A DNA stretch of 64,000 nt from Ashinkailepas kermadecensis (lineage: Eukaryota; Arthropoda; Thecostraca; Neolepadidae): the NCBI GenBank assembly GCA_034440615.1, contig JAOTOM010004050.1, positions 1 to 64,000 on the forward strand, written 5' to 3'. Shown here one piece after another: positions 1 through 64,000 of this stretch (its first letter is position 1; the number at the start of each line of letters is the position of its first letter). Below the pieces are notes generated by a model, which did not search any database, had not been told where the DNA came from, and worked only from the letters and a program-made list of their open reading frames with translations. The translations under genes and the position numbers were made by a program.

Positions 1-1580
1 CATGGAAGCATGTCACTTAAAATATAATTTCAGTCCTTCAAGCTCCATTTGAGCCTATAGCATACTCATCGATGCATGTTTTTGGTTTAACTTTGGAGAC
101 ACCAATATATGGACACCTATGTTAACGATAAATATTGCAATGCCATGTTATCAGTAGATCACATTGCTTAACACACATCATGGATAATCTCTGTATCTGG
201 AATTGTGTCACGAGATGCTTGCGTAATCAATCCATAATGATGAGCATAAGCATGCTGCCTGTACGCAAAATACTCTTAGGAACCAGTCATGGAGACTTCA
301 TAAGCGCACATCAAAACGCACGATGTCAATACGTCCTTGGAAAGGATGTCTATTCAGTGCTCAGAAAGTGGTATATTCCACGCTATTTCATGAATAATTT
401 ATCATTGCATCAGTGGCGTCGCCACGAAATTCTTCCAGGGGGCAATGTTGATAGGGGGCCTCCTGCTCCCCGAAAGGGGGCCTCCACTGTGTTCGGGCCT
501 CCTCTTGCTTTTTAATCTCTTAGTATGGTTCCCGAATGGGAACATGATTTCATATTGATGTCTTGTTTGTTCTTGGCATGGTATATAATTTACGCAAAGC
601 GCAGTAGCAAGAATCTTTTTTTCGCTGAGAACCGAGCCATACCAGGGTATAAATAAGCAAATGTAGATAAATACGTCAGTGCCAAAACAAACCAATATCT
701 TTATGCTTTATCGACGAGAAGAATCTTCCCGCTGGCCTCTAGATTGTAGCGAGCTGGTGGGGCTCGTGCTGAGCATATCTTAAAGATATCTCCCATTGAT
801 CAACCCACTTCTTTGTTCACCAAGTTTAGCTGAATATAGCTAGGTTCATCACTACTGTCAGTCATTCCCACCAGCTTGATTTCATAAACAAACTTAAACG
901 ATCATTTCTCAGTCCCAGGACAACAATTTCGCGAAGGTGACAAAGAGAAGTGGATTGAATTGGTTTTCTGATCGTCATCTTAGGGATTTATTAATTTTTT
1001 CATAACATTCGGTGCTGGCTGCAAGGCACTTGGCACAGAAGCTAAAATAATAAATACTCCGCGAATAAATTCACGGCAAGAACAAGCATTAAACAACCAT
1101 GCATCAATGGCAATGTAACAATGACAATGCATAAATAATGCAAAACCTTCGAATTCCACGCCGTCACGCCCATGGTTATCGCTGTGCTGTACAGTTTTGT
1201 AAATTATGTCGTTGAGAAGGTACTGAAGCTGGGAAGCTCTAATCATGCAGGCTGTAATCACAGAAGACAACTTTGTAGGAAGAAAATACATTTTAAAACA
1301 TCATTCCTCCCATTTAATATGGGGCATCGGTGTTGTTTTGTATGCTTGTGGGGGGAATTTATCCCCGCAATGTTGGCTTTGCTCCATGGGCGTAAGTTCT
1401 GAAAATTATTGGGAGACCGGTGACGCACCCATATTTGCCTCAAGGGGAGGGGGCAAACGTATTTGGAGGGGGTCCAACTACTGAATAAAGTCTTCCGATT
1501 TCGACCACTATTTTGTCAAAGGGGGAACTTTTTAAATAAAATAATTAGTGATCAACTGAATTATCCTGTGCAGGGGCCTA
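1..1580. other. No gene seen; fragment of a GC-rich repeat family
   Basis: No exon with convincing splice borders or codon character is visible. Positions 415-515 hold a short piece starting GGCGTCGCCACGAAATTCTT and continuing into GGGGGCCTCC motifs. It resembles, in opposite orientation, the boundary of the large array that ends near 7,345. Positions 1,440-1,530 are a G-rich stretch of the kind that recurs elsewhere in the window. Confidence 0.5.
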
Positions 1581-1589
1581 ATCTACCAC

Positions 1590-2090
1590 TATCGTTTCTG
1601 ATTCGTCGGATTTCAACCCTAGCTCCCACAACCTGTTCAAATGTATTCTTTTGGTATTCCTTGATAAGTCACCTCGCACTGCTGAAATTACACCTGCACA
1701 AATCACTTTAAAATGTAAAATTTTCAAGTTTCAGACATTCCAGTTCATAGTGCCCGGTCGCCACGACGCCAACGTTAGTGCACGTGCACACCCATCTTGC
1801 GCATTCGGCGCATTCGCCACACTTCGTGCGATGCTACGGATTCTGCTGGGCCTCCTACGCTTTGTTAATTGCTGCCACATGATAGACTTGCGCCATATCT
1901 GACGTGATAAAATGCTTCGTATGGGCGTTCGCTGCGAAAATTCGATTACTTAAAATCGATCATTAGTTCCCTTCTTACCATATTTTATGGTGAAGAAATG
2001 CGGATATCCGCTGAACTTTGATGCACCTCATATCTTTGATTAAACATGCCTCCAGGTTGGCTACCGAACCGAAGCACTGCCTGAGTGTAC
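1590..2090 (-). mobile_element. Unique tail of a composite array element, copy 1
   Basis: Read on the minus strand, this stretch aligns by eye along its length with plus-strand 40,720-41,150. Shared landmarks in order are GGTTCGGTAGCCAA, GAGGTGCATCAA, AGATATGGC, TCATGTGGCAGCAATTA, GCGAATGCGC, a CACGTGCA block, TTGGC..GGCGACCGGGC, GCAGGTGTAATTTCAGCAG, GGTTGAAATCCG and TCAGAAACGAT. Both copies adjoin a degenerate GGCCCC-type array on the same side, so array and tail behave as one dispersed element. No protein or terminal repeat was found, so the class is unknown. Confidence 0.75.
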
Positions 2091-4030
2091 TTCTTTGGAC
2101 CCGTTTCGTATTTCTTCGTCTACGGATGTGTCTTAAGGCTCCAATTCATTTTTGTTAGAGGCCCAACGCATTTTCGAAACCCCTGGTCGTTTTAGGGTTT
2201 TGTTGCTTTTTTTGCGCACCGAATATTTTTTTTTTTAGTTGTCCGGGCGCTTTCAAAGATCTCGATGTGTTTACTTCGTGCCCGGTATTTTTGTTCGTTT
2301 TGGGATCATGTTGCTTTTGCGGCCCCAGCCTCTTTTCAGGCCCTTGTGCGGTCATATGGCCCCTGTGTGCCTTGAGAGCTTCCGGTGTTTTTTTTTTTTT
2401 TAGTGTTCCCGGTATATATAGTTATGGCTACAACGCATGTTTTCGGACCCTACCGCTTTTTACGAGACTGCGCTTTGAAGGGCCAGTCGCATTTTCGGTC
2501 CCCGTTGTGCTCTTAGGGTCCCGCTGTGTTTATTTGGGGCTTCTGACGCACATTTGTGGGGCTCCAGTATGATTTTGAGGCTTCGGTGCGATTTTTCTGG
2601 GTCTCAGCGCGACTTATCGCGCCCAGGCGCGTGGTTCCGGGACCCAACGCCAGTTATCTGGGCTCAACGCGATTTTTGTGGATATCTTCTGAATTTTCTT
2701 TAACTTCTGAATCCCGCCCTGATTTTTCGAGTCCCTGGTGCCATGTTTTTGTATCTCACCTCGATTTTCTTCGAGCTCCGGTATGTTTTTCGATGCCGTA
2801 CGCGATTTGTCAAGGCATCTGATGACATGTTCAGTGCTCCAGAACCATTGTCCTGACCCGGACTTTTTTGCAATCCCTCCTGATTTTGGAGGACTCCGGC
2901 TTTATTTTTCGGATACCGATGGGACTTTGGGGGTCACACGGTGCCTATGTGGGGCCATAGACGCCAATTGTTGGCAGCCCCGACGTTAATTTTTGATGCC
3001 CAGACCAAATTTTTGGTACTACCGATGGGTCCGAGCGCGAAATTTTTGGTACTACCGAATTGTGGGTCCGAGCGCGAAATTTGGTGGGACCGGTTCGAGT
3101 TTGCGGGGCGCGTTGTACTTAGCTGTGACCCCAACGCGATCTTCGCGGTTCCTGTTGCAGATTTTCGTGCCTCTGAGCGAGTTTTCTGGGTCCCGACGTA
3201 TTTACTTTGAGCCCCTACGCGAATTCTGGTGGACCGACGCGAATTTTTGTGGTCCCAGCGCGACTTGTGGGGGCCTCGGCTCGATTCTTGGGAGCATATC
3301 CCTCTTAGGAGGGAGGGGCCATTTGCCCCTTTGATATGTCACTGCGGCCACCGAAGGAGTTCTATTTTTTATATAGGTCCTTATGTGATATTTTTTGGGT
3401 CCTGGTACGATTCTTCGGTCTCCAGGTGCGATTTTTTTCGGTGCCCTGACACGTTTTTTTCCAGTGCCCAACGGGTTTTGCGGTGACTTTGACCCGATTT
3501 TTTGGGCGCAGAGTGACATTCCGGTTGATAATTGATTTTTGGGGCAGCAGCAACCTTTGGGGTCCAGGCGCGACTTTTTGGTCCACAGTGAGATTTTCGA
3601 AGGCTGCGACGCGACTTTTTTAGTCCAATGTAATCTTTTGTGTCCCGACGTCATTTGCTTGGATCCCTAGCGCGAGTTTTAGCGACCTCGACACTTTGTG
3701 GGTGTCCAATACGTTTTGGATGCTTTTGGTGTCATTGTTGGGGCCCAAGAGTGATTATCCATGTCCGGATTGTTTTTCGTTGCCCCGGCTTCATTTGTGT
3801 CCAAATGACACTGTTGGGGAACGGTACGACTTATCGTGCCCCTAGCGTGATTTTCATGATCCGGGAGTGAATTTTTGGTACTCATAGGCTCAGCGAGATT
3901 TTCAGGGGCCCCGGCCGGATCTTTTTGGGCCCATGTCGTGATTTTCAAGTACCCCGGCACGACTCCTGACATTTCAGATGCTTCTAGCAAATTATAGACC
4001 TCCTCTCGCGTCTTAGGGGTCTCGTCTCAT
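2091..4030 (-). repeat. Degenerate array of about 30-bp GC-rich units
   Basis: Dozens of diverged units share a core like GGGCCCCAGCGCGATTTTT, with motifs GCGCGA, TTTTTGGG and GGTCCC recurring every 25-40 bp. The orientation is opposite to the related array at 39,660-40,720. An internal boundary at about 3,296-3,360 (CTCTTAGGAGGGAGGGGCC, then CACTGCGGCCACCGAAGG) resembles the CAGTGGCGTACCGAAGG end motif seen at 39,600. More than one element may therefore be joined here. Open frames across it are array artefacts. Confidence 0.8.
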
Positions 4031-7000
4031 TTCCTGGAGCTTCTTTACCGGTTTTGGACGTCTTCTCGTCCGTCCTACCCTCCTCCATATTCAATGGTCC
4101 TCCTCTCCCGTTTTGAAGGACCTCCTCCCACATCCTGGGGCCCCTTTAACATGGCATGGGACTTCCTCTCATGTTTCAGGGGCATCCTCTGCCAAATTAG
4201 GGGCCTCCTGCCACGCCTCGTGGGCCTCCTCCTTCGTCCTCGCAAAGCTTACCCGTCTTGAGGGGATCTTCAATTTTGGAAACCTCGCCTCCTTCCATAC
4301 CTGCTACCTACCACTCCCATTTTAAGGGCCTTCTCTCATTTCCTGGGAATTCCTTCCGGTCGTCGGGGCCTCATTCGGCCCTGGAGACCTACTCCATCTC
4401 GAGGGACTCCTTTCGAGTCCGGCAGGGGCCTCCTTTTTTCTTTTTGAGGCTTTCTTTTTTCAAATTAGGGGCCTCCTCTCACGTCTTCGGGGCCTCCTGT
4501 TCCGCGTTTTGATTCTATCTTTTCCAATTTTAAGGTTGGCCTCTTGTCTCCTGGTGGACTCCTGTTCTCTCTTAGGTGGCTCCTCTTCCAAATTACACGC
4601 AACCTTTCCTATCTCAGTTACCTTGTCATTTCCTGGGAACCTTCTTACCCGTCTTGAAGCCTTCTTTCTCGCCTGGGAGCCATCCCTCTTATCTAATGGC
4701 CATTCTCTCCTATTTTAGGGGCTTCCTCGTACATCATAGGGTCTCTTTCCAATCTTATATCGTCCTCTTCCGAATTAGGTGCTTCCTGCCACTTTTCTGG
4801 ATTATCCTTTTCTATCTTGGTGGAACCTTACCCGTTTCGGGGACTGCTTTTACGTCTCCGAAACCTCATCTCATATCCACTGGCTTTCTCTTCCGTCTTA
4901 GGGCCTTCTCTCATTTTCTGAGGTTCCCCTTCCCGTATTGGGGCCTCCTTTGCAATCCTGGGGGCCTCCTTTGCAATCCTGGGGGCCTCCTTTGCAATCC
5001 TGGGGGCCTCCTTTGCAATCATGGGGGCCTCCTTTGCAATCCTGGGGCCTCCTTTGCAATCCTGGGGGCCTCCTTTACAATCCTGTGGGCTTCCTTCGCA
5101 ATCCTGAGGGCCTCCTTTGTAATCCTAGGGGCCTCCTGTGCAATCCTGGGGCCTCCTTTGCAATCCTGGAGGCCTCCTTTTGCAATCCTGGGGTCTCCTT
5201 TGCAATCCTGGAGTCCTCCTTTGTAATCCTGGGGGCCTCCTTTGCAATCCTGGTGCCTCCTTTGCAATCCTGGAGTCCTCCTTTGTAATCATGGGGCCTC
5301 CTTTGCAATCCTGAGGCCTCATTTGCAATCCTGGTGTCCTCCTTTGCAATCCTGAGGGCCTCCTTTGAAATCCTGGAGCCCTCCTTTGTAATCATGGGGG
5401 CCTCCTTTGCAATCCTGGGGCATCCTTTGCAATCCGGGGGCCTCCTTTGCAATCCTGGGGCCTCCTTTACAATCCTGGGGGCCTCCTTTACAATCCTGTG
5501 CGCTTCCTTCGCAATCCTGAGGGCCTCCTTTGTAATCCTAGGGGCCTCCTGTGCAATCCTGGGGCCTCCTTTGCAATCCTGGAGGCCTCCTTTTGCAATC
5601 CTGGGGGTCTCCTTTGCAATCCTGGAGTCCTCCTTTGTAATCCTGGTGCCTCCTTTGCAATCCTGGAGTCCTCCTTTGTAATCATGGGGCCTCCTTTGCA
5701 ATCCTGAGGCCTCCTTTGCAATCCTGGTGTCCTCCTTTGCAATCCTGAGGGCCTCCTTTGCAATCCTGGAGTCCTCCTTTGTAATCATGGGGGCCTCCTT
5801 TGCAATCCTGGGGCATCCTTTGCAATCCGGGGGGCCTCCTTTGCAATCCTGGGGCCTCCTTTGCAATCCTGGGGCCTCCTTTTCAATCCTGGGGGCCTCC
5901 TTTGTAATCCTGGGGGCCTCCTTTGTAATCCTGGAGGCCTCCTTTGCAATCCTGGGGGCCTACTTTGCAATCCTGGGGCCTCCTTTGCAATCCTGGGGGC
6001 CTCCTTTGCATTCCCGGGGGCCTCCTTTGCAATACTGGAGTCCTCCTTTGTAATCCTGGTGGCCTCCTTTGTAATCCTGGTGGCCTCCTTTGTAATCCTG
6101 GGGCCTCCTTTGCAATCATGGGGCCTCCTTTGCAATCCTGGGGGCCTCCTTTGCAATCCTGGAGTCCTCCTTTGAAATCCTGGTGGTCTCCTTTGCAATC
6201 CTGGGAGCCTCTTTTGCAATCCTGGAGCGTCCTTTGCAATCTTGGGGCCTCCTTTGCAATCCTGGGGGCCTCCTTTGCAATCCTGGAGGCCTCCTTTGCA
6301 ATCGTGTGGGCCTCCTTTGCATTCCTGGGGGTCTCCTTTGCAATCCTGGAGTCCTCCTTTGCAAACCTGGGGGCCTCCTTTGAAATCCTGGGGCCTCCTT
6401 TGCAATCCTGGAGTCCTCCTTTGAAATCCTGGTGGCCTCCTTTGCAATCCTGGGGAGCCTCTTTTTCAATCCTGGGGCCTCCTTTTCAATCCTGGGGGCC
6501 TCCTTTTCAATCCTGGGGGCCTCCTTTGTAATCATGGAGGCCTCCTTTTCAATCCTGGGGGCCTCCTTTTCAATCCTGGGGGCCTCCTTTGTAATCCTGG
6601 AGGCCTCCTTTGCAATCCTGAGGGCCTCCTTTGCAATCCTGGGGCCTCCTTTGTAATCCTGGGGCCTCCTTTGCAATCCTGAGGGCCTCCTTTGCATTCC
6701 TGGGGGCCTCCTTTGCAATCTTGGGGGCCTCCTTTTCAATCATGGGGGCCTCCTTTGTAATCATGGAGGCCTCCTTTGCAATCCTGGGGGCCTCCTTTGC
6801 AATCCTGGGGGCCTCCTTTGTAATCCTGGGGGCCTCCTTTGCAATCCTGGGGGCCTCCTTTGCAATTCCTGGGGGCCTCCTTTGTAATCCTTGAGGCCTC
6901 CTTTGCAAACCTGGGGGCCTCCTTTGCATTCCTGGGGGCCTCCTTTGCAATCCTTGGAGTCCTCCTTTGCAAACCTGGGGGCCTCCTTTGCAATCCTGTG

Positions 7001-7110
7001 GGCCTCCTTTGCAATCCTGGGGGCCTCCTTTGTAATCCTGGAGGCCTCCTTTGCAATCCTGGGGGCCTCCTTTGCAATCCTGGGGGCATCCTTTGCATTC
7101 CTGGGGGCCT
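4031..7110. repeat. 21-bp minisatellite, GGGGGCCTCCTTTGCAATCC type
   Basis: From about 4,927 to 7,110 the sequence is an almost unbroken array of a 21-bp unit (GGGGGCCTCC followed by TTTGCAATCCT), roughly 100 copies with point variants and 20-bp forms. The flank from 4,031 to 4,926 is an older, much more degenerate version built on GGGCCTCCTCTC. Because 21 is divisible by 3, all frames on both strands stay open for long distances and give heptapeptide repeats; these are not genes. Unit divergence increases toward the left edge. Confidence 0.95.
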
Positions 7111-7261
7111 CCGTGCCAATTGTTGGCACTCTCGTGATTTCTGGGGCCTCCTATCCTCTCCTAGGTGACTCCTTCTTCAAACTAGGGGCCTCCTCTCACG
7201 TCTTGGACGCCTCCTCTCGTGTCTCGTCGGCCTCATTGCTCACTTTTTTCCTGTGCATTTC

Positions 7262-7345
7262 CGGATAGGGGCCTCCTCAAATTTCAGGGGGCGGCGCCCC
7301 CTGTTTGACGGCAGGGGGGGCGACTGCCCCCCTGCCCCCCGGTGG
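7262..7345. repeat. GC-rich palindromic boundary of the 21-bp array element
   Basis: The array ends in two inverted repeats: GGGGGCGGCGCCCCC, and GGCAGGGGGG paired with CCCCCCTGCC. They are followed by GGTGGCGACGCC. The last motif read in reverse (GGCGTCGCCACC) matches the left end of the fragment at 415, which suggests a defined terminus of a repeat family. Confidence 0.6.
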
Positions 7346-7368
7346 CGACGCCCTTGCATTGCATTCAT

Positions 7369-7505
7369 GAGTGCGGATGGAAGTGTGATGACATTCAGGA
7401 TTCCGGAGGGAATTGTGATGGCCTTCAGAAGTGCGGAAGAAAGTGTGATGACATTCAGGAGTATGGAAGGAAGTGTGCTGACATTCAGGACTGCTGAGGA
7501 AAGTG
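7369..7505. repeat. 30-bp tandem repeat, about 4.5 copies
   Basis: Units of about 30 bp are built around GTGCGGAAGAAAGTGTGATG and ACATTCAGGA, each differing by several bases. Confidence 0.85.
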
Positions 7506-7509
7506 TCGT

Positions 7510-7890
7510 CGGGTGGCGTGCGATGACCGTTCCGAGACTTCGCCAATTATTTCATCAGTGCTGCGGAGCCATGCAGTGAACGGCGGCCGGGCGTCGCGAG
7601 CGGCGGCTGACGTGGCGCAGTCGCTCTGGCGCATCGTCGGCCGAGCGTGACGCAGCGAACCGTCGCGCTTGCAGCGGTAGCATCGCCACCGCATTCCGAG
7701 CGGATGCCGGGGGGAGGCGCGCCGGGGACGGCGCCTGCAGGCCCGACGAAGCACGGCGCACGCTCTGCGTCACACCGGCCGCCGACTCAGCTACTGGAAG
7801 TGACGTCGGCGGCCTTGGGCCAGCTTCAGCTGACAGGCAGCTTTGCGTCTTCCTGGCGCACACTGGAAGAGCTGAATTCACCCTTCCCAT
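7510..7890 (-). other. GC-rich island with possible minus-strand exon
   Basis: A roughly 65 percent GC, CpG-rich island stands out from AT-rich surroundings. On the minus strand one open frame includes the stretch MRWRCYRCKRDGSLR and continues about 40 residues; another frame is also open across the island. I could not choose a frame or define splice borders. Exon-like islands next to arrays recur in this window, so this is recorded as a weak candidate only. Confidence 0.2.
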
Positions 7891-8019
7891 ATTGGCGAAT
7901 AGCTGGCAGAAAACAAGGTCTTAAAACTTTAAGCATTAATAAATTGGTGCATAATTAACTTGTCGGTCACATGACACAATGTCCTCAGTGATCAGTTGGT
8001 AGTACTTCGAATTATTGAC

Positions 8020-8195
8020 GTTACACTGGCGAAATACTGGCGTTACACTGGCGAAATACTGGCGTTACACTGGCGAAATACTGGCGTTACACTGGCGAAA
8101 TGCTGGCGTTACACTGGCGAAATACTGGCGTTACACTGGCGAAATACTGGCGTTGCACTGGCGAAATACTGGCGTTACACTCGCGAAGTACTGAC
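8020..8195. repeat. 22-bp minisatellite, 8 copies
   Basis: Near-identical tandem copies of a 22-bp unit, GTTACACTGGCGAAATACTG plus GC, end in a diverged copy (TCGCGAAGTACTG). Confidence 0.95.
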
Positions 8196-8734
8196 GACAG
8201 TCCAACCACAGGCGATCAGTTTGTCGTGCTGTTGTCGTGCATGTGGGGCCTTTCCCTTCAAGCGCACGGTGTGATGATTGGGTTGGACCTGATACACAGT
8301 CTGCCTTGTGGTTCGTCACTTCAGAGACCCTACGCTATGGGTGAAACCATTCCAGCTCAGGGCAGGACAGACTTGGCCAAGTCCTGTAAAATGGCCGACC
8401 GCGGTAGCTTGACTGGGGCGAGGACGGCCTGCAACATCGCCTGCTTCAGGTTAGAGCGTACCTCCGCGCCCTCTCTGCGCCCCCTCCGGCCCTGAGCATT
8501 CCACGTCACTGGCCGTGCCATTCCGAAATTCGGACCGGGGGAGCGTCTCCACCGACGTTTGCTGGGCGTTCCTTCAGCGTACAGGTCGACCGTGGTGCGG
8601 GAGTGGGCGCTAATGGTGATGAAACTGATTCAAGTGCCCTTAAATTCAACTAACTAACGTTCATTCGACTGAGGCAGCCCGGACTGGGAAATTCACGATC
8701 GAGTTCAGTCGGAGCTGCGAGGTCTACGGCTCAC

Positions 8735-9600
8735 GCGAGGGCTGGGGTGGGGTGGGCTCAGACCAGCCTGTCGATGTGGCTGGGGTTGGGTGGGCTCAGA
8801 CCAGCCTGTCGATGTGGCTGGGGTTGGTGGCTGAGTTGCCGATGTGGCTGGGGTGGGTGGTGACCAGCCTGCCGATTGGCTGGGTGGGTGGGCTGACCAG
8901 CCTGTGATGTGGCTGGGGTGTGGTCACCAGCCTGTCGTTGGCTGGGGTTGGGTGGGCTCAGACCAGCCTGTCGATGTGGCTGGGGTTGTGGGCTCAGACC
9001 AGTCTGCCGATGTGGCTGGGGTGGGGTGGGCTCCGACCAGTTGCCGATGTGGCTGGGGTGGGGTGGCTCAGACCAGCCTGTCGATGTGGCTGGGGTTGTG
9101 GCTGGCAGCCTGCCGTTGTGGCTGGGGTGGGGTGGGCTGACGTTGTGGTGGTCGGGGTGGGTGGGTGACCAGCCTGCCGATGTGGCTGGGTTGGGGGTCG
9201 ACCAGCCTGTCAGTGGTCGGGGTGGGTGGTCACCGCCTGCAGATGTGGCTGATGGGGCGGGCTCAGACCAGCTTGCCGTTGTGGCCGGGGTGAGGTGGGC
9301 TCAGACCAGCCTGCCGATGTGGCTGGGTCGGGCGGGCTCGACCGTTGGATTGGCTGTGGGTGGCTCGACGCCTGTATGGGCTGGGGTGGGTGGTGACCGC
9401 CTGTTTGGTGGGGTGGGTCGGGCGCGCCTGTCGATGTGGTGGGGTGGGTCGGGCTCGACCAGCCTGTCATGGGCTGGGTGGGGGCGGGGCTGGGGTGGGT
9501 CGGGCTCAGACCAGCCTGCCGTTGTGGCCGGGGTGAGGTGGGCTCAGACCAGCCTGCCGATGTGGCTGGGGTCGGGCGGGCTCAGACCAGTCTGCCGATG
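8735..9600. repeat. About 37-bp G-rich minisatellite with many length variants
   Basis: Units combine TGGGCTCAGACCAGCCTG with CCGATGTGGCTGGGGTGGGG. Length varies by several bases between copies, so register is lost repeatedly. The plus strand is strongly G-rich with GGGGTGGGG runs that could form G-quadruplexes. The array ends about 60 bp from the cysteine-rich minus-strand candidate exon. Confidence 0.9.
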
Positions 9601-9659
9601 TAGCGACGGCAGTATGGCCTCGGTCCACCCGGACGGTCGCGATGATGACCACGATTTAT

Positions 9660-9907
9660 GCCATTGGTAGGCGGCGCCGGACAGTTGACGGAGCAATCGA
9701 TGCCGGCTGCAGCTGCACAGCTGCAGCTGCAGGCGGACGTCACGGAGTGAAGTGACGTCCGCGCACCCCTCCCGGTACACTTGCATTGAACAATCGCACA
9801 GTAACTGCCACTGCGCCTCCTTTTGAGGCGACAGATACACCCGATAGCAGGCGTCCCGACGGTGTAGCAGATGATGTCGCCGAAAGCGGCACGCGAAAAC
9901 CATACCC
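9660..9907 (-). CDS. Candidate cysteine-rich exon, minus strand (gene B?)
   Basis: A moderately GC-rich island follows a good minus-strand acceptor (TTCATTTTCCAG, ending at 9,908). With a phase-1 junction it reads G-VWFSRAAFGDIICYTVG and then continues with about ten cysteines, including QCKCTG and CSCSC clusters, until the frame enters the neighbouring array. The phase equals that of the signal-peptide exon at 17,481-17,535 on the same strand, so the two could belong to one secreted protein across a 7.6-kb intron. A second frame is also open and cysteine-containing, and no strong donor is visible at the 3' edge. No family was recognised. Confidence 0.28.
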
Positions 9908-10684
9908 CTGGAAAATGAATACGACCCTGAATGTGTCCTGGCAAAGGGATGGCTGACTCAGACATCAGAGGTGGCAGGCTGTGGATGCCATAGGCTGTTT
10001 ATTAAATACATAATGCAACATTTTGCAGATGATTGAATGCTGAATGATTCAAAGCTTGGTATCTGCATACGTAGTCTTAATTGTGATGCTTATTTGGTCG
10101 ATGACTGTAAGTATTGGGTGTCAAACTGTGTGTTTTAAGAATTGTGTTGTGAACATCATGTTGTTGGCATCAATACCTGTCAATTGAAAAAGGAAGTCTT
10201 GATGGAGGTTATTTTGAAACCACATTCTGGGTGTGAACGAGGCTTTCCAAAGTGATGTGAACTGCCTATATTACCTTAGTTAAATAACAAGCAATGGTGC
10301 CACTTTAGGTGCAAAAAAGTGTTTCAATAACCGGTCTCTTAACCGGGCTTCAGCACACTTGACCGGACCTCAGCCGGGCTTGGTCGCCAACAAACCGGAC
10401 GGGCCCTGTCTTGGGTCCCAATTCTTTTGGTATTTGCCACCTCTATTGCCCACTGTAAGCACGAGCGACATGACCCAAAATGTCCTGGTGCACGACACTG
10501 TCTGGATGCGCTTATCTTTCAAAACAAGCAGCTATGCATTTTTACCACACAGACATGCAACGTGACCGCAGTCTAAGCATGCGTATGATCGACCAGAGCT
10601 GAGACGTCCGAAATAGCACTTGCGACTCATCGCTGGACGCATCCAGATAGTCTGTACATGTGCCATGGGAGCATAGAACAGCCG

Positions 10685-11040
10685 CAGGATGACATGGGTC
10701 GGTCGTAAAGGATGACATGGGTCAGTCACATGGTGGCATGGATCAGTCGTGCAGGATGACATGGGTCGGTCGTAAAGGATGACGTGGGTCAGTCACATGG
10801 TGGCATGTATCAGTCGTGCAGGATGGCATGGAACGGTTGCAGAGTGACATGGATCAGTCACATAGTGGCATGGATCAGTCGTGCAGGATGGCATGGAACG
10901 GTCGCATCGTGACATGGATCAGCTACAGAGTGACATGGGCCAGTCACACAGGGTGGCATGGGCCAGTGACATGGTGGCATAGGTCAATCACAGGGTGATA
11001 CGGGCCAGTCTCACGGTGGTGCAATTTAGTCGCAAGGTGA
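10685..11040. repeat. Imperfect 22-28-bp tandem repeat
   Basis: About 14 diverged units carry the core GGTGGCATGGATCAGTCGT or GGATGACATGGGTCGGTCGT. Two subfamilies alternate in the first 150 bp, suggesting a higher-order unit. Confidence 0.85.
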
Positions 11041-11159
11041 CATGAGCTTAAAATAAAGAATGTGATTATGGATTAACTGCGCAGCCTCTGACCATCCCGT
11101 GGAAGCCAGTTCAGGGAAGTGTGGCGTCCAGGTTTATCTTCGGACAAGAAACCCTGGCC

Positions 11160-11345
11160 AGATCTGGTCCATTTCCCTGAACAAGGGAACCCATGATCCA
11201 GCAAGAGAACAAGGCAACCCATGAACCGGCAAGGGAACCCGTGAACCTGGAAGAGAACAGGCAGCTCGTGAACATGGAAGGGAGCAAGGCAACCCGTGGA
11301 TCTGGAAGGAACAAGGGAACCAATGAGCCTGGAAGGAGATGGACG
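11160..11345. repeat. Short purine-rich tandem repeat
   Basis: Five or six loose units are built on AAGGGAACC, CATGAACCGGCAAG and CCTGGAAGAGAACA, about 30 bp each and poorly conserved. Confidence 0.65.
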
Positions 11346-11379
11346 GAGCCAGTGCCGCCTGTCAACCTAAATTATTGAA

Positions 11380-12465
11380 GCACCCTTTCATCTCCAGCAT
11401 ATTTTCGAAACAGATGCAAAATATAAATATACGGACTTCGACATTGAGTAATCCGATTTCTGTTTTGAATACGATTGCATTGTTAGTGAGAGGCGTAATG
11501 AGTGAAACAATGCAACTACAGGAGACGTTTGCTAAATCATATACTTCATCCAATAATTGCGTTGCATTCTAAATAGTTAAAACTGCTGGTGGCGGTTCCT
11601 TGCTAGCCGATTAACCGTGTACTATCTCTGGACAATTTCCTCGCATTTTCCTTCTGAACTTGACCGTGCAACATTTACACGGTTCCACGGGAACATTACA
11701 ACAGCTACATGGCAGAACAAGTGGAGGTGTGAACTGACACAGACGATATACCATGTGTTTCTGGTGGCTAGGACACGTATGAGTCCTTGAACAGTCTGAA
11801 CATTATGCGTCCAAGAACATGGATGAGTCCTTCTGGTCCTGACAACAATGATTGCTATTGCCTGGACAGCTATTAGATCACTTTGTCTTCTTATGAGTGG
11901 GCTTTGTTAAACCGCGAAGTAGTTAGGGGGAGGGGAACACAGCGCCCTCCCTGAAAGATCACAAACTAAGCGAGTAATTTGTCGCAGAAAATGGCAACTA
12001 ATTTATTGTGACCTTTCGAAACGAGCTCGCATATCTGGCACCATTATATAACCAATGAAGAGATCCTGCATATACGGTACCATTCTACATCAAATATAGC
12101 GATATTTCAGCCGAACTCAGAAAGTGAGGTTCAAAAATGATAAGCAAGTCCATGGCATATGCAATTGGTGAATTATTTTATAATATTTTCCTAGCTTATG
12201 ATACCTCCAATTTTAAACTTTATGTCTTCATGAGGAAGCATAATGACATCAGAGGGAATTGCGAGGAAAATAACATACTTTCTCAATGGCGGAATCAGGG
12301 AATCATAGAAGGGAGGCAATTTGATGCACATAATAGTGACTAAATATTCATATTATCGCATGTTCCATGATGAATACGCCATGCCTCAATTAAAACCTGT
12401 CGGAAAGGCCACTTTTTCATCAAAAGTGTCTTTGTAAGTTGAGTCAGGAACATCAGGGTGTGGGA
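11380..12465. other. No gene seen
   Basis: AT-rich sequence without exon-like frames, clear repeats or recognisable motifs. The short open frames in it lack splice borders and codon character. Confidence 0.5.
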
Positions 12466-12467
12466 AT

Positions 12468-12541
12468 ATTACACACACACACTACGCACACACACACACA
12501 CACACACACGCACACACACACACGCACACGCACACACACAC

Positions 12542-12600
<59 letters not shown>
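12468..12600. repeat. (AC)n microsatellite ending in (TA)n
   Basis: Mostly ACAC dinucleotides with occasional CG and CATA interruptions, passing into a perfect (TA) tract at about 12,582-12,600. Confidence 0.97.
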
Positions 12601-12639
12601 CCACTGGCAGATGTACCTACCTGGAAACATCGTTGATTA

Positions 12640-14010
12640 GCAAATTAGTATTTTGAAGCAAGGAAGACCTCATATAAGCGTTTTATAACAACTGTTGTCG
12701 CTGTATGACCTCTGTAGTCGATGCGCCCCTCCCCTCCCCCCCCCCACACCAATTATTGTCGACGTAACTTATTAAAAACGCATGAATGGACATACTTCGG
12801 TAAAGCATGCCTACAGAACAACTCGCCTGGAGCTTCCTCTGACCATGATATTAGTTAGGAATCTCTGCCAATGTCTGTCAAATGCATGGTGCTCATGTAC
12901 GGGCAAAGAACCTCAATTTCAATAACTATATGTAGCTGAAAAGCTAGACCCAGCCTCTCATTCCACCCACACTTCCTGATAAGTATATATGTTCTGAACT
13001 ACAAGTAATTTACGCAATAGCCTTGCAATAGTTGCTGATAAGTTCTGCGACATAATCGCAAATAAAGTCAAGAGATCAAATGAAAGAAGACAGGCTAACA
13101 AAAGTGAAGCACTTGCCGAAAATATCTGCCGTAAAAGGCTACCTGGAGCCACTCCTGAGCAAAGTACACTCTCGATATTATCTAAAGCTTTCCCAGGGCT
13201 TCCAAAATTGGTCATGTGGCACTATAGTGGCACTATGGTTCCTCATGGTGTCCTTCTACTTTGGTGTGCATCCAAAAACTTGGTTCTGGACCGGTTGGAG
13301 GGAGGGGAGGCAATTAAAAATATGAATTTTAAAGAACAAAATCTTCAGATTTGAACAGCGACCATTCGTCAGGTTTGCGTAAGATAATATTAATCTAACA
13401 AAATGTTTTATATTTGGAGAAGGCACCCTCGAGGGGGAGGCATGGGTAGAACCACAAGTGCTTCTACTCTACTGGTAAGCATACGAACTATGAACAGTCA
13501 AATAGCGTAGCCACTGGCTCTTGAACACTCACCGCGATGTTTGGCGATGGTTAACTGTTTTCGAAGATACAGACGGCGACAATTAAACATGTCATGAGGT
13601 GCTAAATCTGATCAATTTTTTTCTTCGGAACATGTTTCCCAAAATTCGTACCTGGAGCCGCCTCTTATCAACCTAGAGGGTTAACTAGTTGACATCCTAT
13701 GTACAAACTAATATTAGAAATGATCACCAAGTTTCAGGATGATCGCTTCAAGCGCTCATGAGCTGCAGACCGACAGCCACAGATGGGAAGGGTGGGTCTT
13801 TGCAGGCCTCTCCCGTCATAGAGTTAAGCATGCTTACTGTTTGCTCAGGGAAAGCTTGTGCATGATGCAGCTGAAGGGAGAATGAACTTGGATGCAACTA
13901 TTAATCAACAAATTCGTGACTTCGTGAAATTATAACCCAACTAAGATTATCTGTAGCGGAAAACTTGACGTTTCTCTTGCCTTCTACGAATACATTCATA
14001 CGCCTCTGTA
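12640..14010. other. No gene seen; G-rich dispersed-repeat fragment
   Basis: No supported exon. Positions 13,290-13,450 hold a fragment (GGGAGGGGAGGCAATTAAAA, later GGAGAAGGCACCCTCGAGGG) of the same general type as 25,690-25,860 and 39,240-39,450. This is a diffuse family whose ends I cannot place. Confidence 0.45.
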
Positions 14011-14013
14011 CTA

Positions 14014-14493
14014 TTACGTGTGTTCTGGCCATTCAACAACCCGAGTTCCGGGTGGCGGCAAGCCAACCATTACACAAATAGACTTAATTCGTAACACATG
14101 ATGTTTAAAGTTTCCAGAACCGTACACCCACGTCCTTCGAATAATTGGCGCCATTCCGGAATTTCCCGCATCCATCCGGATCCGACCTAAGTACACGAGA
14201 AGCAAACCAAACTTCAGCGGCTCACTAATCGCCAGAAACCGGGAATTCCGCCCTTTGCCGCCATGGATCAACGGCTCAATCATTCGCATCCAGGTTAGAC
14301 GGCTGGGCCCCTTTACCACCAGGGCCGACGACGCAGCCCTGTACCGCCAGGGGCCGACGCCATGACCCTGCCACCAGGGCCGACAGTAGCCGCCACTCGG
14401 CGGACCCTGCGTCGTCGCCAGCCGCTCCTCAGAAGCCAGGCGTGCAGCCATGCATCTTAATCGGCAAACGGCTAAACTGGAGCGGCCGGTCAC
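14014..14493 (-). other. Unassigned 159-codon open frame, minus strand
   Basis: A continuous frame begins MTGRSSLAVCRLRCMAARL and runs to a stop at 14,014. The middle part (SEPLKFGLLLVYLGRIRMDA) looks protein-like, but I recognise no domain and see no splice borders or promoter. It ends just before the large 35-bp array. It could be a relic of a dispersed repeat as easily as a gene. Confidence 0.2.
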
Positions 14494-14539
14494 CTCCAGC
14501 GAGGGGCCTCACCAGTTTAGTTGCGACGCTGGCCGTGTC

Positions 14540-16035
14540 AGTGCCACGTGCAGCCAACTGATGACTGTCGTGTCAGTGTCACGTGCAGCCAACTGATGAC
14601 TGTCGTGTCAGTGTCACGTGCAGCCAACTGATGACTGTCGTGTCAGTGTCACGTGCAGCCAACTGATGACTGTCGTGTCAGTGTCACGTGCAGCCAACTG
14701 ATGACTGTCGTGTCAGTGTCACGTGCAGCCAACTGATGACTGTCGTGTCAGTGCCACGTGCAGCCAGCTGATGACTGTCGTGTCAGTGCCACGTGCAGCC
14801 AACTGATGACTGTCGTGTCAGTGTCACGTGCAGCCAACTGATGACTGTCGGCCAGCTGATGACTGTCGTGTCAGTGTCACGTGCAGCCAACTGATGACTG
14901 TCGGCCAACTGATGACTGTCGTGTCAGTGTCACATGCAGCCAACTGATGACTGTCGTGCCAGTGCCACGTGCAGCCAACTGATGACTGTCGTGTCAGTGT
15001 CACGTGCAGCCAACTGATGACTGTCGTGTCAGTGTCACGTGCAGCCAGCTGATGACTGTCGTGTCTCTGATGACTGTCGTGTCAGTGCCACGTGCAGCCA
15101 ACTGATGACTGTCGGCCAACTGATGACTGTCGTGTCAGTGTCACATGCAGCCAACTGATGACTGCCGTGTCAGTGCCACGTGCAGCCAACTGATGACTGT
15201 CGTGTCAGTGTCACGTGCAGCCAACTGATGACTGTCGTGTCAGTGTCACGTGCAGCCAGCTGATGACTGTCGTGTCAGTGTCACGTGCAGCCAACTGATG
15301 ACTGTCGTGTCAGTGCCACGTGCAGCCAACTGATGACTGTCGTGTCAGTGCCACGTGCAGCCAGCTGATGACTGTCGTGTCAGTGCCACGTGCAGCCAAC
15401 TGATGACTGTCGTGTCAGTGTCACGTGCAGCCAAGTGGTGCCTGTCGTGTCAGTGCCACGTGCAGCCACCTGATGACTGCCGTGTCAGTGTCACGTGCAG
15501 CCAACTGATAACTGTCGTGTCAGTGCCACGTGCAGCCAACTGATGACTGTCGTGTCAGTGCCACGTGCAGCCAGCTGATGACTGTCGTGTCAGTGTCACG
15601 TGCAGCCAACTGATGACTGTCGTGTCAGTGTCACGTGCAGCCAGCTGATGACTGTCGTGTCAGTGTCAGTGATGATGACTGCCGTGTCAGTGTCACGTGC
15701 AGCCAGCTGATGACTGCCGTGTCAGTGTCACGTGCAGCCAACTGATGACTGTCGTGTCAGTGTCACGTGCAGCCAACTGATGACTGTCGTGTCAGTGTCA
15801 CGTGCAGCCAACTGATGACTGTCGTGTCAGTGTCACGTGCAGCCAGCTGATGACTGTCGTGTCAGTGCCACGTGCAGCCAACTGATGACTGCCGTGTCAG
15901 TGTCACGTGCAGCCAACTGATGACTGTCGTGTCAGTGTCACGTGCAGCCAACTGATGACTGTCGTGTCAGTGTCACGTGCAGCCAACTGATGACTGCCGT
16001 GTCAGTGTCACGTGCAGCCAACTGATGACTGTCGT
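14540..16035. repeat. 35-bp minisatellite, about 42 copies
   Basis: Highly uniform 35-bp units combine TGATGACTGTCGTGTCAGTG with TCACGTGCAGCCAAC. A few deleted units exist, for example near 14,850, 14,905, 15,065 and 15,670. Variant bases (GTG/GCC, AAC/AGC) recur non-randomly, which indicates homogenisation by slippage or unequal exchange. Each unit carries a CACGTG E-box and a CACGTGCAG acceptor-like triplet. Confidence 0.97.
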
Positions 16036-16094
16036 ACACGAGCCATTGAGGCGGCGCCGACATCAGCGCGCTGCGTGACACAATGACACAACAG

Positions 16095-17440
16095 GTATGC
16101 CACGTGACACTGACTGACCAGACGGTGCCCACGGTATGTGGCGTGACACGGACTGACAGGGCGGTGCCCATGGTATGTGACGTGACACGGACTGACAGGG
16201 CGGTGCCCATGGTATGTGACGTGACACGGACTGACAGGGCGGTGCCCACGGTATGTGACGCGACACGGACTGACAGGGTGGTGCCCACGGTATGTGACGT
16301 GACACGGACTGACAGGGCGGTGCCCACGGTATGTGACGCGACACGGACTGATAGGGTGGTATCCACGGTATGTGACGTGACACGGACTGACAGGGCGGTG
16401 CCCACGGTATGTGACGTGACACGGACTGACAGGGCGGTGCCCACGGTATGTGACGTGACACGGACTGACAGGGCGGTGCCCACGGTATGTGACGTGACAC
16501 GGACTGACAGGGCGGTGCCCACGGTATGTGACGTGACACGGACTGACCAGACGGTGCCCACGGTATGTGACGTGACACGGACTGACAGGGCGGTGCCCAC
16601 GGTATGTGACGTGACACGGACTGACAGGGCGGTGCCCACGGTATGTGATGTGACACGGACTGACCAGACGGTACCCACGGTATGTGACGCGACACGGACT
16701 GACAGGGCGGTGCCCACGGTATGTGACGTGACACGGACTGACCAGACGGTACCCACGGTATGTGACGCGACACAGACTGACCAGACGGTGCCCACGGTAT
16801 GTGACGTGACACGGACTAACAGGGCGGTGCCCACGGTATGTGACGTGACACGGACTGATAGGGTGGTATCCACGGTATGTGACGTGACACGGACTGACCA
16901 GACGGTGCCCACGGTATGTGACGTGACACGGACTAACAGGGCGGTGCCCACGGTATGTGACGTGACACGGACTGATAGGGTGGTATCCACGGTATGTGAC
17001 GTGACACGGACTGACCAGACGGTGCCCACGGTATGTGACGTGACACGGACTAACAGGGCGGTGCCCACGGTATGTGACGTGACACGGACTGATAGGGTGG
17101 TATCCACGGTATGTGACGTGACACGGACTGACCAGACGGTGCCCACGGTATGTGACGTGACACGGACTGGCAGGGCGGTGCCCATGGTATGTGATGTGAC
17201 ACGGACTGACAGGGTGGTGCCCACGGTATGTGACGTGACACGGACTGACAGGGTGGTATCCACGGTATGTGACGTGACACGGACTGACCAGACGGTGCCC
17301 ACGGTATGTGACGTGACACGGACTGATGGGGTGGTGCCCACGGTGTGTGACGTGACACGGACTGACCAGACGGTGCCCACGGTGTGTGACGTGACACGGA
17401 CTGATGGGGTGGTGCCCACGGTGTGTGACGTGACACGGAC
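16095..17440. repeat. 39-bp minisatellite, about 34 copies
   Basis: Units of 39 bp combine GGTATGTGACGTGACACGGA with CTGACAGGGCGGTGCCCAC and form several subtypes (CAGGGCGG, CCAGACGG, TAGGGTGGTATC). From about 16,800 to 17,150 a trio of subtypes repeats as a 117-bp higher-order unit. Because 39 is divisible by 3, both strands keep frames open for 490-610 codons; these are by-products. The array begins about 60 bp after the end of the 35-bp array and stops about 40 bp before the donor of the signal-peptide exon. Confidence 0.97.
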
Positions 17441-17480
17441 TGGTCGGCCGGGCGGATGTGCTATGCTGATGTGTACCTAC

Positions 17481-17541
17481 CGTGGCATGCGAGCGTCAAG
17501 GCCAGAGCCAGCGAGGCATGAACGGACGGCGCCATCCTGTG
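17481..17541 (-). CDS. First coding exon with signal peptide, minus strand (gene B)
   Basis: On the minus strand an acceptor-like CGACCACAG is followed by G and an ATG at 17,535. The frame reads MAPSVHASLALALTLACH and ends in phase 1 at a good donor, CACG|GTAGGTAC (exon end 17,481). The peptide has the short polar start, hydrophobic core and small residues of a secretion signal. The upstream array (17,542-17,800, minus sense) repeats the acceptor-like piece and the downstream array begins 40 bp past the donor, the arrangement seen around well-supported exons in this window. The next exon is uncertain: the phase fits the cysteine-rich frame at 9,907, but not an exon starting at the nearest acceptor (about 16,070), where an immediate stop appears. 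Confidence 0.45.
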
Positions 17542-17800
17542 GTCGGGTCACCAGGTGCCAGCTGGGTCCTGTGGTCGGGTCACCAGATGCCAGCTGGGTC
17601 CTGTGGTCGGGTCACCAGATGCCAGCTGGGTCCTGTGGTCGGGTCACCAGATGCCAGCTGGGTCCTGTGGTCGGGTCACCAGGTGCCCGCTGGATCCTTC
17701 ACCAGGTGCCAGCTGGGTCCTGTGGTCGGATCACCAGGTGCCCGCTGGATCCTGTGGTCGGGTCACCAGGTGTCCGCTGGATCCTGTGGTCCTGTGGTCC
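17542..17800. repeat. 32-bp minisatellite carrying an acceptor-like site
   Basis: About eight units join GTGGTCGGGTCACCAGATGC to CAGCTGGGTCCT, the last ones with deletions. On the minus strand each unit contains CCCGACCACAG|GA, the sequence that precedes the ATG exon at 17,535. Confidence 0.92.
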
Positions 17801-18077
17801 TGTGGCTGAGTATCGGCTGATGCTGAAGCTGAGCACTGCTGGTCTCAGCGTTGGTCCGCAGCAGTCGGCTGATGGTCCACCGTGGTCACCTGATGGTTCC
17901 CGTTGGTCTAATGTCGCCTCGAAAGACCGCTAATTGTCGGCTTGAGCCACTGCAGTCCTTACTCGGTCGTTTTGCAATCCTGTGTTTGGCAGGTCAGTGA
18001 ATGACGATTATTGCTCGCGAGGGCCGGTCCAGAGAGCAATGCAGCAGTACAAATCACATCCGCCCGCCAGTTTCCTG

Positions 18078-18392
18078 GTTCACCTGTCAGGTAATCACTT
18101 GGGTTACCTGCTGGGTCACCTGCCGGGTCACCTGGACTGCCACGGAAGGTCAGTCCAGCCGCGGACCGCTCTGAACCTCAGACCGACCGACTCGGTCATC
18201 AGTCGCGCCGCCAAGTGGTCCAGTGACACTGGCAGTCGCCGTTCACCGTTCTGTCGGCGGTCGCCCGGTGCCACCCACTCGTCCCAGCGACGCTCCCGCC
18301 CGACTCTAGCGCGTGCACTGCCGCCGCCCTGGCCACTGCTGTCGGTCCATACCGGCACACAGCCGCCGCCCGCCACCGGTCCGCCGGCCAAC
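18078..18392 (-). other. Possible minus-strand exon followed by repeated donor-like sites
   Basis: On the minus strand a frame open for about 88 codons ends in ...RGWTDLPWQS at CAG|GTGACC (about 18,133). Immediately past that point come three more copies of a roughly 15-bp piece with CAGGTGACC or CAGGTAACC (18,078-18,130). The same exon-end-plus-donor duplication is seen in the CNG gene. No domain was recognised and the 5' border is not resolved. Confidence 0.22.
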
Positions 18393-18645
18393 AATGGTGT
18401 ATTGTGACTCCGCCCGCCACCGGTCTACACGTCAACACCGGTGTATTGTAACTCCGCCCGCCATCGGTCCGCCGGCCAACAATGGTGTATTGTAACTCCG
18501 CCTGCCACCGGTCTGAGGGCCAACACCGGTGTATTGTAACTCCGCCTGCCACCGGTCTGCAGGTAAACAATGCTGTATTGTAACTCCGCCCACCAACGGC
18601 CCCCAAGCCAAAGCAGGAGTAGTGTAACTCCGTCCACTACCGGTC
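18380..18645. repeat. 44-bp minisatellite, about 6 copies
   Basis: Units join CCACCGGTCTGAGGGCCAAC with ACCGGTGTATTGTAACTCCG. CCGGT blocks alternate with TGTATTGTAACTCCGCC. Confidence 0.93.
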
Positions 18646-18774
18646 CGGTCGGTAAATATGTTACTTGTTATTGGAGATGACTTTTACCAGCAATGATGAA
18701 GCCCGATAGAGTTGGCCACGTATATTGACGAGAAGAGTGACAGCATCCCAATCCGGTGCAACCTGATGTGGCCT

Positions 18775-18828
18775 GACCCGTCCTGACCCGTCCTGACCCG
18801 GCCTGACCCGGCATGACCCGGCATGACC
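18775..18828. repeat. 10-bp CCTGACCCGT tandem repeat
   Basis: About five near-perfect copies of CCTGACCCGT/G. Confidence 0.9.
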
Positions 18829-19054
18829 GTCACACCTTCTAAACCCAAACATTTTCACTTACCGCGTCTCGAGTCCAGGCTCCTGATGACTTCACTCAAA
18901 GGTAGACCTGCTCGTTAAATTGTGATCATTACTACGTCCATGCCTTCATCACAATATTTGCTCTGAAGTACCTACTTGCAATATTTGTTCAATTAGAGAG
19001 TGTTGGACTTGTCCAGGCCCCACCATTGAATTCGAACCTCCGATAATTTTTCCA

Positions 19055-19265
19055 CTCCATGCATTATACCGTAATTTCAGTACCACAACGCCACATATAC
19101 CGTGATTTCAGTATCACATTACCGCACACACCGCGATTTCAGTCCACAATACTGCACACACCGCGATTTCAGTACCACAATACTGCACATACCTCGATTG
19201 CAGTATTACAATACCGCATATACCGTGATTGTAGTGTCACAATGCCGCACATATCGCGATTTCAA
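19055..19265. repeat. About 31-bp minisatellite, 6-7 copies
   Basis: Units such as CACACACCGCGATTTCAGTA, then CCACAATACTG, with considerable divergence. Each has a CCGCGATT or CCGTGATT core. Confidence 0.88.
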
Positions 19266-19289
19266 TAATTGTCCTAGCTCGTCCAGTGA

Positions 19290-21420
19290 CATCCACCGGT
19301 AATAAATACTAAACCTTAATTGAACCAGAAGTAACAATTTCCAAACGCATCTTTTCTTTTCACAGTGCCGCTAGAACGCTCCCACAATGTGCTCAAATAG
19401 TAGCATTATGCAAGTGCAAACCCTCGTAATTCCTTATATTTACATCCCTTCGCAATGCTGAGGCTAATTCGACCTCCGTCGATCGCTGTTCTGGACGAAA
19501 TGAATAGTCTGGTACGTACACGTCACCGTGTGGTCTATGCTTGGACATTCAAAACGTTCAGGCATAAGGCTTTCAATGTCTCACGGTACGTCTTCCAGAT
19601 CAGGCCAATCCAGCATTTGATGATGATTGGACAATCCCACATTCCTCAACGGTCCATCTCATGAACAGCTGCTATCGGAACTGTCAGATTTCCAGTACTC
19701 TTCCGTGCATCTTTTGGGCGGTCTACAACGTCTACCGTCAGGTCAACCGGCCCCGAGATAAGCACGTCACAGCGATGGTATGCCTACAGGTCCCAGGCAT
19801 GCTCCAGCGTTGGCATACATTACTCGGTGATCCGTGAATCGGCGAGCCGGATGCTCTCGAGGTACCTTTAGCAGCGTGATGGCCGTACTGCGAGTACATG
19901 GTGTTACTTTTAAGTGGGAACTTGAGGTCAAAGATAACATCATGAGTCCTGGCACGTCCATTTTGTTGTTGCCTTTTAAGTTCCGACTAAATCTTGCATG
20001 AAGGTATGCTGATGCTGTTAATGAAAAACAAACTATGGAATTGATTTCGTAGTTCTATATGAGTTAGCGTGACCTGATGTAGTTTGGTGCCCTGTATGTA
20101 AGCCAGGAGTCCTAGGACATTCCTTGTGCTAAAGTCAACTTCAGCATTTCTACAATTATCGTGAGTAGGTATGCAGCACATCGTTCAGCAACTCTTCATT
20201 CATAACTTTTGCACACCGAACTCTTAGTGCGTTGAAGTCTTCCCGCAGATAAAATGTTTTGTCAAAACCTTTGTCGAAGTTAAATTTCATGCGGAAAATC
20301 TTCGTGTTCTTGAATTATTTTAGCAAGAACTTCACATGAAGCCTGGGTTTTTACTTTGTTCATGTGCACATGTTTCCTGGGGGGCAATTCCACGAGGGAG
20401 AGCGGGTGCAGCGAGGCCATGCTCGTAATATAACCGAAAGTACGGACATTTGTAAACCTCTACAGTTTCCGTCACTCTAAGGAGAGGCGCACCCATGATT
20501 ATGAGGAGGGAGTGGGGTGGGGGGTCCCATCTTGGACGCGCATCTGATCTTAGACAGATTTTACTGCTAAAATGTTTATTTCAGGTTACGCCCCTGATCA
20601 ACTGCGTTTAGTTTTTTTTATGTCAAATAACCAAAGCACTCGTCGCATTCTATGTTTATTTACGCTCCGAGATGCCCAAGTGGATCAACCTTTGAATCCT
20701 TTTATCCACATCTTCAGGAGCAATTTTAAGCAATTCTTCATCAGCCATTCTTAGAATATGTGCAACACATCATCGGCAAATGTTCGCAGATCTTACCTAA
20801 TCGAACCAATTCCTTTGGTTTATGCACGGCTATACTTCCACACTTCCGTCATGCACCCGTTGGCAGCCAATTTGTTGTTGCACATTCCAAAGCTGGAGTT
20901 GCCATAGGACAAGATTGGCCTACCGAAGTGGAGTGCACAATGTGGATTCCGAGAAGGCTAGAAAGGTGGGGAATTCAGTTAAGGCTGAGCAAATTGGAGC
21001 TACAGCCGTAAATCGTACGGCCGTATGAATGCCATGCTATACACCCATGCATGAGCGACACATTGATTGTGATAGTACGATTTGTGTGTACAAAGTGCTG
21101 CTTATCAAGATTGCTGTCAACAAGTATTCAATTAAAAAAATGCAGTGACAATTTAATCATAGAAGCTTGAGCATGTCAGGAATTGCCAGTGCCATCCAGG
21201 CCTCCCCACAAACACATCACCCTCCCCGTCACCAGCCACATTGATTTATCCCACCCACACACTGATTAAAGTGTGATTAAACACGCTAATGCGCGAACCT
21301 TTTAAAGCTTAGGCCAGCTACCGTGACTGTTTTATGAGCCGCCGCGCCCATATGTTGACCACAGGAGCAGGCAGCACTCCATGAAAGTGGGCTGGAGCAC
21401 AGCAGCCTGCTGTGCCACCA
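19290..21420. other. No gene seen
   Basis: AT-rich unique sequence with only short frames. No splice-bordered exon, RNA gene or clear repeat was identified by reading. Confidence 0.5.
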
Positions 21421-21424
21421 TGCA

Positions 21425-21935
21425 TCGTCTGCACCGTCACCTGCGCTGTCACCTACACCGTCACCTACACCGTCACCCACACCGTCACCTACACCGTCAC
21501 CTACACCGTCACCTACACCGTCACCTACACCGTCACCTACACCGTCACCTACACCGTCACCTACACCGTCACCTACACCGTCACCTGCACCGTCACCTAC
21601 ACCGTCACCTGCACCGTCACCTACACCGTCACCTACACCGTCACCTACACCGTCACCTGCACCGTCACCTACACCGTCACCTACACTGTCACCTATACCG
21701 TCACCTACACCGTCACCTACACCGTCACCTGCGCCGTCACCTACACCGTCACCTACACCGTCACCTACACCGTCACCTACACAGTCACCTACACTGTCAC
21801 CTACACTGTCACCTATACCGTCACCTACACCGTCACCTGCACCGTCACCTACACCGTCACCTACACCGTCACCTACACCGTCACCTACACCGTCACCTGC
21901 ACCGTCACCTACACCGTCACCTGCGCCAGTTCCTC
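21425..21935. repeat. 12-bp minisatellite TACACCGTCACC, about 43 copies
   Basis: Nearly perfect copies of TACACCGTCACC with TGCACC, TGCGCC and TACACT/TATACC variants. Because 12 is divisible by 3, open frames spelling HRHL or YTVT repeats result; they are not genes. Confidence 0.98.
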
Positions 21936-21939
21936 ACTG

Positions 21940-23488
21940 CGCTCATTTGCAACGCACACTTGGTTGATCAAATGAAACCGGATGGCGACGGAAAGCCGAT
22001 CATCCGCTCGTGGAGGCGCGCCGTCAGTTGCGAAAGAGATGAAAGAACGTGCCGCCAACGTCTGGGATAAGCACCCGGCTTTGCGTATTACCATGTAATA
22101 GGCTGTGAGGCTCAATATCTTGAGGTGCGTGTACACAAAGCAATTTGTTTCAAAGGGCACCAAGGTATGAATAAAAAATGAAGCGAATTCAGAGGTAGCA
22201 AAGGAACACAAAGGGAACTAAAGGCATGCCAATTGAAATAGAAATACACAGACAAGGGTTCTGTCACAAAATATGCATGCCAAGGTCGCGTACCTACACC
22301 TCGTCCCTCCCAAATTTCGCATAGTAAAGACAGGAATAACTTTTATTTCCATCGATAGGTCAAATGTTTAGCAGAAACTGGCAACTTTGGTTGTCCCCTA
22401 AATGCTCCACTGTGCTGAAAACTGTTCTCAAAGTGTCCGTAATTAAAATAAGTAGTTGTGCACAAAATGCCTAACATATATCGCATCACATTACACATTG
22501 TTGTGGCATCCATTGGAGGTTGGCTGTAGAGCCACAGACACATGCCATAAACGACAAGATATTTAGACACGTGCTGCCGCTGCATTGCCGAGAGCTCCGA
22601 GTTTAATTCTGATAAAATAATATAACAATGGTGTAGCAGCAGCGACGTGGAAAATTTCCTGCCAGCGTACCAGCATTGAGCTCCATTGGGGGCGCTGGGC
22701 GAGCGGGGTTAACAGACGGCAGGGCTGCGGGACTCCACTGCGGCAGACACAGGATCGGGTATCAAACCGCCAAAGGGAACTGGTGCACCGACCGCAGCTG
22801 CACGCTCTCGCAGGCCTTGGCGGCCTGCATCGTACCTCAAACCGGATTATATATTCCAACGTGCCGATAAAATCGCTGGCGGTGAATCGATTGGCTGCAA
22901 GTTTTGGCTGCAGCTCAGCCTGAATTCATAACTATGCATACAATTGCTAAGCATTGTTTCGAGCTTAGATATTAAAATGCCCTGCTAATGAAATCGTATC
23001 TTCTGAATCGATTGGTGATGTGATTCGGTGCACACATTTCGGGATATGCTTTTAGCTGCGGACTTCGGCTGTAAAGTGGACTTTTCCCGTGAAGACACCG
23101 TGGAAGAATGTTGAAGTATTCGAATCTCTACCTTGACACCATTGTACACGCTGTGTTTAATTTTTTTTTAAATCTAGGCATAACTGTTTTACACAGATAT
23201 AGGAGGCATTACAGAAATCTTAATGAAGGCTTATATCTCCGCTTGGAGTATTTCATACCGAAAAATAAACAGAGACAGAAGTGCATGTTGGACATAAGTG
23301 CATCGCTATGCATTTTATCGTCCTTCGTGGTAAAATACACTACATTTTTGCATTATTTTCTTTCAGAGCGGATACGGGATAAGTTGAAGAAGCATCCATT
23401 CCTGCTGTTTCTCCGACTTGATAAACAAGAAATCCAACACTCCTCCCCATCGTGGGCGCTGAATGGCCGACGCAGTCGACGCGTCCCT
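21940..23488. other. No gene seen
   Basis: Moderately AT-rich sequence. A small GC-rich patch at 22,680-22,850 has short frames on both strands but no convincing borders. Confidence 0.45.
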
Positions 23489-23503
23489 AATCCCAAATGA
23501 CCA

Positions 23504-23668
23504 GGTGGACGAGTGGTGTAGGGGTAAGATGCTCGTCTCACAATCGAAAGATTGTGGGTTGGAGTCTCACCTGTCGCTACTCTTCGCCCGCGACCAATCG
23601 GCGTGAGAGATTGGCGACGCAATATGGCTCAACGGTCGACGTGTCGTAAAACCAATAACCAACCAACC
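23504..23668 (+). mobile_element. tRNA-derived SINE, copy 1
   Basis: The head carries a box-A-like TGGTGTAGGGGTAAGATGCT and a mutated box B (GGGTTGGAGTCTCACC). The body has TCTTCGCCCGCGACCAATCG and ACGGTCGACGTGTCGTAAAA, and the tail is CCAATAACC plus (AACC)n. Flanks 23,489-23,503 and 23,669-23,683 match at 13 of 15 positions and are a probable aged target-site duplication. Body and tail match the three other copies in the window. Confidence 0.88.
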
Positions 23669-23861
23669 AATCCCAACTAACCAACCAACCAATCCTCCCC
23701 ACCGCAAATGTGTATGTCCGTAAATATTTGGTTTGCACGTACAAGGGCGGATCCAGGCGGACGGTTGGGGAGGAAAGGTCGGCTTGGAAAGGGAGACAAA
23801 ATCCGAAAAGTTGCAGATATAAAAAAAAACTCGTCGGACACGTGGATGCAACGTGGTCAAA

Positions 23862-23930
23862 GACGCGAAACGAGGTCAAAGGTTGCGCTTCCTAGGTCAA
23901 AGGTCAAAGGTTGCGCTTCCTGATGGCGAT
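23862..23930. promoter_or_regulatory. Cluster of AGGTCA half-sites including a perfect DR1
   Basis: AGGTCAAAGGTCA at 23,894-23,906 is a perfect direct repeat of the nuclear-receptor half-site with 1-bp spacing, the class bound by RXR/HNF4/COUP-type receptors. It lies in a small duplication (GAGGTCAAAGGTTGCGCTTC and AAGGTCAAAGGTTGCGCTTC). No promoter or transcript is visible nearby, so function is unproven. Confidence 0.35.
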
Positions 23931-24463
23931 GCGGCCGCACCATTGGTCGGTCGATGCGATATCATGCGTTGGAGGGGCCAGGCCGGTGCGCGTCGTATCA
24001 GATGAGGAAACTGGTGGGACTGGATAGGCGCTTTCGTCGCATTTTTGACGGTGTTCTTCAACTTGCCCCGATTGTAATCAGCTTGTCGTAGCGGCGCTGC
24101 GTGACACTGCTATTACGCTTAATCATGTTGTAGATTTGATCGATAATGATATCGATTATTTCTATCGTTGTATTAGTTGGAAACCCATTCCTCGAAATTG
24201 GCCCGAAAAGTCCGCTGTCTTTTTTTTGTCAACGCTGGTGTTCCAAGAACAATCCGAGAAGTTGTCTGTTTTTGTCCGGCTGACCTTGAGCCCGTCTGAG
24301 GAAGACCACGCCCCGTGTGTAACCAGGTCAGCCTCGGCGATGAGGCGGAGTTCCGCGAGGCTGGCACACGTAGGCAGCGTGCTGTGCAATGGACACGACT
24401 TGCGAGTCGTCGGCGTGGGTGATGATGGAAGCATGTGGTCAGAGGCGAGCCAAGGGCGGCGGC

Positions 24464-24634
24464 GGGTGCCCGGTCCCCGTGGCAACCAAAAATACACTAG
24501 ACCAAACAGGAAATTTTGAGATCTCCACAACGCAAAACCGAGAATTTTAGGCGCGATTCGCGCGTCCAAAGCATTCTCTATTTCATGATTATTTTTCGCT
24601 GGCCCCTTAAGAAAAGCCTGGCTGCGCCACTGCA
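24464..24634 (+). repeat. Dispersed roughly 200-bp repeat, copy 1
   Basis: Shares with 46,256-46,470 (+) and 56,388-56,583 (-) the ordered blocks CAACCAAAAATACACTAGAC, TTTTGAGAT, a GCGCG..CGCG core, CCTTAAGAAAAGCCTGGCTG. No protein is encoded; probably a non-autonomous element. Confidence 0.72.
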
Positions 24635-24649
24635 TGTGCTGACAGGTAA

Positions 24650-26400
24650 CAAGACAGGTTAATTGTGAATAAATTAACCCTCTCCCATCCGCTGGGGGGG
24701 GGGGGGGCCGAACAGGACCCCAAGGACGCTTGGCCATTCCGGGAGAACGAGCTCGCAGGGCACTGCAATTTCAGTACCGTTTTGAATTATTTGCGAAACT
24801 TTTGCAAACAAATGACCACTGGTCATATCAAATCCTTGACAGATTGCGCACAGTGGTTAAGATAGTCACCGAACTAAGCACCATGTAGATCATACCGCTG
24901 AAGCTATGTGAGCGATGCATCACTGCCCACAGCATCTTCACCCTCTACTTACCTAAAGCGTTGGCCTGATATGAGCCGCGGGATATTACTCTTATCACCC
25001 GACCCGCATCTCTGCTGACAGATATGACACTAATAAGATTGATAGCATCACACTTGGTCGAATCTCCATATGCGTATCGCGCTGGCTTTCGTAAACTGTG
25101 GTTGACAATGCAATGTGTGAGCCAAGTGCTTGCCAGTGTTTCTGTTAATTTAATCAATTAATTTCGCAATTACCCTCAACGCACGGATGGGTTCAAAATT
25201 ACACAATTCACTTGTGTCACCCGATTTGTGAAAAGGTACCGTGGCAGCGTGTTTCCACAACGCGGTTAAAATACTAGGGACTAGTGACATGTTGATCACA
25301 CGCAGTAGTTGAAGACCAAACACCACGAAACACCGGGTGGGGGGGGGGGGTGGAGCTGCAGTGAGACGCCATCGCTGCCCGTCTCCTAAGAGCGGCTCAG
25401 GGCGCTGAACGCTGTACTAAGCTCCGACAGAGCAGCCGGTCGAACGGCGAAGGCCGAGCTGGTGGCGGTGGGGGGAGGACGAGGCGGCGTGTCCCGACTG
25501 GGTACCGGCTGACCAGCAATGCCCACATTCGTGATGCAGCGGCTGAGAGTGTTCGCTGCGTCAGAGTCAGGTGCATCTTCAGTTCAGAGCTCGGCTCCTG
25601 CAGTACACCTGGGTAGTGCGTCACCTGGGGTTTGTCGGGCCGTGACAAATCAGAGTTCAGGCAGGGACAGATAAAAAGCCTGGCTTTGGGCGGGGTGGGG
25701 GCAAATATAAAATCGATTAAAAACTTATCGGATTTAAACAGCCAACAGTCGTTTGATCTGTTTTAGAGAATATTGAATTAATACAATGCTCCTAAGTTTG
25801 GAGAAAATGCCGTTTTTATGCAAACTTTCGGTAAAAATCGGCCTCTTGGGGGTGGGGCATGGCCTCATCCCCCTTGGACCCGCCAGTAGGTTCAAGTCTC
25901 TAATTGTGTTTAGTTATCTTGGGTCCCGATCATCCAAGAGCAACACAGACGCTCCGTGAGCCACAACCTCCAGGAGGTGCTGCCGCAGTGTCAATATCCG
26001 GAGTTGCGAGTTCACTGGGTGGCCGTTAGGTGGCACATGGAGTGGCGGAGCAGCCGCCGGGCTCGTCACGGTCGGCCACATTATCTCGAGCCGAAAGTCC
26101 TTTGATGGCGATGTTTTTAGTCGTGTGGCCGTGATGACTAGTCCCATGATGACAGCCGGATATCCGCCTCTGCCAGGAACCATATTAAAAACGTTTTACT
26201 GGAGGGACCAGAAATATGCTCGAAAATGAAGTATTTTGTTAGCTTAGCACATTTTGACCCTGGAAATTTTGTGATCACTGGAGAGATCACTTCCCACCCA
26301 TCCAGTTAGCATATTGTTGGAGTTCCTGGTTTCCGGTTCGATGTTGGCCACACTTCAGGATTTTCCCGTCTGCCAAGAAGACTTGACACCAAGCGAGAAT
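24650..26400. other. No gene seen; G-runs and a G-rich repeat fragment
   Basis: Contains homopolymer G runs at about 24,694 and 25,338. A fragment at 25,680-25,870 resembles 13,290-13,450. GC-rich patches at 25,380-25,640 and 25,940-26,110 have frames on both strands without good exon borders. Confidence 0.45.
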
Positions 26401-26404
26401 GAAC

Positions 26405-26960
26405 AGGTCGCTACTTACTTGGCTGGTGAATCCGACCCGACAGGTCGCTGTTGGTGACCCCAACCCGACAGGTCGCTGTTGGTGACCCCGACCCGACAGG
26501 TCGCTGTTGGTGACCCCGACCCGACAGGTCGCTGTTGGTGACCCCGACCCGACAGGTCGCTGTTGGTGACCCCGACCCGACAGGCCACTGTTGGTGACCC
26601 CGACCCGACAGGTCGCTGTTGGTGACCCCGACCCGACAAGTCGCTGTTGGTGACCCCAACCCGACAGGTCGCTGTTGGTGACCCCGACCCGACAGGTCGC
26701 TGTTGGTGACCCCGACCTGACATGCCGCTGCTGGTGACGCCGACCCGACAGGTCGCTATTGGTGACCCCGACCCGACAGGTCGCTGTTGGTGACCCCGAC
26801 CCGACAGGTCGCTGTTGGTGACCCCGACCCGACAGGTCGCTGTTGGTGACCCCGACCCGACAGGTCGCTGTTGGTGACCCCGACCCGACAGGTCGCTGCT
26901 GGTGACCCCAACCCGACAGGTCGCTGTTGGTGACCCCGACCTGACACGCCGTTGCTGGTG
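26405..26960. repeat. 28-bp minisatellite, about 19 copies
   Basis: Uniform units ACAGGTCGCTGTTGGTGACC plus CCGACCCG. On the minus strand this reads CGGGTCGGGGTCACC... The array ends about 110 bp from the donor of the candidate exon at 27,073. Confidence 0.97.
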
Positions 26961-27072
26961 ACCCGACGTTCAAGACGCACAGAGCGTCACGGCTGCTCAC
27001 CGCACAGAGCCGTGCTTCGCTCAGTTGGCGTGAGTTGGCGTACGCTAGCGTGACCGACGCTGACGTACTTAC

Positions 27073-27270
27073 CGGCGCCAGCGCGGCCAGTCTCCCGGCC
27101 CTTTCAGCCGCCAGTCGGCCCCGGCGGGCCCGCCGACGGCTGGCACGGCGGCGGCCACATGAGCTGGGCGTGACGGTCTCCGCGGGCGGACCGTCACACC
27201 GGAGCCCGTCACACTGGCCCGCACGGCCACGCCGGCGTTCTGAGCGGCTCCAGCTGTGACGGCGGTCCTG
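27073..27270 (-). CDS. Candidate arginine-rich exon, minus strand
   Basis: Read on the minus strand, a frame open for at least 65 codons contains RRRASRRRARRGRLAAERAG and ends LAALAP at a good donor, GCGCCG|GTAAGTAC, in phase 0 (exon end 27,073). CAG acceptor-like sites lie near 27,255-27,290. The GC content is very high and other frames are partly open, so coding status is doubtful. Support comes from the consensus donor and from the array that starts shortly after it. Confidence 0.25.
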
Positions 27271-27299
27271 CAGGTGTCCTGCAGATGTGGCCCCGGTGG

Positions 27300-28560
27300 C
27301 ACACCCGCCCGCTCAGGTGTGGCCGGGCGCCGGGTATGGTGCCCCGAGCGCCTTGTATGGTGCCACTACTTATACCGCCACCCGGCATTTATGCGTCTAC
27401 GGGTTGTCGCGAGAGAACGGGAGAGGTCGGTCTGCAAGTGTTCTGCCGACGTTGATTTTCAATCAGCTCCACAGTATGGCAGCATGGCACAGTGGGGCAC
27501 AGTATGGCAGCTCCACAGTCCGCCTTCTATCGTCGCTCGTCCAGCGTCCATAAGTGCATCTACGATGCATTCCAAGTCATTCGGCGCTTTATTTTGGCGG
27601 GAATAACTTCCGACACAAATAACTCGCATGGATTATCAAAGGAAAATCCATTGACAATGCATATTTCAGACACCGCCTGAGCGACTTTATTATGCCTGAT
27701 CAATGTTGCTCAGGTATTTATGACACTTGTCATCGACACGTAATGGTAATAACGCGCGACCTGATCGTTTTCGTAGCCGAGGCAAGCATTTACGTCAGAA
27801 TGAAGTCGCCTGTGCTTCTCGGGCAGCTGCACGCTTGCGGCAATGCCATATACCCGATCTGGGTCGATGATGCCTTAGCAACAAAAGTCGACCGTCCGCT
27901 CGTTGGTAAGCGGAGCATACTTGTTGTTGTTGGGTAGCCTAAGCACAGGCTCCGGAGTTGCTTGGCATGGCGGGACAATGATAGCTACCTTACTTTTTAT
28001 TTTACATCAATATACTGCAAGAAGAGAAATCCCGGCTTTGTTTCAAATGCGGATTGACAATGTATCACACACACGAGATGTTTTTGTAAACATAAGTCCC
28101 AAACAACAGGGCGTCAACCGGCTGGAAATGTATAGCAGTACTGATATATTTGCAAATGCGAAATAGCTGAGGACGCCCAACACTTTGCTCGTGTAATTTC
28201 CAACTCTTGCGTCAGTTGCTCATGCATAACGTTAAACATTTGCAGACGATAACACGCTTGACACAGACCCACAGGCAGCCCCTAGTCAGCTGACCTGTTG
28301 ACCATGGGTCGGCCGAACCTGACCTCCCAGTCGCGCCGACAGCCAATCGACAGCCTCGGCCCAAGGTCACACGTGCAGCCGCAGGGTGTGCGCCGGGCGG
28401 TGGGGTCGCGCGATTGCGTGACCCGACACCAGGAGGTGGTGGCGCCGAGTCGGGCCAGGTGTGCTCTGGACGTATCCGTTGACAACGCGCCTTCGTACAT
28501 CTCCGTGGACATCGCGGCGCCTTGGTAAAACACTCCTCCGCCTCCGTCAACATTCGCACG
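27300..28560. other. No gene seen; probable upstream region of gene A
   Basis: Mixed-composition sequence leading into the GC-rich start of gene A. No TATA or initiator element can be assigned with confidence. Confidence 0.4.
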
Positions 28561-28682
28561 TTGCTGAAGCGTCCATCCGCGTCAGGAAATCTTGCCCAGC
28601 TTCCTTAAGCCCCTGCGGTTTCGATTCGTTCTGTCGCACCGTCCGTCCAGCGTCCAGCGTTTCGGTGCTGCGCCGGCGAACC

Positions 28683-28998
28683 ATGGCCTCTGCGCGGATG
28701 ACGCTGGCGCTGATTGCGCTGGCGCTGGTGCTGGTGCTGATCGCGTCGGCGCTGGCGTCGCTTCCGGCCGACTCGTTCGTCGACAAGCCGGCCAGCTTGA
28801 TGGACAGCAAGACGTGCCTGTGCGAGCTGCGCTCCAGTTCGGCGCTGGACGACAACAGCAGCCTGGTGCGCGCGCTGGGCACGGCCACACTCTCCGCAGG
28901 CGGTCTGTCCAAGGGATACGTCTCGTGCGAGCAAGCCGAGGTCTTCTGTCCGGCACAGTGCGTCGAGCTGGCCAGGCAGGTGCTGGCCCAGCAAGGCA
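28683..28998 (+). CDS. Gene A exon 1: secreted cysteine-rich protein, signal peptide
   Basis: ATG at 28,683 opens MASARMTLALIALALVLVLI, a strong hydrophobic signal sequence with a plausible cleavage after ASALA. The mature part includes KTCLCEL, a Ser/Leu-rich segment (ALDDNSSLVRALGTATL) and YVSCEQAEVFCPAQC, giving five cysteines. The exon ends at GGCA|GTAAGT, a strong donor, in phase 1. Codon choice is strongly GC-ending, and the island extends into a GC-rich 5' leader from 28,560. Joining to 33,585 in phase restores an Asn codon and an NGS glycosylation sequon. The protein is presumably exported. I do not recognise the family and assign no function. Confidence 0.68.
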
Positions 28999-30695
28999 GT
29001 AAGTGCGCCGCCGAGTGGTGGCCGCCCGACACGACCCGCACCTCGAACGACCCGTGTGTCTATGTATTTGTTTTACGCGAATGATGAATTCTGGTCTAAG
29101 CGCCCTGAAGCCCAAATAACTATGTATTTGTTTTAGCTGTTCGATGGGTGCTGGTCAATCCTCGCAGTTCCTCTCGTCACAGGTGAAGACTCGTGGTATT
29201 GGCGCTCGTAGTGCGTGTTTCAGTTTGACCGCCTCTCGTGATATTTGCATTAGATAACTCCTAAAGTATTAAAGATGTTGCTTTGATATGTTAGTATTCG
29301 CATTATTAGAGGCCCCGGAGCACAAATCTGAAAATGTAAATCAATAGAGGCCCCTGAGCAAATTTTTGGTCAAGTATTTCTCGGGTGTTTCCTGATGTGA
29401 GCTGATTTAATTGAATATTCATTTATTTTGGAACTTACACTTTTGAAGATATAAGCAATTCAAGTTGGAGTACTTGTATCTCAATTGAAGAGCCATTACA
29501 GCGAGAAGAGAATATCAAATTCATTTAAAAAGCACTCGAATACCAATCATTTTTGACAATGCAACTCAATGTTACTCCCCCTCTTCCAAACAAAATATGG
29601 GAGGGTGTGTGTGGGGGGGGGATGTTGTGGTGGGGTAATACACAATGAAGAATAATGCAAAAGTACAACATAGCCCAACCTAACCTACTAATGTTTGACC
29701 GCCTAAAACCTACCGATGTTTGATCGGCAAAAAACTACCGATGTTGGATCACCTAGGACCAACGAGTGTTTGCTCATCTAAAATCTACGAATGTCGGGTC
29801 ATCTAAAATCTACGAATGTCGGGTCATCTAAAATCTACAAATGTCAGGTCATCTAAAATCTACTGAAGCCAGATGGCCTTCGCATCTAAAATATCGGTAG
29901 TGGTTAATATGCTGCTGGACACATTCATCACAACTCACCATTTGTGGTAGCACACATGGTGAGTTGTGCTCACCATTTGTGGTAGCACACATGGTGAGTT
30001 GTGCTCACCATTTGTGGTAGCACACATGGTGAGTTGTGCTCACCATTTGTGGTAGCACACATGGTGAGTTGTGCTCACCATCTGTGGTAGCACACATGGT
30101 GAGTTGTGCTACCACTGAGCACAGCACAACTAATATTTTCGTGATATCGTTCGGTCAACAAAATTCCATGAACGTATTAACACATCTATCAAACGCATAC
30201 CCAAAAACATGATTTCATCTTACCGAACCTAGAGTAGCACAAAAATCCATCATGACCTCACCGAAACGGTCGACTTTCTACCGAATCGACAGTTCCTGGC
30301 ACTATTTTAAATTTTGAATATCTTGCTTATATGTGATTTCCCAAAGAAATGGAGGGAAAGTTGCTAGGTAAGCTTCAACAAGTGCAGTCTGTGCATTTTC
30401 CCCACTTGTGATCAGGGGCACTTTCTATATCAATAGCGAAATCAATGTATGGGCCTGACTTCCTGAAGCTTACCTGGTAAATTCTACCTGTTTTTTTTTG
30501 GGGGGGGGGGAGGGGGATCACATCAGCGAGATATCCGCTATTTTAAATAACGCCACCAAAGTCATGCATCAACACTGGACATGTGGACTCGCTCCTTCGG
30601 TGACGTAATGCTATTAGGCAATTAAATATCAGTAGACTGGGGTAGGTTAGGCTAGGTCTTTCAGGATTTTTTTTTCGCGCCTCCTTATGCATTTG
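28999..30695. other. Intron of gene A; short 25-bp array
   Basis: AT-rich intronic sequence. Positions 29,785-29,875 hold four copies of a 25-bp unit (GGGTCATCTAAAATCTACGA core), with older related units from about 29,690. The 16-bp motif CTATGTATTTGTTTTA occurs twice just past the donor (29,061 and 29,121). Confidence 0.6.
29930..30112. repeat. 35-bp minisatellite with hairpin-forming units
   Basis: Five units combine GTTGTGCTCACCATTTGTGG with TAGCACACATGGTGA. Each junction contains ATGGTGAG-ttgtg-CTCACCAT, perfect 8-bp arms around a 5-bp loop. The array can therefore form serial hairpins. Confidence 0.95.
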
Positions 30696-30699
30696 TTTT

Positions 30700-31530
30700 T
30701 AGAGCCAGGTTCCCATTTCGGGGCCCCAGCGCGACTTTCCTGGCACCTGGCGCTAAATTTGGTCCCCACAGCGATTTTTTTTCTTCAGTACGGGACTTTC
30801 TTCAGATTTCTCGGACCCACGTGATGTTTCGTGCTACAGAGCGATTCCCGGCCCCGGTCCTTTATTTTGTGGGAACACTGCTTCTTTGTCTGGTCACGAT
30901 GTAATTTGTTGGGCCCCGCTGTAATTGGGCCCCGACGATTTTTTGTGTCCCAGTGTGATTCTTTTTTTCGGGTCCCCGGCGCGACCTTTTTCGAGGCCTC
31001 TTCTGATTCGGGACTTGGTGTGATGCGGTGGGACCCCGGCGCAATGTGTTTGGTCCCCAACATTCTGGACCCAACGCTATTTTGTTTAGCCCGAACACTT
31101 CTTCAGGGACCTACGCGATCTTGTTGCCTACGGCGATAATTTTGGTGCTTCGGGGTGATTTTCCAGGCCCGGATTAATGTTTCGGAGATGGAGGATGCCA
31201 CTATTTTATTTTTCGGCTCGCTGGCTTGATTTTGTTTCGGGTTCCAATGTGATTCATGGTACCCGGAGCGATTTTTTTAGAGGCCCTGCCGCGATTTTAC
31301 GGGCCTCGATGGAAGTTTTCGGGGCCTGGTTGTATTTATTTGGGGTCCCATACGCGAATTTCGGGGGCCCAACGCGATTCTGGCGCATCGGCGCGAGTAT
31401 TCAGGGCCCCGCTGTTCGTAGTCTGAGACGCAATGCGAATTTGATTTATACCGACTGCATTTGTTGGATCCCGCGCGATTTGTCGGGCTTTTCTGAACCC
31501 CCGAGCGATGCTTGAGACATGCCCCCTCTC
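30700..31530 (-). repeat. Degenerate GC-rich array, same family as 2,091-4,030
   Basis: About 25-35-bp diverged units with GGGCCCC, GCGCGA and GATTTTT motifs. The right edge GCCCCCTCTCAGGAGAG resembles the terminal motif near 3,300. No coding content is supported. Confidence 0.75.
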
Positions 31531-32404
31531 AGGAGAGTTGGCATTTCCCCTTTGCCTTCCCCGCCTTCAATGCGCCACTCCCCAAGCTCTCAAAGCATTC
31601 CAAATTTGCTCCCTAACCAGTCGGGATATTGTTTTGAATCTAGCATTCCCTTAAAAATACATGGGTGTGTACTTTGTTCAAACCATTACGTCTGCATCAT
31701 CCAATATTGTGGAGCTTTGTTTCATCTGACCAAAGTCTGGTTGCGTATTCAATCAATCTGGTTTTCAGGCTCACCTTCAGTCAATTAACATGAGCTAATG
31801 ATAGGGCTGGTTGGTTGGTTACGTTGGTTTTCTGGTGCATTCGCAATGACAAAGTCTGCGGAATTGGGTCATTTAATGCCCATAACTAATCTAACGATAT
31901 GGGTAATAGTCGACTGCTCTATGCTCGTGTACCTATGCATAATTGGCTCTGCAAAGTACAACGCAGGTTTTGCTAACGTCGGCTAACATGACTACGGTAA
32001 GTTAACAATAAGAAAACGGTCCGGTGGCGCAACTATATAAAACTAGCTAGCCTTGACCTAGAGGCTTGAAATGGCCTTAGGGTAGTATGGTGCAAGTCAA
32101 ACTTTGTACATGCAAGTTCGAATATAATCTAAAGCGCAGTGTCCATGTTCCTATGGCTCGTATAAAAACTTTGACACGGAGTATAACTTTTTGACTCACC
32201 TTGATGCTTGAACCTGGCGTTGCAATTACCTTTGGGGACGGGTTATAGTTGAATACTTGCATCTGCGAACTTGGGCTGTACTTCAATTTATCAAGGTCTT
32301 TGTGCAGGGTTTGGACGGTGCATTCCATATGTCATCTCTAATTGGCGTTTACCTTGACCTTGGGATGTGTCGTCGTGTTGAGCAAGATTTCATGTAAGGA
32401 AAAA

Positions 32405-32584
32405 GGAGGTGCATCAACCTCTGGAGCCGCCCACCCTGGCACAACAGAACACGAGCGCTTCACCAATGCGGGCCTGCTGTGGCGACCCCTGAGTCCTCTT
32501 GCCCAGTTCGTAGATGACACAATGTGACACAGCACTAACTTTCCCCCAGTACGTTGGCGACGTATGCTGCGTTGCCTGACCGCT
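32405..32584. repeat. 180-bp dispersed duplicate, copy 1
   Basis: About 93-95 percent identical by eye to 36,622-36,802 in the same orientation. Shared landmarks are CAACCTCTGGAGCCGCCCAC, ACGAGCGCTTCACCAATGCG and CCCCCAGTACGTTGGCGACG. Its right end abuts the 38-bp array without a gap. A minus-strand frame crosses it but no protein family was recognised. Confidence 0.85.
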
Positions 32585-33575
32585 GATGCCGTGTCGTGTG
32601 TGCGGTGCCGTGCCGTGTCGTACGTGATGATACCGTGTCGTGTGTGCGGTGATCAGCCCTAGTGTTGATGCCGTGTCGTGTGTGCGGTGATCAGCCCTAG
32701 TGTTGATGCCGTGTCGTGTGTGCGGTGATCAGCCCTAGTGTTGATGCCGTGTCGTGTGTGCGGTGATCAGCCCTAGTGTTGATGCCGTGTCGTGTGTGCG
32801 GTGGACAGCCCTAGTGCTGATGCCGTGTCGTGTGTGCGGTGGTAACCCTAGTGCTGATGCCGTGTCGTGTGTGCGGTGGTAACCCTAGTGTTGATGCCGT
32901 GTCGTGTGTGCGGTGATCAGCCCTAGTGTTGATGCCGTGTCGTGTGTGCGGTGGACAGCCCTAGTGCTGATGCCGTGTCGTGTGTGCGGTGGACAGCCCT
33001 AGTGCTGATGCCGTGTCGTGTGTGCGGTGATCAGCCCTAGTGTTGATGCCGTGTCGTGTGTGCGGTGCCGTGCCGTGTCGTGCGTGATGATGCTGTGTCG
33101 TGTGTGCGGTGATCAGCCATAGTGTTGATGCCGTGTCGTGTGTGCGGTGGTCAGCCCTAGTGCTGGTGCCGTGTCGTGTGTGCGGTGGACAGCCCTAGTG
33201 TTGATGCCGTGTCGTGTGTGCGGTGATCAGCCCTAGTGTTGATGCCGTGTCGTGTGTGCGGTGATCAGCCCTAGTCCTGATGCCGTGTCGTGTGTGCGGT
33301 GATCAGCCCTAGTGTTGATGCCGTGTCGTGTGTGCGGTGATCAGCCCTAGTGCTGGTGCCGTGTCGTGTGTGCGGTGGACAGCCCTAGTCCTGATGCCGT
33401 GTCGTGTGTGCGGTGATCAGCCCTAGTGTTGATGCCGTGTCGTGTGTGCGGTGCCTGATGCCGTGTCGTGCGTGATGATGCCGTGTCGTGTGTGCGGTGA
33501 TCAGCCCTAGTCCTGATGCCGTGTCGTGTGTGCGGTGATCAGCCCTAGTGCTGATGCCGTGTCGCGTGTGCTTGT
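32585..33575. repeat. 38-bp minisatellite, about 25 copies, abutting gene A exon 2
   Basis: Units join GATGCCGTGTCGTGTGTGCG with GTGATCAGCCCTAGTGTT, with 37-bp and truncated forms. The last unit runs straight into the acceptor of exon 2 at 33,584: its start, GATGCCGTGTCGCGTGTGCT, is a unit variant. Confidence 0.96.
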
Positions 33576-33584
33576 GTCCGCCAG

Positions 33585-33706
33585 ACGGCTCTCTCTCGCC
33601 TCCGACCGGGGTGGTGGCCATGAGCCTGTGCGGCATCTCGACCCCGATGAACGTCACTGTAGCGATGGGCACCCGGCTCCGGTTCGGATTCTGGGTGTCC
33701 CACAAG
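33585..33706 (+). CDS. Gene A exon 2
   Basis: The acceptor GCTTGTGTCCGCCAG ends at 33,584. The frame, entered with one base carried from exon 1, reads GSLSPPTGVVAMSLCGISTP and then MNVTVAMGTRLRFGFWVSHK, ending in phase 0 at CACAAG|GTGGCC. The 122-nt length equals 2+40 codons, consistent with the phase-1 donor of exon 1. One cysteine and two sequons (the junction NGS, and NVT) fit a secreted protein. Minisatellites touch it on both sides (33,575 and 33,712), so the exon is an island of unique sequence about 130 bp wide. Family unknown. Confidence 0.62.
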
Positions 33707-33711
33707 GTGGC

Positions 33712-34165
33712 CGGCTGTCGGTGCTACAACAGCCAGGTCCGTATTGGGTGGGGGTGGGGTGGGATTGGGGGCACGTCGGTGCTACAACAGCCAGGTCCGT
33801 ATTTGGTGGGGGTGGGGTGGGGTTGGGGGCACGTCGGTGCTACAATAGCCAGGTCCGTATTGGGTGGGGTTGGGGGCACGTCGGTGCTAACAGCCAGGTC
33901 CGTATTTGGTGGGGGTGGGGTGGGGTTGGGGGCACGTCGGTGCTACAATAGCCAGGTCCGTATTGGGTGGGGTTGGGGGCACGTCGGTGCTACAACAGCC
34001 AGGTCCGTATTGGGTGGGGGTGGGGTGGGGTTGGGGGCACGTCGGTACTACAACAGCCAGGTCCGTATTTGGGGCAGGCACGTCGGTGCTACAACAGCCA
34101 GGTCCGTATTGGGGGTGGACACGTCTGTGCTACAACAGCCAGGTCCGTATTGGGAGACCGGCGAG
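33712..34165. repeat. Variable-length minisatellite starting at the exon 2 donor
   Basis: Eight or nine units, each with TCGGTGCTACAACAGCCAGG and TCCGTATTGGGTGGG, then a G-rich stretch of variable length (units about 38-58 bp). The array starts within 10 bp of the donor. It contains CAG and CCAG|GTCCGTAT donor-like sites and G-quadruplex-prone runs. Confidence 0.93.
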
Positions 34166-34169
34166 TCGT

Positions 34170-34838
34170 ACGGTGTGTGTGTGTGGGGGGGGTGGCATGC
34201 GGTGTTTGTTGACGACCCGTTTGCGATGTGCTCGTCTTGGGTATGGGGGATGTGTTAGTCTCTGATATGCTCCTCTCCCGGCGGGATGTTTTTTTTTCTT
34301 GAAACTGCGTTTCATTGCTGTGTATGTCGCGTATGGATGCGTATCCACCCACTTTACCCACCCGTTGCGGATCCACTATCCAGTTTCAAATGTACATTGA
34401 AGCCGAAACTGAACAATAAGCAAAATGTGAAAGATAAAGTATGCTTTTATTTTCGGAATGTACTTGGTCGATACGTGCTATACAGAGCAGCTTTATCCAC
34501 GTCAGTTCTTCAGCGGAATGATGACAATCTTATCTGAGCTAAATTTGGGCTTCAAGTGTCCATTAATCAAATTGTACGCAATAGAACTTCAGTTTTGGCA
34601 GGGCAGGTAAACAGGTAGTTTGGATCAATATTCCGGAACGAAAGGGCAAGATCCATTCTCCTTTTGATGGCGCTAAAGCTAATTAGAATGCTCTTGATAA
34701 TTTCTTTACTTCTACCTTTACCTTTACCTTTGCCTTTAATATTACCTTTACCTTTATTTTTAGTTCGCCTTGGATAACCGAATACAACTGGCAAAAAAGT
34801 TACGCCTTGGTCACCGGTTAATTTCCGTGTTGTAGTGA
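34170..34838. other. Gene A intron 2; pyrimidine (CCTTTA)n-like patch
   Basis: No exon seen. A short imperfect TTTACC/CTTTACC repeat lies at about 34,709-34,762. Confidence 0.5.
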
Positions 34839-34996
34839 GGGGACGAGTGGTCTAGGGGTAAGATGCTCGTCTCACAATCGAAGGATTGTGGGTTCGAGTC
34901 TCACCTGTCGCTACTCTTCGCCCGCGGCCAATCGGCGTGAGATTGGCGACGCTATATGGCTCAACGGTCGACGTGTCGTAAAACCAATAACCACCA
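34839..34996 (+). mobile_element. tRNA-derived SINE, copy 2
   Basis: The element starts GGGGACGAGTGGTCTAGGGG, with intact box-A-like and box-B-like (GGGTTCGAGTCTCACC) promoters for RNA polymerase III. The body includes ACGGTCGACGTGTCGTAAAA and it ends AACCAATAACCACCA. Flanks 34,825-34,838 (CCGTGTTGTAGTGA) and 34,997-35,010 (CCGTGTAGTAGTGA) match at 13 of 14 positions, a clear target-site duplication. It lies in the second intron of gene A. Confidence 0.93.
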
Positions 34997-35329
34997 CCGT
35001 GTAGTAGTGACACTTTCATATTGTGCATTTGTGAACCCGATTAACCCTGCGATTACTTCTTGTTTTTTTAGCTTAATCTTCGCTCATACATGGCATTTTG
35101 CCATCTTTCCTAATCCAGGGATTGCATAGACCGCCCAAGCGCTTCCAAGCGGAGTGTGAATTCTCAAAAACGTAGAGAACGTTTCCAAATGATATGAAAC
35201 ACGAAGCAGGGTGCTGTACGTGACGATATCTGATGACTCACACACGATTTGCATGCTTCGCGTTGTACTGGTGTGCGGCCCAGGTTAGATTAAATGCTTC
35301 GTTCTTCAACACAAGTACAGTGTTGGCGT

Positions 35330-36267
35330 TTAATACGCGCACTGGAGGGGGAGGGGGCGAAATACGCCCACCTCTCCGGTTTTCCGTATATAACTGCAGA
35401 TTTTACTGGTCGATATACGCGATTTTCTGCGCACCTGCTTAAAAATGACCGGCACGTCGTTTAAAGCAGGAAAAATGGAAATCAGTCTAATATTTTCCAA
35501 GTTAGGGGCCGTTAAGGTTTAAAAAATGTTTAGCGCCAGACCACAAAAATCGGCGCTGATGCGCTTCCCGTATGTTCGCAAAAAGGAAGTGTTCTTGGCA
35601 ACACTAGCGACTTGTTTGATGTATATTGATATGCTATATAGTTTCAAGGTCATGTCAGGTCACCGAGGTCAAGTCAGGTCAAGTTCATGACAGGTTAATG
35701 GAACCAAACTTGATAAACTAGAATGTTGTCATAAATGCACTACTGTTTGTCATTTGTACTGTTTGTCATTGCGTTTCCATACTTTATTCATGTACTTCAC
35801 TCCTTTCTTCGCGAAGCCGATTGCGCCGAGCTGCCCTACGGAGCATTCGGGCGGGCGGCCCAGTTCCGGTAACTGGAACAGGTTACTGACCTGATAAAGT
35901 GCTGCTATATAGGTGACCTGAGATGAAATATCAGGCCTAGCATATGTATTGAATCATTAGTAATGTCCAAAACATCACTGATGCCCATTTTGGAGCATTT
36001 AAACACAATCACAGCGATCCATAACAATGACAAGCCAGGCCACGCAAAACAAGAAAATTTTGACAAATGCGACCTTATTTGACCTTGAAGATATTGACCT
36101 AAGGTCATGAAATGTGCACACGATAGAGTTCACTACAGTATCCATCCACCTTGCGAATTTCGTTCCTCCAGCTTTAATAGGAGCCAAGATCTTAGGGGGG
36201 GGGGGGCGGATTCCGCCCCCCCCTCCAGTGCGCGTAATTTTCAGAGGCCCTCCAGTGCGCGTGTTAA
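35330..36267. mobile_element. TTAA-bounded inverted-repeat element, 938 bp
   Basis: The left end TTAATACGCGCACTGGAGGG (35,330-35,349) matches the reverse complement of the right end (36,248-36,267) at 19 of 20 positions, beginning with TTAA on both sides. A second copy of the terminal motif lies just inside the right end (36,218-36,234). No transposase is visible, so this is a non-autonomous, MITE-like element. TTAA targets are used by piggyBac- and Kolobok-type transposases. Internally it carries four AGGTCA half-sites at 35,647-35,681. Confidence 0.75.
35647..35681. promoter_or_regulatory. Four AGGTCA half-sites, spaced 4-3-4
   Basis: AGGTCA occurs at 35,647, 35,657, 35,666 and 35,676, giving two DR4-like pairs inside the TTAA element. 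More TGACCT/AGGTCA motifs lie at 36,080-36,106. Nuclear-receptor binding is an inference from the motif only. Confidence 0.35.
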
Positions 36268-36621
36268 GTTAGCTACAGAGTGGCTGAGAAGATGACAGGG
36301 CCAGGTCGGGCTATTGACTTCGCATGACATTGGAGATTTCGCCGACCTATGGAAGCACGTTGGCCGAGTTGTTCATGACCCTATCACGCCCACCCGGACT
36401 ATTTGCCGGCAGCAGGGCGGATAGATTGGCAATGTGGGAGAAAATCGACCTGACGTGTTCCCTCATACCGTGAAGCTCGGTGGACTGACCCTACATAACA
36501 TGTTCTTTTTTATATCACAAGGTTGTCTAGGAATGCCCCCCCCCATCAGCTCTGCAGGGGGCGGCGCACTAACCCGCGACTTGCTCTTCATGACTGGAAA
36601 AATATTGCTGGGGGGGGGGGA

Positions 36622-36802
36622 GGGAGGTCATCAACCTCTGGAGCCGCCCACCCTGGCACAACAGAACACGAGCGCTTCACCAATGCGGGCCTGGTGTGGC
36701 GGCCCCCGAGTCCTCTTGCCCAGTTCGTAGATGACGCAATGTGACTCAGCACTAACTTTCCCCCAGTACGTTGGCGACGTATGCTGCGTTGCTTGGCCGC
36801 TC
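36622..36802. repeat. 180-bp dispersed duplicate, copy 2
   Basis: Partner of 32,405-32,584, preceded here by a G12 run. A minus-strand frame extends from it to 37,040 (HHLTIATEQNRVVELHAVVN in the distal part), looks partly protein-like and was not identified. Confidence 0.85.
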
Positions 36803-36809
36803 CCAGCCA

Positions 36810-38456
36810 GTAGCGACCTCTTCTACCAGCTGGTGCCCGACTGCCTGCATTGTCATCTACCCCTTTGCTGATGTTGATGATGTTGCTCATTGCTGTTGGG
36901 ATGGGCATTTGACGGACCAGTTGCTTCCAAGCGACGTATCTGTTGTTGACCACCGCATGTAGTTCGACGACCCTGTTCTGCTCTGTTGCAATCGTCAGAT
37001 GATGGCGGGTGGCTTGCAACCGTTGTTGAAATATCCACACGACGCAATGAGAGGTCTGACTTCAATATAGAGCGCGCTGTTCTGGATGATGTTCGACTTT
37101 GAAACGCGTAATGTGAACTGTTCGGCAACATAGAATTACGTCGTGGCGTGTGCGTCTCCGAAAATCGAGACCTGAAATGTAGCTCAATACTGTCTACGTA
37201 CAGGTATTGTAGCACGTGGACGGTTTCAGATATGCGCTTGCGCTCTTGAAGCACAATATATACAGTTCTAGCGTTGTGGGATGCCGTACACATTCTGTTT
37301 GTCAAGAACGGACACGCGCAGCTACAGGGTACTTTTTCGTGCGGCAAAGATTGTGTCAGCGATGAGATTGCATTATAGAGTAAGAGCTGAGCAAAGATTG
37401 TAATGAAAAGTGCATGTATGATAAGTCACATGGGAGACGACTTCACTATAAATAGGTTGGGAAATGTCGAAAAGACCATGCCGTACAAAGATAGCAATTC
37501 GCATCGCAAGCAAACAAGTGGAGTAATCCTAGGACATAGCAACTCCTACCTCCAGCCGTGTGCGGAAAACGTTAAAAAAAAACATCCAGCCGTGTGCGCT
37601 ACACTGCCACCACAGCACAATTGGAGAATCTGACCTTTTGTGTGTCACCGCTTTTGCCATCCACCTATCCGACGTTTGCGTGTTACCGATACCAGTAGCT
37701 GAGTCATTCACCTATTCGAACGTCGGTACCTTGGGGCCCTGTATTTAGTAGTAATTACTTAGCCTCTCGGTGATGCTGAAACGCTCTCTACTCAGAAAAT
37801 ACCGTTAGCATTATCATTGAAGGTCGGACGAGCGCTCCCCGGATCACTTCCGGTTTGATAATCCTCCACGAAAAATGTCTAGACTGAAGCTCGTTTCGGG
37901 CTCCAATGTACCATTCACTTCAGAAGACGAAACGTCCCCCAGAGAAGCACGCGGAAGAAAACTTAGAAAAGGGCACGCAGAGCACAGATGAAATACAAAG
38001 CTGGCCGCTCCCCGATTCTCCCTCCATCACCCCTTGCTTTGTTTGGCTAGCAGTGTTGCATGGTTTCCGTCGGTGCGTGTCTGGACAGATTATGCGAAAT
38101 TATTATTTCGATGGCTGGATACAGCACCTGACAGCAGGAATACCGTCCGACAAATCATGGAACAGGCGCTAAATAATCACTCCGGTCGATGTGGCATTGA
38201 GCCAAAATGGCCGGCCAGCCGTGGATCGCGGAAATCATTTGACGACTCGGGACCGCAGTCTGGCCAGCGGGCCCGCACTGCCGCCGCCGAGACATTGCCT
38301 GCGCTGAGGCGATCGTTGGCTGCCCGGGGCTCGTGTCGTGTCAAGCAGACACCGATCATCCGCGTTCGAACGGCCTTCGACCGCGCACTTCACAAACGCC
38401 GCCACTTAGCCGTTGAATCATGAAAGGCGGCCATTAGTGACGAGTGATTTAGACAG
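36810..38456. other. Gene A intron; no further exon supported
   Basis: Mostly unique sequence. A GC-rich patch at 38,200-38,400 carries a frame open on the plus strand (ending HKRRHLAVES), but no splice borders fit the phases of the neighbouring exons. Confidence 0.4.
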
Positions 38457-38632
38457 GCCGACTGTGTCGTGAGCCGACGTGGCGCCGTCACGTGTATTGG
38501 GCCGGGCGCCCTGACGCTGCAGGACGGCCACTGGGTGGCGCGCGGCCGTGGTGCGTGCCGGACGGCGTACTGGCAGACGCCGCCAGCCAGCCGGTCTTGT
38601 GATGTCGAGCTGCTGATGAAGAAGCAGACACG
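38457..38632 (+). CDS. Gene A exon 3, cysteine-rich
   Basis: The acceptor GATTTAGACAG ends at 38,456. The frame enters in phase 0, as required by exon 2, and reads ADCVVSRRGAVTCIGPGALT, then LQDGHWVARGRGACRTAYWQ, then PASRSCDVELLMKKQT. It ends in phase 2 at a strong donor, ACACG|GTGAGT. It contains four cysteines and no stop across 58 codons. The phase chain 1-0-2 across three exons is internally consistent and hard to obtain by chance. The acceptor's pyrimidine tract is weak. The domain type is unknown. Confidence 0.58.
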
Positions 38633-38639
38633 GTGAGTG

Positions 38640-39600
38640 GCGGTGGCGGCGACATGTTGGTAGCCTCGGTGTAATTTTCCCCCACCTGCCTGAAACAATG
38701 TTCCTGCAAGGGGGAAGGAGTTGGGGGTGATTTTGTGGTCCTATGAGGTTTTTTTTAGTGTAACAACTTCTGGAGAGCTGTGGAATCTGGCAATTTCTAA
38801 CACTTATAGGGGAGGCCGGGTCCAGTTGATACACGGGATCGTTGATACAACAGCACTTACTCCAAAAGTACGAAGCCGGTTTCCATGGCAACCACGTACT
38901 GCTACTGGCACCCTTTTCTCGCGGCAAAGTAAGCGCAGGCCATTTCGACTCGCGGCTGCGGAATGGTGACTATGTTGCGCATTTTTGGAGCGAAAGTAAC
39001 ATTTCAATGCCTGTGTTTCGCCCATAATTTCTAATTCGGCGCCCACTTGCTCACTTTTTAGGTGTCTGTTATCATTACCACGTTCTCTCAGCTTTGCAAG
39101 GGTGAAATGCGTTCATGGTTTGCCGCTACACTGTACTCGCAACATTCGATAGCATGTTGCAGCCTACACCAGAAAATCTGCGGGGTAAATTGATACAGCC
39201 TGCATCAACATAGTCTGCTTGTGTCAACATCAGCCTGCATGGGTGTAGCCACGGTTTTGAAATTGGGGGGACAAACCAGGGACGCGGTATGTTTGGGCAA
39301 GATGGAGGTAAGACCCCCACCCTCCCAAAAAATCCTCAGATTTCAGCCACTTCATTTTGAAGGTATGGTTTTCAGATTTACCATTGTTTAAATTATATTT
39401 GTGGGACAAAAAGTTCCTTCAAAATTAGCAAGGTGCACTCCTTATCAGCGCCTATTAACACCTAGCTATATGTCGTATGTGATCGGCCCGATTTCACAAT
39501 CGCCATAGAGCTATGCTGTAATCATGTTAAACGTTGCTCTCTTGTAGCAGCAGATAAAATACTTGACAATGGTTTTATTGTAGTAAAGATGGACATACGC
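38640..39600. other. Gene A intron; G-rich repeat fragment
   Basis: No exon seen. Positions 39,240-39,450 contain a diffuse repeat (AAATTGGGGGGACAAACCAG, then ACCCCCACCCTCCC) of the type at 13,290 and 25,690. Confidence 0.45.
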
Positions 39601-41150
39601 CAGTGGCGTACCGAAGGTGGAGGGGGGGGGGGGCATAAGGGACAGTTGCTCCCCCTGACAGGTCGGGGCCCCAGGAATCGCGCTGGGGTTCGGAAAAATT
39701 ACGTCAGGCTCCTTAAACCGGCTGGGGCCCCAAAAATCGCACCGTAGCACCTAAAAATCATATTGGTAGCCAAAAAGTCGCGCAGGGGCCTATAAAATAA
39801 CACTGAGGGCCCACAAACGCACCGGAGCTCATACAATCACATTGAAGGCCCCAAGAAGACTCTCAGGGGCCCCTGAAAATGACGCTGAGACCCCAAAAAT
39901 CGCACCAAGGCCACTGAAAATCACATTGGAGGCCCCAAAAGTGAGACCGGGCTCCTGAAAATACTGCTGTTGACAAAACAAAATCGCGCCTGGACTCAGA
40001 AAGGTCGCGCCGGGGCCCCGAAAATCACGCTGGGGTTCAAAAGGTCGGGCCGGAATCACGCTAGGGCCAAAGAAGCTTTGCCGGAACCCCTGAGAATGAC
40101 GCTGGGGCCCAAAAGACTGGCCTGGTCCCTGAAAATCTCGCTGGGGCCCCGAAGTCGGACCGGGGCCCCTGCAAATCAAGCAGGAGACCTGGAGTTCGCA
40201 CCTGTGCCCATGAAAATCGCGCTGGTGACACAAAACGGTCGTGCCGGTGTCCTTGAAAATCACGATGGCCTCAAAGACGGACATGATTCCTAAAAATCAC
40301 GCTGGGGGCTCAAAATATCGGGCCGGGACCCCTGAAAATCGGGCTGTGGCTCCGAAACCGTCGGACAGGTGTCCTTGAAAACCACACTCGACACCGACGA
40401 ATCGACACTAAATAATCACAAACGGACTCCATCGAATCGACCCGAGCACCGGAATATTCGGAACAAGTCCCGAAAGAAAGTTCTCCGAAGGGCCTTTCTA
40501 CTCTGAATGGTGCCATCGGTTGAAAAAAAAACCGTTGAGCAACCGCAGTGGCTTACCGAAGAGGGAAATGCCGCCTCTCTCCTGAACGGGTGGGTGGCCT
40601 CCCAAGAATCGCTCTAAAAAATGTCTCAAAATGTGCTCGGCCCCTAACAAAAATTGGCTGGAGACCTAAAATATAACTATAGACGAATAAAAACTTAACA
40701 GTTCCGAAAAATAACACCTAGCTAGGGCTTCGGTTCGGTAGCCAATCTGGGAGTATGTTTAACCAAAGAGAGGAGGTGCATCAAGACTCTGCGTATATCC
40801 GGATTTATTAACCACCAGAAACCACCAGATATGGCACAAGACTGTCATGTGGCAGCAATTAGCAAAACATAGGAGGCCTAGCAGAAACCGGAAAATCGCA
40901 CGAGGTGTAGCGAATGCGCATTCGCGCATCGTTCGTACACGTGCACGAACGTTGGCATTTTGGCGACCGGGCGTTATTAACTGGAACGTCTGAATTTGAA
41001 AATTTATATTTTTAATTGTGCAGGTGTTTTAATTGCACAGGTGTAATTTCAGCAGTGTGAGATCACTTATGAGAGGACACCAAAGGAAAAAGCTTCGAAC
41101 TGGATAGGGTGTTGGGTTGAAATCCGGTGACTCAGAAACGATGGTGGTAT
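39601..41150 (+). mobile_element. Composite array-plus-tail element, copy 2
   Basis: It starts with CAGTGGCGTACCGAAGGTGG and a G-run, followed by about 35 diverged units of GGGGCCCCGAAAATCGCGCT type (39,660-40,540). A second CAGTGGCTTACCGAAGAGGG boundary lies at 40,549. More degenerate units follow, then a unique tail (40,720-41,150) homologous to the minus strand of 1,590-2,090. It shares array, order and tail with the 1.6-4.0-kb copy in opposite orientation. It lies between gene A exons 3 and 4. Confidence 0.72.
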
Positions 41151-41289
41151 AGTGTGCCCCCTTTCACATGACATGGGCCCACTCTTAATCCGTTTGCTCC
41201 CCCACCCCCCTAGCGCCAACCCAAGGTAAGCCACCGACTTACACTAACCTTTCCCATGTTTTCCTGTTTTACCGGTACACATTTCGATG

Positions 41290-41595
41290 CAATGAGAACC
41301 AGGGGCGGATAAAGGGTGTGGCACTGGGGGCATGTCCCCCCATGGAAGGTGGTGTCCTTCCGGCCGGGAAAAGACGTCCCCCAGAGGAGGTTCGAGTGTA
41401 TCCCGCTCGAATTTTTCAGCCAAAGGCACCCCTCTGAGGGAAAAAGGCTCCCCCTTGAAGGAAAGGCGCCCCTACGAAAAGCCTCGGTGCACCCCCGCCT
41501 CAATTTTTGTTTAGCCAGAGGCGCCACTCCAGATACTTTCGCAGTGGCGCCCCTCTAAATGAATGGCGCCCCTCCAAACAAGTGCCCATGACAAT
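41290..41595. repeat. Low-complexity GCGCCCCTC/G-rich segment
   Basis: Diverged repeats of GGCGCCCCTC and GGAAAAAGGCTCCCCCTT type, with GGGGCGGATAAAGGGTGTGG at the left edge. Probably another old array-type element. Confidence 0.55.
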
Positions 41596-41719
41596 TCCTG
41601 AATCCACCGCTGATCACAGCATTGCTCTCTCGCCGTTATGAACTCCAGCTGGATAGATAATTGTGCGCATTCACGTGTGGCTTCTCTTGCAAATTTGCAA
41701 ATTTTATTCTGTTCAACCA

Positions 41720-42229
41720 TTAAAGGAAACTAACCACCTTTATAATGGGATTTTAACTGAGATAGCGGTTTTGAAGACCACGTCGAGAAATCACTTACCT
41801 CATACTCCGTTCGGTCCAAAACATCTTCCAGCCGAAGTTATAAGGCCTTTTATCATCGGTTTTGGGACATGGACAGACTCGGTGGGCGTTGTGAAAATTC
41901 CTTCATATGGACGCAAACAGCATTTCAATGGAAATTAAACCTTTTATTTAATTAAACCTAATTAAACCTAATTAAACCTAAAGGCTTTAATTAAATTTAA
42001 TTTAAATTTAATTAAAAATTAAATTAAATTAAATTAATTAAACTTTAATTAAACCTAAAGGCGAACCTTTAGAGGCCTATGATAAAAAGAAAAAACGTTC
42101 CAAAATCCCGTTTTTTTAAGCATGGGCATAATATTTCGCAAAACCAATGTCATATTCATCATTTTCAGGTGCCAATACCCCTAATTAGTATGATTGCAGA
42201 ATTTCTGCAAGGTGGTTAGTTTCCTTTAA
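41720..42229. mobile_element. TTAA-type MITE, 510 bp, perfect inverted ends
   Basis: The left end TTAAAGGAAACTAACCACCT and one further T (41,720-41,740) is the exact reverse complement of the right end (42,209-42,229). With TTAA included, the ends are 21 bp and perfect. The centre (41,930-42,065) is an AT-rich palindrome-like run of TTAATTAAAC and AAATTTAATT motifs, flanked by inverted AAACCTAAAGG/CCTTTAGG pieces. No coding capacity. Structure and TTAA target suggest mobilisation by a piggyBac- or Kolobok-like transposase, which is inference. Confidence 0.85.
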
Positions 42230-42234
42230 GAGGA

Positions 42235-43206
42235 AAGCGGACAATTTGAAAAAGTTCTATATTTTACATGTCCGGAACAGCAATGTGACGGTGTAAATTA
42301 AAAACCAGCGATGAGAGCGTCGTCCGAGCAGGTCATGACTGATTTCTTGGGGGAGCTCCTAGTCCTATAGGATATGAGTGCCTGCTATCACAACGGCTGC
42401 AAACAAAAAGAGATTTGATCATCCTATTCCTACTACACTTGATCATTGTACACACACCGGACCTTCGACACCTTCGAAAATATTTCGATATCTCAACATT
42501 CTAATACTCTACGGCAAGCCACATCGAATGACACCCACATAATGCGAATTGAAGCCATAGCAACGAAACGCGAGGACATCGAAAACTTAAAACTAACCTT
42601 TGACCTTGCGGCTTGATCTGACATGTCCCGGGTTGAAATGTTACTCTTCGTACATACATCAAGTCTACAGTATTCACACAGGTACCTTCGTCAAGATTAT
42701 GACGTCACTGATATGGAAAGCCACTTGCTGTCATTCTTAATGATTAATGTGATTAATTCTTAATGACTAATGGTTAATGATTACCCCTTCGTCTGTTTGC
42801 ATTGTACATTTTGTTGTTGGCGGTAAGCGAAATGTACTCCTGAACTTACTTTGCTATTATTTTATTCTTTTGTTTTATTTTTCGTATGCTGTTGTGCATA
42901 TTAGTGTGAGTGTGTGTGTGTGTGTATGTGTGCGTGTGCTTTGTACACCATTTCACGTGCGGAATGCGTGCACTGGCTAATGTTGTTTTGCGGCCTGCTT
43001 CAGAGCCTGCTGATCCACTGGGGGGAAAGCTACAGACGAGTGAAAGCGCTGATTCGGTACCGCCAAGTTGTCACGTTAGAACTTCGTTATGAGAAGACCT
43101 TGCCAATTACAACTTTCATTGTCACATTCACTGCTGTAAATCGACTGCTGTGAATTGACTGCTGTGAATGCTGTCCTGCTCTGCTACCTCTGCCTGAGAC
43201 ATTCAG
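42235..43206. other. Gene A intron; no gene seen
   Basis: AT-rich with a short (GT)n tract at 42,905-42,930 and three copies of GACTGCTGTGAAT near 43,143-43,170. Confidence 0.5.
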
Positions 43207-43488
43207 TCGCCGTCGTATATCACGATTTTCTGCATTTGCTGTGGCGCAACAGGAAAACGGTGGCGAACAGCATGCAGCCTACATCGAACAGTGCACTCTG
43301 GAAGGCATCTTTGAAGCGAACGCCGGCGAACGACGAAGCTCAGCAGGGAAACTCTGGAGGTGCTGAGGGTAACACGGGCACGCCCTGTGGCGGTTGGGCT
43401 GATGACGTGCGACACCAAAGCCATAGTCAACAGCTGCGAAGTGGCACCGCCTGCCGGGACGGGTCCGGCTCTGCGGGACAAGCTGCAG
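43207..43488 (+). CDS. Candidate exon 4 with two coding-like frames (probable frameshift)
   Basis: An acceptor with a good tract (CTGCTCTGCTACCTCTGCCTGAGACATTCAG) ends at 43,206. Entered in phase 2, as gene A exon 3 requires, it reads RRRISRFSAFAVAQQENGGE, then QHAAYIEQCTLEGIFEANAG, and stops at TGA 43,364-43,366. From 43,315 to 43,488 a different frame is open and equally protein-like (VLRVTRARPVAVGLMTCDTK, then AIVNSCEVAPPAG) and ends at CTGCAG|GTGAGT in phase 0; a second donor lies at 43,614. A one-base deletion or sequencing error between about 43,315 and 43,363 would join them. The phase-0 end fits the acceptor at 45,514 of the CNG gene. Either gene A ends here, or one longer transcript passes through with a frameshift, or the exon belongs to the CNG gene. 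Confidence 0.42.
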
Positions 43489-43620
43489 GTGAGTCATCGC
43501 GGTCCAGTGCACGTGCTGCCGGGAGGAGGAGATCTGGCAGCTGGGGCGAAGCCACGTGGAGTGTGGAGACACTTGAAGCGGAGCCGCATGGTGGAAAACA
43601 CACGCACCTGCCAGGTAAGT

Positions 43621-43675
43621 ACCGTCTGATATCTGATATCAGATCTGAGATCTGAGATCTGAGATCTGATATCAT
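43621..43675. repeat. AGATCTG repeats inside a palindrome
   Basis: TGATATCAGATCT and its reverse complement AGATCTGATATCA flank tandem GATCTGA units, just past the alternative donor at 43,615. It could form a cruciform or hairpin. Confidence 0.8.
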
Positions 43676-43689
43676 CCTGACATTTGATA

Positions 43690-45514
43690 AGCGTTCTCGT
43701 TTTGCTGATGATGTGGAGGACTGCTGAACATGCCGCAGGCAAAGGTGTGGTTCACATTCCGCAGCGACGAGCGAAACGCTGGCCTGCTTCATTACCATCC
43801 CGCAATGGCGTGCAATGTAAAACAGGTGTTGAGTGCGAACACTGTCCTGCTTCAATGGATATGAGTACACCTACAAGTTCTCATCAGGTTGGTAGTCTGG
43901 GAACCATAAGCGTAGGAACTTGGTTGACAGGACCATGTCCCCACTTTTCGTAATCTTAACCATTAGTCCTGTGGGACAAAATGGTGTTGCATCCTTCCCC
44001 GCCACTTTTCACCAGCTTTCCAACGCGTCTGTTGAAAACTGTTCCATTTTCGCTGAAGCCCGCAATGTATATGTGGAAAAGTTTCCATTCACACGAAAAC
44101 GATAGCTGCATACTAATAAATCCAGTTAAATACAGTTCAGCTCATGGATTCGGCCAATATAATGCATTCATGATGCCTATATTCTAAGATACAAGCGTAT
44201 TGTCCGGCACGCCTCTAGCTGCGTAGCAATTATCCCTTGTTAGTCTGACATTGTATTGACTTTGACATGAAGTCAGTCATGTGCTATGTATATTGAGGCG
44301 CTTTTGCGTCGCCTTGCAATCTTAAGAAAAATAATCGGTGCCAAGACAGTAACTTCGACGGGATGTGGTGGTGGTGGTGGTGGGGTATTGTTAATAATTT
44401 TTTATCAGATGCCGAAGATGCAGTTCTTTTCTATGTTCATTCAGGTCAAAAGGATATCGTCCACGAGGAAAGACGGGAAAAGGCACCGGCAGGGAAAGAG
44501 GTGTGCTCTAAACCTCACATCCAGCGTGGGGACAATATTCGACCGCAGAAGGAGCGGGCTCGCTGTTGGAGCCCACTCACATTCACATGATCCATTCACA
44601 AGATCCATTCGCACGTCATAGTAGGCCCGGAAACCCACCAGCCTCTTCCGTTCCCATAGCGATCGATCTAGCTCGATTCCATCACGTGACAAATGAGCGG
44701 TGGAGGTGACGCCCACAAATCTGGTATGTTACAAAGCCTGACAACGTAAGCACTTCTACACCATACCTCACATTCAATTCCTATCCCGAATCTTAACACG
44801 ATGTAGTCAAATTGTTCACCACGCAAGAACAGAAGATCCGGTGGTCAGACAGTTGGCAGCAGGTATTGCGTGGGGTCAGGTGGAGACATTGCCAAGCGGA
44901 GTGAGACTGGGTGCTGTGTAAGCAACAGGGGTGCAAGCTCCTGTACGTTTGATGTTGCCGGTGCAACACCAATACAAATATTGGTGTTGCCATACAACAC
45001 CAATATTTCGAATTATCTTCTGATAGTCAACCAGCACAGGCATTCCCTCCCTGAATTTGGGGAGGGCGCAAACTCCTTTTAAAGAAAGAGACAACTCCGA
45101 AATAAAATGTAACCATATGCTCAGGATTATTTCAAAGTAAGTATAACTACAAGATACCATAATTTGAATTGAGTTCACCCACTGTGCTTCTTCCGGGCAA
45201 GTGTACTTGAACTGAATTTATTCGATACAAAAAATCATCTTGAGCATACGTTACATTTGAATATCGAATAAACACTAATGCTGTTCAATTTAACACCATG
45301 AACCAACATTAAGAAAGAGACGAATGGTGCTCAATATATGAGAGTTTAACAGGCCTACTTCATTGATGGAAGCGCCCATATATTCTGTTAATGCAACACC
45401 AATAATTTCCACGACCTAATATTCAATGTGCGCCGTCAGATGAAAGCAATATGTTGAATTACATGTTGACAGCACCAATAAATATACTCTATATATTAAT
45501 AAGTATATACACAG
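43690..45514. other. Intron between candidate exon 4 and the CNG N-terminal exon
   Basis: No exon supported. A (GGT)n stretch lies at 44,364-44,384. AATAAA-like motifs at 44,118 and 45,478 could serve as polyadenylation signals for gene A, but nothing else supports this. Confidence 0.4.
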
Positions 45515-45710
45515 CCTCCACCTACGGTAAGCAGCGTTCGTATGTCGGCAGCTCGGCCGGGTCGGCTGGTCAAGAGTCAGTCGTGGGTGTCCAGCAAGCC
45601 GCGTCTGCTCTCCAGGCTCCTCGCTGTGTTCAACTTCGTCCAGTGGAAGGCAAAAGTCGGACGCAACGTGGCAGTCCAGCCCGCCATCGCCGTCCAGGAC
45701 ATGTCCGACG
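45515..45710 (+). CDS. CNGB: CNG channel beta: cytosolic N-terminal exon
   Basis: The frame ends in ...VQDMSD at GACG|GTATGA in phase 1, and the next exon supplies AC to give D-ESDAD. The result, MSDDESD after a basic amphipathic stretch (RLLSRLLAVFNFVQWKAKVG), resembles the segment before S1 in animal CNGB proteins, where a Leu/Lys-rich helix often binds calmodulin and is followed by an acidic linker. Two starts are possible: acceptor ACACAG at 45,514 (phase 0, fits the end at 43,488 or 43,614), or GGCAG at 45,551 (phase 1). The upstream part of the protein is therefore unsettled. The exon is followed closely by a loose array. Confidence 0.7.
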
Positions 45711-45744
45711 GTATGACTACGTCCACACTGACCATCCATACGCG

Positions 45745-46030
45745 ACCATTGGCTATTGGTTCACTCGTATGCTCATGGCTGGCCGCTGGCTGCTGGTTAG
45801 CTATGCATAGCTGGTTACTGACTACTGGACACGCATAGCTATGTGCTGGTTACTGGCTACTGGTTAGCTATGACTAGCTAGTTACCGGCTACTCATCACT
45901 GGCTAGCTATACATAGCTGGTTGCTGGTTACTGGCTACTGGCTGTTGGCTCCTGGTTAGCCGCCCATGGATAGCTATACTAGTTGGCATGCTGGTTAGGT
46001 GGCCATGGATGGCTACTAGCTACTGCATAA
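45745..46030. repeat. Degenerate array of GCTATGCATAGCTGGTTACT type
   Basis: Loose repeats of GGTTAGCTAT, GCATAGCTGG and TACTGGCTACTGG start about 35 bp after the donor of the preceding exon. Units are 18-30 bp and irregular. Confidence 0.7.
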
Positions 46031-46255
46031 CCATCAGCTACCGATTTGTTTGACTTTATTTTGATTTTATTCCAGCCACCATTGTCGGATGGTACCTGTC
46101 ACCGACGAACCCGCTTTACTATTGTCACGTGTGCTCGCACATGGTGTGGTTGTTAAGCGAAACTCATCTAACCACATGACTTGAACAATCAAGCATAATG
46201 GAAGAAGGGAAATATAAATATAACTCGCAAAAGTTTCTCACTTATAACAGAGGGT

Positions 46256-46470
46256 GCAGAGGCCAAGGGGACCACTGCCCTCCCCTAGGAACCAGAAATA
46301 CGCTAGACCAAACGAGAGATTTTGAGATTTTCGCCATGCAAACCCAGCAATTATCGGCGCGCTTCGCAAGAGAGTGACGTCTTTCGCATAATTTTTGTTG
46401 TGTGTGTGTGGGGGGGGGGGGGGGGGGGGGGATCGGGTTCCCCTTAGGACATCCTGGCTGCACCCCTCAC
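46256..46470 (+). repeat. Dispersed roughly 200-bp repeat, copy 2, with (TG)n(G)n
   Basis: Homologous blocks AACCAGAAATACGCTAGACC, TTTTGAGATTTTCGCC, GGCGCGCTTCGC and CCTTAGGACATCCTGGCTGC, in the same order as at 24,464. A (TG)n tract and a run of about 20 G interrupt it at 46,395-46,430. Confidence 0.75.
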
Positions 46471-46479
46471 GGGATGTAT

Positions 46480-49400
46480 GTTGTGAAATACACTTCACAG
46501 CAATGAAAAATGGCGGTGGTTACGACGTAGCATAGGAGCAGCTCTTGATATTTAAAGTTCGTCGGTTCGGTATCCAATTATGTGTATACTATGTATATAC
46601 TAGTCATGTCTATGCTAGTCATGTATATAGAATGTACATACTAGTCATGTCTAATGACACTCACGCGAGCATATCGTACGGTAAAAGTGAAATTTAGCGA
46701 CCTGGGCTTGCAGCGGTAAAATAGTGAAGACTATACGAATGCCCTTTCGATTACACCGTATGCTTTGAAACACACAATATTTTGAACTCGGTCCATTTTT
46801 TAAGTTAACTCTTCACAGCTTTCGACGCCTTGTTTCGTTTACATTTATCAGAAACTGTTCGTCCTGTCCAGAGAGTGTCTTACCTCCTGATCAAACCATG
46901 GTTGAGACCACACAGCGCTGTGTGCGTGTGTACAAACGGCGGGCTGGGCATACACTTACCCATTCCTCGGCTTCCCTCCCCCCGACGCGATTGCATTCGA
47001 ACCACCCCTGATGCCGAGCTAAGGCGTTCAGTAGCTTCAAGTGAACACCCACGATGAACAACAACAATGCACGCTAATATAGAACAAATTGAACCTGGCA
47101 ACTTTTATACTGTACCACCTACGGTTCATTTTCATAGGAATGAAAACAAACACTCCAGAACCGTACCTACACAGCCTCACTTTGGCGAGAGACTCGGATT
47201 GGCTATGGCCACTACGTTGGCTGGACTAGCGGGTAGAACATAGCCAGACATTCTTCAAGGAACTGAGAATGAACCAACAGAGCTGTTTGCTCGGCGGTTT
47301 TCGGGACACCTCGAGTGGGATACACTTAGCTAGTTAAATAGTGCAACTTTAGCTATCTTCGGATTGGCAGGAAGATCGCGGGAAGCTAAGATAAGTGATC
47401 GCGGGAAGATAAGTGACAACGTGGTGTTCTACACCATCCAATTGCCTTGCCAAGGAACGCCTGAGCCCTGGGCAGCACGTGGCAGAACCTGCCGGAAGTG
47501 TAGGTGTGGCGGCTCTGACGTCGGTGGGGTGTGAGGTGTGGGGCGGTGTTGGTGCGGTGGTTTGTGGTGGTTTGTGTGCCGGATTTGTGTGGTAGCAACC
47601 TTAACTAAGCTGACTGGACTAACTAAGGACTGAACTCTCGTCTATGCTGGCAGTGTGCCAGTGTGTTGGTGTTGTGTAAGTTGGCTGTGTGGTGTTGTGC
47701 GGTGGAATGTTCGGGGTGTGTGAAAGATAATAATCCTTGCCAAACCCAACTTAACTTAACTGACTGGCCTAAACCAAGCTTAACTAATTAAGGGCTTGAT
47801 CTTCACTAAGATTGAACCTTAACACGGCTGAACCTGGGCTGACTCTAGTCTTAGACTGGGCTAAATATCTCCTTTTGCTGCTTGTGCCTATGTCGGTGGT
47901 GTGTTGTGTTGTGTTTCCCCGCTACCTCCACCACACATTCCCCCAACCCCAGCCGGCTTGGTGTTGTTTGAACTACCATCCCTAACACGAATTTATATGT
48001 TGTGCGAGGTCAAAGTTTTGGGAACACCATATAGGTAAGTGAGTGCCTCTAGCCAAATTAGAATGAATACGTTGTATTAGAAAATTAATGAGTATGTAAT
48101 TTGTCCGTGGTTTGAATTACTTGTTCCCGAGTTGGGCCTTTTTGGATACTAATAGTAGTATAATTTTGTGCAATGTACCGCACGAAATAGGTGCCTGTGT
48201 TTAGCCCCAAGCAGCTTCCGCTGGTCCTTAAAGCTACCTAACACACATTCATTCTCCCCATTCACTCACATTCGCTCGTCCCAATCACTCTCTCCTTATT
48301 AATTAATGAATTGTTTGGTCCCCAAATTTGGCTCCCCCCTCAGCGGTATACAAACACATATATTGACAGACCATTGCTCTATTTTTGAAGGTATGTTGGC
48401 TAAATATGTAAACCTTTCGCTGCCAATGATAGCTGGCCTCGCCATTCCTGGCAGCGTTCCTCGTCTGGATAAAGTCTTAACTGTTACGAGGGGGCTCATC
48501 GTACTGGCTCCGAGGGCTTATATAGGTGCTGGCTTTGACCGACCTATCTAACCTTAAGACAGTCGATGCCGCGCCGGGCCTTATTCGCCGTAGACGTGCG
48601 AACAGACCTGTGTGTCCACGGGTGGGCATGGGTCCCTACCACGTTGAGCACGTCCCTTGGCCGTCCATATAACCTAGCCGGCCCTACCCTTTCATCCCCG
48701 GGGCTTGAATAGCTGCCATTGAAATGAGTCTGGGCCGGTAATATTTGGAAGAAGGAAGAAGGCATGACAGAGAGATGGCACTCACATTTTGCTGGTGGTT
48801 CAGTGCGTATCTTCTACGGCTGGCCTCTTCGTCGTCTCGTCTTCTGGACTCATCCCGGGACTGCCCGTCCGTGTGTGCGAGACCGTCCTTCCTTCAGTCT
48901 GCTCGTTTTCTTGATTACCTCTTGCCCTGCCCCCTCTCGTTTCTGGCCACTCCCAGGACTTCGGAGTGATAGTTTAGTCTCTTCGTTGGTGGAGGGCATT
49001 TTTTTCATTTTCGCCTCCTTGGGCCGTGGGTGCCTTGATGCCGCCGGGGGCCTTCATGGCGTTCTGCTGGATTGGGGATTTCCACTGTGCTGCCGGGGGT
49101 CGCTGGTCTCACGGTCCGACGATCTTTCTCCTGTTGTTCTGCCCAGACGCGCATCTGGTGTTGTTCCAGATTATCTGGCTGCCGCCCTTGATCTGGATGC
49201 GTCCGCGACGGTCGGGTTCGGGTGGGTTTTATTCCTAACAAACAGGTCATGGAAAGGGGCGGGAGCTGGTGGTCGGGATCCGGCTCGACGTCTTGCCGCT
49301 TGCAGCGCTGTCGGGTAGGAATATATCGAACATTTCGTGCCGAAAGAATGTAAACCTCCAGGCGTCACATTCACTACCATACTTTGTCCAGTTCCCAACG

Positions 49401-50393
49401 TACCTAGGTCAGGCGACGTTTCGTAGAGCTGCACCACGGTTCTTCCGAAGAACTTTGCGAAGCAGATGTGTAAAAAAAAACTGCTAAAATAGTGGTTAAG
49501 ATGCACTGTGCTGGTGAACAGGCGTACGCTCCCTGTTTCATGAATTTGACAGCCTGCGGTTGTATCTAGTTCAGATCCAGCAATTACCCGAAGCTACACT
49601 ACTAACATTATCCAACTCACCGTGTCCGAAACCCATCGTGTCAGGAGCTATTAGGACACCATCAGCTAATGTTCAGTTTGAACTAGTTTTGGGCAGCAGG
49701 CTGGTCGATAACATGGAAGAACGCGTTCCTGTCGCTTCATGATCTGAATGTTTACAGTACACCTCAATCGCCATTTCAACAGCTTTTTGCAAATGTTAGG
49801 AATATTTATTCCGCTATGAGGAATATTCCGCTTCCATCTGTATGGCCAAGTGATTTGAATGAATCATGGAATTGCCCTGCAAAAAGCGCCATATCTTAGG
49901 ACATTTTTCTCAATTGGACAAAATATGGCACCGGGTGTGGTGCCTGCTCAGTGATTGTTGGTAGGTTCTGCCAGGAGACGCTCAGTTCTGGCCGGTCAAG
50001 ACAAATAGGTGCTGTGAAACATAGGAATATCAGACTTACATTCCTCCGATGCTACCGGCCCGAAATCAGCTCAAGTTTTTCTTGTAAGCTTGTCCGCTGA
50101 ACGTTTCCTGCTGGAAACTTTCCCCTGGAAAGCTTCGTTGAAAATCTTCTGGAAAGCTTCGTGGAAACTGCCAACTACTCGGCATTTATCGGTCAGAAGT
50201 TGAACAATAAACATAGTGTCAAAACAAGCTCACCATGCTGCGGAAAGAGAGCCGTTAGACTTAATTGTGCAAAGCTCCATGCGGTTTCACCTTGCAACAA
50301 TGATTCTGTTCTTCATCTGCTCGGACCGCGGCCAGGCGTTGGCCCTGTCCTAGCTGAGTTCTGGAACCGCCACTGACGGTACCTGCCACACAG
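46480..50393. other. Large CNG intron; one unassigned GC-rich open frame
   Basis: Most of this is unique, GT-rich or AT-rich sequence. At 48,764-49,318 a GC-rich segment has a 184-codon plus-strand frame (hydrophobic FSLLVFLITSCPAP) and opposing frames. No domain or splice border is recognised, and TTATATAGG lies upstream at about 48,518. It may be a mobile-element remnant. Nothing is seen in 49,500-50,390. Confidence 0.35.
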
Positions 50394-50582
50394 ACGAGAG
50401 TGACGCAGACCAGGACTGGACGCCGCCCACACTCAGTCACGTGCTCTACCACGACCCCGTTGACCCGAGCTGGGCACCGGCGCCGCTTCAGCACACCGAC
50501 CGGGGCGGCAGTGAGCCGCCGCCCCGCCGCCAACTGCACCGCCTGACCAGCCTGGCGTGGCCACAGTCGCTCGATCCGCAGA
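50394..50582 (+). CDS. CNGB: CNG channel beta: exon leading into S1
   Basis: The acceptor CTGCCACACAG ends at 50,393. Entered in phase 1, it reads ESDADQDWTPPTLSHVLYHD, then VDPSWAPAP, a Pro-rich region, and RLTSLAWPQSLDPQ, ending in phase 1 at CAGA|GTAAGT. The PQSLDP motif immediately before S1 is a landmark of CNGB subunits (PQSIDP in vertebrate CNGB1, from family knowledge). The Asp/Pro-rich part is the expected cytosolic linker. A short GTGTCAAGCG-type repeat follows the donor (50,611-50,690). Confidence 0.88.
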
Positions 50583-51093
50583 GTAAGTCGTAGCCTGCTG
50601 GCGGGTCAGGCCAGTGTCAAGCGCATCAGGAGTGTCAAGCGTGCCAACTGTGTCAGAAGTGTCGGGTGTTGACACGCTCGTCAGGTGACAGAGCCCGTGC
50701 GACACAGATCAACGGCATGGTTGGTTGGGGCTGTTCTTCAGGAGATTGACGCTGATCTACAATATCTCTTAGCATCGTCGACAAGCGTGACAATTCGTGC
50801 GCGCGGAGGCTGGTAGATCGCCAATAAGCACGCCAACAACAAAGGTGGAAGTCAAGAATGCTCTGTACTTGGATCGTGCGATTTGTAATATTTTGTTTTC
50901 CCGTGGAATAAGAAGTGAAGCACGCTTTTCTAAAGTAGCATGGTATTGCGGATTGGGTTGCATTTTTAAGATGTAATTTGCTTAGCATTTTCCTTTGCGG
51001 CGATCTCGAATATTTGTTGTTGACGGTGCTTCAAACCAGCACATGTTCGAACCGAACATCCTTCGAGCCTGCAGTCACGTCTGCCCTCCACAG

Positions 51094-51192
51094 GCAGGCT
51101 GTACATTAGCTGGACGTTGGTGGTGGTGCTAGTGTTCGTCTACAACTGCTGGATGGTGCCGTACCGAGCGTTTTTCCTGTACGGAAAGCAAG
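51094..51192 (+). CDS. CNGB: CNG channel beta: S1 exon
   Basis: The acceptor CTGCCCTCCACAG ends at 51,093. The frame gives S-RLYISWTLVVVLVFVYNCW then MVPYRAFFLYGKQ, one hydrophobic span (S1) followed by a basic loop. It ends in phase 1 at CAAG|GTCAGT; the next exon completes D. Position, length (99 nt) and residues such as the NCW pair match CNGB S1. Tandem GTGTCAACACT repeats start about 20 bp after the donor. Confidence 0.9.
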
Positions 51193-51214
51193 GTCAGTAG
51201 GTATGTGGCGCGCA

Positions 51215-51295
51215 GTGTCAACACTGTGTCGGTGTCAACACTATCGTTGTCAACACTATCGGTGTCAACACTGTGTCGGTGTCGGTGTGTCAACG
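51215..51295. repeat. About 18-bp GTGTCAACACT tandem repeat
   Basis: Four or five imperfect copies (GTGTCAACACTGTGTCGGT, or TATCGTT variants) just downstream of the S1 donor. Confidence 0.85.
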
Positions 51296-51355
51296 ACAAT
51301 AATCCTGGTTGCAGGCCGATCCTGACGTCGCTGGAGTCACGCAGTTCGGCCACGT

Positions 51356-51555
51356 TCTTCCACTAACCATCGCCGGCGCTCTCACACAGACCGCCGTCGG
51401 ACTTCCCGACCGGCCACTGCAGGATCACGTGGTGTCGGGCTCTCGGCCGCCCGTGTCTTCCACTGACCATCGCCGGCGCTCTCACACAGGCCGCCGTCAG
51501 ACTTCCCGACCGGCCACTGCAGGATCACGTGGTGTCGGGCTCTCGGCCGCCCGTG
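51356..51555. repeat. 100-bp duplication containing copies of the S2-exon acceptor region
   Basis: Two tandem copies of a 100-bp unit (starts at 51,356 and 51,456). Each includes GGCGCTCTCACACAG, then CCGTCAGACTTC. These closely resemble the real acceptor of the S2 exon (GGCGCTCTCACGCAG, then CCCTCAG|ACTTC at 54,546-54,576), 3 kb downstream. A further partial copy lies at 54,351-54,381. Confidence 0.82.
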
Positions 51556-52690
51556 TCCGGCGGCCATTCAGCCCTCTGGTGGCCGCTCCGCGAGCCGTGC
51601 GAGGCGAGGCAGGCGCGCACCCGGGGCCCTCGAAAGGGGGGTAAGAGTGCTGGCCGACACTGCAGGATTGGCGTCAGCAGCCAGCCAGAGCCGGCCTTCC
51701 CACAGGCCTTCCCAACGTTCGAAGTCTGAAGCCGAATCTTTTAGAGCTTACTCAAGAACTTTTTCGAATGTAAACATGAGCTTCTTGCACTGTGGGGAAC
51801 TTGGTTGAATATGGCAACGCCTAATCGGCTACCAATGCTATCCGGTTACCAGATGTTGCGCTACTCGTACGGACGGCATCAGCGTTACGAGTCCTAAGAC
51901 CACCGACCCATCTCAAGACCCATCCCAGTGCGTCATTGGTGCAAACCGGACAATGACTGTTCCAAAGCGAATCTGAGTGATTTTTATGTCCAACTTTTCG
52001 CAACATCATCGTGTTAACTCTGGGACTTACTCATATGACTGGCTGTTGGACATATTAGCTGCTAACGAGCTTGACCTGGTTAAACATTGTCACACGCGCT
52101 TTTTTACCTTTAGTCCGCATATATTTCTGACTCGCTTTCATCTTCATATATAGAAGTCGACCGCCCCCGATAACCATTCGTGCTATTTGTTTGGGTACGA
52201 TTGATTTAACCGCTTTTTATGATCACCGGATGCGCGCCGACTGATGTAGGGTGTTTGGATCAAAATTATCTCCTCAAATCAAATCAAATCAAATTATCTG
52301 TGGAATTATCTGGGAATAAAATTATCTCCGGTCTCGCCCTCGGCACGGTTTCCGTCCCAATCACTCGACGGAGACCACTCTTACTTCTATATTCGATCAT
52401 ATCTTATATGCCAAAGACCGTGGGGAAACATCGCTGCTTTGCTTTCTCGAACTTAGCGAGTGTTTCGATGTGATGGATCATTCGAAACTTTTAATCAGAC
52501 TGCGTGCCCTGGGTAGCGATATTCCGTGGTTTTCGGCCTACAAAATGATACTCAGAGTGTCAGCATCACCGACAGTCTGGGTAATGCAAAACTTTCCTCT
52601 AGGTTTCCCGACAGCAGTGATGTCTTTCAGGGATCAGCGCTGAGCCCCCTGATCCACTACATCTTGGCGAATGACTTCAGTCGGTTCGCT

Positions 52691-52834
52691 GATGACGCAG
52701 TGGTGGTCCAGTACGAGGATGACGCAATGGTGGTCCAGTACGAGGATGACGCAATGGTGGTCCAGTACGAGGATGACGCAGTGGTGGTCCAGTACGAGGA
52801 TGACTCAGTGGTGGTCCAGTACGAGGATGATACC
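52691..52834. repeat. 27-bp repeat of the reverse-transcriptase catalytic motif
   Basis: Five complete 27-bp units, in frame, encode DDAVVVQYE/DDAMVVQYE at 52,691, 52,718, 52,745, 52,772 and 52,799, followed by a divergent sixth (DDTK). The unit contains motif C of the polymerase. Confidence 0.95.
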
Positions 52835-53565
52835 AAAACTGTGGTACGCGGATGAAGATCTCGCCTTCAAAATACCGTATCGCGAATGAAAACGTCCTCG
52901 GCCTCTATTGATCTTTGGCTCAGGGCTAATGTCCTCAAAATTAGTGCAGATAGGTCTCAATTGATGTTTTTCGGTAGTTAACCAAATATTCGCAGAGTCC
53001 CCAACTTCATCGTCAAATTTGGTCATCATCGTCTCTCCCCTGTCTGAAAGCAAAATTTAATAATCAGTCGTTTCTTTGAGTCGGCTGGAATTTTCATTTC
53101 TCACTCATAACCTGTCGTTACTCCGGTATTTTGGCTGGTCTGTCACATCTGAGGAACTACCTGCCCCCCCCCCCCCCCACCCCCAGCGTCGTTATTACGC
53201 TTGCGAATGCGTTCGCTCGCTCGCAGGTCCTCTACGGCATCACAATTTATGACAACAGTGGTCGAACCAATCTTCCCCGGATCCAAGTTCTGAACTATTT
53301 AGCTAAATTCATTACTGGTCGCAAAAGCTTCATCACGTATGGGACCTGGTACGGAAACTCGACTGCCTATCCGCGCTTGATCTTGTGCAGTACAGCATAC
53401 CTGCACTGATGAACAATGTGCGGAGAACTGGCGAGACTGAGGAGCTTTTTCGCCAGCTTCGTACAGTTAGAGAGACCCACAGGAGGCCGACTAGACAGGA
53501 CGAGGATCTATTTGTGCCCCGGTCTAGAACGGAGATGGTGGAGCATCGCTTTATCTGCCGGACAG

Positions 53566-54100
53566 CAATGCAATGTAGCAGTGCAGCAACCTGCCACCAG
53601 ACCTGAAGCAGTGCAGTGCAGCACCCTGCCACCCGACCTGAAGCAGTGCAGTGCAGCACCCTGCCACCCGATCTGAAGCAGTGCAGTGCAGCACCCTGCC
53701 ACCCGACCTGAAGCAGTGCAGTGCAGCACCCTGCCACCCGACCTGAAGCAGTGCAGTGCAGCACCCTGCCACCCGATCTGAAGCAGTGCAGTGCAGCACC
53801 CTACCACCCGACCTGAAGCAGTGCAGTGCAGCACCCTGCCACCCGATCTGAAGCAGTGCAGTGCAGCACCCTGCCACGCGATCTGAAGCAGTGCAGTGCA
53901 GCACCCTGCCACCCGATCTGAAGCAGTGCAGTGCAGCACCCTACCACCAGATCTGAAGCAGTGCAGTGCAGCACCCTGCCACCCGATCTGAAGCAGTACA
54001 GTGCAGCACCCTGCCACCAGATCTGAAGCAGTGCAGTGCAGCACCCTGCCACCCGATCTGAAGCAGTGCAGTGCAGCACCCTGCCACCCGATCTGAAGAG
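53566..54100. repeat. 35-bp minisatellite within the reverse-transcriptase relic
   Basis: About 15 units join AGCACCCTGCCACCCGATCT and GAAGCAGTGCAGTGC. The founding sequence is the PPDLK region of the element's C terminus, which reappears intact after the array (GATCTGAAGAGGCTACCTGT). The unit is 35 bp, so the reading frame rotates. Minus-strand frames of 90-180 codons here are artefacts. Confidence 0.96.
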
Positions 54101-54381
54101 GCTACCTGTGCCGCAGTTTAAACACGCTTTGAGGAGCCATATGCCGCAGAGGCCACCGCGAGTGGGTGATGCACCATCTGTTTGCTGTCGGTGTGTGAGC
54201 TTAGGATGTGCTTCAGTGTGTTAACTTTGTACTGGTGACCCAATTTCTTTATTACCTTGTTTTATTTGTAATGACGAGGGCTGTAGCAGCCAGCAGCACA
54301 TCGTGAGTCTGCCTAATACAGGTATCCGCTTCTGTCTCTGTATCGCCCTATGACTTCCATTGGCCGTCACCGGCGCTCTCA

Positions 54382-54541
54382 GGGGACGAGTAGTCTAGGG
54401 GTAAGTTGCCCGTCTCACAATCGAAAGTCGTGGGTTCGAGTCTCACCTGCCGCTACTCTTCGCCCGCGACCAATCGGCGTGAGAGATTGGCGATGCTACA
54501 TGACTCAACGGTCGACGTGTCGTAAAACCAATAACCACAAC
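54382..54541 (+). mobile_element. tRNA-derived SINE, copy 3, perfect 14-bp target duplication
   Basis: The element begins GGGGACGAGTAGTCTAGGGG, has box-B-like GGGTTCGAGTCTCACC and body CAATCGGCGTGAGAGATTGG, and ends AACCAATAACCACAAC. Both flanks read CACCGGCGCTCTCA (54,368-54,381 and 54,542-54,555), a perfect target-site duplication. It inserted 30 bp upstream of the S2 exon acceptor, inside an acceptor-like duplication. The branch point/pyrimidine tract therefore now lies between SINE and exon. Confidence 0.96.
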
Positions 54542-54571
54542 CACCGGCGCTCTCACGCAGCTCGCCCTCAG

Positions 54572-54738
54572 ACTTCTATTGGCCGTGGCTGGCGCTCGAC
54601 TACCTGGGTGATCTGGTGAACGTGCTGGACGTGGCGGTGATGAAGCCGCGGCTGTCAGCCATCAGCGAGCTGGACGGCAGCTGGTACCGGTCACCACGTG
54701 ACACCAGGAGGCATTACTGGAGCACCACCATGTACCGG
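54572..54738 (+). CDS. CNGB: CNG channel beta: S2 exon
   Basis: The acceptor CTCGCCCTCAG ends at 54,571. With the G carried from the S1 exon, the frame reads D-FYWPWLALDYLGDLVNVLD, then VAVMKPRLSAISELDGSWYR, then SPRDTRRHYWSTTMYR. It ends in phase 0 at TACCGG|GTGAGG. It covers the S1-S2 loop, S2 (DYLGDLVNVLDVAV) and the S2-S3 linker, as in CNGB proteins where a DYLCDLIYxLD-like motif is conserved. The last 75 bases and the donor are tandemly repeated about twelve more times downstream; the first donor gives the expected protein. Confidence 0.92.
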
Positions 54739-55745
54739 GTGAGGGGGACGAGCTAGACGGCAGCTGGTACCGGTCACCACGTGACACCAGGAGGCACTAC
54801 TGGAGCACCACCATGTACCGGGTGAGGGGGACGAGCTGACTCAGCAGCTGGTACCGGTCACCACGTGACACCAGGAGGCACTACTGGAGCACCACCATGT
54901 ACCGGGTGAGGGGGACGAGCTGGACGGTAGCTGGTACCGGTCACCACGTGACACCAGGAGGCACTACTGGAGCACCACCATGTACCGGGTGAGGGGGACG
55001 AGCTGGACGGCAGCTGGTACCGGTCACCACGTGACACCAGGAGGCACTACTGGAGCACCACCATGTACCGGGTGAGGGGGACGAGCTGGACGGCAGCTGG
55101 TACCGGTCACCACGTGACACCAGGAGGCACTACTGGAGCACCACGATGTCCCGGGTGAGAGGGACGAGCTGGACGGCAGCTGGTACCGGTCACTACGTGA
55201 CACCAGGAGGCACTACTGGAGCACCACCATGTACCGGGTGAGGGAGACGAGCTGACTCAGCAGCTGATACCGGTCACCACGTGACACCAGGAGGCACTAC
55301 TGGAGCACCACCATGTACCGGGTGAGGGGGACGAGCTGACTCAGCAGCTGGTACCGGTCACCACGTGACACCAGGAGGCACTACTGGAGCACCACCATGT
55401 ACCGGGTGAGGGGGACGAGCTGGACGGCAGCTGGTACCGGTCACCACGTGACATCAGGAGGCACTACTGGAGCACCACCATGTACCGGGTGAGGGGACTA
55501 GCTGGACGGCAGCTGGTACCAGTCACCACGTGACACCAAGAGGCACTACTGGAGCACCACCATGTACCGGGTGAGGGGGACTAGCTGGACGGCAGCTGGT
55601 ACCGGTCACCACGTGACACCAGGAGGCACTACTGGAGCACCACCATGTACCGGGTGAGGGGGACGAGTTGGACGGCAGCTGGTACCGGTCACCACGTGAC
55701 ACCAGGAGACACTACTGGAGCACCACCATGTACCGGGTGAGGATG
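54664..55745. repeat. 83-bp array of the S2 exon end plus its splice donor, 13 copies
   Basis: The unit begins GAGCTGGACGGCAGCTGGTA, runs through GGCACTACTGGAGCACCACC and ends ATGTACCGGGTGAGGGGGAC. It is exactly the last 75 nt of the S2 exon plus about 8 nt of intron. CATGTACCGG recurs every 83 bp from 54,729. Nearly all copies keep the GTGAGG donor; one reads ATGTCCCGG. A GACTCAG variant occurs in several units. The first copy is the real exon end. Confidence 0.97.
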
Positions 55746-55749
55746 ACTC

Positions 55750-56160
55750 TCCTGACGGCTCGCTGCCCCGTCTGTCTGACGTCAGCACCTGCGTTCAGTC
55801 CGAGTTAGAATTATCATCACTGTGTGATACTGGCAGACTGACACCTGATCCCTGCAAGTGTGAAATGGCAGATGAACATGGTAGCATGGTAGGCGAAGCA
55901 ATCCAGAGAGAAGAATGACGAAACCAGGACTCGCCACTAAATCCATGATCTTGTGGAATTAGACGTGACTCTGGTGGTGTGGATTAAACAACACCTAAAA
56001 TGCATTATCTCTCTGTGGATTGGTCGATTTTCTTGGAGTGGGGGTAGAGCCGCGTCAACTACATGGCCATTTAGTGCCCATTATCTCTCTATGAACCTTC
56101 AGTATCCACAGAAGAGTTCATAACAGCCACAGTACGTGGAGGGCATGTATCGTGAAGTAA
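55750..56160. other. Intron, nothing further seen
   Basis: Unique sequence with no exon-like frame between the 83-bp array and a (GT)n tract. Confidence 0.5.
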
Positions 56161-56164
56161 ATAA

Positions 56165-56201
56165 TAGAGTGATGTGTGTGTTTGTGTGTATGTGTGTGTG
56201 A

Positions 56202-56247
<46 letters not shown>

Positions 56248-56292
56248 ATGTGTGTGTGTGTGTGTGTGTGCATGTGTGTATGTGTGTCTGTA
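56165..56292. repeat. (GT)n microsatellite
   Basis: Long GT dinucleotide tract with scattered CG and AT interruptions. Confidence 0.96.
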
Positions 56293-56387
56293 TCATTGTA
56301 TTCACGAATACTTCCGCGCAGGTGACTTAATATTCGAATCGTAGCGAATGCAGTTCTACAAATTGTTGCACCTGTAGCTAGTGTTGC

Positions 56388-56583
56388 AGCCAGGATTTTC
56401 CTAAGGGGAGGGGGGAGCGGGACCAAAAATGTACTGAAGGCGGGACGGATTTTGGCGCGCTCTTCGCGCGAAACAACTTAGAGTTTTGCATGGTGAAAAT
56501 ATCTAAATTTCTTCCTTGATCCAGTGTATTTTTGGTTGCTAGGAGTGGGTGGTGAAGGGCTGCCCCCTGGCTGCGCCTCTGCC
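56388..56583 (-). repeat. Dispersed roughly 200-bp repeat, copy 3 (minus)
   Basis: Reverse complement shows CAACCAAAAATACACTGGAT, TTTCACCATGCAAAAC, GCGCGAAGAGCGCGCC and CCTTAGGAAAATCCTGGCTG, the same order as copies at 24,464 and 46,256. It ends 50 bp before the S3 exon acceptor. Confidence 0.78.
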
Positions 56584-56635
56584 TGTAGCCTGTAGTTGTA
56601 CCCATAAACATTTTACATTCCCATGCTGTTTTCAG

Positions 56636-56722
56636 TTGGACACACTCGCTGTGCTGCCTCTGGATCTTCTGTACATTGCCTTCGGCTCCAACTCACTGTT
56701 TCGAGCGAACAGAATGCTTAAA
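56636..56722 (+). CDS. CNGB: CNG channel beta: S3/S4 exon
   Basis: The strong acceptor CATGCTGTTTTCAG ends at 56,635. The frame enters in phase 0 and reads LDTLAVLPLDLLYIAFGSNS, then LFRANRMLK, ending in phase 0 at AAA|GTGAGT. LPLDLLY is the S3 hallmark of CNG channels (LLPLDxLY) and LFRANRMLK begins the positively charged S4. Its 87 nt equal 29 codons. It is one of the few exons here without an array at either border. Confidence 0.93.
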
Positions 56723-57009
56723 GTGAGTACATCCCTCGTTATCTGTTTAGCCGAACAAGACCAATTATTGACCGCGAGAGCATTTGCCAAGCAAACAAGC
56801 TATTGCCTTTTCCATGGTCCGTGTCCACCACCCACGCGGAAGTAGATAGGCAGGATAAGCTTGTTTGAGATTACGTGTTCGAAAAAAATATCCCGAGTGG
56901 TAAATATCGAGAACCTCCTTCAAGTTTTGCTTTGGATGAGATGTAACCATGTGAATTCTCAATGATTAAGTTTGTGATAGCTCTATGCGGATCAGCACAC
57001 CATTATCGC

Positions 57010-57346
57010 ACCAGCGTTGCCCGCCTCCCGTTCATTGAGCCCACACCTACTGGGTGTTCTTCAGACCACCGGGACCCCTACCGTGCACCAGCGTTACCAG
57101 CCTCCCGGTCGCCAGACACACACCTACTGGGAGTTCTTCAGACCACTGGGACCCCTACCGTGCACCAGCATTATCAGCCTCCCCTTCGCCAGGTCCACAC
57201 CTACTGGAAGTTCTTCAGACCACCGGGACCCCTATCGTGCACCAGCATTACCAGCCTCCCCTTTGCCAAGTCCACACCTACTGAAAGTTCTTCAGACCAC
57301 TGGGACCCCTACCGTGCACCAGCATTACCCGCCTCCCGTTCGCCAG
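57010..57346. repeat. 77-bp array of the S4-S5 exon acceptor and exon start, 4 decoys
   Basis: CACCTACTGG recurs at 57,044, 57,121, 57,198 and 57,275, and in the real exon at 57,352, a constant 77-bp period. The unit joins CCTCCCCTTCGCCAG (acceptor), CACACCTACTGGAAGTTCTT (exon start) and CAGACCACCGGGACCCCTAC. Two of the four decoys keep the CAG; one has AAG and the oldest has lost it. Confidence 0.95.
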
Positions 57347-57534
57347 GTGCACACCTACTGGAAGTTCTTCGATCGGATGGCGGCCTTGGTGGCGTACCCC
57401 AACGCCATCCGCGTGATGCGCACTCTCTTCTACATGCTCTTCTTCATCCACGTCAACAGCTGTGCCTATTACGTGGCCAGCTTGCTGCAGGGATTCGGCA
57501 TCAACGGCTGGGTCTACGACAATGTCGGCAACGC
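57347..57534 (+). CDS. CNGB: CNG channel beta: S4-S5 exon and outer pore
   Basis: The acceptor CCGTTCGCCAG ends at 57,346. In phase 0 it reads VHTYWKFFDRMAALVAYPNA, then IRVMRTLFYMLFFIHVNSCA, then YYVASLLQGFGINGWVYDNV. It ends in phase 2 at AACGC|GTGAGT. It contains the post-S4 region, S5 (RTLFYMLFFIHVNSCAYY, with the HxNSCxYY signature of CNG channels) and the extracellular turret ending WVYDNVGN, matching WVYDGVGN in CNGB1. The upstream array repeats its acceptor and first 20-odd bases; an 18-bp array begins about 115 bp after the donor. Confidence 0.94.
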
Positions 57535-57649
57535 GTGAGTCGGCGGAGCGGCAAGGGTCCAGGGACAAGTGGTGCCACCACACGGAGACCGAGGAAGAGG
57601 CGCGGTTCTAGGAACAGTGACGAGTGGTGCCACCTAACCGAAACTGTCA

Positions 57650-58440
57650 GTCGCGTGCAGCCGGACCGTCAGTAACGGCCGGACCGTCAGTAACGCCGGC
57701 GGGACCGTCAGTAACGGCCGGACCGTCAGTAACGGCCGGACCGTCAGCAACGGCCTGACCGTCAGTAGCGGCCGGACCGCCAGTGCGGCCGGACCGTCAG
57801 TAACGGCCGGCCGTGGACCGTGTAACGGCCGGCGGGACCGTCAGTAACGGCGGGACCGTCGTAACGGCCGGACCGTCGTGGCCGGCGGGACCGTGTAACG
57901 GCCGGACCGTCAGTAACGGCCGGACCGTCAGTAACGGCCGGGCCGCCAGTAACGGCCGGACCGTCAGTGGCCGGCGGGACCGTCAGTAACGGCGGGACCG
58001 TCAGTAACGGCGGGACCGTCAGTAACGGCCGGACCGTCAGTAACGGCCGGACCGTCAGTAACGGCCGGACCGTCAGTAACGGCCGGACCGTCAGTAACGG
58101 CCGGACCGTCAGTAACGGCCGGACCGTCAGTAACGGCCGGACCGTCAGTAACGGCCGGACCGCCAGTAACGGCCGGACCGTCAGTAACGGCGGGACCGTC
58201 AGTAACGGCGGGACCGTCAGTAACGGCGGGACCGTCAGTAACGGCGGGACCGTCAGTAACGGCGGGACCGTCAGTAACGGCCGGACCGTCAGTAACGGCC
58301 GGACCGTCAGTGGCCGGCGGGACCGTCAGTAACGGCGGGACCGTCAGTGGCCGGCGGGACCGTCAGTAACGGCCGGACCGTCAGTAACGGCCGGACCGTC
58401 AGTAACGGCCGGACCGTCAGTAGCGACCTACGGGACCGTC
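57650..58440. repeat. 18-bp minisatellite GACCGTCAGTAACGGCCG, about 42 copies
   Basis: GC-rich units with a 15-bp variant (GACCGTCAGTAACGG) and truncated forms in the first 300 bp. The right half is more homogeneous than the left. A 121-codon frame of S-N-G-R-T-V repeats is an artefact of the period. Confidence 0.97.
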
Positions 58441-58444
58441 AGTG

Positions 58445-59113
58445 GCAGACGCAGACAATTATTCCACTTTTTCGGTGACTCCGTAAAAAATCATATTCGT
58501 ATTCATATTAAACAGGAAGTGTAAGTCCTGCAATTATTTAACCTTCATGATGGGCTTAGTGTCATATTCAGTGGATATATTCAGGCAGGTCTGGTTTTTA
58601 ATGTTCTTCGAAAATTGGAAGAAAAGTAGGTAGGTTTATCCCACGCTGCATGCGCATGTTGATAGAAACCCTACCGAGTGCATGCTGAACTGAACCTACC
58701 GGGATGTGTATCTGAGATATTTGTCTTTATTAGACTGGCTGTAGCTAAGAATCCCATCTTGCTCTGCCTGGCCGTCGTGTCCCATTTCCCCTTGGTGCTA
58801 ATGACTGCTCAGTGCATGGATTACACGAGGCCACCAAGGCAGCTGGGAATACTTCATGTAATTTCAGCGACGTCATTTGGAGATGTTGTGTTCTACTTTC
58901 CTGAAGTGCACATTTCACTGGAGCTTCTCAGCAAGTGTAATTGGTCTCATAATTGACATAGGTATTCTTCATTGGTTACTGCAGCGATTGCACAGTATGT
59001 TAGTATGATAACTATTACATGTTCTGTACCGAGTAATATCAGTTGATGACCAGATTATTTAGGTAGCTAATAATAGTTGATATTGGACACCTTATTCAAC
59101 CAACAAGGTAGCA

Positions 59114-59115
<2 letters not shown>
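58445..59115. other. Intron, no exon seen
   Basis: AT-rich sequence. A 92-codon frame at 58,678-58,956 has hydrophobic stretches, but neither splice borders nor phase fit the CNG gene. Confidence 0.45.
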
Positions 59116-59118
<3 letters not shown>

Positions 59119-59184
<66 letters not shown>

Positions 59185-59195
59185 ATATATATATT
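59119..59195. repeat. (TA)n microsatellite
   Basis: About 35 TA repeats with one CTC interruption near the right end. Confidence 0.98.
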
Positions 59196-59361
59196 CGTGT
59201 TCGCCATACTGTGCCCAATGGGTGCCCAGCCATAGGCCCAGTGACTCCGGCACTGTGCCTGGTGTCCACTGTACCGCGCTGCGTGTCTTCCACCAAGAGG
59301 CCCTGTGCCCTGTGCCCTGTGCCCCGTGCCCTGTGCTCGGCGCTCATTGCCCAGTCCACAG

Positions 59362-59503
59362 CTACGCGCGCTGCGTGTTCTTCGCCACCAAGACGGCCAT
59401 GTCAGTGGGTCGGAACCCGAAGCCGACAAACGTGATCGAGTACGTGCTGATGACGATCAGCTGGCTACTCGGCGTGTTCGTGTTCGCCGTACTGCTGGGC
59501 CAG
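59362..59503 (+). CDS. CNGB: CNG channel beta: pore and S6 exon
   Basis: The acceptor GCCCAGTCCACAG ends at 59,361. The first base completes Ala from the S5 exon. It then reads [20 protein letters not shown], then [20 protein letters not shown], then FAVLLGQ, ending in phase 0 at GGCCAG|GTGGGC. This is the pore helix, selectivity filter and S6. The filter SVGRNPKP lacks the glutamate of CNGA channels (TxGETPPP) and resembles the NPKP version of TAX-2-like beta subunits, so the protein probably works as a modulatory partner of an alpha subunit. The last 41 nt and the donor are repeated about 24 times downstream. Confidence 0.95.
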
Positions 59504-61085
59504 GTGGGCGTCGCACGGTTGGCGGGTGGCTGTTGGGCGTGTTCGTGTTCGCTGTACTGCTGGGCCAGGTGGGCTTCGCACGGTTGGCGGGTGGCTACTC
59601 GGCGTGTTCGTGTTCGCCGTACTGCTGGGCCAGGTGGGTGTCGCACGGTTGGCGGGTGGCTGTTGGGCGTGTTCGTGTTCGCCGTACTGCTGGGCCAGGT
59701 GGGCGTCGCACGGTTGGCGGGTGGCTGTTGGGCGTGTTCGTGTTCGCCGTACTGCTGGGCCAGGTGGGCGTCGCACGGTTGGCGGGTGGCTGTTGGGCGT
59801 GTTCGTGTTCGCTGTACTGCTGGGCCAGGTGGGCGTCGCACGGTTGGCGGGTGGCTGTTGGGCGTGTTCGTGTTTACCCTACTGCTGGGCCAGGTGGGCG
59901 TCGCACGGTTGGCGGGTGGCTACTCGGCGTGTTCGTGTTCGCCGTACTGCTGGGCCAGGTGGGCGTCGCACGGTTGGCAGGTGGCTACTCGGAGTGTTCG
60001 TGTTCGCCGTACTGCTGGGCCAGGTGGGCGTCGCACGGTTGGCGGGTGGCTGTTGGGCGTGTTCGTGTTCGCCGTACTGCTGGGCCAGGTGGGCTTCGCA
60101 CGGTTGGCGGGTGGCTGTTGGGCGTGTTCGTGTTCGCCGTACTGCTGGGCCAGGTGGGCTTCGCACGGTTGGCGGGTGGCTGTTGGGCGTGTTCGTGTTC
60201 GCCGTACTGCTGGGCCAGGTGGGCTTCGCACGGTTGGCGGGTGGCTGTTGGGCGTGTTCGTGTTCGCCGTACTGCTGGGCCAGGTGGGCGTCGCACGGTT
60301 GGCGGGTGGCTGTTGGGCGTGTTCGTGTTCGCCGTACTGCTGGGCCAGGTGGGCGTCGCACGGTTGGCGGGTGGCTGTTGGGCGTGTTCGTGTTCGCCAT
60401 GCTGCTGGGCCAGGTGGGCTTCGCACGGTTGGCGGGTGGCTGTTGGGCGTGTTCGTGTTCGCCGTACTGCTGGGCCAGGTGGGCTTCGCACGGTTGGCGG
60501 GTGGCTGTTGGGCGTGTTCGTGTTCGCCGTACTGCTGGGCCAGGTGGGCTTCGCACGGTTGGCGGGTGGCTGTTGGGCGTGTTCGTGTTCGCCGTACTGC
60601 TGGGCCAGGTGGGCTTCGCACGGTTGGCGGGTGGCTGTTGGGCGTGTTCGTGTTCGCCGTACTGCTGGGCCAGGTGGGCTTCGCACGGTTGGCGGGTGGC
60701 TGTTGGGCGTGTTCGTGTTCGCCGTACTGCTGGGCCAGGTGGGCTTCGCACGGTTGGCGGGTGGCTGTTGGGCGTGTTCGTGTTCGCCGTACTGCTGGGC
60801 CAGGTGGGCTTCGCACGGTTGGCGGGTGGCTGTTGGGCGTGTTCGTGTTCGCCATGCTGCTGGGCCAGGTGGGCGTCGCACGGTTCGTAGGTGGCTACTG
60901 GGCGTGTTCGTGTTCGCCATGCTGCTGGGCCAGGTGGGCGTCGCACGGTTCGTAGGTGGCTACTGGGCGTGTTCGTGTTCGCCATGCTGCTGGGCCAGGT
61001 GGGCTTCGCACGGTTGGCCTGGTGGCTGTTGGGCGTGCTCGTGTTCGCCATGCTGCTGGGCCAGGTGGGCTTCGCACGGTTGGCG
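59463..61085. repeat. 65-bp array of the S6 exon end plus its splice donor, about 25 copies
   Basis: The unit is TGGCTACTCGGCGTGTTCGT, then GTTCGCCGTACTGCTGGGCC, then AG|GTGGGCGTCGCACGGTTGG. It therefore comprises the last 41 nt of the S6 exon plus 24 nt of intron. Practically every copy preserves CCAG|GTGGGC. Variants (TGTTGGGC/TACTCGGC, GCGTC/GCTTC, CCGTA/CCATG) form blocks: GCTTC dominates the middle, CCATG the right end. Long frames of 450-610 codons on both strands are by-products of the 65-bp period. Confidence 0.98.
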
Positions 61086-61089
61086 GGGG

Positions 61090-61825
61090 CCGTACGATTC
61101 ACACGCGGCATGCGCTCACCGCATATCGTTGCATTTAATGTGAGTGATAGGAACTGCACATCACACACAGCAAGGCAGTCATAGCTTAGATGGTGTGACA
61201 ATTTCGTCACTTCAATTGAGGTAACAGAAAGTCTGATGGAGTCATTCAAGATGTCATTCATGGTGGTGGTCTTTCGGCGCGGTCTTGTACTCGAAATGAA
61301 CTTTGTTCTCGGATAGGTCGCCGTCTTACACAAGGAGTCGCTCATATATAATACCTACCAATTCAGGTCGTCCGATACAGTGCATCTGACTCTCGTCAGG
61401 TTCATGTGTCACCGGACTTTCAAGTCCTTGTTGTGACACACGTACTACGTATTTTTTTCACATGTATTTCACGTTCAATGGATGCCTTGGCCGGACAATC
61501 CATACATTTGAAAACTTTCCATCAACTATGCTAATCAAAATAGCTATTTCATTCCCACTTTCCGGCATTCCAAAAACACAACAATAGCATAACAATAGGT
61601 GCGAACTAGCTCATCATTCCTGATCTTTCCCGGCACAAATGTTGCAATAAATACATGAAGTAATCCAAGTAATGATTGTTATGAAAATCGGTTGTTCACG
61701 AATCGAACTGCGGATTTGTTGGTTATCAGTTCATCGACATACTTTCCGTGATAACGTATCACTTGCCGTCGTCGACTCCACGTCGTCCATGTTGTCATGC
61801 CAACACAGTCATTTGTTGTTGGCAG
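61090..61825. other. Intron, no exon seen
   Basis: AT-rich unique sequence between the 65-bp array and the C-linker exon. Polypyrimidine-rich only close to the acceptor. Confidence 0.5.
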
Positions 61826-61950
61826 ATCCACGACATTGTGGCCATGGCAACAAAGTCGCAGACGGATTTTCGTGAGACGCTGGACAACGTGATGCGCCTA
61901 CTGCAGAACAAGGACATCCCGCCCGACCTCCAGAGTCGGATCAAGCTATG
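61826..61950 (+). CDS. CNGB: CNG channel beta: C-linker exon (first part)
   Basis: The acceptor TTTGTTGTTGGCAG ends at 61,825. In phase 0 it reads IHDIVAMATKSQTDFRETLD, then NVMRLLQNKDIPPDLQSRIK, L, the A' and B' helices of the C-linker that couples nucleotide binding to gating. GQ-IHDIVA across the junction matches GQIRDIVA-type S6/linker transitions. The most likely end is CTATG|GTTAAC in phase 2, so the next exon should complete Trp and continue with a YTWxxQ-like motif. Read-through instead gives LTHTRQGHSS and a stop at 62,009, which does not fit the family. No exon with the missing motif was found before 63,194. Confidence 0.9.
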
Positions 61951-62034
61951 GTTAACCCACACTAGACAAGGGCACAGCTCTCCGAGTATGTGCACTGGCT
62001 TCATTGGATAATCAGCGCTATTTGCCCCCGACAC

Positions 62035-62545
62035 AACACATGATGATCAGCACCACCCGTCACCGTCACAACACGTGACGATCAGCACCACCTGTCATCC
62101 GTCACAACACGTGACGATCAGCACCACCCGTCATCCGTCACAACACGTGACGATCAGCACCTCCCGTCCCCTACAGCACGTGACGATCAGCACCATCTGT
62201 CATCCGTCACAACACGTGACGATCAGCACCACCAGTCATCCGTCACATCACGTGACGATCAGCACCACGTCATCCGTCACAACACGTGACGATCAGCACC
62301 ACCTGTCATCCGTCACAACACGTGACGATCAGCACCTCCCGTCCTCCGTCACAACACGTGACGATCAGCACCACCTGTCATCCGTCACAGCACGTGACGA
62401 TCAGCACCACCCGTCATCCGTCACAACACGTGACGATCAGCACCACCCGTCCTCCGTCACAACACGTGACGATCAGCACCACCAGTCATCCGTCACAACA
62501 CGTGACGATCAGCACCACCAGTCATCCGTCACAACACCCCGCTGT
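62035..62545. repeat. 36-bp minisatellite, about 14 copies
   Basis: Units combine CACAACACGTGACGATCAGC with ACCACCCGTCATCCGT, with length variants. Each unit contains a CACGTGACG E-box/CRE-like core. It lies where a C-linker exon is expected. Confidence 0.96.
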
Positions 62546-62690
62546 GTTTATTTGCGACGCCCGAAGAAATTCTTAGGGTATCGATGCGATGTTTGGGGGC
62601 CCGGCGAAATTGTTGGGAGACCATCACCTCTCGGGGGCATTTGCTCCCGTTGTCCCTCTTTGGTACGCCACTGCGTCCATCTCACTTGTT
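62546..62690 (-). repeat. Fragment of the GC-rich array family
   Basis: GCGATGTTTGGGGGCCCGGC and GGGGGCATTTGCTCCCGTTG, then TTTGGTACGCCACTGCG. This is the minus-strand form of the CAGTGGCGTACC end motif at 39,600, fused to the end of the 36-bp array. Confidence 0.65.
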
Positions 62691-62918
62691 TCAAGCTTGA
62701 TCATATTCCTCCTGCGGTCTATGTTGAGTGCACATATTTTTAAGCATTTCTAAGTGAGTCGTGTGTTTCCCCTGTAATATTTTCACCGCTTGTCAACTGT
62801 AACCATGTGTGCAAATATAATTTTGGTTGACATGACAACAGCCTTACCAACATCGCAGAATCCCAATCGATTTAAAATCAGTTCGCATTAGCCCTGTTTC
62901 GGTATTAGCTGTATTTCG

Positions 62919-63083
62919 GCGTGGTTGGTTGGTTATTGGTTTTCGCACGTCGACCGTTGAGTCATATAGCGTCGCCAATCTCTCCACCGATTGGTCGCGG
63001 GCGAAGAATAGCGACAGGTGAGACTCGAACCCACAATCTTTCGATTGTGAGACGAGCATCTTACCCCTAGACCACTCGTCCCC
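62919..63083 (-). mobile_element. tRNA-derived SINE, copy 4 (minus)
   Basis: The reverse complement starts GGGGACGAGTGGTCTAGGGG, with GGGTTCGAGTCTCACCTGTC, CAATCGGTGG, ACGGTCGACGTG and an (AACC)n tail. TGTATTTCG flanks both ends (62,910-62,918 and 63,084-63,092), a 9-bp target duplication. It lies about 110 bp upstream of the CNBD exon. Confidence 0.93.
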
Positions 63084-63193
63084 TGTATTTCGCGTTGCAT
63101 GACCGCCGACCCGACCAGCCGTGCTCGAAATGGGCCTAGGAAAACCAACTAAAAAAACAATTCTAAATATTTCCGTATTGCTTTTGCCGACAG

Positions 63194-63375
63194 TCGAGCT
63201 GGAGGCGCTGGCGTCACTACCGCTGAAGCTGCGCACAGACTTGGCGATCTCGGTGCACTACAGCACGCTGGTGCAGGTGAAGCTGTTCCGCGGCTGTGAC
63301 GTCACCTTCCTGCGGGACGCCGTGCTCCTGCTGCAGCCTGTCGTCTTCCTGCCCGGCGACTACGTCTTTAGAAAG
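63194..63375 (+). CDS. CNGB: CNG channel beta: C-linker end and first part of the CNBD
   Basis: The acceptor TTGCTTTTGCCGACAG ends at 63,193. In phase 1 it reads ELEALASLPLKLRTDLAISV, then HYSTLVQVKLFRGCDVTFLR, then DAVLLLQPVVFLPGDYVFRK. It ends in phase 0 at AAAG|GTGGCG. LPLKLRTDLAISVH is the D'/E' linker; KLFRGCD to FLPGDYV is the A helix and first beta strands of the cyclic-nucleotide-binding domain. The phosphate-binding cassette and C helix would be in later exons beyond the window. The donor is imperfect but fits the usual K-G junction. The phase-2 end of the previous exon does not match this phase-1 start, so at least one exon is missing. Confidence 0.9.
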
Positions 63376-64000
63376 GTGGCGCCTCGTGCTGTCTAACCGT
63401 TGCAGGCGATCGCAGTGCACTCAATGGCAGCAGCGCGTTGAAGAGAGTGGGACGATGAGCCACCCGGACACGAAACTGGTCAATGAAACTGGTCAATGGC
63501 TTCGGGAACATCGGTGGTAGCCAAAGTTCTCAAGCCCATTATCTGCGACAATAGTATGCTTCATGTAGGACATTTTTCACTTTGTCCGGATTGCACCGGG
63601 CTTTATTTCCGCACATCGTCACACATGCAAGTGAGTACATTTGTATATCGAAATATACATTTTGCACAAGCGGTTGCCACCTATCCGTAAACTTCTGCAT
63701 TGATTCGTTCGTTGATTTGGTACATTTTTTTGATTTCATGCATTGTCCTGATCCTTCCCATAAATTCCACCAGTGACACTCTTCAATTTCCCAATATTTT
63801 CCTACCTACTATGTACTGCTTCGCGAGCAACAGCACAAAGTTGGCAATGTCAGTTGCACCTATGCATCCAAACAGTATGCACTCTATGCATATATTCGGG
63901 CGCGTTCCGTTGTTTACACACAGTTTGTGCATCAGTACATTCCAAAACTGCGTCACCGTTCTGCATTCCGCTATGAAATGTGTGATAGTGTCGATGTGTG
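63376..64000. other. CNG intron running off the window
   Basis: No exon encoding the rest of the CNBD is visible before the edge; AT-rich unique sequence. Confidence 0.5.

Follow-up and report, generated by a model that had tools for sequence, protein, structure and literature searches.

Mirage-like minisatellites at splice junctions of a channel gene in a repeat-rich barnacle genome

Background

Tandem arrays with units spanning exon-intron boundaries were described in amphioxus under the name of mirages (PMC3087553, PMC3902484). According to these papers, the units are 10-160 bp long and occur at boundaries of both kinds, splicing is undisturbed, and copy number is unstable. The genes concerned are Adh3, the globin genes BflGb6 and BflGb9, TnC and PGBD5. 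The element called 'Mirage' in PMC7960049 is unrelated. In human genes that lie in segmental duplications, exon-intron boundaries also harbour internal tandem repeats (PMC2812944). Finally, intron gain via tandem duplication of AGGT-containing sequence was considered in the Rogers model (as cited in PMC3087553) and for the potato RdRp gene (PMC4974935). An earlier note on the barnacle locus analysed here had stated that no named phenomenon fits arrays built from splice-site DNA; the mirages and the human boundary repeats contradict this statement.

The barnacle arrays resemble amphioxus mirages in several respects. Minisatellite-like units of varying length span the exon-intron boundary, both donors and acceptors (5' and 3' boundaries) are involved, and the splice signals AG or GT are present in many units. 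The differences are the phylum, the size of the junction arrays (units of about 32-120 bp, at most 27.6 copies), and the fact that the measured background of minisatellites explains the rate at which junctions are covered. Observations on splicing and on copy-number instability come from the amphioxus reports, whereas the barnacle arrays are known from sequence alone. With the human repeats the arrays have in common minisatellite expansion at exon-intron borders. However, the human repeats are described together with novel introns, alternative transcripts and young paralogs, whereas a protein search of the whole assembly found neither a second copy nor a second allele of the barnacle gene. As in intron gain by AGGT duplication, sequence with splice signals is duplicated, but the barnacle arrays sit at the edges of long introns. 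The amphioxus pattern is hereby shown in a crustacean, one whose minisatellite load is high.

Repetitive sequence was reported to constitute 3.5% of the Capitulum mitella genome (PMC8416341), and low-complexity and simple repeats about 5% in Sacculina (PMC9582164); both values were obtained by other methods and are not directly comparable with the load given below. In Daphnia pulex, introns are reported to have fewer repeats with units longer than 8 bp than other regions do (PMC3152781), whereas in the barnacle minisatellites form about one fifth of the sequence around exons. No earlier report of junction arrays in this phylum was found, the titles and opening lines of abstracts of barnacle papers being silent on the subject.

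Results and discussion

The CNG beta gene

The window (64,000 nucleotides) forms the start of a 215-kb contig (C3553) from the Ashinkailepas kermadecensis assembly (908 Mb, 4,689 contigs). Coordinates are those of the window, and the exons, arrays and inserted elements in and around the gene are given on the forward (+) strand unless marked otherwise.

The gene at 50.4-63.4 kb encodes a beta subunit of the cyclic nucleotide-gated channel (CNGB), matching over S1 to the C-linker. The solved structure closest to its product is 7rh9_B (CNGB1; E 6.9e-78, residues 2-340), whereas the best CNGA match is weaker (4e-60). The Pfam domain Ion_trans is present (E 2.2e-19). A partial CNGB3-like protein of Amphibalanus amphitrite shows 73% identity with 66% of the query covered. 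For comparison, the same genome has a CNG alpha-like open frame, for which the best 120 of 2,080 hits include proteins of Pollicipes pollicipes (best match 86% identical) and Amphibalanus (84%). The nearest proteins thus come from barnacles, and an amphioxus origin of the window was rejected. A diverged relative of the CNG beta gene resides on contig C4689; its best exon is 60% identical.

Eight exons of the gene were scored. Exon E1 (N-terminal to S1; 50380..50582, the 5' limit being approximate) was delineated from sequence only, with the translation ending in LDPQ and the donor CGCAGA|GTAAGT, and was scored at the donor alone. It is followed by E2 (S1; 51094..51192, 87% to query 1-38), E3 (S2; 54572..54738, 93% match, with site scoring and copy dissection), E4 (S3-S4; 56636..56722, from translation, assembly match and site scoring), E5 (S5; 57347..57534, 95% match, with copy dissection), E6 (pore and S6; 59362..59503, 94% match), E7 (C-linker; 61826..61985, 93% match) and E8 (start of the cyclic-nucleotide-binding region; 63194..63375, 98% match).

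Three arrays containing splice junctions

Arrays were called by Tandem Repeats Finder (TRF) and then dissected copy by copy. Three of the 15 scored junctions of the CNG beta gene lie inside tandem arrays, and in all three the unit contains the splice site together with bases of both exon coding sequence and intron. The periods of 83, 77 and 65 bp given in the earlier note for junction-containing units were confirmed at the S2 donor, the S5 acceptor (its S4-S5 acceptor) and the S6 donor, respectively. Of the four borders that it had named, these three stand, and the fourth, the S2 acceptor, has an older, partial repeat of about 100 bp. Its observation that most exons have an array within about 120 bp also holds, for six of the eight scored exons (E2, E3 and E5-E8) and 8 of 15 junctions, some of the arrays being small.

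The S2 donor array (54666..55742) consists of 13.0 copies of an 83-bp unit (95% match by TRF) formed by 73 coding and 10 intron bases, with the donor TACCGG|GTGAGG. The GT is retained in all 12 further copies. The S6 donor array (59471..61087) has 24.9 copies of a 65-bp unit (96% match by TRF), in which 33 bases are coding, 32 are intronic and the donor is CAG|GTGGGC, and again the GT is retained in all further copies (24/24). The S5 acceptor array (57008..57370) has 4.7 copies of a 77-bp unit (88% match by TRF) with 24 coding bases. Its final copy is the real site TTCGCCAG|GTGCACACC, and the AG is retained in two of the four further copies.

In all three arrays the real site is the copy adjacent to the exon, that is, the first donor or the last acceptor, and this copy is probably the one that is spliced. 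When the exon copy was compared with the other copies by dissection, without a formal test, it had one private base in the S2 array, differed in the S5 array and did not differ in the S6 array.

One possibility is that the arrays function in splicing or channel diversity, the repeated donors serving as splicing enhancers or creating in-frame variants at S6. Indeed, splice sites are retained in most of the copies found, and frame 0 continued from the S6 exon is open for 530 codons. However, the copies of the donor arrays are 95-96% alike by TRF, and thus the retained sites may reflect merely recent expansion. Moreover, 83, 77 and 65 are not multiples of three, and reading through the first S2 donor leads to a stop at the sixth codon. 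We regard a function of this kind as extremely unlikely.

Two open reading frames, at 59081-60955 and 59245-61143 (624 and 632 residues), run through the 65-bp array. They are probably a by-product of the stop-poor, GC-rich unit.

Position of arrays relative to junctions in the window

Minisatellites (period of at least 10 bp) occupy 26.3% of the window (1-45 kb, 25.1%; 45-64 kb, 29.0%), and about 25% of window points fall inside them. A junction was considered spanned if at least 10 bp of one array lay on each side of it, and the 15 junctions were shifted together along the window to obtain the null distribution. In this test the junction positions were 1-2 bp off at 8 of the 15 sites; the exact positions are the exon coordinates given above. 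The observed three spanned junctions compare with a shift mean of 3.72 (P = 0.66). Junctions lying in an array or at most 120 bp from it also are at expectation (8 against 6.27, P = 0.34). The arrays themselves exceed chance, but their position relative to the junctions does not. The local process suggested in the earlier note, repeatedly building arrays from splice-site DNA, has no support here, as junctions are no likelier to be spanned than random points of the window.

Exons across the genome

Other exons were collected in searches with three families: the channel protein, the myosin head and the CCT chaperonin. There were at least 141 matches outside the window (11 channel, 78 myosin and 52 CCT), with myosin scoring covering 65 of 195 first-look candidates. 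From these, 119 were taken, leaving out 18 myosin and four CCT matches, and 117 were counted, two being without full sequence. The counted sample comprises 117 exons on 35 contigs, in 79 segments totalling 207,593 bases. Exon edges are the edges of profile matches, defined by sequence, and the flanks may contain unrecognised exons. Unlisted matches within flanks were counted as non-exon, which slightly lowers the background.

In this sample, 2.2% of the bases in exons and 21.1% of those outside belong to arrays. Inside exons the coverage rises towards the edge, from 0.8% at 60-90 bp through 1.6% and 3.2% to 7.7% in the last 15 bp (234 edges). Outside, it continues to rise, being 10.0% in the first 15 bp, then 12.9%, 16.6% and 18.0% (60-120 bp), and is level at 18-20% between 120 and 1500 bp from the edge. 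On the 35 contigs of the sample there is no peak of coverage at the junctions (234 edges of 117 exons). On the contrary, edges are spanned less often than points 300 bp outside (15/233 against 41/225; Fisher P = 1.7e-4). At least one array is present in 38 of 41 other loci, and from 0 to 93% of the 1.5-kb flanks is array.

The acceptor score was a stringent one; 28 acceptors and 70 donors, out of 117 each, passed, and therefore match edges were used as well. Among the 98 junctions with scored sites, eight, on seven contigs, are spanned. Junction arrays in other genes include a myosin donor (39 bp, 27.6 copies) and a CCT donor (68 bp, 9.2 copies). The spanned rate in the CNG beta gene, 3/15, is higher than the 15/233 of the sample (Fisher P = 0.084), and a local excess in this gene may exist.

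Eleven junction arrays were dissected, three from the CNG beta gene and eight from other genes, six at donors and five at acceptors. In all eleven the copies beyond the real site extend into the intron, although this order is partly built in, as the exons had been found as intact matches. The non-exon copies found retain GT in 74 of 77 cases and AG in 30 of 35; these counts are biased upwards, as a copy had to resemble the real site to be recognised (at most nine mismatches in 28) and decayed copies are under-counted.

At 100-250 bp from the 234 edges of the sample, there is more array sequence before acceptors than after donors. At 150 bp an array is present in 30/116 cases on the acceptor side and 14/115 on the donor side (unadjusted P = 0.011), whereas at 400 bp the difference has P = 0.23. 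On the acceptor side the count drops to 17/108 at 550 bp.

Contigs C4393 and C4673 (loci L046, L048, L050-L052 and L057) contain three successive copies each of the same myosin-head segment (model positions approximately 376-436). This is as expected for the mutually exclusive exons of muscle myosin.

Possible assembly errors

Copy numbers of tandem arrays are often wrong in assemblies, and long-read errors might have produced false or inflated arrays. Indeed, one of the amphioxus mirages was aberrantly assembled in the draft genome (PMC3087553). On the other hand, the copies in the barnacle arrays bear distinct point and length variants, and arrays are found in nearly all sampled loci. Further, contigs C4646 and C3901 (L093 with L124, L064 with L125) are near-identical over a CCT gene, with 99.8% identity over 1,201 bases at one exon. 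At another exon both carry an acceptor array of 40 bp and 7.3 copies (289 bp), with no change in copy number; one unit of the array differs by a cluster of changes, and the intron past the exon differs by many small indels. C3901 starts at the edge of this acceptor repeat. The two contigs may represent different haplotypes, or else the same assembly path in overlapping pieces. Their agreement disfavours random assembly error at the CCT array. Some copy numbers may be off, but the arrays are unlikely to be non-existent, and an assembly artefact is hardly credible as an explanation.

Origin of the repeat units

The 150 arrays analysed have a median period of 34 bp and a median of 4.65 copies. 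Two units were searched against the assembly, very common words being skipped. The 83-bp unit of the S2 donor array has 13 matches, all of them within this array, and the matches of an unrelated 39-bp unit are likewise confined to its own array. A unit common to another array was observed for 20 of the 150 arrays, forming 14 pairs, each within one contig. As the searched units are single-locus and the sharing pairs do not leave their contigs, single-copy DNA of the locality seems to be the source of the arrays. Dispersed satellite families were rejected: among the 150 arrays no unit is common to different contigs, and the two searched units matched at home only. Hairpin-driven expansion was also rejected, as the units fold no more strongly than GC-matched non-array DNA (116 units, P = 0.39).

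Most of the words resembling donor sites that were tried are at expectation in the 150 units: CAGGT occurs in 21 (20.9 expected), AGGT in 38 (40.9) and GTGAG in 13 (13.2), and the same holds for GTAAG and CAGGTG. GGTGAG is somewhat above expectation (9 against 5.1 +/- 2.4, the maximum of 30 draws being 10). A local process acting at splice junctions, such as slippage, break repair or R-loop damage, might favour the birth of arrays there. Three clean junction arrays in one gene, those in the myosin and CCT genes, the elevated spanned rate of the CNG beta gene and the GGTGAG count could be explained in this way. However, the spanned junctions are not in excess over shifted ones, the 234 edges show no peak and are in arrays less often than points 300 bp away, and most donor-like words are not enriched. 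On these grounds junction targeting was rejected, and we consider preferential seeding at junctions very improbable.

Of the 150 units, 42 contain the word GTCAC (GTGAC on the other strand), whereas draws of non-array DNA with matched GC give 18.9 +/- 4.3. When related arrays are removed, it is present in 38 of 138; in this reduced set it heads the 5-mers of the gene sample but takes only the eleventh place in the 35 arrays of the window. Since the scores of the 5-mers are over-dispersed (sd 1.5) and replication in the window is weak, GTCAC is retained only as a candidate seed or hotspot word. It is possible, though rather unlikely, that an unusually strong germline process, perhaps aided by a GTCAC-type word, keeps converting single-copy DNA into minisatellites until they form about one fifth of non-exon sequence. 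If so, approximately one junction in 12-16 would have a row of duplicate splice sites as a by-product. Such rows would be a standing stock for new introns and would test the choice of the spliceosome among identical sites.

A proposed model: minisatellite birth and selection in exons

Most probably, minisatellites are born uniformly, damage to exons is selected against, and the junction arrays are the spill-over of a repeat-rich genome. A genome-wide process would turn unique local DNA into minisatellites almost anywhere. Firstly, a stretch of about 10-150 bp would be duplicated; secondly, the copy number would grow by slippage or unequal exchange. The mutational step would be slippage or break repair. 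The duplicated stretch would sometimes happen to cover a splice junction. Such an array could be tolerated solely if it grows into the intron, so that a functional site, first among the donors or last among the acceptors, is still provided by the outermost copy, the one bordering the exon. Arrays disrupting the interior of an exon, growing into it or replacing the working copy would be purged.

A combination of rampant expansion with selection against insertions in exons was the other suggestion of the earlier note. It agrees with the gradient of coverage and with the order of copies seen in the eleven arrays, the latter with the reservation made above. We infer that selection is the cause of the decrease in coverage from introns to exons. 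Two observations do not fit neatly. The spanned rate in the CNG beta gene is higher than in the sample, and the acceptor-side excess near exons is not predicted by a uniform process with exon selection.

Mirages need no junction-specific mechanism provided that the background rate of minisatellites is high enough. The feature that stands out is the load itself, about one fifth of the sampled non-exon bases. Rows in which 13-27 near-identical donors follow one another provide a natural experiment in the choice of splice sites and in the gain of introns through duplication. In such genomes, these rows may also make gene finders miss or misplace exons.

Other repeats and elements of the window

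The repeat related to the S2 acceptor region is represented by two 100-bp copies (51356..51555, 97% alike) located 3 kb upstream of the exon. Two families derived from these copies, labelled D4/D5, recur close to E3: a 36-nt family at 54343-54378 and 54562-54597 (69-83% to the reference copy) and a 40-nt family (83%) at 54537-54576. The 100-bp copies have 36-40 nt in common with 54343-54378 and with the real S2 acceptor region. These may be the remains of an old array since split by inserted elements. Between the copies there is a degraded element resembling reverse transcriptase (52517..53560, limits approximate), the resemblance being that of the peptide, read by eye, with its FADD-like motif. 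A 27-bp array called by TRF (52691-52830) lies at the FADD-like motif of this remnant.

A tRNA-like (SINE-like) insertion, read by eye, is located just 5' of E3 (54378..54530, limits approximate). It resembles the tRNA-Val-like stretch at 63009-63083, and neither ARAGORN nor Rfam made a call for the copy at 54378-54530. Stretches similar to tRNA-Val are found at 34839-34914 (+), 63009-63083 (-) and about 54378-54455 (+; by eye alone), and a comparable one was seen by eye in the sampled loci L093/L124. They probably are the heads of a tRNA-derived SINE.

Introns of the gene contain further arrays called by TRF: a 35-bp array of 14.9 copies (53578..54098), an 18-bp array of 41.8 copies about 125 bp 3' of E5 (57660..58422), and a 36-bp array of 14.3 copies 42 bp 3' of E7 (62028..62537). 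Large arrays also occur upstream of the channel exons, within 4940-7112, 14534-17442, 21432-21922 and 32624-33571. These upstream arrays have periods of 21 bp (104 copies), 35 bp (43 copies), 39 bp (35 copies), 12 bp (41 copies) and 38 bp (25 copies).
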